64,000 nucleotides of DNA from Theocolax elegans (taxonomy: Eukaryota > Arthropoda > Insecta > Hymenoptera > Cerocephalidae), in the NCBI GenBank assembly GCA_026168455.1, contig CM047426.1:38379175-38443174 (forward strand). Reading direction: 5' to 3'. Positions 1 through 64,000 of the stretch are shown here, one piece after another. The first letter of the stretch is position 1. Each line of letters opens with the position of its first letter. The notes under the pieces were generated by a model. The model worked only from the letters and a program-made list of their open reading frames with translations. It did no database searches and had not been told where the DNA came from. The position numbers and the translations under genes are program-made.

Positions 1-52
1 AAGTGTACCCAAAATTTGGTGCATTTTAAAATTTTGATCGGACCACTTCACA
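1..52. mobile_element. Right end of a (TA)n-associated foldback element
   Basis: The stretch carries CCACTTCACATGGAATAC followed directly by a (TA) run. Its reverse complement resembles the left ends at 21844 and 61791 (TTCCAYGTGAAGTGATCC), and the inner part (GGTGCATTTTAAAATTTTG) is the reverse complement of 21871-21892. It is therefore the right terminus of a family member whose body lies outside the window. Confidence 0.6.
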
Positions 53-1220
53 TGGAATACCCCATATATATACTATTTAATAGAACAGACTACTTACATG
101 AAACAACAGGGGGTTTTGCTTTCAGATTTGACATTTAATGTTATTAAGATTATATTTGTAAAATTGTTATCTACATTACTTTAACAAAAGAATTATTATA
201 TTTTTACAAAATGGAAGGTGTTATTAAAAAAAATGTATCTTCGCTTAATCACGTAAAATAATTGTTTAAAATAAAGATATATTTAATTCACCTGACTTAT
301 GTGTATATTTATGTCACTGTCACAAGTGAGTGATTTACAAATTTTTTAACAAAACTTTATCAGGTGTTTACATCACCAAATTTAACTTTTTAATTATTGA
401 AATGACTAAAATTATTAAATTAAGGGTAGCTTTTTGTCTTTTGACTTATATATTGTAATTTCAAGGTTCGACGTCATATATTTAAAATACGTGATTTAAA
501 AATATGCTTAAAAATTTGTAAATTAGCCACGTGTCCTGTTCAAAATAATCAAGGATTATATATATTACCTACTATAATTTAACAATTTCTTTGATTTCTT
601 TAGGTAAATTTGGTAATATAATTAGGTAATTTAATCAGCTTTTTATTAAGTAAAGTAATTAGCTACAATTATATACCTAATTTTTTACATTACTTTTTAA
701 AAACCTAGGTTTGTAGAAAATTAATTTTTCTTTCATTTGCATAGTTTACAAAAGTTTTAAAACTTCAATTGAAACAAAAACTTAATATTAGATAAATATT
801 TTACCTAATAAAATCACCCGATAAAATTACCTAATTCTATTACGTAATAAAATCACCTGATTATTTTCTAATAAATAGTCATGCAACAAAATACTTGATA
901 AAATTACTTAAATTTATTACGTACGTTTTTTAGGTTATTAATGTAATATATTGCTAATCATATTAATATTAAGAACACTATTTTATACTACTACATAAAT
1001 TAATTGGATAATATTTTGAAGTGATATATTTACGTATTTAAATTCATATATTTAAGCAAAATTTCTATCAAAAAATCAAAAGCAAAAAATTTTACCTAAA
1101 TTTTTTACCTAAAATTTTTACCTGATAAAATTACCTAATTTACTTAAAAAAAATGAAACAAAAGTCACCTAAAATTTTCACCTGAAAATTTTAGGTGAAA
1201 ATATCATATGATTTTTTTCA
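53..1220. other. AT-rich non-coding stretch with ACCTAA-type repeats
   Basis: No coding potential is visible. From about 790 to 1200 the motif ACCTAAA/ACCTGATAAAATTACCT recurs many times in both orientations, and a short inverted repeat (CACCTAAAATTTTC versus GAAAATTTTAGGTG) sits near 1170-1195. It looks like decayed repeat sequence; the element type is not recognised. Confidence 0.4.
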
Positions 1221-1512
1221 ACAGGGATTACAGACACAAATACATTAACCCTTAAAGGGCCGGCATTTGGGATTTTTGAAAAGCATGATTTCTCCATATA
1301 TAAGGGGGTTTGGGTCCCCAAGTTATGACCAAACTAAGGTCAAATGTCGACGAGTTGGAGCATGATGCCATATGGCGTCATACTGGCCCTCTAAGGGTTA
1401 AATAATGTAGTATACAAACTAAACTGCAAGGAATGTGATGTATTTTACGTAGGACAAACAAAAAGACAAATAATTACACGAGTAAATAAACATAAAAAAA
1501 GTAAATATTCTG
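1221..1512 (+). pseudogene. Penelope-like element fragment, GIY-YIG endonuclease
   Basis: Outside the inserted MITE (1245-1401) the reading frame gives VYKLNCKECDVFYVGQT followed by KRQIITRVNKHKK. This is the GIY-YIG nuclease start of Penelope-like retroelements: CxxC finger, Y-V-G catalytic motif, then an R...H region. If the MITE and one TTAA are removed, the frame runs from TDTNTLNN straight into this motif, so the MITE landed inside coding sequence. No reverse transcriptase is visible upstream, so this is a 5'-truncated copy. Downstream (1655-1800) is a Penelope-type 3' segment, so the fragment may extend to about 1800. The assignment rests on the motif and spacing; a protein-profile search would settle it. 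Confidence 0.7.
1245..1401. mobile_element. piggyBac-type MITE with TTAA target duplication
   Basis: The 157-bp element is bounded by TTAA on both sides. Its ends are inverted: TTAACCCTTAAAGGGCC on the left and the reverse complement TTAACCCTTAGAGGGCC on the right. TTAA target sites and CCCTT/CCC termini are characteristic of piggyBac-like elements. There is no internal ORF, so it is non-autonomous. It sits inside the Penelope-like coding fragment. Confidence 0.8.
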
Positions 1513-1539
1513 TTCAATTAGGTTGATTGAAAATTTGTC

Positions 1540-1800
1540 GATCTTCCAGAGTCAAGTGTGAAAAAGGAAAGGATGAGTAAAAGAAGTAAAATAAATTATT
1601 ATTTGTTTTGTATCTTCCGAGATGTATTTTCATTTTTTTGTGAATTATAAATTTTCAGTCTGAAGATGGTGGCATTGACCACTGAAACGTTACATTACAA
1701 AAGAAAATAAATGTGTTAAACTTCTTTTACTCTTCCTTTCCTTTTACACACTTGACTCGGGAAGATCGACAAATTTTCAATCAACTTAATTGAATAAACC
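1540..1800 (+). mobile_element. 3' segment of Penelope-like element
   Basis: GTCGATCTTCC near 1538 and GGAAGATCGAC near 1760 form an inverted pair around a stretch containing CTGAAGATGGTGGCATTGAC and CACTGAAACG. The same arrangement, including TCGGGAAGATCGA, recurs at 18810-18922. Family knowledge: the CTGANGA...GAAACGT motif is typical of Penelope-like element ends. Confidence 0.6.
1655..1695 (+). ncRNA. Possible hammerhead ribozyme core
   Basis: The order CTGAAGA (1660-1666), a stem GGTGG/CCACT closed by a 6-nt loop, GAAA (1684-1687) and then CGTT matches the hammerhead order CUGANGA - stem II - GAAA - short stem III - UH. ACGT could form a short self-complementary stem III in a dimer, as described for Penelope-encoded hammerheads. 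Stem I pairing is weak here, so activity is not implied. Confidence 0.45.
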
Positions 1801-1851
1801 ACCGAGAGATAAAATGAAATCAACAACATTTCTGTTGTTTTTCAACATGTA

Positions 1852-3394
1852 CACCCAACGGTAACATATTCTATGGGTAGAAGGTTCGAACGTTTAAAAA
1901 AAATGGTAACACCGCAAAATATTATTATCGGCGGTACGTCAAATCTTGCGTGTTTTACATTTCGTGATTCAATCAATCAAAATCATCTGGACTGAAAGAG
2001 AAATCCGCAAGTTAGATTAATTATCGTTAATTAATGATCAAAACAATTCAAAATTCAAATAAGTATAATTAAATTACTTGTTTAAATGTGCTTCATGCAG
2101 AACCCGTAAATAAATTTAATAAATGAAAAATTAATTTAATTAATAAATTTAATAAACAAACAGTTTATATTTTAATAGGTTAAAAATATGTTTTTATTGT
2201 ATTCTTAAAAAAAATTGTTTTGATTATAGTTTTTTAGATTTTAAACTTGATTCTTTGGGGTGTGTGTTTCAGATTTGTTTATTTATCTGGGGAACAGAAC
2301 TTTTACTTCCTGATGAGAGAATTAACTGCAATCACGTCGAGAGAACCTGTAGAAGGAATGAAACAACAAAGCTGAGAATAGAGAAAGAATAAAATTATTA
2401 TCTCAGGTAATATTATTGCTCTCTAAATTCGTTACAGTGAAAAATCACTTGATCCCAGGCAAAACTGAGTGTCTGGTCGCCTAAGAGTCACTCCGTTTTC
2501 ACTTTAATAGAATGATTTTTCACCTTTTTCTCTCTAACAAATTTAAAAAGTATCATTTCGTACTTTTTAATCTTTCAATTAAGAAATATTCAAATTTTAT
2601 TTAAATTCAAAGTGTATTGCTTTTTTTACAGTATCAGAATAGATTTGATGCTTGGCCTAAAAATAAAGTATATCCGATGAGCTATTTTTTCTAAACTAAA
2701 ATCACGATCTAGAAGCTCTGAAAAGCTTCAATAAGTAAGTATTTCACTTCTTTTGACATTTCTTGCGATGTATTGATAGTTCGATTTTTATATTAGCTGT
2801 ATACTTTTTCACTTTTATAAGAATTGAGCCAGTAACGATTTTTACTACAAGCTTTAAATTAAATGAAGATTACGACTGCTCTGTTAAGATTAATTCACCA
2901 AATTGCAGATTTTGATGTCATAGATTTTATAGCGAAAAGAGAGTAACAGTAGTGGAAGAAAACAGTATATCTGACATTTACAGCGAAAATATGATGAATT
3001 GTGTGACAAGAACGATAGGATAAATTGAATTTTTGGAACAGTGCTTATAAAGTTGAAGTTATTTTTTTCTCAAAAAGAAATATTTTTTTGATAAATTAAT
3101 TTTTATTACAAATTTAAGGATGCATGTAACTATTTTCAAAACTATGTCTTTTTTTAATAGCTAAGTTGCGTTTAAAAGGCAATTAATTATAGTTTAACTA
3201 TTAATTAAATGTAACGTATCATTATATTTTTTAATTTATAATAAAACAACTGTGCACAATATAAATATTTTAATACTTCAACAATTAACAACAAAATAAA
3301 CATCTATACATAATAGAATACATAAATACAAATTAATTTAACAATTAAATCACATATTAATTGAAAATATATTTAAATAATAATTTATGAATCC
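1852..3394. repeat. Left inverted arm of the IS630/Tc1-type element
   Basis: The arm matches, in reverse complement, 18172 down to 16983 (minus the 17522-17960 insert) and then 10524 down to about 9764. Near its inner edge it runs into antisense pieces of the transposase gene (about 3391-3541): the C-terminal end joined to the segment around the first catalytic Asp, with the part between deleted. The arm has no ORF of its own. Confidence 0.75.
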
Positions 3395-4282
3395 GCCATT
3401 CTTTCGTATCACTGCATTAATACTCTGTGACATAATAGATCGCATCATACGGAATAACATATGGAGCTTCGTATCTACTGTTAACTGGTCCCCAAACTTT
3501 GCACCTGCTATCCTTCACACTCGTAAATGATTTTTAGTCTATATAATTATAATTGTAATAATTCTCGCACTACTCTCAGTACATCGACGTTGCTTCCTTC
3601 TCTATGATGGCAAAAGTAGAATAAAAAGTGAAGATAAAAAATGATTTCTTGCATTATTCTTGACATATTTAGCACGTTTCTTCCGCGATATAACGTTCGT
3701 TGTACTGAGGTGTAACTGTTTCGCAACTTTCTCCAACTATCTTTAGTATCATGGTCTATAAAAATTTAAAATAAATTAAAAATTATTGAAATTTAATACA
3801 TTGTGAGAATAATTACTCATTATGCAATATCTTACCGTCCCAGTGGATTTCAAAATTGCGGATAATTTCCACACTTACATAGTTGAAAGCGGTTTGTCTT
3901 TTCTCAATATTTTTATAAAAAATGTGATGCGGATAAAAAATGATTAGGTTTCCTGTATTTTCTTAACCAAATAAACTTCTATAGGATTCATTATTATCTT
4001 TAAATTACTTCTTGTATGTTAATTGATTAACGGTTTGACTTTATTCCTATAAATTATGTCATTCGACTGTTCACGGATCATAAATAATAAAAATTGAGCA
4101 TACAAACTGAAATTGTCCTGGAATGAAATACTCGACGTTCTAAGAATTTTGAATTTGCAACTACAGACAAATCAATTCTTTATAGATAAAGTTATATTTG
4201 TAAAAAAAAAGTAACGAACGCTAATTGTATAAATTTGTATTTCAAAAACATTCAGTAGATTTGTGCATAGAAAGTAAAAAAA

Positions 4283-5229
4283 ATGGTATTTCATTCTAGT
4301 GAAAGGAATTTAAACATTTTGAGAGCTCTGCGGGAAGATAACATACCTGTAGCCGATATTGCGATTCGCTTAAGGTGTTCTGAGCAAACAGTAAGAAACT
4401 AGATTCGCAGATTTAATCTCGAAGAAGAAGGGATTGCATTAGCTCAGGATTTTAGAGTATTTAACCGTGCACCCTACAAAATAATGGCTAATAAGTGCCA
4501 AGAAATAGCGGCTGCTATAAACGAGAATCCATTCAGATCAGTAAAAAGTTTACCTCAGGAATTACATATCGATGTAACTGAGAAAACGATGAGAAAAATT
4601 GTAAAGAATCGATTAGGTTTTTTTTAACAGAAAAGCTGCTAAGAAACATGCTTTATCTGAGGCAAATTATGCACAAAGGCTAAAGTTTGCTAATTTATAT
4701 AGTGATTTTGTTGTCGAGGATCAATGGTCAAGAACTGTCTGCATGGACGAAAAATCATTTACGAGTGAGAAGGATAGCAGGGTGCAAAGTTTGGAGACCA
4801 GTTAACAGTAGATACGAAGCTCCATATGTTATTCCGAAACACCACAGTGGTCGTATTTCTATTCACTGTTGGGACTGGATGTCATCGATAGGCCCAGGAA
4901 ACTTAGTAGAGGTCGTTGGTCGCCTAACAGCAGATGTCTATGAAGGTGTTCTAGAAGATTGGCTATTACCTGGCGTGGAACAAAGATTTCCTGATAACGA
5001 AAGCGTGTATATAATTGAAGATATAGGTGTCCTATACACACAGCTCGACAGATAAATCAATGGTATGAACGATACCCTTGTCTGCAACGATTAAATTGGC
5101 CTTCTAGATCACCAGCTTTGAACCCAATAGAAAATGTTTGGGCAGAAATGGTGAGAGAGTGGCAAAACTCTCCCAGAAACGCGGAACAGCTTCGACGAGA
5201 TGTGAGTGAAAAATGGCATGACCTGCGAC
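4283..5229 (+). pseudogene. IS630/Tc1-type transposase, copy 1 (3'-truncated)
   Basis: Conceptual translation starts MVFHSSERNLNILRALRED and contains a helix-turn-helix-like N-terminus, then VCMDEKSF (first catalytic Asp), a GPGNLVEVVGRL block, YIIED (second Asp) and NPIENVWAEM (catalytic Glu). This is the DDE order of IS630/Tc1 transposases. Lesions: a TAG in the N-terminal HTH (QTVRN*IRRF), a frameshift in a T8 run after NRLGF, and a frameshift just after the second Asp where CPIHTARQINQW continues in another frame. This copy also has an extra G (AGCAGGGTGC) and ends at the duplication junction within DLR. Because of the frameshift the D-E spacing can only be estimated at about 35 residues. 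Confidence 0.8.
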
Positions 5230-6117
5230 GCCATTCTTTCGTATCACTGCATTAATACTCTGTGACATAATAGATCGCATCATACGGAATAACATATGGA
5301 GCTTCGTATCTACTGTTAACTGGTCCCCAAACTTTGCACCTGCTATCCTTCACACTCGTAAATGATTTTTAGTCTATATAATTATAATTGTAATAATTCT
5401 CGCACTACTCTCAGTACATCGACGTTGCTTCCTTCTCTATGATGGCAAAAGTAGAATAAAAAGTGAAGATAAAAAATGATTTCTTGCATTATTCTTGACA
5501 TATTTAGCACGTTTCTTCCGCGATATAACGTTCGTTGTACTGAGGTGTAACTGTTTCGCAACTTTCTCCAACTATCTTTAGTATCATGGTCTATAAAAAT
5601 TTAAAATAAATTAAAAATTATTGAAATTTAATACATTGTGAGAATAATTACTCATTATGCAATATCTTACCGTCCCAGTGGATTTCAAAATTGCGGATAA
5701 TTTCCACACTTACATAGTTGAAAGCGGTTTGTCTTTTCTCAATATTTTTATAAAAAATGTGATGCGGATAAAAAATGATTAGGTTTCCTGTATTTTCTTA
5801 ACCAAATAAACTTCTATAGGATTCATTATTATCTTTAAATTACTTCTTGTATGTTAATTGATTAACGGTTTGACTTTATTCCTATAAATTATGTCATTCG
5901 ACTGTTCACGGATCATAAATAATAAAAATTGAGCATACAAACTGAAATTGTCCTGGAATGAAATACTCGACGTTCTAAGAATTTTGAATTTGCAACTACA
6001 GACAAATCAATTCTTTATAGATAAAGTTATATTTGTAAAAAAAAAGTAACGAACGCTAATTGTATAAATTTGTATTTCAAAAACATTCAGTAGATTTGTG
6101 CATAGAAAGTAAAAAAA

Positions 6118-7150
6118 ATGGTATTTCATTCTAGTGAAAGGAATTTAAACATTTTGAGAGCTCTGCGGGAAGATAACATACCTGTAGCCGATATTGCGAT
6201 TCGCTTAAGGTGTTCTGAGCAAACAGTAAGAAACTAGATTCGCAGATTTAATCTCGAAGAAGAAGGGATTGCATTAGCTCAGGATTTTAGAGTATTTAAC
6301 CGTGCACCCTACAAAATAATGGCTAATAAGTGCCAAGAAATAGCGGCTGCTATAAACGAGAATCCATTCAGATCAGTAAAAAGTTTACCTCAGGAATTAC
6401 ATATCGATGTAACTGAGAAAACGATGAGAAAAATTGTAAAGAATCGATTAGGTTTTTTTTAACAGAAAAGCTGCTAAGAAACATGCTTTATCTGAGGCAA
6501 ATTATGCACAAAGGCTAAAGTTTGCTAATTTATATAGTGATTTTGTTGTCGAGGATCAATGGTCAAGAACTGTCTGCATGGACGAAAAATCATTTACGAG
6601 TGAGAAGGATAGCAGGTGCAAAGTTTGGAGACCAGTTAACAGTAGATACGAAGCTCCATATGTTATTCCGAAACACCACAGTGGTCGTATTTCTATTCAC
6701 TGTTGGGACTGGATGTCATCGATAGGCCCAGGAAACTTAGTAGAGGTCGTTGGTCGCCTAACAGCAGATGTCTATGAAGGTGTTCTAGAAGATTGGCTAT
6801 TACCTGGCGTGGAACAAAGATTTCCTGATAACGAAAGCGTGTATATAATTGAAGATATAGGTGTCCTATACACACAGCTCGACAGATAAATCAATGGTAT
6901 GAACGATACCCTTGTCTGCAACGATTAAATTGGCCTTCTAGATCACCAGCTTTGAACCCAATAGAAAATGTTTGGGCAGAAATGGTGAGAGAGTGGCAAA
7001 ACTCTCCCAGAAACGCGGAACAGCTTCGACGAGATGTGAGTGAAAAATGGCATGACCTGCGACGGAGGCAAGACTTGCTCCAGAGTCTGATGCGATCTAT
7101 TCCACAGCGTATCAATACAGTGATACAAAAAATGGCGGATTCATAAATTA
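6118..7150 (+). pseudogene. IS630/Tc1-type transposase, copy 2
   Basis: Same protein as the copy at 4283, full length to its C-terminus. It shares the same TAG after QTVRN, the same T8 frameshift and the same frameshift after YIIED, so all three lesions predate the duplication. The C-terminal part (NPIENVWAEM ... SIPQRINTVIQK) is present. Its last codons differ from the copy at 8725 by one A in a homopolymer, which changes the ending from KNGGFINY to KMADS. Confidence 0.8.
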
Positions 7151-8724
7151 CTAAGTAAATACATTTTCAATTAATATGTGATTTAATTGTTAAATTAATT
7201 TGTATTTATGTATTCTATTATGTATCGATTTTTATATTAGCTGTATACTTTTTCACTTTTAAGAATTGAGCCAGTAACGATTTTTACTACAAGCTTTAAA
7301 TTAAATGAAGATTACGACTGCTCTGTTAAGATTAATTCACCAAATTGCAGATTTTGATGTCATAGATTTTATAGCGAAAAGAGAGTAACAGTAGTGGAAG
7401 AAAACAGTATATCTGACATTTACAGCGAAAATATGATGAATTGTGTGACAAGAACGATAGGATAAATTGAATTTTTGGAACAGTGCTTATAAAGTTGAAG
7501 TTATTTTTTTCTCAAAAAGAAATATTTTTTTGATAAATTAATTTTTATTACAAATTTAAGGATGCATGTAACTATTTTCAAAACTATGTCTTTTTTTAAT
7601 AGCTAAGTTGCGTTTAAAAGGCAATTAATTATAGTTTAACTATTAATTAAATGTAACGTATCATTATATTTTTTAATTTATAATAAAACAACTGTGCACA
7701 ATATAAATATTTTAATACTTCAACAATTAACAACAAAATAAACATCTATACATAATAGAATACATAAATACAAATTAATTTAACAATTAAATCACATATT
7801 AATTGAAAATATATTTAAATAATAATTTATGAATCCGCCATTCTTTCGTATCACTGCATTAATACTCTGTGACATAATAGATCGCATCATACGGAATAAC
7901 ATATGGAGCTTCGTATCTACTGTTAACTGGTCCCCAAACTTTGCACCTGCTATCCTTCACACTCGTAAATGATTTTTAGTCTATATAATTATAATTGTAA
8001 TAATTCTCGCACTACTCTCAGTACATCGACGTTGCTTCCTTCTCTATGATGGCAAAAGTAGAATAAAAAGTGAAGATAAAAAATGATTTCTTGCATTATT
8101 CTTGACATATTTAGCACGTTTCTTCCGCGATATAACGTTCGTTGTACTGAGGTGTAACTGTTTCGCAACTTTCTCCAACTATCTTTAGTATCATGGTCTA
8201 TAAAAATTTAAAATAAATTAAAAATTATTGAAATTTAATACATTGTGAGAATAATTACTCATTATGCAATATCTTACCGTCCCAGTGGATTTCAAAATTG
8301 CGGATAATTTCCACACTTACATAGTTGAAAGCGGTTTGTCTTTTCTCAATATTTTTATAAAAAATGTGATGCGGATAAAAAATGATTAGGTTTCCTGTAT
8401 TTTCTTAACCAAATAAACTTCTATAGGATTCATTATTATCTTTAAATTACTTCTTGTATGTTAATTGATTAACGGTTTGACTTTATTCCTATAAATTATG
8501 TCATTCGACTGTTCACGGATCATAAATAATAAAAATTGAGCATACAAACTGAAATTGTCCTGGAATGAAATACTCGACGTTCTAAGAATTTTGAATTTGC
8601 AACTACAGACAAATCAATTCTTTATAGATAAAGTTATATTTGTAAAAAAAAAGTAACGAACGCTAATTGTATAAATTTGTATTTCAAAAACATTCAGTAG
8701 ATTTGTGCATAGAAAGTAAAAAAA

Positions 8725-9763
8725 ATGGTATTTCATTCTAGTGAAAGGAATTTAAACATTTTGAGAGCTCTGCGGGAAGATAACATACCTGTAGCCGATA
8801 TTGCGATTCGCTTAAGGTGTTCTGAGCAAACAGTAAGAAACTAGATTCGCAGATTTAATCTCGAAGAAGAAGGGATTGCATTAGCTCAGGATTTTAGAGT
8901 ATTTAACCGTGCACCCTACAAAATAATGGCTAATAAGTGCCAAGAAATAGCGGCTGCTATAAACGAGAATCCATTCAGATCAGTAAAAAGTTTACCTCAG
9001 GAATTACATATCGATGTAACTGAGAAAACGATGAGAAAAATTGTAAAGAATCGATTAGGTTTTTTTTAACAGAAAAGCTGCTAAGAAACATGCTTTATCT
9101 GAGGCAAATTATGCACAAAGGCTAAAGTTTGCTAATTTATATAGTGATTTTGTTGTCGAGGATCAATGGTCAAGAACTGTCTGCATGGACGAAAAATCAT
9201 TTACGAGTGAGAAGGATAGCAGGTGCAAAGTTTGGAGACCAGTTAACAGTAGATACGAAGCTCCATATGTTATTCCGAAACACCACAGTGGTCGTATTTC
9301 TATTCACTGTTGGGACTGGATGTCATCGATAGGCCCAGGAAACTTAGTAGAGGTCGTTGGTCGCCTAACAGCAGATGTCTATGAAGGTGTTCTAGAAGAT
9401 TGGCTATTACCTGGCGTGGAACAAAGATTTCCTGATAACGAAAGCGTGTATATAATTGAAGATATAGGTGTCCTATACACACAGCTCGACAGATAAATCA
9501 ATGGTATGAACGATACCCTTGTCTGCAACGATTAAATTGGCCTTCTAGATCACCAGCTTTGAACCCAATAGAAAATGTTTGGGCAGAAATGGTGAGAGAG
9601 TGGCAAAACTCTCCCAGAAACGCGGAACAGCTTCGACGAGATGTGAGTGAAAAATGGCATGACCTGCGACGGAGGCAAGACTTGCTCCAGAGTCTGATGC
9701 GATCTATTCCACAGCGTATCAATACAGTGATACAAAAAAATGGCGGATTCATAAATTACTAAG
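8725..9763 (+). pseudogene. IS630/Tc1-type transposase, copy 3
   Basis: Full-length degenerate copy, practically identical to the one at 6118 and with the same nonsense codon and two frameshifts. It ends in GGFINY, the usual type of C-terminus for this family. It lies directly next to the right inverted arm (9764 onward), so it is probably in the ancestral position and the copies at 4283 and 6118 are duplicates. No intact source of transposase is present in the window. Confidence 0.8.
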
Positions 9764-10524
9764 TAAATACATTTTCAATTAATATGTGATTTAATTGTTA
9801 AATTAATTTGTATTTATGTATTCTATTATGTATAGATGTTTATATTGTTGATGTTAATTTATTTTGTTGTTGATTATTGAAGTATTAAAATATATATACT
9901 GTGCACAGTTGTTTTATTATAAATTAAAAAATATAATGATACGTTACATTTAATTAATAGTTAAACTATAATTAATTGCCTTTTAAACGCAACTTAGCTA
10001 TTAAAAAAAGACATAGTTTTGAAAATAGTTACATGCATCCTTAAATTTGTAATTAAAATTAATTTATCAAAAAAAAATTTCTTTTTGAGAAAAAAATAAC
10101 TTCAACTTTATAAGCACTGTTTCAAAAATTCAATCTATCCTATCGTTCTTGTCACACAATTCACCATATTTTCGCTTTAAACGACAGATATAACTGTTTT
10201 CTTCCACTACTGTTTCTCTCTTTTCGCTATAAAATCTATGACATCAAAATCTGCAATTTGGTGAATTAATCTTAACAGAGCAGTCGTAATCTTCATTTAA
10301 TTTAAAGCTTGTAGTAAAAATCGTTACTGGCTCAATTCCTATAAAAGTGAAAAATCAAACAGCTAATATAAAAATCGAACTATCAATACGTCGCAAGAAA
10401 TGTCAAAAGAAGTAAAATACTTACTTATTGAAGCTTTTCAGAGCTTCTAGATCGTGATTTTAGTTTAGAAAAAATAGCTCATCGGACATACTTTATTTTT
10501 AGGCCAACCATCAAATCTATTCTG
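9764..10524. repeat. Inner part of the right inverted arm
   Basis: Reverse complement of about 2640-3394; for example TTAATCTTAACAGAGCAGTC matches 2879-2899 on the other strand. It is interrupted at 10524 by an LTR. The rest of the arm resumes at 16983 with ATTCTGTAAAAAAAGTAATA. Confidence 0.75.
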
Positions 10525-11009
10525 TGTAACGCTGCACTGGAGATCAGGGTGCAGGTTAATAAGTATCAGTAATTCAACATTAATAAAATAGATATTTATT
10601 ATAAAGAAAAATATAACAACTAAGGGGTGGGCGCGTCATTACGCGACAACTAATCAGATAACTCGCGGGTTATCGCTGGTTATTGGAGCTTCACTCCGCT
10701 GCTAATTTCCCGGTTCGCTATAGGGGAAAGGAAGGGGAAGGATGGGACCAGGAACTCGCACACAATAACTCAGGTACGCGGCGGTACCATAAGCGGCAAC
10801 GTAAATAATTCACCAACCTTTTGTACAGCGAAGCTCGGAGATATTTTCGGGGTATGATTCACGCTTTCGCTTTCTCTCTCTCACACTCTTTCGCTGCTAC
10901 CACAAACAAAAACTACGGCTGCGTGAAACGGCAACAATGATCTCGTCAGACCGGCGGACCGTAGAGCTCTGGCGCAGGGTTGTGAGATTTATGACTCGTC
11001 AAATCATGA

Positions 11010-11300
11010 ATCCAAAATCAACCTTGTTATTGCAGAATTTGTTGTCTTCAAATCACAAATCCTTTTGGTTAAACGATTTTCTTTAGTTATAAATCCAAAA
11101 TTCTTCTGATTAAAGGATTTTCTTTAGTTATAAATCCAAAATCCTTTTGATTAAAGGATTTTCTTTAGATATAAATCCAAAATCCTTTTGATTAAAGGAT
11201 TTCCTAAATTATAAATCCAAAATCCTTTTGATGTAAGGATTTTCTCCAATTAAAAATTAAAAATCCATCTGACTTGTGAATTGGCCCTATTCATAAATCG
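11010..11300. repeat. Left subterminal degenerate tandem repeat of the hAT-like element
   Basis: Four to five units of about 50 bp carry ATAAATCCAAAATCCTTTTG and ATTAAAGGATTTTCTTTAG. Related motifs in the opposite orientation (AAATCAAAAGGATTTGTGAT) occur near the right end at 15460-15960. Arrays of inverted subterminal repeats are a common feature of hAT elements, where they bind transposase; here that is inference. Confidence 0.6.
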
Positions 11301-11864
11301 AAAATCCATATAATTTTTTTGCCTTATTGCATCAATTTTTTTACTTATTGTATTGTGCGTTTTTTTACTTGTGGTATCTAGTAGATTGTGCCCTCGTGAC
11401 CTGGACGTTACACTCTCGAAAGATTACAGTCACTCAAAATAAAAAAATTGTCTGTATATTAAGAGCAAGACCTATATGTTCTTATTACGGCCCGCTGATT
11501 CCGAGTCTAAGCTTGATTTGGAGTTATCAAGTTTGAGGTCATTTAAAGGTCAAACTTAGAAAAAAGTTTTAAGGAGAGGTCACTAATATTTTTACAATTT
11601 TGACAGCCACTGATCCTTTATGGGGTTTGACTTTATCGGGTTAAGATGAAGGTCATTAAAGGTCAAGTTTGTAAATTTTGTAGAAAGTACATTTTGTACT
11701 TCAAATTCCGATATTGGTTCAGATTAAGATAATTTCATTTGGCGCTATCACGTCAGAATCAAGAGCATTTGAAGGTCAAATTGAGAAGAAACTTTTAAGC
11801 GTAAATGACTAAATAATATTTTTATAGTTTTGACAGCCGCTAAATCCGAATCAAATCCGCGTTT
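11300..11864. repeat. Degenerate internal repeats with GGTCA motifs
   Basis: Segments such as GGTCAAACTTAGAAAAAAG, TTTTGACAGCC and TTTGTAAATTTTGTAGAAAG recur at roughly 170-200 bp and again at 13490-13690 and 14255-14440. They are not coding; the small ORF from 11327 to 11536 has no recognisable features. Confidence 0.4.
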
Positions 11865-13500
11865 AGATCCAATGTGGAAAAATTTTATAAAGTTTATATA
11901 AAATTGTTATAAAATCACTTTATAAAATTTTTATATAAATTTGGTTCTATAAAAATTTTACAAAATTTTTATAAAATCATTATATATTATGATAAATTGC
12001 TTTTTTTATGTATTTATGTGACAAATAAAAAACTATTTTCTGGGAAGATATAATTTAATGAAAATCATTTATTTGTATAATAAAGTAACATGAGAAAACA
12101 GCACATGGAAAAGAAAAATTTAATAATTATCCATATATAAAAATTTTGTATATATTTTATTTTAATAAAACACTTTGAAAATAAAGTAAATATATTTATC
12201 ATTAAGTGCATATAATTGTATTTTCCCAAGTGAAAATAATTTATAAATTTTTTATAAAAATTTTATAAAATACATTTTATATAGTTTTTATAAAAAATTG
12301 GTCGTATAAAAATTGTATAGAAAATACACTTTATAAAATTTTTATAAAAAATATATAAAATGTATTTTATAAAATTTTTATAAAAAATTTATAAATTATT
12401 TTCACTTGGGAAAATACAATTATATGCACTTAATGATAAATATATTTACTTTATTTTCAAGTGTTTTATTAAAATAAAATATATACAAAATTTTATATAT
12501 GGTTAATTATTAAATTTTCTCATGTTACTTTATTCTACAAATAAATGATTTTCATTAAATTATATCTTCCCAGAAAATAGTTTTTTATTTGTCACATAAA
12601 TACATAAAAAAGCAATTTATCATAATATATAATGTTTTTATAAAAATTTTGTAAAATTTTTATAGAACCAAATTTATAAAAATTGTATAAAAATACACTT
12701 TATAAAATTTTTATAAAAACATTATATATTATGATAAATTGCTTTTTTTATGTATTTATGTGACAAATAAAAAACTATTTTCTGGGAAGATATAATTTAA
12801 TGAAAATCATTTATTTGTATAATAAAGTAACATGAGAAAACAGCACATGGAAAAGAAAAATTTAATAATTATCCATATATAAAAATTTTGTATATATTTT
12901 ATTTTAATAAAACACTTTGAAAATAAAGTAAATATATTTATCATTAAGTGCATATAATTGTATTTTCCCAAGTGAAAATAATTTATAAATTTTTTATAAA
13001 AATTTTATAAAATACATTTTATATAGTTTTTATAAAAAATTGGTCGTATAAAAATTGTATAAAAATACACTTTATAAAATTTTTATAAAAAATATATAAA
13101 ATGTATTTTATAAAATTTTTATAAAAAATTTATAAATTATTTTCACTTGGGAAAATACAATTATATGCACTTAATGATAAATATATTTACTTTATTTTCA
13201 AAGTGTTTTATTAAAATAAAATATATACAAAATTTTATATATGGTTAATTATTAAATTTTCTCATGTTACTTTATTCTACAAATAAATGATTTTCATTAA
13301 TTATATCTTCCCAGAAAATAGTTTTTTATTTGTCACATAAATACATAAAAAAGCAATTTATCATAATATATAATGTTTTTATAAAAATTTTGTAAAATTT
13401 TTATAGAACCAAATTTATAAAAATTTTATAAAATACATTTTATATAGTTTTTATAAAAATTTTATATAAACTTTAAAATTTTTCCACATGGGATCAAGTT
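11865..13500. repeat. Two tandem palindromic AT-rich units (742-bp period)
   Basis: GATAAATTGC occurs at 11991 and 12733, and its inverse GCAATTTATC at 12612 and 13353, giving two palindromes centred near 12306 and 13047. The arms contain CTATTTTCTGGGAAGATAT, CATTAAGTGCATATAATTG and TTTTCCCAAGTGAAAATAA in both orientations. The outer end GTGGAAAAATTTTATAAAG (about 11870) reappears inverted near 13485 and 14247. It looks like a MITE that inserted into, or was duplicated with, copies of itself. No ORF. Confidence 0.7.
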
Positions 13501-14607
13501 ATTTCAAGGACAAATTTACAAAATTTGTAAAAAGTAAATTTTTGACTATATATTCTGATTCCATGACCACTGATTTAAATATATTAAAATGTGTTCTTAC
13601 AGAGATACTTTCTCAAGTTTTGAGGGTTGCTGTATCCGAATATGAAATCAGTTTGACCTAATCGGGTTTAGATTACTAGAATTTTTGAGTTCTTATTCGG
13701 ACTGTAATATACAAAAACACATTCCACTGTGTTTTAACTAAAAACCAATAACACAATATTTGAACATTAATGTTTAAAATTATGTAGTACCTTTAGAAGT
13801 ATATATGACATTTTTATATCTTTAGTAAAAAATATTAAAACAATATAAATACACTATAATTTTATAAATATAATGTATTTATAAACTTTTTATAAAAAAT
13901 TTATAATTATTTTCACTTGGGAGAAATACAATTATATGCACCTTACTGATAAATATATTTACTTTATTCAAAGTGTTTTATTAAAATAAAATATATACAA
14001 AATTTTCTATATGGATAATTATTAAATTTTCTCATGTTACTTTATTCTACAAATAAATGATTTTTCATTAAATTATATCTTCCCAGAAAATAGTTTTTAT
14101 TTGTCACATAATACATAAAAAAGCAATTTATCATAATATATAATGTTTTTATAAAATTTTGTAAAATTTTTATAGAACCAAATTTATATAAAAATTTTAT
14201 AAAGTGATTTTATAACAATTTTATATAAACTTTATAAAATTTTTCAACATGGGATCAAAGTTATTTCAAGGACAAATTTACAAAATTTGTAAAAAGTAAA
14301 TTTTTGACTATATATTCTGATTCCATGACCACTGATTTAAATATATTAAAATCTGTTCTTACAGAGATACTTTCTCAAGTTTTGAGGGTTGCTGTATCCG
14401 AATATGAAATCAGTTTGACCTAATCGGGTTTAGATTACTAGAATTTTTGAGTTCTTATTCGGACTGTAATATACAAAAACACATTCCACTGTGTTTTAAC
14501 TAAAAACCAATAACACAATATTTGAACATTAATGTTTAAAATTATGTAGTACCTATTAGAAGTATATATGACATTTTTATATCTTTAGTAAAAAATATTA
14601 AAAAAAA
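13490..14607 (+). repeat. Direct duplication of about 355 bp flanking a half-palindrome
   Basis: The block starting ATGGGATCAA(A)GTTATTTC and ending ATATCTTTAGTAAAAAATAT occurs at about 13487-13845 and again at about 14249-14607. Between them (13880-14245) lies a right half of the palindromic AT-rich unit. This duplicates one flank together with half of the MITE. Confidence 0.6.
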
Positions 14608-15000
14608 ATTATTGAAAGTAACAAATTTTATAATTTAATGAACAATAATATTCATTATTGCCCTCCAATTTTACTTTATCCCCGGAGGGACTAAAATGCC
14701 AATAAAGTCAACGTTATTGTTTTTGAGAGTGAAAAATAAATTACATATTATAGTTTATTTTATAGAATATTATACAAAAATTTATAAAAAATATATATAA
14801 TTCTATTGGATAAATTACATATAAAATTTTTATTAAAATTTTATAAAATATTTTCACCCAGGGTATAAAAGTATAAAAGAGTAATCTTCTGTACCAAGCA
14901 CTTTTTTATTTGTTAAATTGTGTACACATTCATACACTGTCAAACATACTCTTAAACGTGTAAATTTACACACATTCTCACACGCACACACACAATTACA
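14608..15000. other. AT-rich stretch, no gene seen
   Basis: Low-complexity AT sequence with a short GC-richer patch (ATCCCCGGAGGGACTAAAATG near 14679). No ORF or repeat family is recognised. Confidence 0.3.
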
Positions 15001-15007
15001 CATTCAC

Positions 15008-15020
15008 ACGCACACACACA

Positions 15021-15060
<40 letters not shown>

Positions 15061-15062
15061 CC
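15008..15062. repeat. (CA)n microsatellite
   Basis: An almost uninterrupted CACACA run ends in TATATATA. CA-rich imperfect sequence (CACATTCACA, ACGCACAC) extends from about 14925 to 15195. Confidence 0.9.
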
Positions 15063-15459
15063 CACTCGCACGCACATTCACACACATTCACTCACGCAAA
15101 TATTCACATACTCGCACACATATTCACAAAGTCACACACATTCACACACGCATATACATATTTACGCACTCGCGCATACATACGCACACAAAAGCACTTA
15201 TAAATAAATTTACCGAATGCACAAACAAGCTCATAAATACCCGCATTAATTGTCACACACGCATCCACATTTGTTTTGTTCTGAATTTATTTCACTAAGC
15301 ACTAGGTACATTTTACATAAGAACTGAAAAGTGTGATATTGCGCCCCGTAAATAGGGAAAGCAAGTAGTATTTTGTGCTCAGTGTAAAGAAAAAGCTTTT
15401 AATATCAAAAACGGATTTAAAATTAACAACAATCCAATAGTCCAGGTACCTCGAGAATC

Positions 15460-15970
15460 ATTAATAAATCGTATTACAACTATCAAAGGAATTTTATTCG
15501 CTTTTACGAGAAAACATAAAATAAATGAAATTAATGATTCGTATACGAAAAAGGAAAAAAATCATCATGATTCTTTTATTCGAAATACGTAAAATTATAA
15601 AATCGTCGGTATTTATGATTGTCATCAAAAAGAAATTACAAAATCAAACGGCTTTTTGACTCGTGAAAAACAAACTCGTAAATTCATTAGTATTTGTGAA
15701 TCTTAGAAAGAAAAACTCCTAAAGTCACCGGTATTTGCGATTCATAAAAACTAAAAATCCAAAAATCATTAGTATTTATGATTTGCAATAAATATAATCA
15801 AAAAATCAAAAGGATTTGTGATTGTATGTGACAGAAAATTCTTAAATGACTTGGATCTTATGATTCGATAAAGTTGAGAATCATAAAATCAAGGGAGATT
15901 AGGATTCGCAGTAAATGAAAATCCAAAATTAAAATTGATTATGGATTTTTAAGGATTCTATTCCTCGAAA
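15460..15970. repeat. Right subterminal degenerate repeats of the hAT-like element
   Basis: Recurring motifs of the form AAAATCxxxxGTATTTGTGATT about every 55-65 bp (for example GTATTTATGATTTGC, AAAAGGATTTGTGATTG). They resemble, in reverse complement, the left subterminal array at 11010-11300. Confidence 0.5.
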
Positions 15971-16982
15971 TGATTCGAGTACTTACAACATTGCTCTGGT
16001 GTAGTACGTACTTGTACGCGGTACATCGATCTCGCATCGAGCAAGCAAGTCGAGTACCGCGATGTTCAGGCTGTAGCGGTGACCATGCTGTACGGGCGTG
16101 TTGACCTAGTGCAGTTCAAGTCTCGGGGATGCTGTATACTTCATACTAGGTGATTATTACCTCGTTCCTTCTTGCGTTTTCCACAAAGTCGTACGGTGTG
16201 AGTTTCAGGTACAAGCTCACCCGCCGCCGCATTGCTGCTTGGGGTCGACTCGCCCCTCTCTCCTCGACGACGTCAACTTCGGTGATTGATTGCCGCTCCG
16301 TCTACGGCTCCAGATAAATACTTGGTCGTGAGGTTTACGCAAGTATGCGTATTTGTATGCGTGCTTATCCGAGAGGTCGGCTGTACACGTTGTTTGTGTA
16401 CAGCAACCTAACCACAATTTGTCCTATGCTGTTCCTTGTACAGCTGTAATGATTATATACAACTGTACATGTATTTCCTTTATCTTTGTCTTCTGCCTAC
16501 TGCTGTGTATCCGCTTCCTTGTTCCTTACCCTCTTAATGCCTATCTGTATTTATTAGTTATTTCATTTACAGCTACTTACTGGTTGGCGTTGGAGGTTCT
16601 TCAGTTTACTGTCTGGATACTGTCTCTTCGCCTTGACTGCTGGCCTGTGAGGCTACGGAGGGTCCTGGAGGCTTCCTGGTGATCGCCTCACTTACAATCC
16701 TGCCTGCAGTGTCAGACCCGGAGTAGTCCACCTGATATTCTCTGAGCTCGCCCAAGGTCCTCATCGCCAGGGCCACCTTAGTGTTGTGTGCCGTGCTTGA
16801 GAAAGGGTTTTTAGTACGTGAGGGTAGGTAGGATTTAGCTGATGTGCGGGTAGGTAGCTAGAGAAAGGTATATGGTTAGGTAGGTGTAGCCAGGGACTCG
16901 TGTAGCTTGTACGGGTAGGTAGGTGTTCGCCAGGGGTTCGGTAGCTGTCATTTGACATGTGCAAAGCACATTGTCACATCTG

Positions 16983-17521
16983 ATTCTGTAAAAAAAGTAA
17001 TACACTTTGAATTTAAATAAAATTTGAATATTTCTTAATTGAAAGTTTAAAAAGTACGAAATGATACTTTTTAAATTTGTTAGAGAGAAAAAGGTGAAAA
17101 ATCATTCTATTAAAGTGAAAACGGAGTGACTCTTAGGCGACCAGACACTCAGTTTTGCCTGGGATCAAGTGATTTTTCACTGTAACGAATTTAGAGAGCA
17201 ATAATATTACCTGAGATAATAATTTTATTCTTTCTCTATTCTCAGCTTTGTTGTTTCATTCCTTCTACAGGTTCTCTCGACGTGATTGCAGTTAATTCTC
17301 TCATCAAGAAGTAAAAGTTCTGTTCCCCAGATAAATAAACAAATCTGAAACACACACCCCAAAGAATCAAGTTTAAAATCTAAAAAACTATAATCAAAAC
17401 AATTTTTTTTAAGAATATAATAAAAACATATTTTTAACCTATTAAAATATAAACTGTTTGTTTATTAAATTTATTATTCTTCTGCATGAAGCACATTTAA
17501 ACAAGTAATTTAATTATACTT
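16983..17521. repeat. Outer part of the right inverted arm (first piece)
   Basis: Reverse complement of about 2060-2640 of the left arm (for example GATACTTTTTAAATTTGTTA versus TAACAAATTTAAAAAGTATC). It is interrupted at 17521 by a solo LTR and resumes at 17961. Confidence 0.8.
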
Positions 17522-17960
17522 TGTGACGTGACGATTTGTATGCCAGTCACATGTGTGTGTCTGTATGTACGTCGGGTCATATTCTCAGCGCTCGGAAAGC
17601 GCACGGGCAACCGCGAAACTACGCGATCGGCCGCGGCCGCAACTCGAGTTTTGGCGCGTTTCGTCCGCTCTCTCTCGTTCTGGACGCTCGGCCAGCAACA
17701 CGCCCGATGTAGCACGTGGTACGCGAGCGCGCGACTCCCGGTGAGTGTGAGGCCCTAAGCATGGCTTCCTCGCGCGGTACGAGTGTGCGTGTACTAGTAT
17801 TTTATTTGTCACTCGAATAGTGACTGGTGACCGTGATTTTATATCGTTTATAAGAATGTAAATATAACTCCAGCAACAATAAAGTGTTTATGGCTGTCCG
17901 AATGTTTATTTTCAATTATATCTCAAAACCTCCGCCTTGATCCCCAGCGGAAGTGTTACA
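17522..17960 (+). mobile_element. Solo LTR, 439 bp, TSD ACTT
   Basis: The insert starts TGTGACGTGACG and ends AAGTGTTACA (TG...CA termini) and is flanked by ACTT at 17518-17521 and 17961-17964. The left inverted arm, around 2060, has the empty site with a single copy of the tetramer, which proves the insertion. It is GC-rich compared with its surroundings, and AATAAA at 17878-17883 is a plausible LTR polyadenylation signal, giving the plus orientation. No internal retrotransposon genes remain. Overlapping ORFs on both strands here are chance products of GC-rich sequence. Confidence 0.85.
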
Positions 17961-17964
17961 ACTT

Positions 17965-18172
17965 ATTTGAATTTTGAATTGTTTTGATGATTAATTAACG
18001 ATAACCTAACTTGCTGATTTCTCTTCCAGTCCAGATGATTTTGATTGATGAAACCACGAAATGTAAAACATGCAAAATTTGATGTACCGCCGATAAAAAT
18101 ATTTTGCGGTGTTGTCATTTTTTTTTTTTAACGTTCGAATTTTCTACCCAAAGAATATGTTACCGTTGGGTC
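17965..18172. repeat. Outermost part of the right inverted arm
   Basis: Reverse complement of 1852 to about 2060, ending at the TIR GTTACCGTTGGGTC and followed by TA. Confidence 0.8.
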
Positions 18173-18174
18173 TA

Positions 18175-18799
18175 CAAAGCCAAAAACACGAATTTGATTA
18201 CCGATTGAAACCGTGGTAAAAGAATTGCATCCGAAATGGTGTATATTAATTTACAAAAAAATTGAATTAATACGCAAGAAGACTCAGTTAAATTAAATAG
18301 GCAGTATTCACATATTATACTTAAAATGAAAACTCGTTGATTTAACCGTTTTTTGTGTATACAAAGCTCGTGCGTCATAATAGAAAACAATTGTAAACAT
18401 TGCCTCTCTTTCGGTATACCACTGTACATAAGCAAGCGTGATTTGTACACATTACCTATATAACAAATAATATTCGTCGCATAAACATCTGATTTTTGAT
18501 ACAAGCACCACTGGCGAATGTATTTTCAACAAGTGCTTTCTTTACCAAGACATCGTATGATCTCCGTCGCTGACTAGCACCGGTTTGGGAGCATAAAAAG
18601 AGCGACGTTAAAAATAATAATAAAACAAAAAAAAACATTTGATTTTGACGTTTCCTTGTCAATAATGAGGAAAAAGAAGAAAAAGTTCAAATTGACATAC
18701 AACGAATTATTTGTATATTTATAATTGAAGGTATTTTTTTATAATTATATTTTTTCCTTTTTTTTATTTTTATATAATCCGATATAACTAATGTTAATG
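18175..18799. other. Non-coding AT-rich stretch, no feature seen
   Basis: No repeat match or coding exon is recognised. The minus-strand ORFs of 68 and 110 aa here lack recognisable domains and overlap in frame-shifted fashion, as expected of chance ORFs. Confidence 0.3.
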
Positions 18800-18922
18800 T
18801 TAATAAAATTTGTACAGTCTGAAGAGGGTGGCCTTAACCACTGAAACGTCACAATATGAGAAAAAATGTGTTAATTTTTTTCTCCTCTTATCTATGACTC
18901 GGGAAGATCGATAAAATTCCAA
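18800..18922 (+). mobile_element. 3' end of a second Penelope-like element
   Basis: The stretch matches 1650-1765 in order and spacing: GTCTGAAGAGGGTGGCCTTA, then CACTGAAACGTCAC, a TTTTTCTCCTCTTATC tract, and ACTCGGGAAGATCGATAAA. No coding part remains upstream within several hundred bases. Confidence 0.55.
18814..18854 (+). ncRNA. Possible hammerhead ribozyme core, second copy
   Basis: CTGAAGA (18819-18825), stem GGTGG/CCACT, GAAA (18843-18846 region) and CGTC follow in hammerhead order. The terminal GUC is the preferred cleavage triplet, where the copy at 1655 has GTT. The core is conserved between the two copies while the loop differs. Confidence 0.45.
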
Positions 18923-19249
18923 GAAATAAACATTAGTATTATCATCCTCAACAAACCGAAATATTCCCTATTATTATCACGTAAACTCTCATTCACGATT
19001 TCCCGGTAATGAGAGTGGCTCGGGCCGGTATTTACGAACTACCGCAGTCCTAGCTTCACCTGTCACTTCTCCACATACATCTCTCTCACACCATCTCATC
19101 TCTATTACTTAACAATTACTTATTTTCTTAATTAAGTGAGGCTTGCCTCACAACCGGAATTCAATTTTTTTTTCTAACGAAATAATTATGGAAGTAATAA
19201 GAATTTTTCACACTATTTATTTATGGACATAAAATAGTTTTTATGCATA
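18923..19249. other. Non-coding stretch, no feature seen
   Basis: Moderate-GC patch (about 19010-19160) with CTCGGGCCGGTATTTACGAA; no ORF or known RNA recognised. Confidence 0.3.
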
Positions 19250-19398
19250 CACTGAGAGAATTTTCGGTGTTATTTTGCTTTTATTCCCTTACTACCCTTA
19301 ACAATTCCCTTACTTTTTGGATCTCAGCTACCCAAAAACATAAAAACTTAAACAACGGCAGAAATAGTGTAAATTCTCGAGCGAAAATTCTCTCAGTA
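19250..19398. mobile_element. Short MITE with ACTGAGAGAATTTTCG inverted ends
   Basis: CACTGAGAGAATTTTCG on the left and CGAAAATTCTCTCAGTA on the right are inverted repeats about 150 bp apart, flanked by related CATA/TATG bases. No coding capacity. ACTGAGAGAA-type ends are common on insect MITEs; the superfamily is not assigned. Confidence 0.6.
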
Positions 19399-19566
19399 TG
19401 TGTATTTCAGAATATAGTATTTATTTGTATTTAATATGATCTTTTTATACGCTTTTCTGACTATATAGATGTTTGAATATCGAGATATTTGATATCATAT
19501 ATGATTCGATAATAAGTGTATTTGGGTATTTTGATCTATTATAATTATTATAAAATATAAATTATG

Positions 19567-20017
19567 AACCGACACGGTGGCGGAGTGGCGGAAACGCACC
19601 TCGGCCGGTCATGAAAGTTAAGCAGCACCGAGCGCGGTTGGCACTTGGATGGGTGACCATTCTCGGGCTTAGCTTAAATGATCGGTTAGGTGTTTTTTCA
19701 CATTCCACAACATGAGCGGGAGGTGTGAGACATTCGGTTTCGGTGTTAAAGTCTACGCAATGTGACCTTGCCACCCAAACAGAATTGTTCTCAAATACAC
19801 CGCCCTTCTCGGAGGAGGTTTTTCTAAAATGGCATTTATCCCAACGGGTTTGGCCACAGGTTTTCCCTCTCTCCACGGGCATAACCCCGGGCGAATGCGA
19901 GAAGGTGGGTAAAGAGGGGGTAAAATTGGAAATGGAATGAAATGGAATAAAGGTGTAGGGGATACGTAAAAACCTGTAAAAAAGTGTACGTGGAAACTAC
20001 CAAAAATTTTTTTTTTT
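19567..20017 (+). mobile_element. 5S-rRNA-derived SINE, copy 1
   Basis: AGTTAAGCAGCACCGAGCGC and CTTGGATGGGTGACC reproduce the box A and box C internal promoter region of 5S rRNA, which drives RNA polymerase III. The head before it (GGTGGCGGAGTGGCGG) differs from 5S and resembles a tRNA box A. After the 5S part comes an unrelated body of about 330 bp. AATATAAATTATG occurs on both sides (19554-19566 and 20018-20030), a 13-bp target duplication, so this is a retrotransposed copy and not a 5S gene. The tail is an A/T run. Confidence 0.8.
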
Positions 20018-20030
20018 AATATAAATTATG

Positions 20031-21830
20031 CATAAAATAAAAACAATTACTTGAATTAGGAATTTTAAAAATGATGTTTTTTTTCTGTAGCGTTGACCTA
20101 CTTAAATCATAGGAAATAAACTAATAACAACCAAGTAATATGTTCTGTATAATAAATTACTGCAGGTATATTCTTAATTTAATAAGTAGAAAGATTATAC
20201 GTATGGAAACCAGACTATATTTTATTTGACTTACTTAAACAAGTAAATAATATATATAGTAATAAGAAAAATCCGTGAAAATACTATATCGTACAATTAA
20301 TATAAATTCCAATAATTTATAATGTAGAGAAAACCGATCAAATCTGACAATATTAATTTATTATAAATTCAATCATACTTACTTCTACAATCAAACTATG
20401 TAATTTCTTATAAATTACAGAAAAGAAAATATCCTTATATACAAACTTATCAAATTTGTAATTGAATTTTACAGTTAAAACCAATAACAATTGTGACGTT
20501 GCACCGGCACATCACTATTAAATATGCACTTTGTTACAATGTAATTAATAATTGTTACAGTGTAATTAATAACTTTAATTGTTGATATTGGCGATTTAAT
20601 GATTATGTTAATTGGTATAATGAATGATAATTTTATTAGTGTTTAATATTGCTTTATTGTAATTGGCGTTTGGGTTAATTAATATGAATATTAAATTCGT
20701 GTGTTGGATTATTTGCAATTCGCGGTTGCGTTGATTAATTGATAAATTGATCATCAGCGGCGCTGTAATTAATGACGCATGCTCATTAAAAATTTTATGG
20801 AAGGATAGCCTACTGCAGTTCTCTTTTTATTCTTCTTATTATTAGTTGAGGAGTGGGGGAGGTTTCTTATACTGCAGCGTGGCGCTGATGGTGGAGGCTC
20901 GCTATTCACCTTTAAGTCGAGTCTGCATTTGCAGTTCGATGATAATTATTTTGTGACTTTAAAATTACCGCTCGTGACGGCATTCTTTTTGCAAGGAAGT
21001 AAGTCCTTGGGTTACCAATCACGAGGAATCAACCACCATTGGAATTGAGGAGGGGAGGCTTGGGTCAGATAACAAAAGGGAAATTTTGCGCCTTTTTCAG
21101 GCAGTCGATTTTCTACCGGTCTGGTAAAACCATTAGCTGAGTTAAGCTAATTAATTATTGTTATACTTGAGTTATTAACTCCAGTTATTATGGTGAAGAG
21201 ACAGGTGAATATTTAATTAATTTTATATTGGTATATTATCTAGCAATCGACGTCTAATGCACTTATAATAATGTGCAATTCGTCGGTACTAGTTCGCAGC
21301 AATTGCTCCCGGAGACGCACCCTTGGTAACAAGGAGTTGCGCCCGGAGACGCGATCTCTAGCCACCATTTAATTATTTTGACCCAAGCCATCCCGTTCTT
21401 GTTCAGTGTTATCGGTGTTATTATTTTATTCGATTAATAATACTCATTATTTAATATTAATTATTGTATCGATTAATGTGTAGTTAAATTATTTGTTGAT
21501 AATTGAATAAACGCTAATCTCACTCATATCCGTCTAGTTAATTAACAGTGCCAATATCCCCCTTGTTCTTTCTCTCTCTACTATTAGTCCGGGAATATCA
21601 ATTATTAGTAATGTAGACTCTTTGCTCATTTTTCTTTTATTATATGAAACCTAACCGTTAATTATAAATACCTAATAAAAGAAACGTACGGGAAAACGAT
21701 TAATTAATTGTTAAGAAATATTTGTTTATTAATTAAAAGAGAAAGAAACAAAAATAGAAAAAGGAAATAACAAAGTAAAGTGCAATAAGCCATGTGAGGT
21801 CTCGCAATGAGGTATAATCGCCTGTAAATA
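20031..21830. other. Non-coding stretch; possible LTR-like start at about 20493
   Basis: TGTGACGTTGCACCGGCAC near 20493 resembles the TGTGAC starts of the LTRs at 17522, 43042 and 63721, and a GC-richer region with AATAAA (near 21510) follows. No matching 3' end or target duplication was found, so it is not called an element. Otherwise AT-rich with no ORF of note; 21827-21843 is a (TA) run. Confidence 0.3.
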
Positions 21831-21843
21831 TATATATATATAT

Positions 21844-22500
21844 GAGCTATTCCACGTGAAGTGATCCGATCAAAATTTTAAAATGCACCAAATATTGTAT
21901 ACACACTAAAATGTTTTTTAGAAAACAGAAAAAAATGTTTAGATTCCGGAATCTATTTGTTCAAAAGTTATTGTAAATCTATCAACTTTTTCTATATAAC
22001 ATTACATGTAACATTGGTTGCTAATTATGTCTAGAATTTATCCTTCTGGGTTATTGGGTTATTTATCCTTCTGGGTTAGAATTTCTAACCTCAAGATCAA
22101 TGTTACATAAACATGTCAATATTCAACTTGAAAAAATGTTAATACGCTCCAATTCATTTTTTCATTCAAGTCTTTAAGCCATAAATATTGAGATCTCACG
22201 GAGATTTTTTAGTTGAACATAGGCAGAAACCATTTTTCCATTAGAAATATCGATTGCAAATTGTTTATAGAGTTATTGCAAAAACACTAAGCCTTCAAAC
22301 AAAAAAATGTATTCTACGTTTTTTAATACTCTTTCCTGAAAAATCACTATTAAGTAGTTTGTCAATATTGCAAATTATATTTTTATTTTTTTAAACGTTC
22401 ATTTTTAAACAATAAATTTACATATACAAAAAAACTCGAGTATTTTTGTACAAAAAACAAATGTTAATTTACAAAATTAAAAAGATTATTTTTAAAGTTT
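21844..22500. mobile_element. Left arm of a (TA)n-associated foldback element
   Basis: Directly after a (TA) run comes GAGCTATTCCACGTGAAGTG then ATCCGATCAAAATTTTAAAA. The first 50 bases are the inverse of the window start. No matching right arm is found downstream, so this is a partial or single-armed copy; its right limit is uncertain. Confidence 0.5.
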
Positions 22501-23567
22501 TGGAGGGCAGGTAAGCGTTTTAGGTTAAAAAGAACCATTTTAAGTTATATCCGACGTTTCGTTGGTAAAATTCGGCAACCGCTGCAGGCTTATTAACCTG
22601 AAAGGAGTCTCATCGTAAAGTTTCAAGAAATTTCCAAGAAATTGAAAATTAATATTTTTATTTTTTAAAATAATCAGTTTTATTGTTTTAGGCATACCTA
22701 AGCCTCAAAGGGTTAACTGGAACAAATAAAAATGATCAGATTCACGAGAATCCAATTATAAACGCATAGAAAAGTCTTTTTATTAAATTGGGTTTAATTG
22801 GTTTAAATCTGGAAATGTGTAATCACGTATGAGCTGTAAACGGATTGACCTCAATCGGTTTTAATCGGTCATATTTAACAGAGCGTGTGATATTTTCTGT
22901 TTGTTTACCAATAATGATACTATCTTTATTTAATTATTATATTGTTGCAAGTTTAAGCTTCATTATTTACATACACTCTAGCGTTAAATATTAAATAATT
23001 TTTTAACAATTATATTTGTTATGTAAAAACACGTCTTAAGAATATCTAATTTGAGTATTTATATTTTACTGCTGCAGAAAAAAAAACTTTTTTTTGAATC
23101 ATAAAAATATATTTCTTGGAATATAGATTATATGGTTCAAATTAATATTTTGACGATATAAATAAAAGTTAATTCAAATACTTACATAAATTATTTGTTT
23201 TCATGTACACATAATAAATTTTTTTTGAATCCTTAAAATATTTTTTTAATTTATTTTAATGGTTTTTTATGAAATATGTCAATTTATTCTACCTTTAAAA
23301 ATACCTAATTTACAATAGTATGTATTTATTTCAAATTATTTATTTTGCACAAGGACATATTTTTCTAAACAATAGAATATTTTGTTATACTTATAAAACA
23401 ATTTTTTCATTTAACGAAATGCTTTACGTAATTTAACGTTGTTTTCAACTGTTATGATTCAGCTTATCAAGACGGTGTCAAATTTCATATAAAAAAATTC
23501 TGCAATTGAAAGAACTTAAATCGACAAGTATTTTGAATCGTACCATAAATTTATATTTTAAATAAAC

Positions 23568-23570
<3 letters not shown>
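22501..23570. other. AT-rich non-coding stretch
   Basis: No ORF or recognisable element. CCTCAAAGGGTTAAC near 22705 resembles a single piggyBac-type end but has no clear partner. Confidence 0.3.
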
Positions 23571-23607
<37 letters not shown>

Positions 23608-24640
23608 CTTGAACTTCGTAAAAAGTTTCTGCAATTAAAAGCACTGAAATCAAACTGTAATCGACAAGTATTTTGAACAATGCAAAAATTTCTACCAATC
23701 TGAATACAGATTTTTTTTGTGAAAAGTATCTTACACTATTACTTTTCATTTCTGGCCCTTTCATGTTTTACAGTAATAAATAAAGAATATTCTAATTATA
23801 TTCATTTTTATTCTCTTAAATAATAAAATAATACTTTCACCACCGTTGGTTAAACGCTTCGTATATTTGTTAATTCTGACTTACTAATGTACTTCTGTAC
23901 ATTTATGAAAGTATAGTACCGTGAAGAAACTGCAATGAGTAATAATAAATAAATATAGCAATACTTTCTGGCAATTTTATTATCCTACATCATCAATGAA
24001 ATAATAGACATCATTATTTTCATCTAATAAAGCTTCCAAAGCAGTAAACTCAGTATAATGCCTTACGTTATTTTTTTAAATACAAGTTTTAGTTAGTAGT
24101 TTTGTAAAATAATTATTATTTCACTTAACTACGTATATACAATCTACATGATTTTACCAATTAATTCATGTGCTTATTAATAATAAATTATATGTTTATA
24201 GTCTTGTTTCCATGCGTGGGTCTTCACACTATTTAATAATATGCCATAAGCTTTGCATAATATATTAGGCCTATAAATTTTAAAATAAGATAATAGTTAA
24301 GATGTATGTAATGATTCATAACACCTATTAACCAACGGTGGTGCAAGTATTATTTTATTATTTAAAAGAATAAAAAAGAAATGTCCATTTTATTAGTATT
24401 GCAAAAAGTAATGTTGCACAAATTAATATCATTAGCATATTATTTATTTATTACTGTAAGACATGAGAGGGCCAGAAATGAAAAGTAATAGTGTAAGATA
24501 CTTTTCATAAAAAAAATCTGTATTCAGATTGGTAGAAATTTTTGCATTGTTCAAAATACTTGTCGATTACAGTTTGATTTCAGTGCTTTCAATTGCAGAA
24601 ACTATTTACGAAGTTTAAGTAATATATATAAACATGTTTA
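23571..24640. repeat. Head-to-head inverted pair of a dispersed repeat
   Basis: 23600-23870 is the inverse of about 24330-24625. It contains GAAACTTTTTACGAAGTTC-type, AAATACTTGTCGATTACAG-type and ACCAACGGTGGTG motifs, with about 450 bp between the arms. The outer end is a (TA)n run (23571-23605). The same family recurs in plus orientation at 24640-25300 and 60875-61758. Confidence 0.65.
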
Positions 24641-25320
24641 ATTAAAACTCAAAGAAATAGATAAAATAAGGGAGTTAGAATTAAAATTATTCATTTATCA
24701 GATAACAATGTCAGATGGAATTGCAGAATTTGTTTATCAGATAACAATTTTCAAAGATTGATTAGAATAACACAATACTTGCGGGTTTCGACACCTTCTT
24801 GGAAGGTGTTTTTGATTTCAGTACATTCAAATGCAGAAAACTATTATGGAATATAAGTTACATATAAAAAAAGGTGTTAACACAATATTTACGGGTTTTG
24901 ACACCTTCTTGAAAGGTGTTTTCGAATTTAATACTTTCAATTGCAGAAAACTATTATGGAATATAAGTTAGATATAGAAAAGGTGTAATTAAAATATAAA
25001 TAAGTAGAGAAAATATGGGAGTTAGAAGCAAAGATTTTATCTTATACTTTAATATTTATCAGACAGATAACAATTTTAAAAGTGTGATTAGAAAAACATC
25101 ATAAAGAGAAATATTTGTCACTTCTATTTTGATTTCAGTGCTTCCAATTGCAGAAATTTTTTTCGAAGTTAAACTAATAAATATATGTATAAAAATGTTT
25201 ATTTAAAATATATTTAAAATATATCTATGGCATGGTTCAAAATACTTGTCGATTCGAGTTTCATTTCAGTCCTTTCAAGTACAGATAAAGAGAAATACTT
25301 GTCGCTTCTACTCTGATTTT
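24641..25320 (+). repeat. Degenerate repeats of the TTTCAGTRCTTTCAATTGCAG family
   Basis: Units carrying GATTTCAGTGCTTYCAATTG, CAGAAA and an ACGAAGTT/GGAATATAAGTT end recur at about 24570, 24820, 24935, 25130 and 25265. Two units are preceded by ACACCTTCTTGRAAGGTGTT. It is not coding. Confidence 0.55.
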
Positions 25321-25323
25321 AGC

Positions 25324-25785
25324 GCTTCCCACACAGCATGAAAGATTGCAGCAAGCTTCCACGGAATATTGTAGGAATCTTAGAAGAAATATTGCGGAAA
25401 TATTTCTAGGAAGCTTCCCACAAGTTCAGGAAGTTATCGGAAAGTTTTCTAAACCTTTTGAAAAGCATTTATGAAAACTTTATGCACGCATCGACCGGAA
25501 GACTTCCGCAAGAATTCTCGTTAAGCGATATTACTCGGGTTATACTTACGAAAAAGCTTCCATGATACATTGCAGAAATCATTCAAGAAATATTGTGGAA
25601 ATATTTCTAGGAAGCTTCCAACAACTTTCCAGTAAGCAAGTGAAAAGATTCTTAAACCTTTCAAGAAGCAGTCATGAAAACTTTATGCAAGCATCTAGCG
25701 GGAAATTTCCGCAAGAATTCTTGATAAGATGTATAAAGCTTTTAATAAATCTTACAGAAGTCTTTCAAGAAGAATTAATTATTTA
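25324..25785. mobile_element. MITE-like repeat with CCCACACAGCAT end
   Basis: It starts CCCACACAGCATGAAAGATT and is rich in AAGCTTCC, ATTGCAG and GGAAATATTTCTAGGAAGCT. The last motif occurs twice about 225 bp apart, so the element is internally duplicated. The inverse end (ATGCTGTGTGGGA) is seen at 53719-53731, and related sequence lies at 50860-51310, 53260-53735 and 54020-54330. Confidence 0.5.
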
Positions 25786-25835
25786 AAATTTGTTACATAA
25801 ATATTTAACACAAATCCAAAGAAAGTTATAACCTA

Positions 25836-25900
25836 CAGCGGGAAACGAACCGCGGACACACGCATGAAAAGTAAACACTCTAACCACACGGAAAAAGATC
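25836..25900 (-). other. tRNA-like fragment
   Basis: On the minus strand GTGTGGTTAGAGTG is box A-like, and CCGCGGTTCGTTTCCCGC is a good T-arm with box B, at about the right distance. No matching acceptor stem is seen, so this is a tRNA-derived remnant or SINE head, not a functional tRNA gene. Confidence 0.4.
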
Positions 25901-26065
25901 TGCAGTATTAAATCATCATCCATTTTTTAAGGGTACGGTATATTCGTATGCCATCACATGAAAAAGTGAGGACTAGGCTTTCAAATTTAACTGCGAAATG
26001 TGGCACGTATTTTACTGGTGATTGGTTAGTACAGTGGCGCTGCTGTCAGCCCGTTTGTACCACCC

Positions 26066-28699
26066 GTGGCACTGCTTTTCCCAGTGCCAATGTATAGAGG
26101 CAATAATTTCAGCACCGGGGCCGTTAAAAATGTGAACGGGCAGTATATTAACAAATTGTTATTGATTATGGATTTCTACGTAATAAATATATTAAAACTG
26201 TGGAAACTTGAAAGTTTGTCCGGTTTATTTAAATGTAAGTTCATTATTATTATTAAATCCATAAGATTCGAGGACAATGACATGGACAACATAATAACAG
26301 AAAACATGTTACTAAAAGAACTAGTTACCGAATTGCAAGATAAGAACAAAGTGCAAAAAGAACTAATTGAATTACAAAGACAAAAATGCTCAGAACCACA
26401 ACCCGTTAAAAAATCTTATGCTGAAATAATAAGTGATCTAAAATCAAAACCGAAAAGAATACCTAAAATCACGGTTAAATGCTCAGATATCGAACAAAAA
26501 AATACCATAGAGCTGCTTACGAACTGCATAGTTTCACAAAAAGAAATACAAACTAAATACATTAGACAAAAAAACAAAACTGAAATTGAAATAAGCTGTA
26601 TGAACGATCAAAGTGTAGAAGCTGCTGAGCTAGCACTAAAAAATAATCTGAAACAGTGTGATATAGTAATAGAAAAACAGTCTAATCCAAAAATAAAAAT
26701 AGTTGGTATTAACAATACAACTCAGATGAAAGAAAGTGAAATCGAAAATGACATTAACATAAGAAATTTTACTACCTTTAACACTAGTGGAAAAATACTA
26801 AATATGTATACCAACAAAAGAAATAAAACAGATACAATATTAATGGAAGTCACACCAGAAATTTATAAGTATGTACGAGAGAATGGAAATAAGGTTTTTG
26901 TGGGTCATCAGTACTGTAGAGCATATGACCTTATTAATATTACACCTTGTTTAAATTGTGCAAGATATGGTCATAGTACAACGAAGTGCAGAAATAATAC
27001 AGTCTGCATTAAGTGCTCTGAAAACCATAATGTAAATGAGTGCAAAAATACTAAAATAGAATGCGCTAACTGTATATATAATAATGAGAAATACAGAACT
27101 AATCTACCAACTGATCACTTGCCAACAGATAGACTTAAATGTAGTATTTTAAAGAAAAAAATAAAGAAGTATATCGAATCTATAGACTACCCAATCGCAC
27201 CTGTATTACCAACCTGGGATGAAACAAGTGCTTTAAGAGACATATGCAAAATACAAACAAATACACTTATATATCAAAGAAAGACAAAACCAACTCTAAC
27301 AGCACGAAGAACAAATAGTCAAATCATCTCAATAAAAACAACGAAAAAAAACAGCTACTTAACAATGGATACGCAATTAAATTTACTTGAAGAAATACAA
27401 AAGAATCTACAAAACTGTGAGTGTGAATATTTTGATCTTGATACCTTTAATAAAGAAAGGAGAAATAATAGTAATTTAATTTTATCAATGAACATTAGAA
27501 GCCTAAAAGCAAATTTTGAAAAACTTCAAATCTTTATTAAGGGTCTTAGGATTAAACCGTATGTTATTGTATGTACAGAGGTATGGGAATTAGAGTATTA
27601 TCAGTTTTATAAAATAAATGATTATAAAATCTATTATAACTATGGAGATGTAAATAAAAATGATGGAGTAGTTGTATACGTAAGAGAGGATGTAATGCAT
27701 ACGTGTGAAACAATAACCATAAATAGACTTAAAATAATAAATACTATTATTACATTAAGTAATAATAAACAGTTACAAATATCTTCGTTATATAGATCGC
27801 ATGATCTTACTTGTGCAGAATTCATACATAATCTAAAAATTTACTTAGACATTAAATGTAAAGTACAAAATCATATGATTATTGGGGATTTTAATATAAA
27901 TATAATGGAATGTAATAACATAAGTTTAAACTTTTTGAATAACATACTTGAAAAAGGTTTTCTACCAAGTTTCACTAATATCACGAGGCCAAAAAACTTA
28001 ATGTCGGAAACAGGAACTTGTATAGATAATATATTTATTAAAACAGACTTCATGACTACTAAAGCTTTAACATTAAAAATACATATAACAGACCACTACC
28101 CGATTTTTGTAGAATTAAAAAATGGGAAAATCACAACAAAAAGTAATGGAAAACAAGGAAGATCGTACTTGTACAACTACGACAAGTTATTGTATGAAGC
28201 GAACAAGGTAGACTGGTGTGAATATTTTGATCTTGATACCTTTAATAAAGAAAGGAGAAATAATAGTAATTTAATTTTATCAATGAACATTAGAAGCCTA
28301 AAAGCAAATTTTGAAAAACTTCAAATCTTTATTAAGGGTCTTAGGATTAAACCGTATGTTATTGTATGTACAGAGGTATGGGAATTAGAGTATTATCAGT
28401 TTTATAAAATAAATGATTATAAAATCTATTATAACTATGGAGATGTAAATAAAAATGATGGAGTAGTTGTATACGTAAGAGAGGATGTAATGCATACGTG
28501 TGAAACAATAACCATAAATAGACTTAAAATAATAAATACTATTATTACATTAAGTAATAATAAACAGTTACAAATATCTTCGTTATATAGATCGCATGAT
28601 CTTACTTGTGCAGAATTCATACATAATCTAAAAATTTACTTAGACATTAAATGTAAAGTACAAAATCATATGATTATTGGGGATTTTAATATAATATAA
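26066..28699 (+). CDS. LINE ORF1 fused in frame to duplicated endonuclease
   Basis: 877 codons without a stop. The probable real start of ORF1 is a downstream Met near 26281 (MDNIITENMLLKELV), followed by a coiled-coil-like region. CLNCARYGHSTTKC (residue about 294, CX2CX4HX4C) and CIKCSENHNVNEC (CX2CX3HX4C) are nucleocapsid-type zinc knuckles that bind the element's RNA. From about residue 451 the frame continues into an apurinic endonuclease: SMNIRS, CTEVW, GDFNIN and ITDHYPI are the catalytic blocks that nick the target. At residue about 717 (28217) the endonuclease begins again, because 27422-28216 is duplicated. The frame ends in the second copy at an indel (AATATAATATAATG against AATATAAATATAATG). 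Fusion of ORF1 and ORF2 is unusual for Jockey-type LINEs, which normally keep them separate. Confidence 0.8.
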   Translation: MALLFPVPMYRGNNFSTGAVKNVNGQYINKLLLIMDFYVINILKLWKLESLSGLFKCKFIIIIKSIRFEDNDMDNIITENMLLKELVTELQDKNKVQKELIELQRQKCSEPQPVKKSYAEIISDLKSKPKRIPKITVKCSDIEQKNTIELLTNCIVSQKEIQTKYIRQKNKTEIEISCMNDQSVEAAELALKNNLKQCDIVIEKQSNPKIKIVGINNTTQMKESEIENDINIRNFTTFNTSGKILNMYTNKRNKTDTILMEVTPEIYKYVRENGNKVFVGHQYCRAYDLINITPCLNCARYGHSTTKCRNNTVCIKCSENHNVNECKNTKIECANCIYNNEKYRTNLPTDHLPTDRLKCSILKKKIKKYIESIDYPIAPVLPTWDETSALRDICKIQTNTLIYQRKTKPTLTARRTNSQIISIKTTKKNSYLTMDTQLNLLEEIQKNLQNCECEYFDLDTFNKERRNNSNLILSMNIRSLKANFEKLQIFIKGLRIKPYVIVCTEVWELEYYQFYKINDYKIYYNYGDVNKNDGVVVYVREDVMHTCETITINRLKIINTIITLSNNKQLQISSLYRSHDLTCAEFIHNLKIYLDIKCKVQNHMIIGDFNINIMECNNISLNFLNNILEKGFLPSFTNITRPKNLMSETGTCIDNIFIKTDFMTTKALTLKIHITDHYPIFVELKNGKITTKSNGKQGRSYLYNYDKLLYEANKVDWCEYFDLDTFNKERRNNSNLILSMNIRSLKANFEKLQIFIKGLRIKPYVIVCTEVWELEYYQFYKINDYKIYYNYGDVNKNDGVVVYVREDVMHTCETITINRLKIINTIITLSNNKQLQISSLYRSHDLTCAEFIHNLKIYLDIKCKVQNHMIIGDFNII

Positions 28700-29011
28700 T
28701 GGAATGTAATAACATAAGTTTAAACTTTTTGAATAACATACTTGAAAAAGGTTTTCTACCAAGTTTCACTAATATCACGAGGCCAAAAAACTTAATGTCG
28801 GAAACAGGAACTTGTATAGATAATATATTTATTAAAACAGACTTCATGACTACTAAAGCTTTAACATTAAAATACATATAACAGACCACTACCCGATTTT
28901 TGTAGAATTAAAAAATGGGAAAATCACAACAAAAAGTAATGGAAAACAAGGAAGATCGTACTTGTACAACTACGACAAGTTATTGTATGAAGCGAACAAG
29001 GTAGACTGGTC
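27422..29011 (+). repeat. In-frame tandem duplication of the LINE endonuclease (795 bp)
   Basis: TGTGAATATTTTGATCTTGA occurs at 27422 and 28217, and the two copies run in parallel to the GGTAGACTGG junctions at 28216 and about 29009. The period of 795 is a multiple of three. The second copy lacks one A near 28696 and one near 28871; otherwise no differences were noticed. Confidence 0.85.
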
Positions 29012-30319
29012 TAAATATTTTAATATGAATGATCCTAATGAAATCATAAAAACCATAATAAAGGATATACAAATATGTACTGATAAAGCTAAGTATATAA
29101 AAAAAAATGTGAAAAAAAATAATATAAATCCTAGAAAAGACTGGATTACTAAAGCCATTATAACTTCTTGTAATAAGAAAGAAAATCTGTATAATAGACT
29201 AAAATTGTATCCTAACAATGAAGAACTCAAAACACAATATAAAACATATGTTAAAACACTTAATAAAATAATTATAGATGCAAAATTAAAATTCAATAAA
29301 AAATTGATTGAAGAAAATAAAAATAATCCTAAAAAACTGTGGTCATGTATAAATAATAAAATTGGTAGAACTAAAAGCAAAAATAATACTTCAATAAAGC
29401 AAATTAAAATGGATGATAAGTTAATAATAAAAAACGAAAAAGAAATTGCAAACAGTTTAAATGATTTTTACTGCAAATTAGGGGAGACACTAAGTAAAAA
29501 AATAAAAACCCCTAATCAAATATTCCTAGAAATGCCTACTAACAACCCAAAAACAATCTTCATTAAACCTACAAACAAATTGGAAATCTTAAAAACTATA
29601 AATGAACTAAAGCTCAAAACGGAGGAGTTGATGGGATTAAAGCAAAAACTCTTAAGACTATTGCAATAAATATTGCAGACATTTTGACCTATGTTTTTAA
29701 CTTAAGTATAGAAAAATCAATATGGCCAGATCAATTAAAAATAGCAGAAGTAATTCCAATTTACAAGGCAGGAAAGAAAGATGAAATGGGTAACTACAGA
29801 CCCATATCCTTGATATCCAACATTGCCAAAATTTTTGAAAAAATAATACATGTGAGGATTACTGATTTTATACACAAAAGCAATATACTGAGTAAAAAAC
29901 AATTTGGATTTATTAAAAATATAGGAACAAAGGATGCATTAAGCATTATAACGAACTCAATATACGAGAAACTTGATCAAAGTAAACCAATTGCCATTAC
30001 CTTCCTAGATCTAGCTAAAACTTTTGATACCGTAGATCATAAAATATTATTAAAGAAACTATATGCATACGGAGTGAGAGGAAAGGCTCATGATTTGATT
30101 AACAGCTACTCAAGCAACAGGAAACAAAAATTGAGAAATGGCACGCAAGAAAGTGACTATCAAATAATTAAAACAGGTGTTCCTCAGGGTACTATCCTTG
30201 GGCCTCTACTTTTTATATTGTATGTAAATGATTTACTAACCAAGATGCCAGATAACTCCATACTATCATATGCTGATGATACAACTATCACTGCACAGGA
30301 GCAACATGGAAAGAGGTAG
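28962..30319 (+). pseudogene. LINE reverse transcriptase, first copy (frameshifted)
   Basis: The frame from 28962 covers the endonuclease-RT linker. It shifts near 29622, where GGVDGIKAKTLKTIA continues in another frame, then runs through the RT: YRPISLISNIAKIFEKII, FLDLAKTFDTVDH (motif A, catalytic Asp), GVPQGTILGPLLFILYVNDL (motif B) and SYADDTTI (motif C, catalytic DD). A one-base deletion near 30294 (ACTGCACAGG against ACTGCAACAGG in the second copy) breaks the frame after motif C, and the thumb continues from 30328. The first copy ends abruptly at 30690. RT makes cDNA by target-primed reverse transcription. FLDLAKxFDTVDH fits the Jockey/CR1 group. Confidence 0.8.
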
Positions 30320-31632
30320 AAGTAAAGATGAATAAATATCTAGAAGAGATCTCCATTTGGCTAAGATTAAACAAACTAACTCTAAACATACAGAAAACTG
30401 TTTATATCACCTTTGGGAATTATTGTGATAGTGTTCCAGACAAGATAGATATCAAGATAAACAATGAGTTAATTAAGCGAGTAACGGAGGTCAAATATCT
30501 AGGTATACATTTTGACATGAACATGAAATGGAATAAACATATTGAATACTTGATAAATAAAACTAAGTATCTAATTTTTGTATTCAGCAAAATAACTAAA
30601 TTCATGGATAGTAACACATTGAAAATTATATACTATGCTCTATTTAACAGTGTGATTAACTATGGAATCATAGCATGGGGTGGAGTATATCGTCAGAAGT
30701 AATTCCATTTACAGGCAGTAAAAATGGTTACAGACCCATATCCTTGAATATCCAACATTGCCAAAATTTTTGAAACAATAATACATGTGCGGATTACTTG
30801 ATTTTATACACAAAAGCAATCTACTGAGGACTAAAAAAACACATTTGGATTTATTAAAAATATAGGAACAAAGGATGCATAAGCATTATAACGAAACTCA
30901 ATATACGAGAAACTTGATCAAAGTAACCAATTGCCCATTACCTTCCTAGATCTAGCTAAACTTTTGATACCGTAGATATAAAATATTATTAAAGAAAACT
31001 ATATGCATACGGAGTGAGAGGAAAGGATCATGATTTGATTAACAGCTACTCACGCAACAGGGAAACAAAAATTGAGAAATGGCACGCAAGAAAGTGACTA
31101 TCAAATAATTAAAACAGGTGTTCCTCAGGGTACTATCCTTGGGCCTCTACTTTTTATATTGTATGTAAATGATTTACTAACCAAGATGCCAGATAACTCC
31201 ATACTATCATATGCTGATGATACAACTATCACTGCAACAGGAGCAACATGGAAAGAGGTAGAAGTAAAGATGAATAAATATCTAGAAGAGATCTCCATTT
31301 GGCTAAGATTAAACAAACTAACTCTAAACATACAGAAAACTGTTTATATCACCTTTGGGAATTATTGTGATAGTGTTCCAGACAAGATAGATATCAAGAT
31401 AAACAATGAGTTAATTAAGCGAGTAACGGAGGTCAAATATCTAGGTATACATTTTGACATGAACATGAAATGGAATAAACATATTGAATACTTGATAAAT
31501 AAAACTAAGTATCTAATTTTTGTATTCAGCAAAATAACTAAATTCATGGATAGTAACACATTGAAAATTATATACTATGCTCTATTTAACAGTGTGATTA
31601 ACTATGGAATCATAGCATGGGGTGGAGTATAT
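30133..31632 (+). repeat. Direct duplication of the LINE RT (941-bp offset)
   Basis: 30133-30690 and 31074-31632 are the same sequence apart from a single A. The stretch between (30696-31073) is a damaged second copy of 29749-30132. The whole block from about 29749 is therefore duplicated. Confidence 0.85.
30696..31073 (+). pseudogene. Error-dense second copy of the RT palm region
   Basis: Aligned by eye to 29749-30132, this stretch has many one-base insertions and deletions, for example GATCTAGCTAAACTTTTG against GATCTAGCTAAAACTTTTG, CTAAAAAAACACATTTGG against GTAAAAAACAATTTGG, and a missing block in GGCAGTAAAAATGG. The flanking duplicated sequence is nearly perfect. The pattern looks like raw long-read sequence patched into an assembly, not biological decay. 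It has no usable frame. Confidence 0.75.
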
Positions 31633-31950
31633 CAAAATAACTTACAACTATTACAATTTATACAAACAAAGATCCTAAAAATTATAAACAAAAATACTTT
31701 TCAAATAATAAGCCCTTTAAACATACAAAATCTTTCGCATATCAATGTCTTCTTTATTACTATAACGATCTTAAAAGACAAATTTTAAATTCAGAAAGTA
31801 AAACAAGACGAAAACTTATAATTAAGCCTAAATTCGTTAAAACAGTGAGCACAAAAAATAGTTATATAAAAGCAATAGACACGTTTAATAACCTGACAAG
31901 AGATTTAAAGGTATTAGATATTAACAAGAAAAGTAACAAAAAAAAATAAA
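31072..31950 (+). pseudogene. LINE RT second copy with thumb and C-terminal region
   Basis: Open from 31072 to 31788, starting within the RT (RNGTQESDYQIIKTGVPQG), through SYADDTTITATGATW and the thumb (LRLNKLTLNIQKT, EVKYLGIHFD). A shift near 31730 moves the frame to CLYYYNDLKRQILN and on to a TAA near 31947. Joined to the linker at 28962-29670 it represents the true 3' end of ORF2. Confidence 0.75.
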
Positions 31951-31967
31951 AGACTGGATAAGAATCA

Positions 31968-32357
31968 ATGAATAATAAAATGAAAGCATCAAATATTGAT
32001 TGTCAGCAGTTCAAGATTTGGCTTTTAAAAATACATGCACAAGAGATCTTGCAACTTACTAGTGATACTATGAAAGTACAAGAATTATTACATGCTGTTA
32101 AACTAGATATAAACAAATATACAAATCTTAGAACTGAAATTAAACAAAGTCTGTCGTCATCTCACAGTATAATTCTAGATATAAGAACTTATATTTGTGC
32201 GAATGGTAAATGCAATCATAATGTAGATCGCAAACATCGTCGAATTTCAAATTATAACTACAATAAAATGAGTGACTTTTTTTCAAAAACAAATATAAAA
32301 CTGAATAATATCACTGAAGAAATACTGTATATATGGATGAAAGAAACAGAAAATTAA
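31968..32357 (+). CDS. Unrecognised 129-aa ORF downstream of LINE ORF2
   Basis: It starts about 20 bp after the end of ORF2 and lies in the part of the LINE that should be 3' UTR. It is rich in Lys, Asn and Ile like the LINE ORFs, mostly helical and hydrophilic, with one short Cys/His cluster (YICANGKCNHNVDRKHRR) that could bind a metal. No family is recognised. It may be a third LINE ORF, a captured fragment, or the N-terminal part of the next ORF (32370), which follows after 12 bp. The Cys/His cluster and shared base composition argue for a real, if unknown, protein. Confidence 0.45.
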   Translation: MNNKMKASNIDCQQFKIWLLKIHAQEILQLTSDTMKVQELLHAVKLDINKYTNLRTEIKQSLSSSHSIILDIRTYICANGKCNHNVDRKHRRISNYNYNKMSDFFSKTNIKLNNITEEILYIWMKETEN

Positions 32358-32369
32358 AAAAATAATATA

Positions 32370-32912
32370 ATGACTAAAAAATTTATAAAAGAATGTGAAA
32401 CAAATATAGAATATAAGAGAGACACTACTATTCAAAGATATAAGCCCATTGAAACCGTTTTTGATATGATAGATAATATGGCTAAAATAAATAGTAACAA
32501 TATAATGAATAATAATGCACCTGCTGCACCTGGAAACAAGATAGAACAAATAAACGCGCACAGAATGACGTATGGAGACATTAATTATCTAGGAGGAAAT
32601 AAAGCACTACTTTATTTTTATAGAGGCATAAGAGGAACTCAGACTTTCACTAATTCTATGTATTCACTAAAAAGCCAACCATCATACAAAGATACAATAA
32701 TAGTAGATGATATAGTATTCACATCATCGTGCAAATGTGATTCTGCACTCCAACACAAAGAAATGTTTCCGCATTATAGAGTCACCTGTGCAGTAGGACT
32801 AACGTGCCCTGCCAGACTCAATAGTTATGAAAAAATAGCATATGCAAGAAGCAGAAACGCGTCAACAGAAACTTTTACGACTGCTAGAGCCATGCTAGTA
32901 AGATATTGGTAA
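32370..32912 (+). CDS. 181-aa ORF, possible FLYWCH-like zinc finger
   Basis: The N-terminal half is low-complexity and Asn-rich. The C-terminal half has GGNKALLYFYRGIRGTQ, SSCKCDSALQHKEM and YRVTCAVGLTCPARLNSYEK. The order GGxxLLY...C...CPARL resembles FLYWCH fingers, which bind DNA and occur beside MULE-type transposases. However, the spacing is longer than usual and the final His pair is not evident, so the call is tentative. It lies between LINE ORF2 and the LINE 3' UTR, next to the ORF at 31968. No frame lesions are visible. Confidence 0.4.
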   Translation: MTKKFIKECETNIEYKRDTTIQRYKPIETVFDMIDNMAKINSNNIMNNNAPAAPGNKIEQINAHRMTYGDINYLGGNKALLYFYRGIRGTQTFTNSMYSLKSQPSYKDTIIVDDIVFTSSCKCDSALQHKEMFPHYRVTCAVGLTCPARLNSYEKIAYARSRNASTETFTTARAMLVRYW

Positions 32913-33545
32913 GCTAGTACCTAAAATAATAATAATAAAAACAATAAAGTAATAAATAAAGAGAACATAAATAAATTATTTATATAAAAGACAACCAATA
33001 AATACAAATAATTGAATCTGATATGATATAATATAATAAAACATATTCTTATCTAATAATAAAACTTATTTTAAAAATATATAAATGTATAATAAATGTT
33101 ACACCATACAAACTTTAGAAATTTATCAGTTTTGGTGTATAAGTATAAGTAAGAAAAAAACCCTTATACCCAGATGTATGAATGAGTAGGCAGAGATGGG
33201 CAACTCGTGTCAGGAAGTCCGACTGGGAAGTACTATCGATGTCGATTGTGTGCATGTATAGTATGTGTGATAATGATGGATGGCATGGTGGTTTGCTGTA
33301 CTAAGTACTGCATAACTAACCAGCGTTTTTGTTAAGTTTTAATAGTTTTAAACCAGACCTGCGAACAGGAAATCTTATTTTCCTCTGCAGGTTTCACGGC
33401 ATTGTAGTGGGGTTATTGTAAAATAATTGCGTATCACTGTAACTGCGAGTGAAATGTTTTGTAGGAATTGTGTATGTATACAATACTTTTGTGCCATATA
33501 TGTTTTCTATGTAACTCTGGTTAATAATAAATAAATAAATAAAAT
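32913..33545 (+). other. LINE 3' UTR and (TAAA)n tail
   Basis: Non-coding, with a GC-richer part (33180-33480) containing GTCCGACTGGGAAGTACTAT, ending in AATAATAAATAAATAAATAA. Jockey/CR1-type LINEs commonly end in short A-rich tandem repeats. Confidence 0.6.
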
Positions 33546-34650
33546 ATTATTATGCAGAATTTTAATACAGTAAAGGATACAAATCTTTAACCTCAAAACA
33601 TGTATACATATTATATTTACCTTCTTTAACTTTCATTTCCTTTATATAATATTAAATATAAATTATATATATATATATATATCCTAAGTTCTTTCAGGAA
33701 TCTGTGAAATATGAATAATATGGCTTTTAATATTAATGTCAATCTATTTTGAACTTGTATTTGTCCTTTTTGTTAATATTTTACCATTATTTGTAAGATA
33801 TAAATCTTTGAAAAAGTGAAAATAATAATCAATAGATATATAATATAGTATATCAATGTTTACACAATATCTTACTGAAAAATTTTCGGTTGGAAAATAT
33901 GTTTTATAATTTTTTATATTTATATTTTACAAAATCATGATGTAATAAACTGTACACTTTCTCTGAAATATATATGTTTCAAATAAATGTAAACATATTG
34001 ATGAAAAGGCCAAATTCAAGTTCCAAAAACAATAACGTATGTATTAGAAACCATATTATTCATATTTGACAGATCCTGAAGCATAAGTACTTACTTCAAA
34101 TTGCATATTTTCCCAATGCAATATAAATAATAAAGTTAAATTCTTTGTATAAATTAACTTTATAATCTATTTGTTTTAAATTCTAAAATTTCTATTCTTA
34201 GAGCAGGATCCTCTAACAAATACTAACATAACCTCTACTACAAATAAAATTTAATAGATTAAATATTTGTAAAATATTCGTTTTATTTAACAAAATCATA
34301 ATTAATAATTTATATCTAACTGTTAATGTATGTTACATCGGTACACATGTTCGTTAATAACAGTAAACTTAATATAAATAGATCGCAAAATGGTTGCGGA
34401 CTTTCTTAACGTTATCGCAAAGTATAAGGTGTCGAAAAGAGTACCCCACTTCGTTTAGCATACGAAAAAGACGTGCCATACCTCAGAAAAGTCGCACCGG
34501 TATAGATATTACATATACTAATTCGAGAGTTGACTATCACCGATAATATCGATACTGTCATTTGTTTTTCTTGTGATCGACGCTTGTTTTTGTAGGCATC
34601 ACAGTGGGTATCGTGTTTTATGCTGCACACCTTTTTCCGTGCACTACGCT
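33546..34650. other. AT-rich non-coding stretch
   Basis: Contains a short (TA)n run (33663-33682) and a slightly GC-richer part (34390-34640) with no recognised gene. Short ORFs here show no domain. Confidence 0.3.
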
Positions 34651-34654
34651 ACCC

Positions 34655-34900
34655 GCGTAAAAAAAAATAAATTTTGCATAATTTTGGCCAAGCTTCTGCC
34701 AAATGATGGCTTAGTAAAAGTTTTCCCAAACTTGTGCAAAGAGACAATGCCAAACTTTATTGTTTTAATAATCAAAGTTTTGCATACATTTGGCCAAGCT
34801 TTTACAAAGTTTGCATAATGTTCTGCATAAAATTCTGTACAAAAAAATATATGTGTGTAATTAAAGTTTTCGCACAATTTATAGTTTACTAACAAACTTC
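34655..34900. repeat. Imperfect repeat with TTTGGCCAAGCTT motifs
   Basis: TTTTGGCCAAGCTTCTGC (near 34685) and ATTTGGCCAAGCTTTTAC (near 34790), together with TTTGCATAATKTT at both ends and a central CAAACTT/AAAGTTT inversion, suggest a small MITE. Boundaries are uncertain. Confidence 0.4.
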
Positions 34901-35225
34901 GGCACTAACTTTGAAAAAACACTGTTATATTTATTTGTTTTTCAATTGTATACTTGACAAACAGTACTAATGCAAATAGTTTTTAATTTAATTATATACT
35001 AGCCAAAAACGCTCGCTTCGCTCGCGATTAAAACAAGGTTTGGGCGAAATATTGAAACAAAATACAATATCGAAAAAAAATGTAATAGAAGAATCTCAAA
35101 ATTATAAAGAAGAATTAAAAACAAAGATACTGTAAAAATAAGTATTGACAGAAAACGAACACAAGAAATAGACAACAAAAATAATATTGAAGATAAAAAT
35201 ATTAATATATTAAAACAAGGTTACC
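34901..35225. other. AT-rich stretch before the satellite
   Basis: No gene recognised. ACGCTCGCTTCGCTCGCG near 35008 is a common GC-rich hairpin-like motif in transposon-derived DNA. A Lys/Asn-rich broken frame (35040-35220) has no identity. Confidence 0.25.
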
Positions 35226-38200
35226 AGGTTATTAACAATATCCAGGAAATCCCGTAATTAGTGCAGCCTATTTGAAATATTTCAGCAATTCCCAAAATTT
35301 CCAGGAAATCCCGTAATTAGTAGCATCATCCAGAAATACCTTATAAATTCCCGAAATATCCTGGAAATTCCACAATTAGTGAAGTCATTCCAAAATATCT
35401 CAGAAATTTCCGAAATATCCTGGAAATCCCGTAATTAGTAGAGTTATCCAGAAATACCTCAGAAATTGCCGAAAGTTCCAGGAAATCCCGTAATTAGTAG
35501 CATCATCCCGAAATACCTCAGCAATTCCCGAAATATCCAGGAAATCCCGAAATTGGTAGAATCATCACGAATTTCCTCAGATATTCCCGAAATATCCAGG
35601 AAATCCCGTAATTAGTAGCATCATCCCGAAATAAATCAGAAATTCCCGAAATATCCAGGAAATACGATAATTAGTGGAGATATTTCAAAATATCTCAGAA
35701 ATTCCCGAAATATCCTGGAAATCCCGTAATTAGTAGAGTTATCCAGAAATACCTCAGAAATTCCCGAAAGTTCCAGGAAATCCCTTAATTTGTAGAGTTA
35801 TCCACAAATTCCTCAGAAATTCCCGAAATATCCAGGAAACCTTTATTTATTAGAGTTATCCAGAAATACCTCAGAAATACCAGAAATATCCAGGAAATCC
35901 CGTTATTATTGGTGTTATCACGAATTTCCTCAGAAATTCCCGAAATATCCAGGAAATCCCGTAATTTGTATAGTCATCCCAAAATAGCTCAAATTTCCCG
36001 AAAGATCCAGGAAATCCCGTAATTGGTAGAGTTATCCAGAAATACCTTAGAAATTCCCGAAAGATGCAGGCAATCCCGTAATTGGTAGAGTCATCGCGAA
36101 TTACCTCAGAAATTCCAGAAATATCCAGGAAATCCCTTATTTAGTAGAGTTATCCAGAAATAACTCAGAAATTCCCGAAATATCCAGGAAATCCTGTAAT
36201 TTGTTTAGTCATCACGAAATACCTCAGCAATTCCCGAAATATCCAGGAAATCCCGTTATTATTGGTGTTATCCCGAATTTCCTCAGAAATTCCCGAAAGA
36301 TCCAAGAAATCCCGTAGTTTGTAGAGTGATCACGAATTTCCTCAGAAATTCCCGAAATATCCAGGAAATCCCGTAATTTGTATAGTCATCCCAAAATAGC
36401 TCAAATTTCCCGAAAGATCCAGGAAATCCCGTAATTGGTAGAGTTATCCAGAAATACCTAAGAAATTCCCGAAAGATGCAGGCAATCCCGTAATTGGTAG
36501 AGTCATCGCGAATTACCTCAGAAATTCCAGAAATATCCAGGAAATCCCTTATTTAGTAGAGTTATCCAGAAATAACTCAGAAATTCCCGAAATATCCAGG
36601 AAATCCTGTAATTAGTAGAATCATCACGAATTTCCTCAGATATTCCCGAAATATCCTGGAAATCCCGTAATTAGTAGAGTTATCCAGAAATACCTCAGAA
36701 ATTCCCGAAAGTTCCAGGAAATCCCGTAATTAGTAGCATCATCCCGAAATACCTCAGCAATTCCCGAAATATCCAGGAAATCCCGAAATTGGTAGAATCA
36801 TCACGAATTTCCTCAGAAATTCCCGAAATATCCAGGAAATCCCGTAATTAGTAGCATCATCCAGAAATACCTTATAAATTCCCGAAATATCCAGGAAATA
36901 CGATAATTAGTGGAGATATTTCAAAATATCTCAGAAATTTCCGAAATATCCTGGAAATCCCGTAATTAGTAGAGTTATCCAGAAATACCTCAGAAATTCC
37001 CGAAAGTTCCAGGAAATCCCTTAATTTGTAGAGTTATCCACAAATTCCTCAGAAATTCCCGAAATATCCAGGAAACCTTTATTTATTAGAGTTATCCAGA
37101 AATACCTCAGAAATACCAGAAATATCCAGGAAATCCCGTTATTATTGGTGTTATCACGAATTTCCTCAGAAATTCCCGAAATATCCAGGAAATCCCGTAA
37201 TTTGTATAGTCATCCCAAAATAGCTCAAATTTCCCGAAAGATCCAGGAAATCCCGTAATTGGTAGAGTTATCCAGAAATACCTTAGAAATTCCCGAAAGA
37301 TGCAGGCAATCCCGTAATTGGTAGAGTCATCGCGAATTACCTCAGAAATTCCAGAAATATCCAGGAAATCCCTTATTTAGTAGAGTTATCCAGAAATAAC
37401 TCAGAAATTCCCGAAATATCCAGGAAATCCTGTAATTGTTTAGTCATCACGAAATACCTCAGCAATTCCCGAAATATCCAGGAAATCCCGTTATTATTGG
37501 TGTTATCCCGAATTTCCTCAGAAATTCCCGAAAGATCCAAGAAATCCCGTAGTTTGTAGAGTGATCACGAATTTCCTCAGAAATTCCCGAAATATCCAGG
37601 AAATCCCGTAATTTGTATAGTCATCCCAAAATAGCTCAAAATTCCAGAAATATCCAGGAAATCCCTTATTTAGTAGAGTTATCCAGAAATAACTCAGAAA
37701 TTCCCGAAATATCCAGGAAATCCCGTAATTGGTAGAGTCATCGCGAATTACCTCAGAAATTCCCGAATATCCAGGAAATCCCGTTATTATTGGTGTTATC
37801 CCGAATTTCCTCAGAAATTCCCGAAAGATCCAAGAAATCCCGTAGTTTGTAGAGTGATCACGAATTTCCTCAGAAATTCCGAAATATCCAGGAAATCCCG
37901 TAATTAGTAGCATCATCCCGAAATACCTCAGCAATTCCCGAAATATCCAGGAAATCCCTTAATTTGTAGAGTTATCCAGAAATACCTCAGAAATTCCCGA
38001 AATATCCAGGAAATACGATAATTAGTGGAGATATTTCAAAATATCTCAGAAATTCCCGAAATATCCAGGAAATCCGTAATTAGTAGAGTTATCCAGAAAT
38101 ACCTCAGAAATTCCCGAAAGTTCCAGGAAATCCCGTAATTAGTAGCATCATCCCGAAATACCTCAGCAATTCCCGAAATATCCAGGAAATCCCGAAATTG

Positions 38201-39790
38201 GTAGAATCATCACGAATTTCCTCAGATATTCCCGAAATATCCAGGAAATCCCGTAATTAGTAGCATCATCCCGAAATAAATCAGAAATTCCCGAAATATC
38301 CAGGAAATACGATAATTAGTGGAGATATTTCAAAATATCTCAGAAATTCCCGAAATATCCTGGAAATCCCGTAATTAGTAGAGTTATCCAGAAATACCTC
38401 AGAAATTCCCGAAAGTTCCAGGAAATCCCTTAATTTGTAGAGTTATCCACAAATTCCTCAGAAATTCCCGAAATATCCAGGAAACCTTTATTTATTAGAG
38501 TTATCCAGAAATACCTCAGAAATACCAGAAATATCCAGGAAATCCCGTTATTATTGGTGTTATCACGAATTTCCTCAGAAATTCCCGAAATATCCAGGAA
38601 ATCCCGTAATTTGTATAGTCATCCCAAAATAGCTCAAATTTCCCGAAAGATCCAGGAAATCCCGTAATTGGTAGAGTTATCCAGAAATACCTTAGAAATT
38701 CCCGAAAGATGCAGGCAATCCCGTAATTGGTAGAGTCATCGCGAATTACCTCAGAAATTCCAGAAATATCCAGGAAATCCCTTATTTAGTAGAGTTATCC
38801 AGAAATAACTCAGAAATTCCCGAAATATCCAGGAAATCCTGTAATTTGTTTAGTCATCACGAAATACCTCAGCAATTCCCGAAATATCCAGGAAATCCCG
38901 TTATTATTGGTGTTATCCCGAATTTCCTCAGAAATTCCCGAAAGATCCAAGGAATCCCGTAGTTGGTAGAGTGATCACGAATTTCCTCAGAAATTCCCGA
39001 AATATCCAGGAAATCCCGTAATTTGTATAGTCATCCCAAAATAGCTCAAATTTCCCGAAAGATCCAGGAAATCCCGTAATTGGTAGAGTTATCCAGAAAT
39101 ACCTAAGAAATTCCCGAAAGATGCAGGCAATCCCGTAATTGGTAGAGTCATCGCGAATTACCTCAGAAATTCCAGAAATATCCAGGAAATCCCTTATTTA
39201 GTAGAGTTATCCAGAAATAACTCAGAAATTCCCGAAATATCCAGGAAATCCTGTAATTAGTAGAATCATCACGAATTTCCTCAGATATTCCCGAAATATC
39301 CTGGAAATCCCGTAATTAGTAGAGTTATCCAGAAATACCTCAGAAATTCCCGAAAGTTCCAGGAAATCCCGTAATAAGTAGCATCATCCCGAAATACCTC
39401 AGCAATTCCCGAAATATCCAGGAAATCCCGAAATTGGTAGAATCATCACGAATTTCCTCAGATATTCCCGAAATATCCAGGAAATCCCGTCATTAGTAGC
39501 GTCATCCCGAAATAAATCAGAAATTCCCGAAATATCCAGGAAATACCATAATTAGTGGAGACATTTCCAAATAACTCTGAAATTCCCGAAATATCCAGGA
39601 AATCCCTTAATTTGTAGAGTTATCCAGAAATTCCTCAGAAATTCCCGAAATATCCAGGAAATCCCGTAATTAGTAGATTCATCCCGAATTTCCTCAGAAA
39701 TTCGCGTAATATCCAGGAAATCCCGTAATTGGTAGATTCATCCAAAATTTCCTCCGAAATTCCCGAAAGATCTAGGAACTGTTTGTCATA
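35226..39790 (+). repeat. 59-bp satellite array with higher-order structure
   Basis: About 77 monomers of 59 bp, typified by TTCCCGAAATATCCAGGAAA then TCCCGTAATTAGTAGAGTTA, follow one another without interruption. Variant monomers return as blocks: GGAAACCTTTATTTATTAGA occurs at 35835, 37071 and 38480, giving higher-order periods of 1236 bp (21 monomers) and 1409 bp (24 monomers). Since 59 is not a multiple of three, the long minus-strand ORF here (37518-37934) is only the satellite read through its frames. Sub-motifs TCCAGGAAAT/ATTTCC give some dyad symmetry. Confidence 0.95.
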
Positions 39791-40527
39791 ATTCCAGGGA
39801 CACATAAAGTCTAAAAAAGATAATGTTTATTTATATAATTATTACAGTAAAATGGGAATTCACAGAAAAATGCTTATTTTAGATATATTTCTAAATATAA
39901 TTTGTTATTAATATTACAAATAATATATATTAATTATAATTTTTGAATACATACAGTTTATACCTGGCACCACGACAATTAATTGTTGACAACAAAATTA
40001 ATTATCGGTTGTGCAATTGTATTAATTAATGGTAAAATGCATGTATAAAAAGTTGTACGTACGTACGTACGTACGTACGCGGACTACTGAAACTTCCAAG
40101 CCAAAAAACTAATAAAAAACGACTCTTTAAAAAATTTGTATTAGTGGTAAATTTACCCTCGTATCAATGCGATCACAATGGACTCATAAAAAATGACATT
40201 CACTAAATATTTTTTACAGTATAAGGGGTTTTTTACAGAAAAATTCACAATTTCACTTATAAAATTTTAATATTATGTAAAAGTGGTATAAACAATAAGT
40301 GAATATTGACTTTAGATTAATATAAATATAACCTTTTACTTGTTTTTATAAATAATTGTAGTTATATATATGTACATATAGAATAAATACAATATGTACT
40401 ACTTTGCAATATAGTTTTATTTTCAGTGAACTTATATAATGCATATTATACAGACAAACAGCCCTATAATGACATATTGGTTTAGTTATTTGAGTAGTAG
40501 AAACAATAAATAAATACGAATTTTAGA
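39791..40527. other. AT-rich flank with a short (ACGT)n run
   Basis: No gene. ACGTACGTACGTACGTACGT lies at about 40057-40078. Confidence 0.4.
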
Positions 40528-40866
40528 TTAATATAAATGGATAAGTGATTCAATTTTTTTCATTTTATCTTGAAGGCATTTAGCATTATCAACCTTTCTT
40601 CTTTTATTAGTACCTAAACATTTTTCTGTTTTTTCATCTTCCTTCATTCTTTTTTCTTTTTTTGGATTTTCTTTTCGGTTTAACGTAAGCTCACCTTCAC
40701 TTAAGTCTATCTCTTTTTCTTCCTTCTTCTGCGCAGTATTGCATTTTTCGTCTTTTGATTTATTATCTTTTGGATTCCTCAATGTTGCATATTGTGCGGT
40801 TAATATTTCTCTAAAAGTTTTATGATTTAGTGTATATTTTTTTCTGCGCACTTTCATTTACATAAT
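40528..40866 (-). CDS. Last exon of the BEN gene, with homopolymer frameshift
   Basis: After the acceptor TTTCATAG the spliced frame gives NYVNESAQKK and would stop soon after. Reading the CAGAAAAAAATATAC run with one A fewer gives KKYTLNHKTFREILTAQY and then a Lys/Glu-rich tail to the stop at 40528. The conserved-looking TFREILTAQYATLR segment is the usual end of a BEN domain, so a one-base assembly error or a recent indel is likely. Confidence 0.6.
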
Positions 40867-40911
40867 CTATGAAATACAATTTATTGTTTTAATGTAACAC
40901 CAAAATAATAT

Positions 40912-40963
<52 letters not shown>

Positions 40964-42789
40964 TGTGTGTGTGAGTGCGTGCGTGCGTGCGTGCGTGTGT
41001 GCGTGTGTGTATATGTGTGTGTGTAAATAAATTTTTATTAACGTACTTTTAACAGCTACCATTATGCTCTCTGGAATTGACGTCCAACCATTTTTGCCTG
41101 TTGGAGAGCTTTTTTTTAAAACTTCGTCGGTTAGAATGAACTTCATCAACTGTCGAACCATGTCTCTAGGTTTTTTGCGATAGATTGTCTGTATACTTTT
41201 CAATTTAAACTCGTTCACAAATACTCCCGATCCAGCTACTATTTCTACCTGCACGTAGATAAAATAGTTTTCGATATAGTATGCGTAAAATCGCATTTTC
41301 CTCATTGTTCACGTTTTTGTAAATTGCGATTTTCTGTGTACTGTATCGAAAAATATCATTCGCAACACATGCGCTGCAAAATTCAGACCTCGTGTAACAA
41401 AAAAACCCTTGGTCCGGCTCCGCCAAACCTCGTGCTTTTTTAGCACACAAGGTGCGCCATAGCTATTGATGTAATGATTAATTACATCAATAGCTATGGC
41501 GCTCAACTCTGATTTTGTGTGGCAAAAACTCCATTTTCTTTAATTGCCCATAATTATTGTCGAATATGAACTCAGCTTATCTGACGGCAGCGCCACTTTT
41601 GCTCGCAAAATTCGGGTGGTGGATTTGTGAAGCTATGAGTACGGACTGCCCTTAAGATAGTTAAAAATATACATACGCTATTATTGGAATTTTTTTCTGC
41701 TACATATGGTACAAATTTACTTTTGTTTGGTCCATTCTAGGAATATAAAGTAATATTTATAATATATTTTTGTTTTAGAATAAAACTTTTTATTGCAGTT
41801 TACCTCGTTTTGCTTTCCATAAATATCTTCGGCCAAAGCTAATATCTTTTTAAGAGATTGTATATCTTTATAAGTAACTAAAAATAAAAACAATTTGTTA
41901 TTATGGACTTTCTTATTTAAACTTTCAAAAATCGAAACCAACAATGAAATTTTTTTTATTAATACCTGATAATTCAGATCCAATATTAAAATCATTTTTC
42001 GATTGAACCTCCGTTACGACTGACGTAGCTTTACTCGATTGACCCTCTTGCTCGCTTTCTGTATCGCCGTCAGTCTTTCTTACTATTTCGGAAGAGCTAA
42101 ATTCTGCTTCTAATTCTGAACTATTTTTATTTTCTGATTCATTTGTGGTTTCAGGGAAAGTTGTAGATTCAACATCTGAATCGAGTTGAACTCTCTCTGC
42201 TGCGTTTTCCTTGTTATTTTCGTGAATTTTAAACGTACAAAATATTGTTAAATTTTTTTAGTTTAAGAGCGTTTTAAGATTAAGAAAATTAAAACTTACG
42301 TAGTATAGTTAACAGCACATTTTAATGACGAGGATCTCTCAAAAATCGATGGTTTCTGCAAAATGAATGAATTCTGTTCTGCTAAAACTTGTCGTTTATT
42401 GATTTCGTTCTCACGGTCTTTCTGTTTTAAGACCCTCTTTTGAATTAATAAATGATCGGAAATTGAAGACCTTCTATCCTGAGTAATTATTTGGCCATCC
42501 TTCGTGACACTAAGGGATTCTAACCAATCTTTTTTCTCTACAAATTTAGATATGTCCTTAGAAACAATAATTATAGAAGTCAGAATGGGGGAAATAAAAA
42601 GACTTATCAGATGAAAAAAATTTAATTAAGATCGAATTCAACCATTGTAACTTTTAGGTTATTGATATACTTACCACTGGTTTTTAAGACCTTGACAGCG
42701 TAAAAAGTTTGTCCCCACTTAGCTACCATTCCTTCTTTCTTAGATTTAATTTTATTTTTATTAACAACACTTATTTCTCGCGTATCCTT
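40528..42789 (-). CDS. BEN-domain protein gene, at least six exons
   Basis: Exons on the minus strand, by splice signals and frame: 42675-42789 (acceptor TTTTCTAG, donor GTAAGT), 42300-42537 (acceptor TTTGTAG, donor GTAAGT), about 41966-42192 (acidic Ser/Glu-rich, donor GTATTA; its acceptor is uncertain), 41804-41877 (acceptor TTTTTAG), 41047-41248 (acceptor GTGCAG, donor GTACGT) and 40528-40866. The 41047 exon reads VEIVAGSGVFVNEFKL, PRDMVRQLMKFILTDEVLKK and GKNGWTSIPESIM, the pattern of a BEN domain, a DNA- or protein-binding module of chromatin factors also found in some DNA viruses. The first exon shown has KWGQTFYAVKVLKTS; the true start lies upstream and was not found. The last exon reads in frame only if an A7 run near 40845 is six As. 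Probably a nuclear regulator; expression is unknown. Confidence 0.75.
40915..41025. repeat. (GT)n microsatellite in the last intron of the BEN gene
   Basis: GTGTGT run with GTGC interruptions, lying between the exons at 40866 and 41047. Confidence 0.9.
41390..41640. mobile_element. Probable MITE in a BEN-gene intron, with a perfect hairpin
   Basis: The intron 41249-41803 contains GGTCCGGCTCCGCCAAACCT and a perfect 22-bp inverted repeat (41454-41475 and 41481-41502) around a 5-bp loop. Short, non-coding and foldback-like; ends not defined. Confidence 0.4.
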
Positions 42790-43041
42790 CTAGAAAATCA
42801 AAGCATACATTTTTACAATGTCAGCTGCAAAATCAACTAATTAGTAGTGAAGTATGCTTTGCATATAGTTGGGTGAATATGACATTTTGTACGATGCACG
42901 CAGCTGCGGCATATTTCATTGCTTTTGCATAACTTCAAATATCAGATGATTATTGTTTTTATTTAACTGTTACGTAGGTTAATAAAATATAACGATCATC
43001 GATGTTATTTAACTTAAATCAAAAAAGTATTATTAATATTT

Positions 43042-44850
43042 TGTGACGTTGTAAAACATACAACGCACAAGTACATGCACATGGCTTGTATTTATAAGTC
43101 ATGTGCATGCATACTTTAATTTATATTAGATCGCGATCGCGTCACAGGTAGTGAATCCCTCGCTGGCGGACCGAAGTGCACCGATGCACTTTTAAAGCGA
43201 ATATTGATACCCACGGTATGGGTATGTTTTAGCGACGAAGCCGACGAACGACGCGACCGATACCCGACGGTAGTACGCGGACTACGACCCAGACCACGGC
43301 CGAGAGGTATCGTGAGCCAAGGACCGAGCCCAGGTCGTCTCACGATACCTGGCGTATCCGCTGCCGATGTCAACAAGACGGGAGGTTAGGCGGCGTCCTA
43401 ACCTCAACCGTCACACGTGCTCAGCAGACGACGACGGCTGAGATGGCGCATGGGTGCGCGCACGCCCGAACTCCGTACGACTGGTCGGGAGAGCCAGGGT
43501 GCTCCCCCACCTTACACCCGTATACCGGGGAACGCGGCACCGACGGCGACGATCGTGCGGCACTAGGCGTGGTGCGCGTGGAAGGGGGGAATCACTCGAG
43601 CAGCGAGAGTGTTGCGCGCGCGAAGAGTTCGAGTGAGCGACCGTGAGTGGGATCATGGGTGGGAGCGCGCGAGTAGAGTAGGAGTCGCGGTATACCTAAT
43701 GTATGCGTGCGAAGGTATACCGCGGCATGGCATAATAGAATATGTATATATATAGATATAGACGGTGCGCGCACACCTATGTATGCGTATATACTATAGT
43801 ATATAGCGCGCACACGTATATTAGATTAATTAATTATTTTAATCACGTTGCGTAGTAGTTAATTGTAAATAAAAATTCTGTAGATCCGTCGGTAGAGTTT
43901 GGGGCGTTTTGTATTAATTTTATAGAATGTATATAGTTGTAAATAGTAGTCAGAATTAAATATTAATTGTTGTGTGAGTGCGTCGGGATAGTTAGTATTA
44001 ATTACATAGCCGGTAGGCACGGGGCGGCAGCACCGACTGGGTTACCGATATGGTAATTAATTATTTGTGTTGCGCGCCTTCCGAGTGTCGGAGATGATTG
44101 GTTGCATAATCGACCCAATAATGAACAGGTTGGTGGTGACGTAAACCACTATTATTGGATAATCGGCCTTGAAGGAAATAAGATCAAGGCTAACTACGCG
44201 TATCGATCACGCAATCAACCACCCTAATCAACGCCGGTAGATAAGCAGTAGAGTAAGTTAGAGAAGGATAGCGATAGGGTGGGGAGGAAAATCCTTAATT
44301 TTGGGGATCAAGCCACGCCGCGAGCCGGATGAAGAAGCCGGTCTCGATGATTCGCTACCTGATCGTCCGAGGAGATAGTCGAGTTTTGTCGGTAGTATTT
44401 TTGAGTAGAGTAGCCATTTTCTGAGTAGAGTAGAGTTACAGTAGAGTATAGAGTAGTAGTCGAGAAGTAGAAGCGAGGTGTGAGTCGAGTTGGTTGGAGT
44501 TGAAGAGTAATTAGGCGAGTATAGTTACGGTTAGCCCGACGGGCGGCCGAATTACTAATATTTATCTTTTATATTTTTATATTTGCCGGACGGATGGATA
44601 AGTGTAATTGAGCGGGTGCACCTGTGTGAGTCGGTCGCGGATCGCATTAATATTGTGTCGGTGCCGGACTTATAATATTATTTTGAATTTTTAAATAAAT
44701 GAGTTGTGGTTAAAGATTGAATTCGAGAGTGTTATTTCATATTTCCTTTACTCTAAAAGCCGCCGGTTCCGAGGTGGTCAGCCGTCGGGATTCCCTCTGT
44801 GACGAGGAGTCGAGGTGTAGATTTGCCGGGTTGCCGAGTAGTTTGTAACG
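43042..44850 (+). mobile_element. GC-rich LTR-like block
   Basis: It starts TGTGACGTTGTAAAACATAC, like the other LTRs here (TGTGAC...), is strongly GC-rich against AT-rich flanks, and has AATAAA near 44694 followed by a U5-like stretch to GTAGTTTGTAACG (about 44852). It has no gag-pol coding. A TG...CA end with target duplication could not be identified, so the call is tentative. ORFs on both strands between 43116 and 43813 are GC-driven artefacts. If it is an insertion, it separates the BEN gene from the transposase that follows. Confidence 0.4.
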
Positions 44851-45034
44851 TAATTATTTCTGTTTATTTTAAAATATCGCCAGGCGCCCAATCAAATACA
44901 AATCGGCGATATTTAGCCATTTTTAAAATCAAGGACTGAACAAATGAAACCGGCCTTAAATGATAACTTTATTTACCATTTCCTTAAACCTTTCTGATTG
45001 AGTATTATAAACTTATTTTTAATTAGGTTTAAAA

Positions 45035-47636
45035 ATGCCTAAACGAAAATTTACACTGGAAGAATATTCTCGACAAAGAAACCATGTACTATTGTCAAGA
45101 ATAATGGACCCTCATACTGAAAGCGACGATGATTCTTCTAGTAGTAGCAATAGTAGTAGCAGTGATAGCGAATCATCTCAAAACGATGTTCCAAGAGAAA
45201 ATATAATTAACAATGCAGTCATTAGAAAAGGTTAAAAGTTTTTAATTTCATATTTACCTTAGCAACCTTATCTTAATTTTTTAATAATTTTAAATTATTT
45301 TTGTAAAAGATTAATAATATTTCATATGTAACAAATTCTTCATGCATTATTAAATATCAATACGAGTTTTCTTAATGCAAAATTAATATTTATTAGTTTA
45401 AAATTGTCGGTTATTATTGCATTATATAAATTAATGTAATACTTTAAGAGGAGGTAAACTTAGGTACAAGTAGTACAAATTCAGTAGTACGAATACGAGT
45501 AGTACAAAGACAGTAGCATGTAGATAAGTCGTACAAATTCTATTTTTATCTATTAATTAATTATTTCGACTTTACTATTACTCGCTTCGCTCGTGCGAAC
45601 AATCTCGGGCACGGTAGAAAACAGTGTCATAATATACTATTCACTAGTATTTTACCCTCCTATACTCATTAGGTACATTTTAGTTTAAAGTATTCTTTGA
45701 AGTATACAAATTATGTGTAAAATATAGATTAAAATGAGTATGAATAATTAAATAATTAGTATTAAAAAATTGTATAAGTAAAGATTTAAAAATTGCTTGA
45801 TTTGATAAAATAGATTACGAAGGAAGTAACGATTCATTTGACTCTCAAGAGAGCAGTTCTAATAATGATACTGAAAGTACTTCTTCTCAAGAAAGCGAAA
45901 CTTCATCAGACTCAAACTCAGAGGATTCTGAAAATTCAGATAATAATGATAACGATTTCGATAGTGGAAATTTACTTATATACGAAGGTGCTCCTATAAC
46001 TGTAGCGGAAAGTATCTTAGCTATTTTTAGCGTATCAAGTAAATTTAACATCTATTTTATCATTAATTGAGTTGCATTGTTTGAAACCAAATAATTGTGT
46101 AAAATCGTTATACAAGCTTAAAAAATTTTTTTTTAAATTTATCCTTTGATTAAGCATTTTTATTGCACTCTATGCTGTTCAAAATCTGAAAAAAATTTTT
46201 GTAATAGATGCAACCAAAATAAGTATATGAGTTATTTTTTAGAAATCTCTATTATCTCTCAGTTATCGTCAATGTTTAATCGATCTGGCTTTAGGGAACA
46301 ATTAAATCATCGTTTTTCGCGCGAAAAAGTGAATGCACAGAATTATGAAGATGTCTATGATGGATCTATCTATAAGTCGTTACCACAAGATTTTATAAAT
46401 GATTCTAATAATGTTACTTTTATTTGGAACACGGATGGAGTACCACTCTTTAAATCTTCGAAGTACAGTATCTGGCCTTTTTATTTCACTTTAAATGAGC
46501 ATCCTTACGAAGTACGAATAAGAAAAGAAAATACAATAGTTGCAGGCTTATGGTTTGGTCCAAATAAGCCATTAATAAATGTATTTGTATCTGTATTCGA
46601 AAATGATTTAGAGAAATTATTTAGAGGAGTAGAAATTAAAGTTACTAATGAGATTAATCCAGTTAAAGTACGAGGTATGATATTGAGCGGTACTTGCGAC
46701 CTGCCGGCAAAAGCACTATTTTTAAATATAGTTCAATTCAATGGAAAAAACGGATGTCCGAACTGTAAAATCGAAACAAAAAGAATTGACAATGTACAAA
46801 CGTACCCATTTACAAATCAGTTTAATTTAAGAACCACAGAATCAACTAACGTTTATGCTCAACAAGCACTAGACTTAAAAGCTCCAGTATGCGGTGTTAA
46901 AGGACCTACTGCTCTGTCTTTAACAGTTAATAATTACGTGGAATCGACTGCTATCGACGAGATGCACTGCGTCTTTCAAGGCGTTACAAAAAAATTGATG
47001 AAATTATGGTTTGATGAAGACTATCGAGGGCACCCGTCTAGTTTGATACCTTTTATTAAGATTATTGATGAAAAAATTGAACGCCTTACACCTCCATCTT
47101 TTGTAAATCGCATACCACGTAAAGTAAGTGACTATTCGTATTGGAAAGCTTCCGAGTTGAGAACATTTTTATTAGTTTAGAGTTTGACAATTCTAGAAAA
47201 TGTAATGATTAAAAATTATTTCGAGCATCAAATTTTGTTAGTGTTTGCTATAGTCTCTTTAAGGTTACCAAGTGTTAGTACTGAGGTGATAGAAAAAGCA
47301 AGCCGAGCTTTAGCAGAATACGTAACAAGATATGAATATTTATATGGTAAAAATTTAATGACATGTAATGTACACCTACTACTTCATTTACCCAATGAAA
47401 TAAAGAAATTTGGACCGCTTTGGATACAATCCTGCTTTCACTTCGAAAATTTCAACGGAATACTCAAAAGATACGTACATGGATCCAAGAGTCTAGAACA
47501 TCAAATCTGTTCGTCGGTAAAATCATTTTTAAGTTTAACTGAGTTAAAAAATAGATATTTGATAAATGGTAGTTCAATTGATACCTTTTGTAACAAAATA
47601 GAAAAATCTGCTACTCATAGTGGTAAAAGGGCCTAA
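45035..47636 (+). pseudogene. CACTA/CMC-type (Tnp2-like) transposase gene
   Basis: Exon 1 (45035-45230) reads MPKRKFTLEEYSRQR plus a Ser/Asp-rich run; donor G|GTTAAA. Exon 2 starts at 45814 after TAAAATAG and in phase gives KDYEGSNDSFDSQESSS then LLIYEGAPITVAESILAIF. Frameshifts near 46050 and 46130 lead through LIELHCLKPNNCVKSLYKL to LIKHFYCTLCCSK. The frame from 46146 holds the transposase core: FIWNTDGVPLFKSSKYSIWP, VAGLWFGPNKP, GCPNCKIETKR and MHCVFQGVTKKLMK. A TAG at 47178-47180 replaces a codon expected to be aromatic (FLLV*SLTILENV). The rest follows from 47184 with HLLLHLPNEIKKFGPLW and FHFENFNGILKRYVHGSK. It resembles the large transposase proteins of CACTA/CMC elements. Lesions make it inactive as sequenced. 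Confidence 0.75.
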
Positions 47637-48113
47637 CTCAATAGTATAGTTTTTGGAAAATTAAAAAAAAACAGTATAACTTTGCATCAGCTTTATAAAA
47701 CGATGTGATATTGTAAAATGTTATAATAAATACTATTTGTTGTAAAAGTTCCGAGTGCTATTTTTTAGTTAATTATTTATAATAAAAAAATATTAAATAT
47801 TTAAAAAATCGAGTTAGGCTCTTTATTGCCGATATCGAATAAATAACTGAAGCTTTATGATGAAAAAATCACCTGAAAAACATTTGATTACTTAACATAC
47901 ATTTCTTATTAAATTTTGCTTACCAATCATAACATATAAAAATATTATTTTATGATTTTTCATGAGAATCTACAACTTTTTAATTTTAAAACAATTATCT
48001 TTTATTACAGTGTGCGTAAAAACACATTTTATGCATTGCTCTTCTTTAAAAAATCTCATTTACGCCCACGGTATATAAATATATATATATATATATATAA
48101 TTTATATATAAAT
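47637..48113. other. AT-rich 3' flank of the transposase and (TA)n run
   Basis: AATAAA (47726) lies about 90 bp after the stop and may be the polyadenylation signal. A (TA)n run lies at about 48085-48113. No gene. Confidence 0.4.
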
Positions 48114-48973
48114 TTTTAGAGTGTTATTTTAATTACGTTTAATGCTGCTAGCAATAAAAAAATTGTAATTTTCTTAAAATTTTTATTTTTTAACCATATT
48201 TATCGCTTTATAACTCAAATCCTATTGATTTTTTGTTATACATGTTGAATACAAAAAAGTTTGGAAATTTTCTGTAGAATCTGTTAAAAAACTTTAATCG
48301 CCCTAATTATATATATAGGTACTTGCTAGACATAAAATAAACCTTAAAATGCAAAAAAATTGGGTTTCGCTACAATTTTTTATCCCAAACCAAAAATCTA
48401 TTTAAACGTTGAAAAATTACCTTTCATTTGGTCTGTAGCTGGAGATTGGCAGACAATTCTGGTCCAAGATATGGACATTTTTGGACAAAACCAATACTAC
48501 AAATTTACTAAAGTGTCCATATCTTGTACCAGAATTGTCTGCCAGTCTCCAGCTACAGACCAAATGAAAGGTAATTTTTCAACGTTTAAATAGATTTTTG
48601 GTTTGGGATAAAAAATTGTAGCGAAACCCAATTATTTGCATTTTAAGGTTTATTTTATGTCTAGCAAGTACCTATATATATATAATTGGGGCGATTAAAG
48701 TTTTTTAGCAGATTCTACAGAAAATTTCCAAACTTTTTGGTATTCAACATGTATAACAAAAAATCAAAAGAATTTGAGTTATAAAGCGATAAATATGGTT
48801 AAAAAATAAAAAATTTAAGAAAATTACAATTTTTTGATTGCTAGCAGCATATAAACGTAATTAAAATAGCGCGCTAAAAATTTAGCTACTTCTTTTTTAA
48901 CCCATTTCTGAAAGAGTTCACCAGAAAAAAAAATTTTTATTTTTTGACTGGATCACTTCACGTGGAATAGCGC
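48114..48973. mobile_element. (TA)n-associated foldback element (palindrome)
   Basis: Arms about 48114-48480 and 48510-48885 are inverted copies centred near 48497; for example CTGTAGCTGGAGATTGGCAG against CTGCCAGTCTCCAGCTACAG. The right side extends to GGATCACTTCACGTGGAATA followed by GCGC and (TA)n, the family terminus. The left end lacks this terminus. The ORF that crosses the centre is an artefact of the palindrome. Confidence 0.75.
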
Positions 48974-49540
48974 ATATATATATACACGTGCGAAAGATGA
49001 TTTTTGACTCGCTTCGTTCGAGTGTTAAATTCGCACTTGTTAGAAAATTAACACTTTCGCTCTTGTATCAAACAGTACTGACACATTTTTCATGAAAACG
49101 AAAATATATTTTTCTAATTTAAGATAATAAATTCAGTTTATAAAGTGTTCATAAATATATATAAATAACTTTGTAAATTGAACTATTTTTCATCAGTATC
49201 TCTTCCAGTTCTTATATCCTCGTTTTTATTCACAAAAGAAAAAAATTCACATTAAACCATAGACTCATAGAATGTATTCTCATTTACTCATAGAATGTAG
49301 ATCTGCATCTTAATACGAGATATGAAAAAAATTTTTTTTTCCATTTTCTCGCATATAAAAAAGTTAAAAAATCTTTAATTGAGTCTCAGTTAATACAGTA
49401 TTTGTTTATTTAAAATGGTAAATTAATATAAATATACCTAGAATTATTTATGAATTAATTTAAAGAAAAAGAAAAAAAAATAAAGAATGAATGAGTGGAG
49501 GGTCCCATAAATAAAAAACACACAATGTCCGCGTATAACA
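48974..49540. other. AT-rich stretch, no gene seen
   Basis: Contains GACTCGCTTCGTTCGAGTGT near 49008 and otherwise AT-rich sequence without ORFs or recognised repeats. Confidence 0.3.
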
Positions 49541-50160
49541 AATGCACTTGCTTTGGGCGTAAAAACCCTCACGGATTAGAGGGAAAAGCCAAAGCAAGAT
49601 AATATTTATTTAATTTCTAAGAATTACAATTCTGCTCGCACGCTTACCTGGGCTTATAGCCCGCGCATATCTTCTCTATTTTATAACTGCCGCAGCTTCT
49701 CGTCCTGGAGTTGTAGCAAGCCGGGCCCGGGGAGCATTAAGGTAACTTACAACCTTGCACCAACCGTGCCCCGACGTCTCGGAGAGCCAGACGCAGAGGT
49801 GCCGGACAACACAAAAAAAACGTTGTCGCGAAAACGCTCGCCCTGGAACGGTTACGTTGAGCACGTAAGCGCCGTTCCCCAACAAATGTACGCACGCCTC
49901 GAGGCTCGAGCTACTTCAATCGAGTTTTACCGCACTAGCAGACCTTCGTTCTGAAAAGAACAAAAATCCGCAAGCCCTCGCAACCACGACCACCACCGAC
50001 AACACAGAAACAAACAATCCGCTACTCGATCAGACTCCTGAGACACGAACTTTTCGGCAATCTAATCAAGACTGATTCCTTGGCTCGCGCGCGGGGCCTG
50101 AACGCGCGCGTACCGCCGTGCGCGCGACGGTGAGCCGCCGAAAATTAAAGCGCGAAACAA
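49541..50160. other. GC-rich island of unknown nature
   Basis: Contrasts with AT-rich flanks. On the minus strand AATAAATATTATCTTGC is followed by GGGTTTTTACGCCCAAAGC, which could be the R-U5 part of an LTR, but no ends were found. Overlapping ORFs on both strands have no recognisable domain and look GC-driven. Confidence 0.3.
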
Positions 50161-50859
50161 ATCTATTAACGGCTTAAAATAAACTAACGCAAATTGACCC
50201 AACAGTATTTTTAAAATTAATATTATTCTATAATTTTTTAATTCAATTAATGTTAATTTAAACATTTTTCAAGTACAATATAAAATAAAAAAAGCGATTT
50301 TTAAAATTTTTTGTTATGCTAAAACATGGAAAAGAATTATTTTGTTCAAATCTGAAAAATATGTTCTGTGAGTAAAATAGCATCTTTGTTCGCTCTGAAG
50401 TTTTTCTCTATGTCTCTTCCTTTTTTAAATATTTCGATTTTTAAAAAAGCGTGTTTTTTTACTAAAAATTCTCCAATATTAGTAAAAAGTGGGTTAAAAA
50501 ACGCTCGACCTCCCATTTTAAAGCTAAAGCAATTACCTTCCAAACCTCGTTGGTTTTTTTGTGCTATCTGTACACTAAATCTACAACGGATCAAAAAGAG
50601 ACATGATGTTTAGTGTTTTCATCTCTTTTTAATATTTATAAAAAACACAAATTTGAATTTTTTAACTTTTGCAGTAGCATTTATTGAAAGCTTTTACCTG
50701 CTTTTTCGAAAGGCCTTGGATTTTTTAAGCTACCACGTTTTGTTGCTAAGCACTAAAACTTTGAAATTTTGAAAGTATGTGGTGGAGAGTGTATTTTGTA
50801 CTAATTTCCAAAAACTTGATGGAAACTTTTACGGAATCTTTCCACAGCAGGTAAACTGT
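50161..50859. other. AT-rich stretch, no gene seen
   Basis: Opposed ORFs at 50346-50613 overlap on the two strands and have no domain. No repeat recognised. Confidence 0.3.
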
Positions 50860-51320
50860 TCATTGCAATACTTTTAGTGAAACATTTTTGCATCATTCAT
50901 CGGGAATATTCCTTGATATATTGCTGCACTCTTCCATGATAAGCTTCTGGAAGCTTTTTGTGCGAGGCGTTACGTAACTTTTTTGAGCGTGTCCAGAAAG
51001 ATTATAGTAGTCTATCTAGCTGTCTTTCACGAAAGATTACCAGTTTTATTAATGCAATATTTTAATAAGCTTTCACGCAACCCTAATTTTATGTTCCACT
51101 GTCACTTATCGCGCTTTTTACCGAAAATTTGCAGGAATCTTGCCAGAAACATTGTTTTTTGATCATTCACAAAAATTGCATTGGAATATTGCTAAAATCT
51201 TTTATGCAAGCTTTCTGCAAACTACTTACTACAAATCCCACATTCTTTCTCTGAACTTTTCTGGAACATTATGCAGCAATATTCCTTATGCATAACTTTA
51301 AGACAAATTAACCAATTTGA
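50860..51320. repeat. Fragment of the CCCACACAGCAT repeat family
   Basis: Carries TTCATCGGGAATATTCCTTG, TTCTGGAAGCTTTTTGTG and other motifs related to 25324-25785 and 53260-53735. No clear ends here. Confidence 0.4.
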
Positions 51321-51385
51321 GCTTACTATTTTTTAATCTATGTCTTGTAACAATGAGACTCATTTGCTACAAATTAAAAAAAGGA

Positions 51386-51457
51386 ACGGACGTCAGGTCT
51401 TGAACCCGAGCCCCTTCGGATCCGAAGGCGTTCACGCTACCACTGCGCTACGCCCGC
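51386..51457 (-). tRNA. tRNA-like sequence, Arg(UCG)-type, anticodon stem broken
   Basis: On the minus strand 72 nt fold as a tRNA. Acceptor GCGGGCG pairs with CGTCCGT (seven pairs, two of them G-U), D-arm GCGC/GCGT closes AGTGGTA, and T-arm TCGGG/CCTGA closes TTCAAGA. At the canonical place the anticodon loop is CTTCGGA (anticodon TCG), but its stem (AACGC/TCCGA) does not pair. No CCA is encoded. It is therefore more likely a tRNA pseudogene or a SINE head than a working tRNA. Confidence 0.5.
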
Positions 51458-51943
51458 AATTGGTCGTAGCTATACTTTTCCGCGTCTTCTGCCTACCGAT
51501 ACGCGCGCCATATGCCAAGTGCCGATTCTTGCGCTGGCCGCGTCGGTACTACAGAGCCCTAAATGACGGGTGATCTGTTCTCATGCAGATCCACCACGTC
51601 ACAGTCTCCTTCATCTCAGTTTTTTGGTGGTTTTGAGTTTCAGTGTATATTTCTATTCGTTTACGAGTTATAAGCGATTAAAATGGGAGCAATTTTTCTT
51701 CAAAATTTGCTTAAGTGGCTTTTAATTTTCACAAATCAGAGCGTTAGAGTCTAAAATTTTGAATTTTTTCATATTTTTATATTACAAAACGTATTCCAGA
51801 GTTTGGTTAAGATCCGTGACCCGAAGGTGAGACAAGCTCCTAGTTAGTGTATCTATAATATATAGTTTTTTAATATTTTAATTTAATTTATTATTATTTA
51901 TAATTTTCTATAATTTTATTTATTGCAGTTTATTTTATAACTG
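51458..51943. other. Unassigned stretch, possibly tRNA-derived SINE body
   Basis: On the minus strand this is upstream of the tRNA-like sequence. It has GGCCGCGTCGGTACTACAGA and otherwise AT-rich DNA. No gene. Confidence 0.25.
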
Positions 51944-52954
51944 TGTTACGACCCGACTTCATGAAGTCGGTGTCTTCGCGGGAGTTCCGCTAAACAATAA
52001 TTATTTGTTTAAAGCGGTAGACTCGCTGTCATTTCGAGAGCCTCTCTGTTTCGTTACCTATGCGTTATGTGAATGTGACGTTACGTTACGTTTAGGGACT
52101 TATGAATAACGTGACTGCTAGTGAGCGATATATCACGTATATAAACGTTTATGTAGGATTTATTTGTTAGGATAGTATTATTATGAAATAGTTATTCATT
52201 TATATTGTTTTATTTAAAGTATCGATATATACTTTTATTATTATACTTTATCAAATACAGTATTTATAATAAGCCATAATTCCCAAAATAAATTCCCGAA
52301 TAATCAGATTTTACATGTATGTTATTATTCTTAAGTTACACGATATTAATTCGTGGCAATGAGTTAAGCTTTAATATAATGATGTAGAGTCTTACTGCGA
52401 ATGCTTGATTTGCTGGATTCGCGTTCAGCGGGCCCTTATCCTTCTACTACCGTCGAATTTCGTTAACGACTACTCGAAGGTCGGATCCTTTTCGTCGGAT
52501 GCACGATATTAATCGGTTCTAATCGATTAATATCTCTGTGAGATTTATTTAATTCACTAACGCCGGCGATCCTACGGCGGAGACACTATTCTATCAACTC
52601 ACTTCCTGGGACACGTTAACCAGGTTGTGTACGTTGGACTCGCGGGTTCTGTAGGTCCGGAGGCAAACGGCTCGGAGAAAGGAATTAGTCTGCCGTATTG
52701 TTCGAATTTACAATTAGCAGAGCCGTTTGCGTCCTTGATTTGAACCAATAAGCGATCGACGCGCCTAAAGCTTAGATTCTTGACTTTATTGCAAAAATGC
52801 TGCGTCGATGCTTTAGCGGTCAGCAACCGATGCCGTTTCGCGAAGTAAGCTTAATTTTCATTTTTACGCGTGTTCTTTATAATTCGATTTTATCAACTTA
52901 TAAAAATATATATTATTATAGCTAAATATATTTAGACGTCTATGGGATGTCACA
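51944..52954 (-). mobile_element. Solo LTR, 1,011 bp, TSD ACTG
   Basis: It starts TGTTACGACCCG and ends GGGATGTCACA in plus orientation, flanked by ACTG at 51940-51943 and 52955-52958. By comparison with the other LTRs in the window (TGTGAC... start, ...TACA or TAACA end), the minus strand is probably the transcribed strand (start TGTGACATCCC). A short perfect inverted repeat GACTTCATGAAGTC lies near 51956. No retroviral-type genes; the ORF at 52599-52826 has no domain. Confidence 0.75.
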
Positions 52955-53215
52955 ACTGTAAATAAATGTACATAAATTTATATAAACGATAAAAAATGTA
53001 TACATTCGTAAATAAATATAAATAAATGTAAATATCTGTAATGAATTATATATACGGTTATAAAAAATTATTTGTTGCCAGTAAATTTTTCTTTGAAATA
53101 ATTAGAAATGTAAATAACAGTATACAAATATAATTAAAGATATATAAATGTAAATAAATGTAAAGAAAAGTAAATAAACGTAAATAAAAGTAGATACAGT
53201 TTCAATTGTCACATT
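52955..53215 (+). repeat. Low-complexity (TAAATGTAAA)n-like repeat
   Basis: GTAAATAAATGTAMATAAAT-type units recur from 52958 to about 53200 with irregular spacing. Confidence 0.6.
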
Positions 53216-53254
53216 TAGCTGCATTTATATACTTTTATTTACTTTTTAAAATTT

Positions 53255-53735
53255 TATTTACTTTTTAAATTTTGGAAGGCTTTTACACAAGCTTTCTAGA
53301 AGTTAGTGACCAGTGATTGCCTCATTCTTTCTCTGAAATTTTCTGGAACCTTAGGCAGCAATATTCCTTGAATGGTTGCAATAATATATTTCAATAGCTT
53401 GGATCAAACTTTCGCTGTATCATTCCTTTGAATCTGTCATAAATCATGCTTAAGTATTTTTGGTTGTCTTTCATGAAAGTTTTCTGTGATGAAGTTTGAA
53501 ACATTTCTAGAAATGTTGCTGCAATCTTTTGGCAATGTTTCATGCAATATAGCATTTTATCGTTATTTATATTTTTCTTGGAATGTTGCTAAAAAATTAC
53601 ACAACGCTTTCGTAGAATGTTCCTTTGAAAGATTGCTGTAAGATTCAGTCAAGTTTTAGGGAGGTTGCAGCAAACTTGCAAAGGAATATTGCATGAATCT
53701 TTCATCGGGAAGCTTTTATGCTGTGTGGGAATCAG
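53255..53735. mobile_element. CCCACACAGCAT-family element, right-ended copy
   Basis: It ends GGGAAGCTTTTATGCTGTG followed by TGGGA, the inverse of the start at 25324. The interior has TTGCAGCAAACTTGCAAAGG and TTTCATGAAAGTTTTC-type sequence. A left end is not clear. Confidence 0.5.
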
Positions 53736-54019
53736 CGAATTATGCAACGATATAAATACAAAATATAAAATATAATTAAATATTGATAAATCATAAAGTT
53801 AAATAATTACTTGGAACTAAGTCTTTATTCTCACAATCTACAAATGAACATACATTCGATAATCTTCAATTTTGAGTATCCAGATCGATTTCGGCGTAAT
53901 TAGAAATAAGTAGATCTGTTAATTGTACATATAACTACAAAATATAATTTATTATTAATATCAATATTAATAAATAATAAAGATAAAAAATTATTTACGA
54001 AGAATTTCTTTATACATAA
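53736..54019. other. AT-rich stretch, no gene seen
   Basis: No feature recognised. Confidence 0.3.
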
Positions 54020-54335
54020 TACTGCAGTAAGCAGTATTAAAATATCTCCCCGATGGAAGATTCATGCTATACAGACTTTTTTGAAAGATTGGCCGTTACG
54101 TTACTGCAATATTTGAGACAATATTTCAGCAAGCTTCCATGCAAGCTAAACTTTATTTTCCATTGTGACTTTCGGTGCGCTTTTCTGAAAACTGGCAGGA
54201 CGCTTGCCGGAAATATTCTCTTTCGATCTTCCTTAAAAATTTCATTAGAATCTTGCTGGAAGCTATTAGGGAAGCATTTTACAAAGCATGTACTGTACAT
54301 TGTGACATTCTTTTGTTAAACCTTTTTGCATAAGG
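54020..54335. repeat. Further fragment of the CCCACACAGCAT family
   Basis: ATTTCAGCAAGCTTCCATGC, GCAGGACGCTTGCCGGAAAT and CTTGCTGGAAGC match the family vocabulary (AAGCTTCC, TTGCWG). Overlapping ORFs on both strands have no domain. Confidence 0.4.
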
Positions 54336-54621
54336 ATCACCGTCAATGTTCCCATCCGTCAATGCTCCCGAGAATCAGAGAGCGCGATCGTTTAACTGCT
54401 CCCACCAATCATGTCAAACATTAGGAGATACGTTTTCATAGAGGGGATAATAATAATTATTGGTAATGCTTTGTCGGTAATATAGTTTACATATTTTTCA
54501 TCTGAATTTACGTAAATAGATGTCACTAGCGTCATGCATTACTGTTATTAGAATGAAAATAAATAGCCAATTTAGGAAACAAAATGGAAAGTGTTGAGAT
54601 TAATAGTTTCAGAGAAAAAAA

Positions 54622-54624
<3 letters not shown>
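54336..54624. other. Unassigned stretch
   Basis: Contains a moderate-GC patch (54340-54420) with CCGAGAATCAGAGAGCGCGA; no gene or repeat recognised. Confidence 0.25.
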
Positions 54625-54652
<28 letters not shown>

Positions 54653-56308
54653 GGGTGGTTCTCTGTGACATCGAAGATGAAAAAAATAAATATTGCTATA
54701 ACTGTGGGAATATGTTTTAGAGGTATCCAGTAGTTCTCCTGAATTTTTTCAGATTTTTTCTGCGCCATTATTTTAAGTTACAGAGAGTCAAAGTTGACAT
54801 TTTAGCACTTTTTTGCATTATATGCCCATTTTCATGAATTTTTAGCTCCCAGGGGATGCATTTTTCACTAAAAACATAAGTATGACTTTTTTTGTAAAAT
54901 TTTCCGAACTTTTCATTAAAAATACTTTTAAAGACATAAATGTATGCTGTCACACTCTTGTAAGCCATTTAAACCTTAAATAGTGAAAATCAGCAATTCT
55001 GCTCCGGACTCTGGTAACCTAATACTGTCTAAAAGATGTCTTTTTATAGTCAGAAACTGCCTAAAAATTTCCAGAGTGGGTCTAAATCATTAAGATCACT
55101 TATGGTCAAAATATCCGGGAAAAGTGCCAGAAATATTAATAGAAATGTATATTTGTTGCCTTATAACGATGAATCTAGTAGCATGATCATTGCAAAAAAA
55201 TTTATGCACTTACCTTGGAGTGGTAGAAAAGTATCTCCACTTGTTTCAGTATCCATCTAATCCCCTGTAAGCTGCTAAAAATACAAATATTATTATAAAA
55301 TTATAAAAAATTATTTTTTATACATTTATAATGCTGGATTTTTAGTTTTACATCCCTTACAAGAATTATAATACTAATCTGAAGCATTACTATAAAAGTA
55401 TCAACATTATTATTATTATTATTCAGCAATACATTGTTTAGATTTCACAAACTTATCACTGGCACGTTATCATATTATTCATTATAATTATATATCCGAT
55501 TTATTTATATATCTTTTGTATTAAATACGTATATTCAGTTATTGTAATAATGATGTTTATATATTTATAGTAAAACATGCAGATTAGTATTATAATTCTT
55601 GTAAGGGATGTAAAACTAAAAATTCAGCATTATAAATGTTTAAAAATTAATTTTTTACATTTCTATAATAATATTTGTATTTTTGGCAGCTTACAGGGGA
55701 TTAGATGGATACTGAAACAAGTGAAGATACTTTTCTACTACTCCAAGGTAAGTGCACAAATTTTTTTGCAATGATCATGCTAATAGATTCATCGTTATAA
55801 GGCAACAAATATACATTTCTATTAATATTTCGGGCACTTTTCCCGGATATTTTGACCATAAGTGATCTTAATGATTTAGACCCACTCTGGAAATTTTTAG
55901 GCAGTTTCTGACTATAAAAAGACATCTTTTAGACAGTATTAGGTTACCAGAGTCCGGAGCAGAATTGCTGATTTTCACTATTTAAGGTTTAAATGGCTTA
56001 CAAGAGTGTGACAGCATACATTTATGTCTTTAAAAGTATTTTTAATGAAAAGTTCGGAAAATTTTACAAAAAAAGTCATACTTATGTTTTTAGTGAAAAA
56101 TGCATCCCCTGGGAGGTAAAAATTCATGAAAATGGGCATATAATGCAAAAAAGTGCTAAAATGTCAACTTTGACTCTCTGTAACTTAAAATAATGGCGCA
56201 GAAAAAATCTGAAAAAATTCAGGAGAACTACTGGATACCTCTAAAACATATTCCCACAGTTATAGCAATATTTATTTTTTTCATCTTCGATGTCACAGAG
56301 AACCACCC
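54653..56308. mobile_element. Large near-perfect palindromic element between (TA)n runs
   Basis: Arms 54653-55381 and 55580-56308 (about 729 bp each) are inverted copies with very few differences, such as GGAGCTAAAAATTC-type against GGAGGTAAAAATTC. They surround a spacer of about 198 bp. Both ends read GGGTGGTTCTCTGTGACATC inward and abut (TA)n runs (54625-54652 and 56309-56332). ORFs of 60-80 codons exist in both arms but mirror one another, lack domains and are not supported as genes. The terminus differs from the TTCCAYGTGAAGTG type, so this is a sister family. Confidence 0.8.
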
Positions 56309-56332
56309 ATATATATATATATATATATATAT

Positions 56333-56860
56333 GGACTATTTCACGTCAAGTGGTATGATGAAAATTTTAAATCGCACCAAATTTTGAGAACAGCTGTAAA
56401 TATCTTCCAGAAAATAGAAAAAAAATTTTAGGTGTTAAAAATAATTTACCTGATAGTTATTCCACCATAAATGGAAATTTTTCAATTTTTTAGAAAAATT
56501 GCTATTTTTAAAGCCATTTATCTCAAAATCTATTGATTTTTTTGAAAAACATTGCAAACAACTTTTGTTCAAAACAATCTTTGGAACTAATCTACCTAGG
56601 TAACAATTCGTAATTTTAAAATCTCGAAGCGATAGGACACCCGGAAATATTGATTATCAAAAAAAGGTGACCACGCCACAATTGATTTTGATCTAACACC
56701 GCTCAAAAGTTCACATTTTTCGAGAGCTTTCGAATGGCGATGGTTAGATTATTGGCCAAGACTGCTAGTAAAAGTTATGCCTTAAAATACATGAAAATTA
56801 GTGATTTTATGAGGTTTATGAGAAATCTTATACTCGGCAGCGACGGAATATTTATGTAAT
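56333..56860. mobile_element. Left arm of a (TA)n-associated foldback element
   Basis: It starts GGACTATTTCACGTCAAGTG directly after the (TA)n run that ends the palindrome at 56308, and continues GATGAAAATTTTAAATCGCA, related to 21844 and the window start. No inverse arm was found downstream; the right limit is approximate, near a (TA)-rich run. Confidence 0.5.
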
Positions 56861-57475
56861 ATATATGTATATATATATTCAAATTTATTTTTTCAAGTAT
56901 CGATAATATATGTATTTTTTCCGTGCGCAAAAAAAGTTGTGAATATAACTTGACAGAATGTGTATCAGTTTATTCATTGCTGATAAAACTCATGAAATTT
57001 ATAAAGGAGAACGCCAACGGAAAGCATTTGAAGTATATCTATATACATTCAAAATTTGTATATATAGATATACTTGCAATGTTAAAAATGAAACTTTGTC
57101 GGTTAATTTTGGCTTTTCCTTTCATTTCCCGAAAATCATTTTTTTTGCAAATGAAATATCGCTAGTCAAAGTAAAAGATAAGGCATGATTTATACGTCTT
57201 GGAACGTCTTTATACTTATTGGCGGACTCCTTTGTACTAAGTAATAATAACGGATCTAAAATTCAATATCATGCTTTAAATTGTTTGTAGATAAAATAAA
57301 TATTAATCAAGTATAATATAAAATGTAATATAAATTGTGAATTACAATAGATAAGTTTTTCAAAATTTATTAATTTAGGAGAATTTGATATCCGAAAAAA
57401 TACACCAAATTTAAATGTTACTGATATTAAATATTTCGCAGACGTCGCCTCCTCGTCGTGCCTAAGATTTCAGGA
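56861..57475. other. AT-rich stretch, no gene seen
   Basis: Two overlapping ORFs (56923-57188) have no domain. ATATCTATATACATTC/TATATAGATATAC forms a short inverted repeat near 57035-57070. Confidence 0.3.
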
Positions 57476-57558
57476 TTCTATATATATGTAATATAGAAAT
57501 ATACATATATCTGTGTGTGAGTACGTGCGTATGCGTGTGCGTGTGCGTGTGCGTGTGC

Positions 57559-57599
<41 letters not shown>

Positions 57600-57600
57600 G
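57476..57600. repeat. Compound (GT)n/(TA)n microsatellite
   Basis: GTGCGTGTGCGTGTGCGTGT is followed by an uninterrupted (TA)n of about 40 bp ending near 57596. CCTAAGATTTCAGGATTCTA upstream and TCCTGTAATCTTAGACACGG downstream are roughly inverted. Confidence 0.85.
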
Positions 57601-58330
57601 AGGAGGGTAGTCTCCAATCCTGTAATCTTAGACACGGCCGCGGCGGAATATTTATATGTTATACATATTGCCACAACGTCTCTTGAGAGCATATATTCGT
57701 GAAGTAAAATAGAAATTTTACATATATAAGATAGTTTGCGTATAATCTCAATAGACTTCCCAGTGACTCCAGTACAGTGGATATAAATTAATAATTATTT
57801 AAACTTGATGAAATTCACTACAACTCCAGTGACTGGAAATAAATAGTACAATATTAACTCGAGTAACTGGACCATGTGGTGGTGGAAGTCCATTCAGATT
57901 ATATTAGTTTATACTTCTCACATAAATGAGCGGTTTGATTACAGGATCTTATCGGTTACGCCTGTCGTAGAAGCAACCGCTATTGAAACGTTTATCGTAT
58001 TTTATGAGGTATTGCTGTATTTTCTATTTACAACGAATAGGCATATATCTGGATTTCAAATAATTAATGATTTTTCATGATTGCAATTTATCGGGTTGAA
58101 TAGGACATTTCACTATAAAGTCGAGCATTATTTATCCGAATCTACCGGTATATTCTAATGTTGTCAAGCAATCTATGTGGTTCGTTTATAGGGTTTAATC
58201 AGTATTGTCACATAAATGAGCGGTTTGATTACAGGATCTTATGCCTTAGCTTATGCCTGTCGTAGAAGCAACCACTATTGAATCGTTTATCGTATTTATT
58301 AATAATATTAATATTAATAAAAGTTCATCT
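57601..58330 (+). repeat. Imperfect duplication of about 80 bp, 290 bp apart
   Basis: CACATAAATGAGCGGTTTGA, ACAGGATCTTAT, GCCTGTCGTAGAAGCAACCR and CGTTTATCGTATTT occur at about 57918-58002 and again at 58209-58293. No gene. Confidence 0.6.
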
Positions 58331-59165
58331 GAAATTGATGTAAAGTTTTTATAAGGTTTTGTTACAATTACTGACAAATAAAATAAAGTTTATACTAAGT
58401 TTAACCGAACTTAATACCAACGTGATATCAAGTTCAAGTATATAAAGTAATATAATGTTGATATCAACATACCCAAAGAAAATTTTTAAAAATCTTCTTT
58501 AACTGACATCATTAAGTATACATCGGTTAGAAAAATGGATATTTGAGATGTAACCAAAAAATTCGAACCTGCCACTGAAAAGTGTTGTCCATTTCGTTAG
58601 TCTTGAAGACATAACCTGAAAGAAGAACATTAAAAAAACCACAAAGTATCTATGTTTACATATTAAAATATTAATTAAAACATAATTAAATACATAAAAT
58701 TTTCAATTTAAATAGAAAAAACTTATCTGATGCAGCCGTTCAAAATGAATCTTCATGTGTCATATTTTCTATCCTGACATCGTTGTCCGGATTACGCCTT
58801 AATACGTACACCGATTGCGCAACGATGCTCTGTCAACTCGTTTACACACTAAACGGCGACTCACGATTATTACAATTGCACAAACAATCGTTCAGATTCG
58901 CAAAACATAACCTGGTCCGCTGATCCTTTTCGCGCTGCTCTCGCGAGTGAACTGACGCTAGGGTTAGTTGCCAAAACAACATTCTTTTGTTTTTTTTTCA
59001 TCGGCTAATTTATCGATATCTAACCGATTCGTCAGTACCATTGCGAATGCGGTGCGAGAAGGACCAGCAGATCAGGTTATTTTTCAAATCTGACAGTTTA
59101 ATAACTGCAATTATAACAACGTTGCCACGACGTTGCTACAAAGTTGTGTGCTAGTAGGGTTATTA
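58331..59165. other. Unassigned stretch with GC-richer centre
   Basis: The part from 58770 to 59160 is less AT-rich and contains short inverted motifs (CAACGTTGCCACGACGTTGC near 59120). It may be an old DNA element; no ORF. Confidence 0.3.
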
Positions 59166-59665
59166 AGTATACTTATGTAATTCGTATTATTGTTGGCGCA
59201 GCCGATACAACCCGATAGGCCGTCTGCCCCTTACATGCTTCGAACCTCGTAAAACCTTATAAAGACGTCAAATATTCGAAAACCGGATACATGCCTATTT
59301 GCTATAAATAATAATACGGAATTGCCTGGTAGAATGGGATTAGCGATTTGATTAAGATTTGTTATTACTGGCGCAGCCGGTAATACCCGATAGGTCGTAT
59401 GCCCAATACATGCGTCGATCCTCGTAAAACCTTATAAAAGAACTGTAATGATTGCTTTAAAATTATGGAATTTAACGGTAGACACCGATAACTGTTAGTG
59501 GACAATATAGTGAAAAGCCTTATAGAACTTTATTCATTCAATGCACACTAAGACGTCAAATATTCGAAAACCGGATACATGATTATTTGTTATAAATAAT
59601 AAATACGGAATTGCCTGATAGAACGCGATTAACAATTTGATTAAGATTGTTTTTTATGGATGTCT
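59166..59665 (+). repeat. Tandem repeat of about 200 bp, partial third copy
   Basis: TGGCGCAGCCG, CCCGATAGGYCGT and CCTCGTAAAACCTTATAAA recur at about 59195 and 59370. GACGTCAAATATTCGAAAAC and TACGGAATTGCCTG recur at about 59263 and 59552. Confidence 0.6.
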
Positions 59666-60250
59666 CAGCTCATACGATCCGGTAAACGAACCGCCCATTT
59701 ATTTTGTTGATCATCATATTGTAATATAAAATGTTTTTTTCTTTTGTGAGGTTTATCTTATAAAATACTATAGGCATTTATTGTATAGTATGGTATGAGG
59801 TTTTTGCACCCGGGATACCTTATAGACTCGATTTATAAACCTACCATTAGAAAGCAAAAAAAGACATAAACATATACAGTAATTCCATGATAAGTACTTA
59901 TTAAATTTTTATCGGGAAATTTGTATGAATTATAACCTTTTCATTTGTTTTATTATAGAACCCGATTAATATTTTCTTGGATGTACTTGTGTAATTCATG
60001 TAGTAAAACATCTATACAGGCTTATAGTTTTTCAATCAATTTATTACGATACATGCCGATTCTGAATTCATATTGGTAAAGTGAATAGATTTCTATAAAT
60101 AATTATATGAGCATATCTCTATAAAAGCCTATAAGTTTAATAGTCTCATAGAAACTGATATATCTTTTACCAGGTAAAACTTATAAAAACTAAATTTCGG
60201 AACTTGTGATTCGTAGCTGTGGGGAATTCATTATAGGTACCGATAAAAAA
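59666..60250. other. AT-rich stretch, no gene seen
   Basis: No ORF or repeat recognised. Confidence 0.3.
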
Positions 60251-60268
60251 GAAATCGCTCTATATATT

Positions 60269-60716
60269 TTTTTTTTTTTGTTTATTCTTGATTTTGTGCC
60301 CTCGTTTTTCCTGGCGCTTCCTAGTGTATATCCCCTGGAGGACTTTAACGGTGTCCACCTACCACCTATGTGTGGGTGCTTTATCCCTCTCTTAAAAACC
60401 CCACCATCTCGCATTCGCCCGGGGTTATGCCCGTGGATGAGGGAAACCTGTGAAGCAGGGAAAACCTCACCCGAGATGGACGGTGTATTCGAAACATTCT
60501 TTTTGGGTGTCAAAGTCACATTGCGTAGGCCTTGCCACCGAAACCGATTGTTTCACATCTTCCGCTAACGTTGTGAAGTGTGAAAAAAACACTTAACCCG
60601 CCACGAAAGCCAAGCGACCGAGAACGTCACCCATCCACTTGGGTACCGCGCTCAATACTGCTTAACTTCCGTGACCGGCCGAGGTGCGTCTCCGCCACTC
60701 CGCCACCGCGTCGGTT
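60269..60716 (-). mobile_element. 5S-rRNA-derived SINE, copy 2
   Basis: Read on the minus strand: head GGTGGCGGAGTGGCGGAGAC, then the 5S-like AAGTTAAGCAGTATTGAGCG and GTGGATGGGTGACG, a body similar to the copy at 19567 (CACGGGCATAACCCCGGGCG, AATGCGAGA), and an A-rich 3' tail. GAAATCGCTCTATATATT flanks both sides (60251-60268 and 60717-60734), an 18-bp target duplication. The tail and duplication show LINE-mediated insertion. The 5S box A and C are kept, while much of the 5S 5' half is replaced. Confidence 0.85.
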
Positions 60717-60734
60717 GAAATCGCTCTATATATT

Positions 60735-60874
60735 ACTATAAAATTTTTATCGACACCCCGATACAATGAGCCATTATTTTATCGGATTTTATAAGGTTTT
60801 TTCAACAGAGTAGTAATTATCATCGATATAAGAGGATATTAGTAGCTCAAAAATAACTCGACTGAAATACTTAA
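60735..60874. other. AT-rich stretch, no gene seen
   Basis: No feature recognised. Confidence 0.3.
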
Positions 60875-61755
60875 TCAATGGTGGTGCAAGTATTATTTTA
60901 TTTAAAGAGCATAAAAAAGAGAGAAATTATTTTTTATTAGTTATCCAGAAATTAATTTTGCACAAATGAATTATTATTATTCTATAAAATTGTTTATCTA
61001 TTGATGCAAACCACGGGAAGGATAGACATTGTTTATTTAAAGATAATAAAAAAAAAGAAGTTTTCTTTTTATCAGTTTTGTGGAAATTAATAAAAACTAT
61101 TATAGAGTTTAAGCAAAATATATAAAAGTTTAATTAAAAAAAATACAATGTATGGTATCGTAAACAATACTTATCGATTATTCCGCTTTGATTTCAGTAC
61201 TTTCTATTGCAGAAACTTTTTATGGAGTTTAAGCAAAATATATAAATTTTAATTAAAATACAATCTATGGTATCGAAAAAATATGTCAATTATTCCGCTT
61301 TGATTTCAGTACTTTCTATTGCAGAACCTTTATGGAATTTAAGCAAAAAAATATATAAATATTTAATTAAAATTACTTGTCGATTATTCGGCATTGATTT
61401 CAGTACTTTCTATTGCAGAAACTTTTTATGAAGTTTAAGCAAAATATAAGTAGCAATAGGATGAGAGTAATAATTACAGATTCTTTTATCAGATAAAATT
61501 TTTGAAAATGTGATAAGAAACCATACTTGCGAATGTTGACATACCTTCGTAGAAGATGTTTTATATAAAGTACTGTCTAGAGGCACAAATTCAACGTGGA
61601 ATATTTAATAATGAATAATAAACTTATTGAAAGTGAAACTGTAATAAATAAATAAAAAATTTCTGTTGATGTATATAAAATACTTGCCATTGCCATTTTG
61701 ATTTCAGTAATTTCAATTGCAGAAAATTTTTATGGAGCTTAATATTATACACACA

Positions 61756-61790
<35 letters not shown>
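60875..61790 (+). repeat. Dispersed repeat with four or more TTTCAGTACTTTCTATTGCAG units, ending in (TA)n
   Basis: It starts AATGGTGGTGCAAGTATTAT like the copy at 24338. Units GATTTCAGTACTTTCTATTG plus CAGAAACTTTTTATGGAGTT occur at about 61190, 61300, 61395 and (diverged) 61700. The last unit leads into a (TA)n run (61759-61790), at which the palindrome that follows begins. Confidence 0.65.
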
Positions 61791-61792
<2 letters not shown>

Positions 61793-63149
61793 GAGATTCC
61801 ATGTGAAGTGATCCAGGTAAAAAATAGAATTTTGTTTTAATGTATGGAATCAGTAGAAAACTACTTGAATAGAGTGTAGCTAAATTTTTATACCTAAATT
61901 TCAATTAGTACCAGAGCTGTAACCAATCAAAAAATCGAATTTTTTTAAAAAAATGACTTATGGACCATTTTTATCACTACATAACTCAAAATCTAACAAT
62001 TTTTTCTTATATACATTAAATTTGAAAAAGTTTATAAATTTCAAGAAGAATCAGTTGAAATATTTCATTTATATTAGTTTAACACATTGAATATAGTTAT
62101 AATTAATAAAAATCTTTATAGTAAAAAAAAGGGTTGTACGATCAAAAATATTTTATCCATCCAAGAATCTAAATCATCGATGATTAATTACCTTCAAAAT
62201 GGTGCAAAGGTTGAGTGCGGCAGAGCATTTCAGACAAAGTTATGGTGTTTTTAGGCAAATTTCTTAAAAAAAGAGAGCAAATGCATTTTATGAAAAAAAC
62301 AGACTAACCGTATACTTGCATTCAAACAATATGGCATTATTATTCCTCAATATTACTAAAATATACTATTTATTGTTAGTTATTGATACTTTTATTTAGT
62401 TGTTATTTAAGTCTGATACTTTTATACCTACTGTTATATAATTGAATTTATTGGAATTATAAAAAGTTTCAGGTATTTATCCAATTATATAACAGGTATA
62501 ACTGCTTATACCTACTGCTTTGTGTTTGTAAGCAGCTTAGAGATTAAAAAGTATCAATAACTAACAATAAATAGTATATTTTAGTAATATTGAGGAATAA
62601 TAATGCCATATTGTTTGAATGCAAGTATACGGTTAGTCTGTTTTTTTCATAAAATGCATTTGCTCTCTTTTTTTAAGAAATTTGCCTAAAAACACCATAA
62701 CTTTGTCTGAAATGCTCTGCCGCACTCAAACTTTGCACCATTTTGAAGGTAATTAATCATCGATGAATTAGATTCTTGGATGGATAAAATATTTTTGATC
62801 GAACAACCCTTTTTTTTACTATAAAGGTTTTTATTAATTATAACTATATTCAATGTGTTAAACTAATATAAATGAAATATTTCAACTGATTCTACTTGAA
62901 ATTTATAAACTTTTTCAAATTTAATGTATATAAGAAAAAATTGTTAGATTTTGAGTTATGTAGTGATAAAAATGGCCAATAAGTCATTTTTTAAAAAAAA
63001 TTCGATTTTTTGATTGGTTACAGCTCTGGTACTAATTGAAATTTAGGTCTAAAAATTTAGCTACACTTTATTCAAGTAGTTTTCTACTGATTCCATACAT
63101 TAAAACAAAATTCTATTTTTTACCTGGATCACTTCACATGGAATCTCCC
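61791..63149. mobile_element. (TA)n-associated foldback element, complete
   Basis: It begins GGGAGATTCCATGTGAAGTG and ends with its inverse CACTTCACATGGAATCTCCC, both directly bounded by (TA)n. Arms of about 600 bp (61791 to about 62392 and about 62547 to 63149) are almost identical inverted copies around a spacer of about 155 bp. No coding capacity. This is the best-preserved member of the family in the window. Confidence 0.85.
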
Positions 63150-63720
63150 ATATATATATATATAATCTATAAAATTTGTTACTTTTTTGATACATTTACG
63201 ATGGCAATATAGATCCCGCCATGCATAAATTATATGATAAGACATTTATGTTTATCAAAGAAGCTATAATAATATATAAGTTACTTTGATGATTCAAGGT
63301 TACTTATTCGATAAATTAACAATAATTTTAAAAAACGTGTATTTAAAAAAAATACTGATTTAAACAGCAACTATTCTCTTCACCTGTCTTCATATTTTGA
63401 GCATAGATTAAATTTGCAATAACATTCTGAAAAAAATGGAGTAAAAGTTTCTTTTTAATTAATGTTGGTGTCTTTTGTAGTATTTTAATTGGTTTTGTCA
63501 TTTCTCCTTTAAATCTGGCCAAATATTTGTCCTGGGATTCTGAAAGAGCACAAAATTCTACATAAGAGTATGTAAAAGCAAAATTTTTTCAACGCCAATA
63601 ACAACAACTATTGCATTGTAAAATCGCTAAAAAATTTTACGCTTCAGCGCAGAAGTGAGATATTTTTTTCGTATTGTTCTTATAAACTATTAAAAAAATT
63701 TTTTTACTTTATCTATTGTT
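63150..63720. other. AT-rich stretch, no gene seen
   Basis: (TA)n at 63150-63162, then AT-rich DNA without ORFs. Confidence 0.3.
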
Positions 63721-64000
63721 TGTGACAATGTGCTTTGCATATGTCAAGTAACAGCTACCGAACCCCTGGCGAACACCTACCTACACGTACAAGCTACACG
63801 AGTCCCTAGCTACACCTACTTACCCATATATCTTCCCTAGCTACCTCCCCGCACATCAGCTAAATCCTACCCACCCTCACATACTAAAATCCTATCCCAA
63901 GCACGGCACATAAACACTAAGGTGGTCCTGGCGTTGAGGACCTTGGGCGAGCTCAGATCATATCAGGTGGGCATCAGGGGACACTGCAGGCAGGATATTC
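63721..64000 (+). mobile_element. 5' part of an LTR, same family as 10525-16978 (cut by window end)
   Basis: It starts TGTGACAATGTGCTTTGCAT and follows, with scattered differences, the minus strand of 16978 back to about 16700 (ACAGCTACCGAACCCCTGGC, GACCTTGGGCGAGCTCAG). This fixes the left LTR boundary independently. Its 3' part is beyond the window, so solo or full-length status is unknown. Confidence 0.75.

Follow-up and report, generated by a model that had tools for sequence, protein, structure and literature searches.

Foldback elements of the hymenopteran Theocolax elegans lie flush with TA microsatellites, and their unoccupied sites mostly hold short TA cores

It has been difficult, given repetitive flanks, to tell if transposons that associate with microsatellites seek such repeats or produce them. 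The (TA)n habit has already been described for plant Mutator-like elements, namely MuTAnT, SaTar, Ac-mMITE and Micron, and a sequence-only reading of the locus discussed here, which recognised no standard insect class with the habit, needs qualifying in this respect. The four foldback families (A to D) that I describe from Theocolax elegans can be set beside these plant elements as far as the excerpted text of the cited papers goes. MuTAnT of Medicago truncatula (218 copies, 90% of them 200-300 bp, with a known mudrA-like autonomous copy) likewise consists of foldbacks within (TA)n, ends in GGGG/CCCC and has fewer TA repeats in its empty sites (mean nine) than in its occupied flanks, but it is a plant element, shorter than A to D, with a 9-nt duplication outside microsatellites (PMC4486113). 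The SaTar families of guayule and rice, Micron included, are linked end to end via microsatellites as A to D are, whereas they are plant Mutator-like elements that make 10-bp duplications in non-microsatellite copies and use non-TA microsatellites too; the same source describes TAFT/TAFTA of maize, also plant and Mutator-like unlike A to D, which resemble them in having empty sites of 6-8 bp of TA and expansion after insertion, up to (TA)50 (PMC5907723). Ac-mMITE-1 and -2 of pineapple are, similarly, very abundant and clustered (TA)n-flanked MITE families with a common terminal sequence, and differ in being plant elements of 210-570 bp with 9/10-bp duplications in non-microsatellite copies (PMC8449440).

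Among animals, ISL2EU of the PHIS superfamily shares GG ends and an AT-type duplication with A to D, although its target is A|AT|T, its duplication is 2 bp and the source nowhere uses the word microsatellite (PMC4482050). ATon of Aedes aegypti likewise comprises AT-specific, non-autonomous inverted-repeat elements with an unknown partner, but ATon-I and -II measure 112 and 144 bp and the excerpt makes no mention of (TA)n tracts (PMC3422177), while Tm1 of root-knot nematodes is a foldback-type animal element with, in contrast, 8-10 bp duplications, no target consensus and, in the accessible text, no mention of a microsatellite (PMC3169594). Penaeid shrimp offer an animal case tying transposons to simple-repeat expansion, (AT)n included, yet mostly through En-Spm and Gypsy elements that harbour the repeats, and TA-flush foldback families do not feature in the available portion of that report (PMC7878876). 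Judged by titles and the starts of abstracts, no animal (TA)n-targeting family like A to D is described among the papers listed in literature searches, which is weak evidence of absence; six terminus strings gave no match in the literature text searched, and in the accessible part of an arthropod MULE survey "microsatellite" appears once, within a reference title (PMC13359780).

The window, by which I mean the whole stretch of 64,000 nucleotides analysed (GCA_026168455.1, contig CM047426.1, positions 38,379,175 to 38,443,174 of the forward strand), contains the following features:

1 to 63, minus strand: family C foldback, right end, the rest lying beyond the window; terminus GGGGTATTCCATGTG at 63; 96.7% identical to C over 61 bp
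64 to 72: TA run of 9 bp adjoining the C terminus
21828 to 21843: TA run
21844 to 22169, plus strand: degenerate C-related element, left end alone recognised; 70% identical to C over 368 bp
48109 to 48973, minus strand: A-related foldback, right terminus at 48973; arms 93% alike; about 90 bp of the left end lost
48974 to 48984: TA run of 11 bp adjoining the right terminus of the A-related foldback
54625 to 54652: TA run of 28 bp left of B
54653 to 56308, plus strand: complete family B foldback of 1656 bp; arms 97% alike; longest stop-to-stop frame 75 aa
56309 to 56332: TA run of 24 bp common to B and D
56333 to about 56820, plus strand: partial family D foldback, left half; 90% identical to D over 493 bp
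61759 to 61790: TA run of 32 bp left of A
61791 to 63149, plus strand: complete family A foldback of 1359 bp; arms 98% alike; longest stop-to-stop frame 58 aa
63150 to 63164: TA run right of A

All eight element ends (63 minus, 21844 plus, 48973 minus, 54653 plus, 56308 minus, 56333 plus, 61791 plus and 63149 minus) are flush with alternating TA that extends for 9 bp or more, the foldback at 48109-48973 making this contact at its right end only, since some 90 bp are missing on the left. The earlier placement of six loci at (TA)n thus holds, with the first ending at 63 rather than 52, and the loci at 21844 and 56333 do touch TA runs as claimed, the former as a degenerate relative of C and the latter as a partial copy of a separate family, D. 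The two complete copies were rightly called near-perfect palindromes without coding capacity, and the A copy folds as a single hairpin. The terminus noted at first has five matches in the window at up to three mismatches, against 0.05 expected from shuffles, and that of the supposed sister type two against none; the latter is indeed a distinct family, B, that nevertheless behaves as the others do and has more exact termini in the genome than A.

Four near-perfect foldback families can be distinguished (A, 1359 bp; B, 1656 bp; C, 995 bp; D, 947 bp), all beginning with GGG, and they have the inverted repeats, the lack of coding capacity and the many dispersed copies of MITE-like foldback DNA transposons. 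Across 19 complete copies the arms are 87-100% alike and no frame exceeds 111 aa; a copy's own arms resemble each other more closely than its nearest other copy in seven of eight A elements (one tie), none of four B and two of six C (one tie). The 658-Mb genome contains the A-type core TTCCAYGTGAAGTGATCC 1923 times, so the terminus is far from confined to one locus, and most copies do not lie outside (TA)n: in 1436 of these cores the nine alternating bases TATATATAT stand at precisely the expected distance, a reversed control giving 0, while 487 lack them there and count against TA contact. With 4783 exact termini for B and 7595 termini preceded by ATAT for C and D together, the proposal of a multi-family foldback group tied to (TA)n is borne out. 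A base other than A stands before TAT|GGGAGA at only 10 termini, compared with 1503 that have BATAT. Among 82 termini recognised at up to five mismatches in the window and in 20 fetched loci, which had been picked for bearing an A terminus, the TA run reaches at least 4 bp at 77, at least 8 at 65 and at least 12 at 32; as background, ATATATAT stands in front of 0.23% of positions.

This one genome also contains the target sites in many copies that are unoccupied, which makes the seek-or-create question measurable. Of 25 elements queried, six had junction-spanning copies, and two further sites (L014 and L020) came from self-comparison; each search scored no more than 40 candidates, and in the searches that included L099 and L081 copies of these two took up most of the list, so absence at the other 19 elements means little. 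Eleven sites were considered, seven of them queried and L025 later, and four of 20 fetched pairs were dropped because one flank was another module or a simple repeat. This left 54 unoccupied copies for eight occupied sites (fetched: 12 of at least 40 for L099, eight of 10 for L073, 20 of 34 for L025, the six longest for L019, five of eight for L012 and the only one for L018), those of L012 extending just 23-35 bases beyond the junction in the search. The empty TA core measures 3-11 bp at six sites and 6-18 bp at two, whereas the TA beside the element sums to 11-60 bp at the seven sites for which both ends are available, a large excess at five of the seven. All 20 fetched empty copies of L025 have runs of 3-5 bp, against 5+11 when occupied (net gain reading 14); the corresponding figures are 6 to about 18 against 9+30 at L099, 4-10 against 25+14 at L073, 5-7 against 50+10 at L012 and 7 against 18+13 at L018. 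The run counter used throughout may fall one base short for runs starting with T. Little or no growth is seen at L019, at L020 (15 against 10+11; net gain reading 6) and at L014 (empty copy CTATATATT; occupied left flank CTAT|). Whether (TA)n is the target or arrives with the element, as had been asked, thus has neither simple answer: the short core in empty copies beside longer occupied tracts argues for a short ATAT core as the target and for long tracts that often arise with or after insertion. The empty copies are mostly paralogs, about 79-95% alike, and so do not reveal exactly what the occupied copy looked like before insertion; the element may have picked the single copy in which the TA core was long beforehand.

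I favour, with a probability of roughly 0.7, the reading that A to D are non-autonomous foldbacks targeting a short ATAT core, with a 4-bp duplication and with flanking TA that often grows afterwards. The elements, 0.95-1.66 kb long with ends GGG...CCC, would be moved in trans by a putative transposase into a short alternating TA core that includes ATAT; these 4 bp would be duplicated, so that each end would begin as TAT|GGG; and the TA beside the element would often lengthen far past the empty-site length, most likely through replication or repair slippage next to a long hairpin. Lengthened tracts would serve as new targets, and elements would consequently stack side by side via common TA runs.

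Precise insertion with a target duplication can be read at one clean site, L019, where a C element is flanked as GCATAATATAT|..|ATATACGTG and the empty copy L050, 98% alike, reads GCATAATATATACGTG; the element apart, the occupied copy is thus longer by 4 bp (ATAT), a figure that slippage by one unit would alter. Sola elements make 4-bp duplications, a length that agrees with this one. A transposon of Tc1/mariner or ISL2EU type with a 2-bp duplication appears improbable: a TA duplication with ends TGGG..CCCA suits L019 equally well, yet a plain TA target would not require the A at -4 that is almost always present, and an AT duplication with GGG ends predicts 2 bp at L019, where 4 were found. 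ISL2EU does combine AT duplication and GG ends with inverted repeats that range from 6 to 259 bp and is found only in animals, but its A|AT|T (PMC4482050) is not the ATAT core seen here. Eight region pairs around BTAT ends yielded no duplication length, both ends being recognised in only three, and L026 and the C copy of L025, considered as insertions into a known repeat, have flanks from different sequences and so give no empty-site evidence.

True microsatellites are hit too, since TA in the empty copies of L099 and L020 can extend to about 18 bp and a different repeat (L081) has an (AT)n tail even where A to D elements are absent. That long pre-existing (TA)n is simply chosen, with no later growth, would fit the empty copies that reach (TA)9 at L099 and (AT)7 at L020, the absence of growth at L019, and an abundant repeat in which, for two of 12 fetched copies, an A or B terminus comes after the (AT)n tail; it is nonetheless an unlikely account, because the 41 empty copies of L025, L012, L073, L019, L018 and L014 all have runs of at most 11 bp, while five of these six sites, those with both ends, have 11-60 bp summed when occupied. 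Less probable still is that the tracts travel with the element, as excised circles whose TA filler recombines homologously into genomic TA, a model offered for SaTars in the excerpted text (PMC5907723): it would account for long TA on both sides and for stacking, but the insertions at L019 and L014 add no TA beyond a few bases. Stacking itself is plain, for nine neighbour pairs among the 82 termini are joined by one common tract, pure TA in eight, which is the end-to-end linkage of the SaTar type, and the BLAST map of the 20 loci, although no systematic count, holds no clear case of one element interrupting another. At L019, positions 3304-3322, truncated A and B elements meet with no TA tract between them.

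A longer relative with a transposase, which the sequence-only reading had suggested seeking, did not turn up: no transposase frame was recognised between A to D ends in four terminus pairs with long spacing or in the 20 loci (frames of the latter listed for L011, L014, L015 and L018). As autonomous candidates, L018 proved to be an A element that contains other repeats, L121 a rearranged D, L122 a rearranged C, and L123 a B element carrying inserted DNA with frames that resemble, by eye, a Gypsy-type gag-pol; L011 keeps 43 bp of an A end, followed by unrelated DNA. ATATGGGNNATTCCAYGTGAAGTG and the B terminus had no match in viral contigs, nor had ATATGGGNNATTCCACGTGAAGTG (C form only) in prokaryote genome contigs. 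That A to D are animal Mutator-like (MULE) elements, counterparts of plant MuTAnT, SaTar and Ac-mMITE with 8-11 bp duplications masked by TA repetition, seems to me rather unlikely, even though foldback structure, GGG ends, (TA)n flanks and end-to-end arrays are shared and MULE domains find at least 142 matches in the genome, with 150 of 261 candidates scored. The net gain at L019 is 4 bp rather than 8-11, the other sites being too TA-rich to tell, and three of the 142 loci (L030-L032, with short flanks) lack A to D ends apart from two weak AT-rich B matches of 28 and 36 bases. With the ends taken as TGGG..CCCA, the flanks of L013 allow TATGTATA to be seen as an 8-bp repeat, a duplication that I set back after the empty site of L019 and that still counts for a MULE origin.

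On the short-ATAT-core reading, the answer to whether such transposons seek or create microsatellites tilts towards a short core that is chosen and a long tract that is often grown. I tentatively suggest, at less than even odds, that A to D represent an animal lineage, not Mutator-like, of TA-targeting foldbacks with an obligatory ATAT target and a 4-bp duplication, which would make TA microsatellites that are reused as landing pads, in mutual amplification. If A to D are not Mutator-like, the TA-microsatellite habit arose more than once.

The foldback loci that the sequence-only reading placed in (TA)n microsatellites are real: their shared terminus (the element end flush with TA) matches five times in the window against 0.05 expected, the terminus of its sister type, here family B, twice against 0 expected, and at 8 of 8 element ends the adjoining DNA alternates T and A for no less than 9 bp.

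Foldback elements in the window
54653-56308, complete foldback (family B)
61791-63149, complete foldback (family A)
48109-48973, foldback lacking about 90 bp at its left end
from 56333, partial copy of another family (D)
63, end of a family C element
21844, end of a degenerate relative of C

Four families can be told apart, all with inverted repeats over their full length, and the description of near-perfect palindromes without coding capacity holds across 19 copies, with arm identities of 87-100% and frames of at most 111 aa; the predicted fold of the window's family A element is one hairpin. C and D are ~70% identical across ~200 bases, A has its terminal 40 bases in common with C/D and weak similarity deeper inside, and B has in common with the others only GGG and the TA habit. 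Arm-to-arm identity exceeds that to the nearest other copy in 7/8 copies of A, 0/4 of B and 2/6 of C, a pattern that could reflect either arm homogenisation or subfamilies.

Families (length, sequence)
A, 1359 bp, GGGAGATTCCATGTGAAGTG
B, 1656 bp, GGGTGGTTCTCTGTGAC
C, 995 bp, GGGGTATTCCACGTGAAGTGG
D, 947 bp, GGGCTATTTCACGTCAAGTGG

Elsewhere in the window, 35237-39778 is an array in which a 59-bp unit (AATATCCAGGAAATCCCG..., 81% matches) recurs ~77 times. The frames at 26030-31949 resemble those of a retroelement and have coding stretches that are repeated internally; an RVT_1 match (3.9e-32) lies at 29606-30316.

Across the 658-Mb genome the A-type core occurs 955+968 times, with nine alternating TA bases at the exact distance in 721+715 and absent from 487, while the reversed core/TA patterns, searched genome-wide as a control, gave 0 occurrences; exact B termini number 2373+2410, and C and D termini preceded by ATAT jointly 3733+3862. 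Genome-wide, too, the base before TAT at termini is non-A in 10 cases, versus 1503 with BATAT. A sample of 262,020 bases (the window plus 20 loci chosen for A ends) contains 82 termini; at least 4 alternating bases lie beside 77 of them and at least 8 beside 65, against a background of ATATATAT ahead of 0.23% of all positions. Of 65 TA tracts of ≥12 bp in this sample, 28 adjoin a terminus and 37 do not. Nine neighbour pairs (A-B, B-A, A-D, C-B, B-D) are joined by one common tract, pure TA in 8/9, and when the 20 loci were mapped by BLAST, inspection by eye showed no clear case of an element inside another.

Whether (TA)n is the target or is carried along was left undecided by the sequence-only reading. 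Joined flanks from 25 sites, used as genome queries with 40 candidates scored per search, found uninterrupted paralogs (empty copies) for 6, the other 19 being uninformative because of that scoring depth; in two further loci, L014 and L020, an occupied and an empty copy lie side by side.

Alternating TA bases in empty copies and occupied flanks (counts may be one base short)
L019 (C): empty copy L050 (98% identity) GCATAATATATACGTG; occupied GCATAATATAT + ATATACGTG; net gain four bases, ATAT
L025 (A): 3-5 in 20/20 fetched empty copies, mostly AAAATATACTATT or near it; occupied 5 + 11, net 14
L012 (A): 5-7 in 5 empty copies; occupied 50 + 10
L018 (A): 7 in 1 empty copy; occupied 18 + 13
L073 (B): 4-10 in 8 empty copies; occupied 25 + 14
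L099 (A): 6-17 in 12 empty copies; occupied 9 + 30
L020 (A): 15 in the empty copy; occupied 10 + 11, net 6
L014 (A, lacking its right end): CTATATATT in the empty copy; occupied left flank CTAT

Since empty copies at all 8 sites carry a short TA core, that core was present before insertion; beyond it and four further bases, occupied TA is in excess at L025, L012, L018, L073 and L099, with little or no excess at L019, L020 and L014. What speaks against TA growth is the divergence of the paralogs, mostly ~79-95% alike, which means that insertion could instead have chosen a copy whose TA was already long.

By eye, two elements each occupy the TA midpoint of a further inverted repeat (L010 5510-6900, A, GTTTACTC..GGTAAAC; L019 8300-9290, C, TTTATGTGCACA..TTTATGTGCACA). 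Separately, L014, L015, L020, L022 and L010 contain whole segments of element plus flank in tandem, ~95-98% identical (in L010, 398 bases match at 100%), which could be true duplications or merged assembly haplotypes.

True microsatellites also receive these elements. At L081 an A element has as its left flank the terminal part of an abundant, very uniform repeat (115 bases, 100% identity, at least 26 other places) ending in CTTACCTTTACA(AT)n and resembling a retroposon tail; 12/12 fetched copies run into (AT)5 or longer, a tail that the query required, and in 2/12 an A or B terminus directly follows it.

As for a transposase-coding partner, the genome holds at least 142 MULE-domain (Mutator-like element) matches, and the three such loci inspected carry no A-D ends. 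Four unusually long terminus pairs, considered as autonomous candidates, proved to be rearranged or interrupted copies; at L123 (C1:27974225-27982420) a ~6.6 kb insertion with broken gag-pol-like frames, by eye Gypsy-type, interrupts a B element. Left of the 48109 foldback, two frames at 46137-47633 match Transposase_21 (E 2.6e-11), of CACTA type, and DUF4218 (2.8e-7), and no A-D end was seen on their far side. Near-identical transposase-like frame sets at 6452-7146 and 9059-9762, amid large direct and inverted repeats, match HTH_Tnp_Tc3_2 weakly (E 0.0061, below cut-off).

Nearly the same behaviour is described, but in plants, for MuTAnT (PMC4486113), SaTar/Micron (PMC5907723), pineapple Ac-mMITE (PMC8449440) and TAFT, all of them classed as Mutator-like. 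For TAFT, PMC5907723 reports 6-8 bp of TA at empty sites, expanding to as much as (TA)50 after insertion. A-D appear to work as SaTars do. MuTAnT, guayule SaTars and Ac-mMITE show 9-10 bp duplications outside microsatellites, against 4 bp at the one clean A-D site (L019), and because that sole site shows 4 bp I do not class A-D as MULEs. ISL2EU (PMC4482050) has GG ends in common with A-D but its own target, A|AT|T, with a 2-bp duplication; penaeid shrimp transposons, which have been tied to simple-repeat expansion (PMC7878876), are a looser animal parallel. A literature search over a limited collection of papers found no animal family with such a (TA)n habit, which is weak evidence of novelty. 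Families A-D are real and abundant, and in kind they are ordinary, non-autonomous foldback transposons; they are unusual in their target and, apparently, in generating microsatellites.
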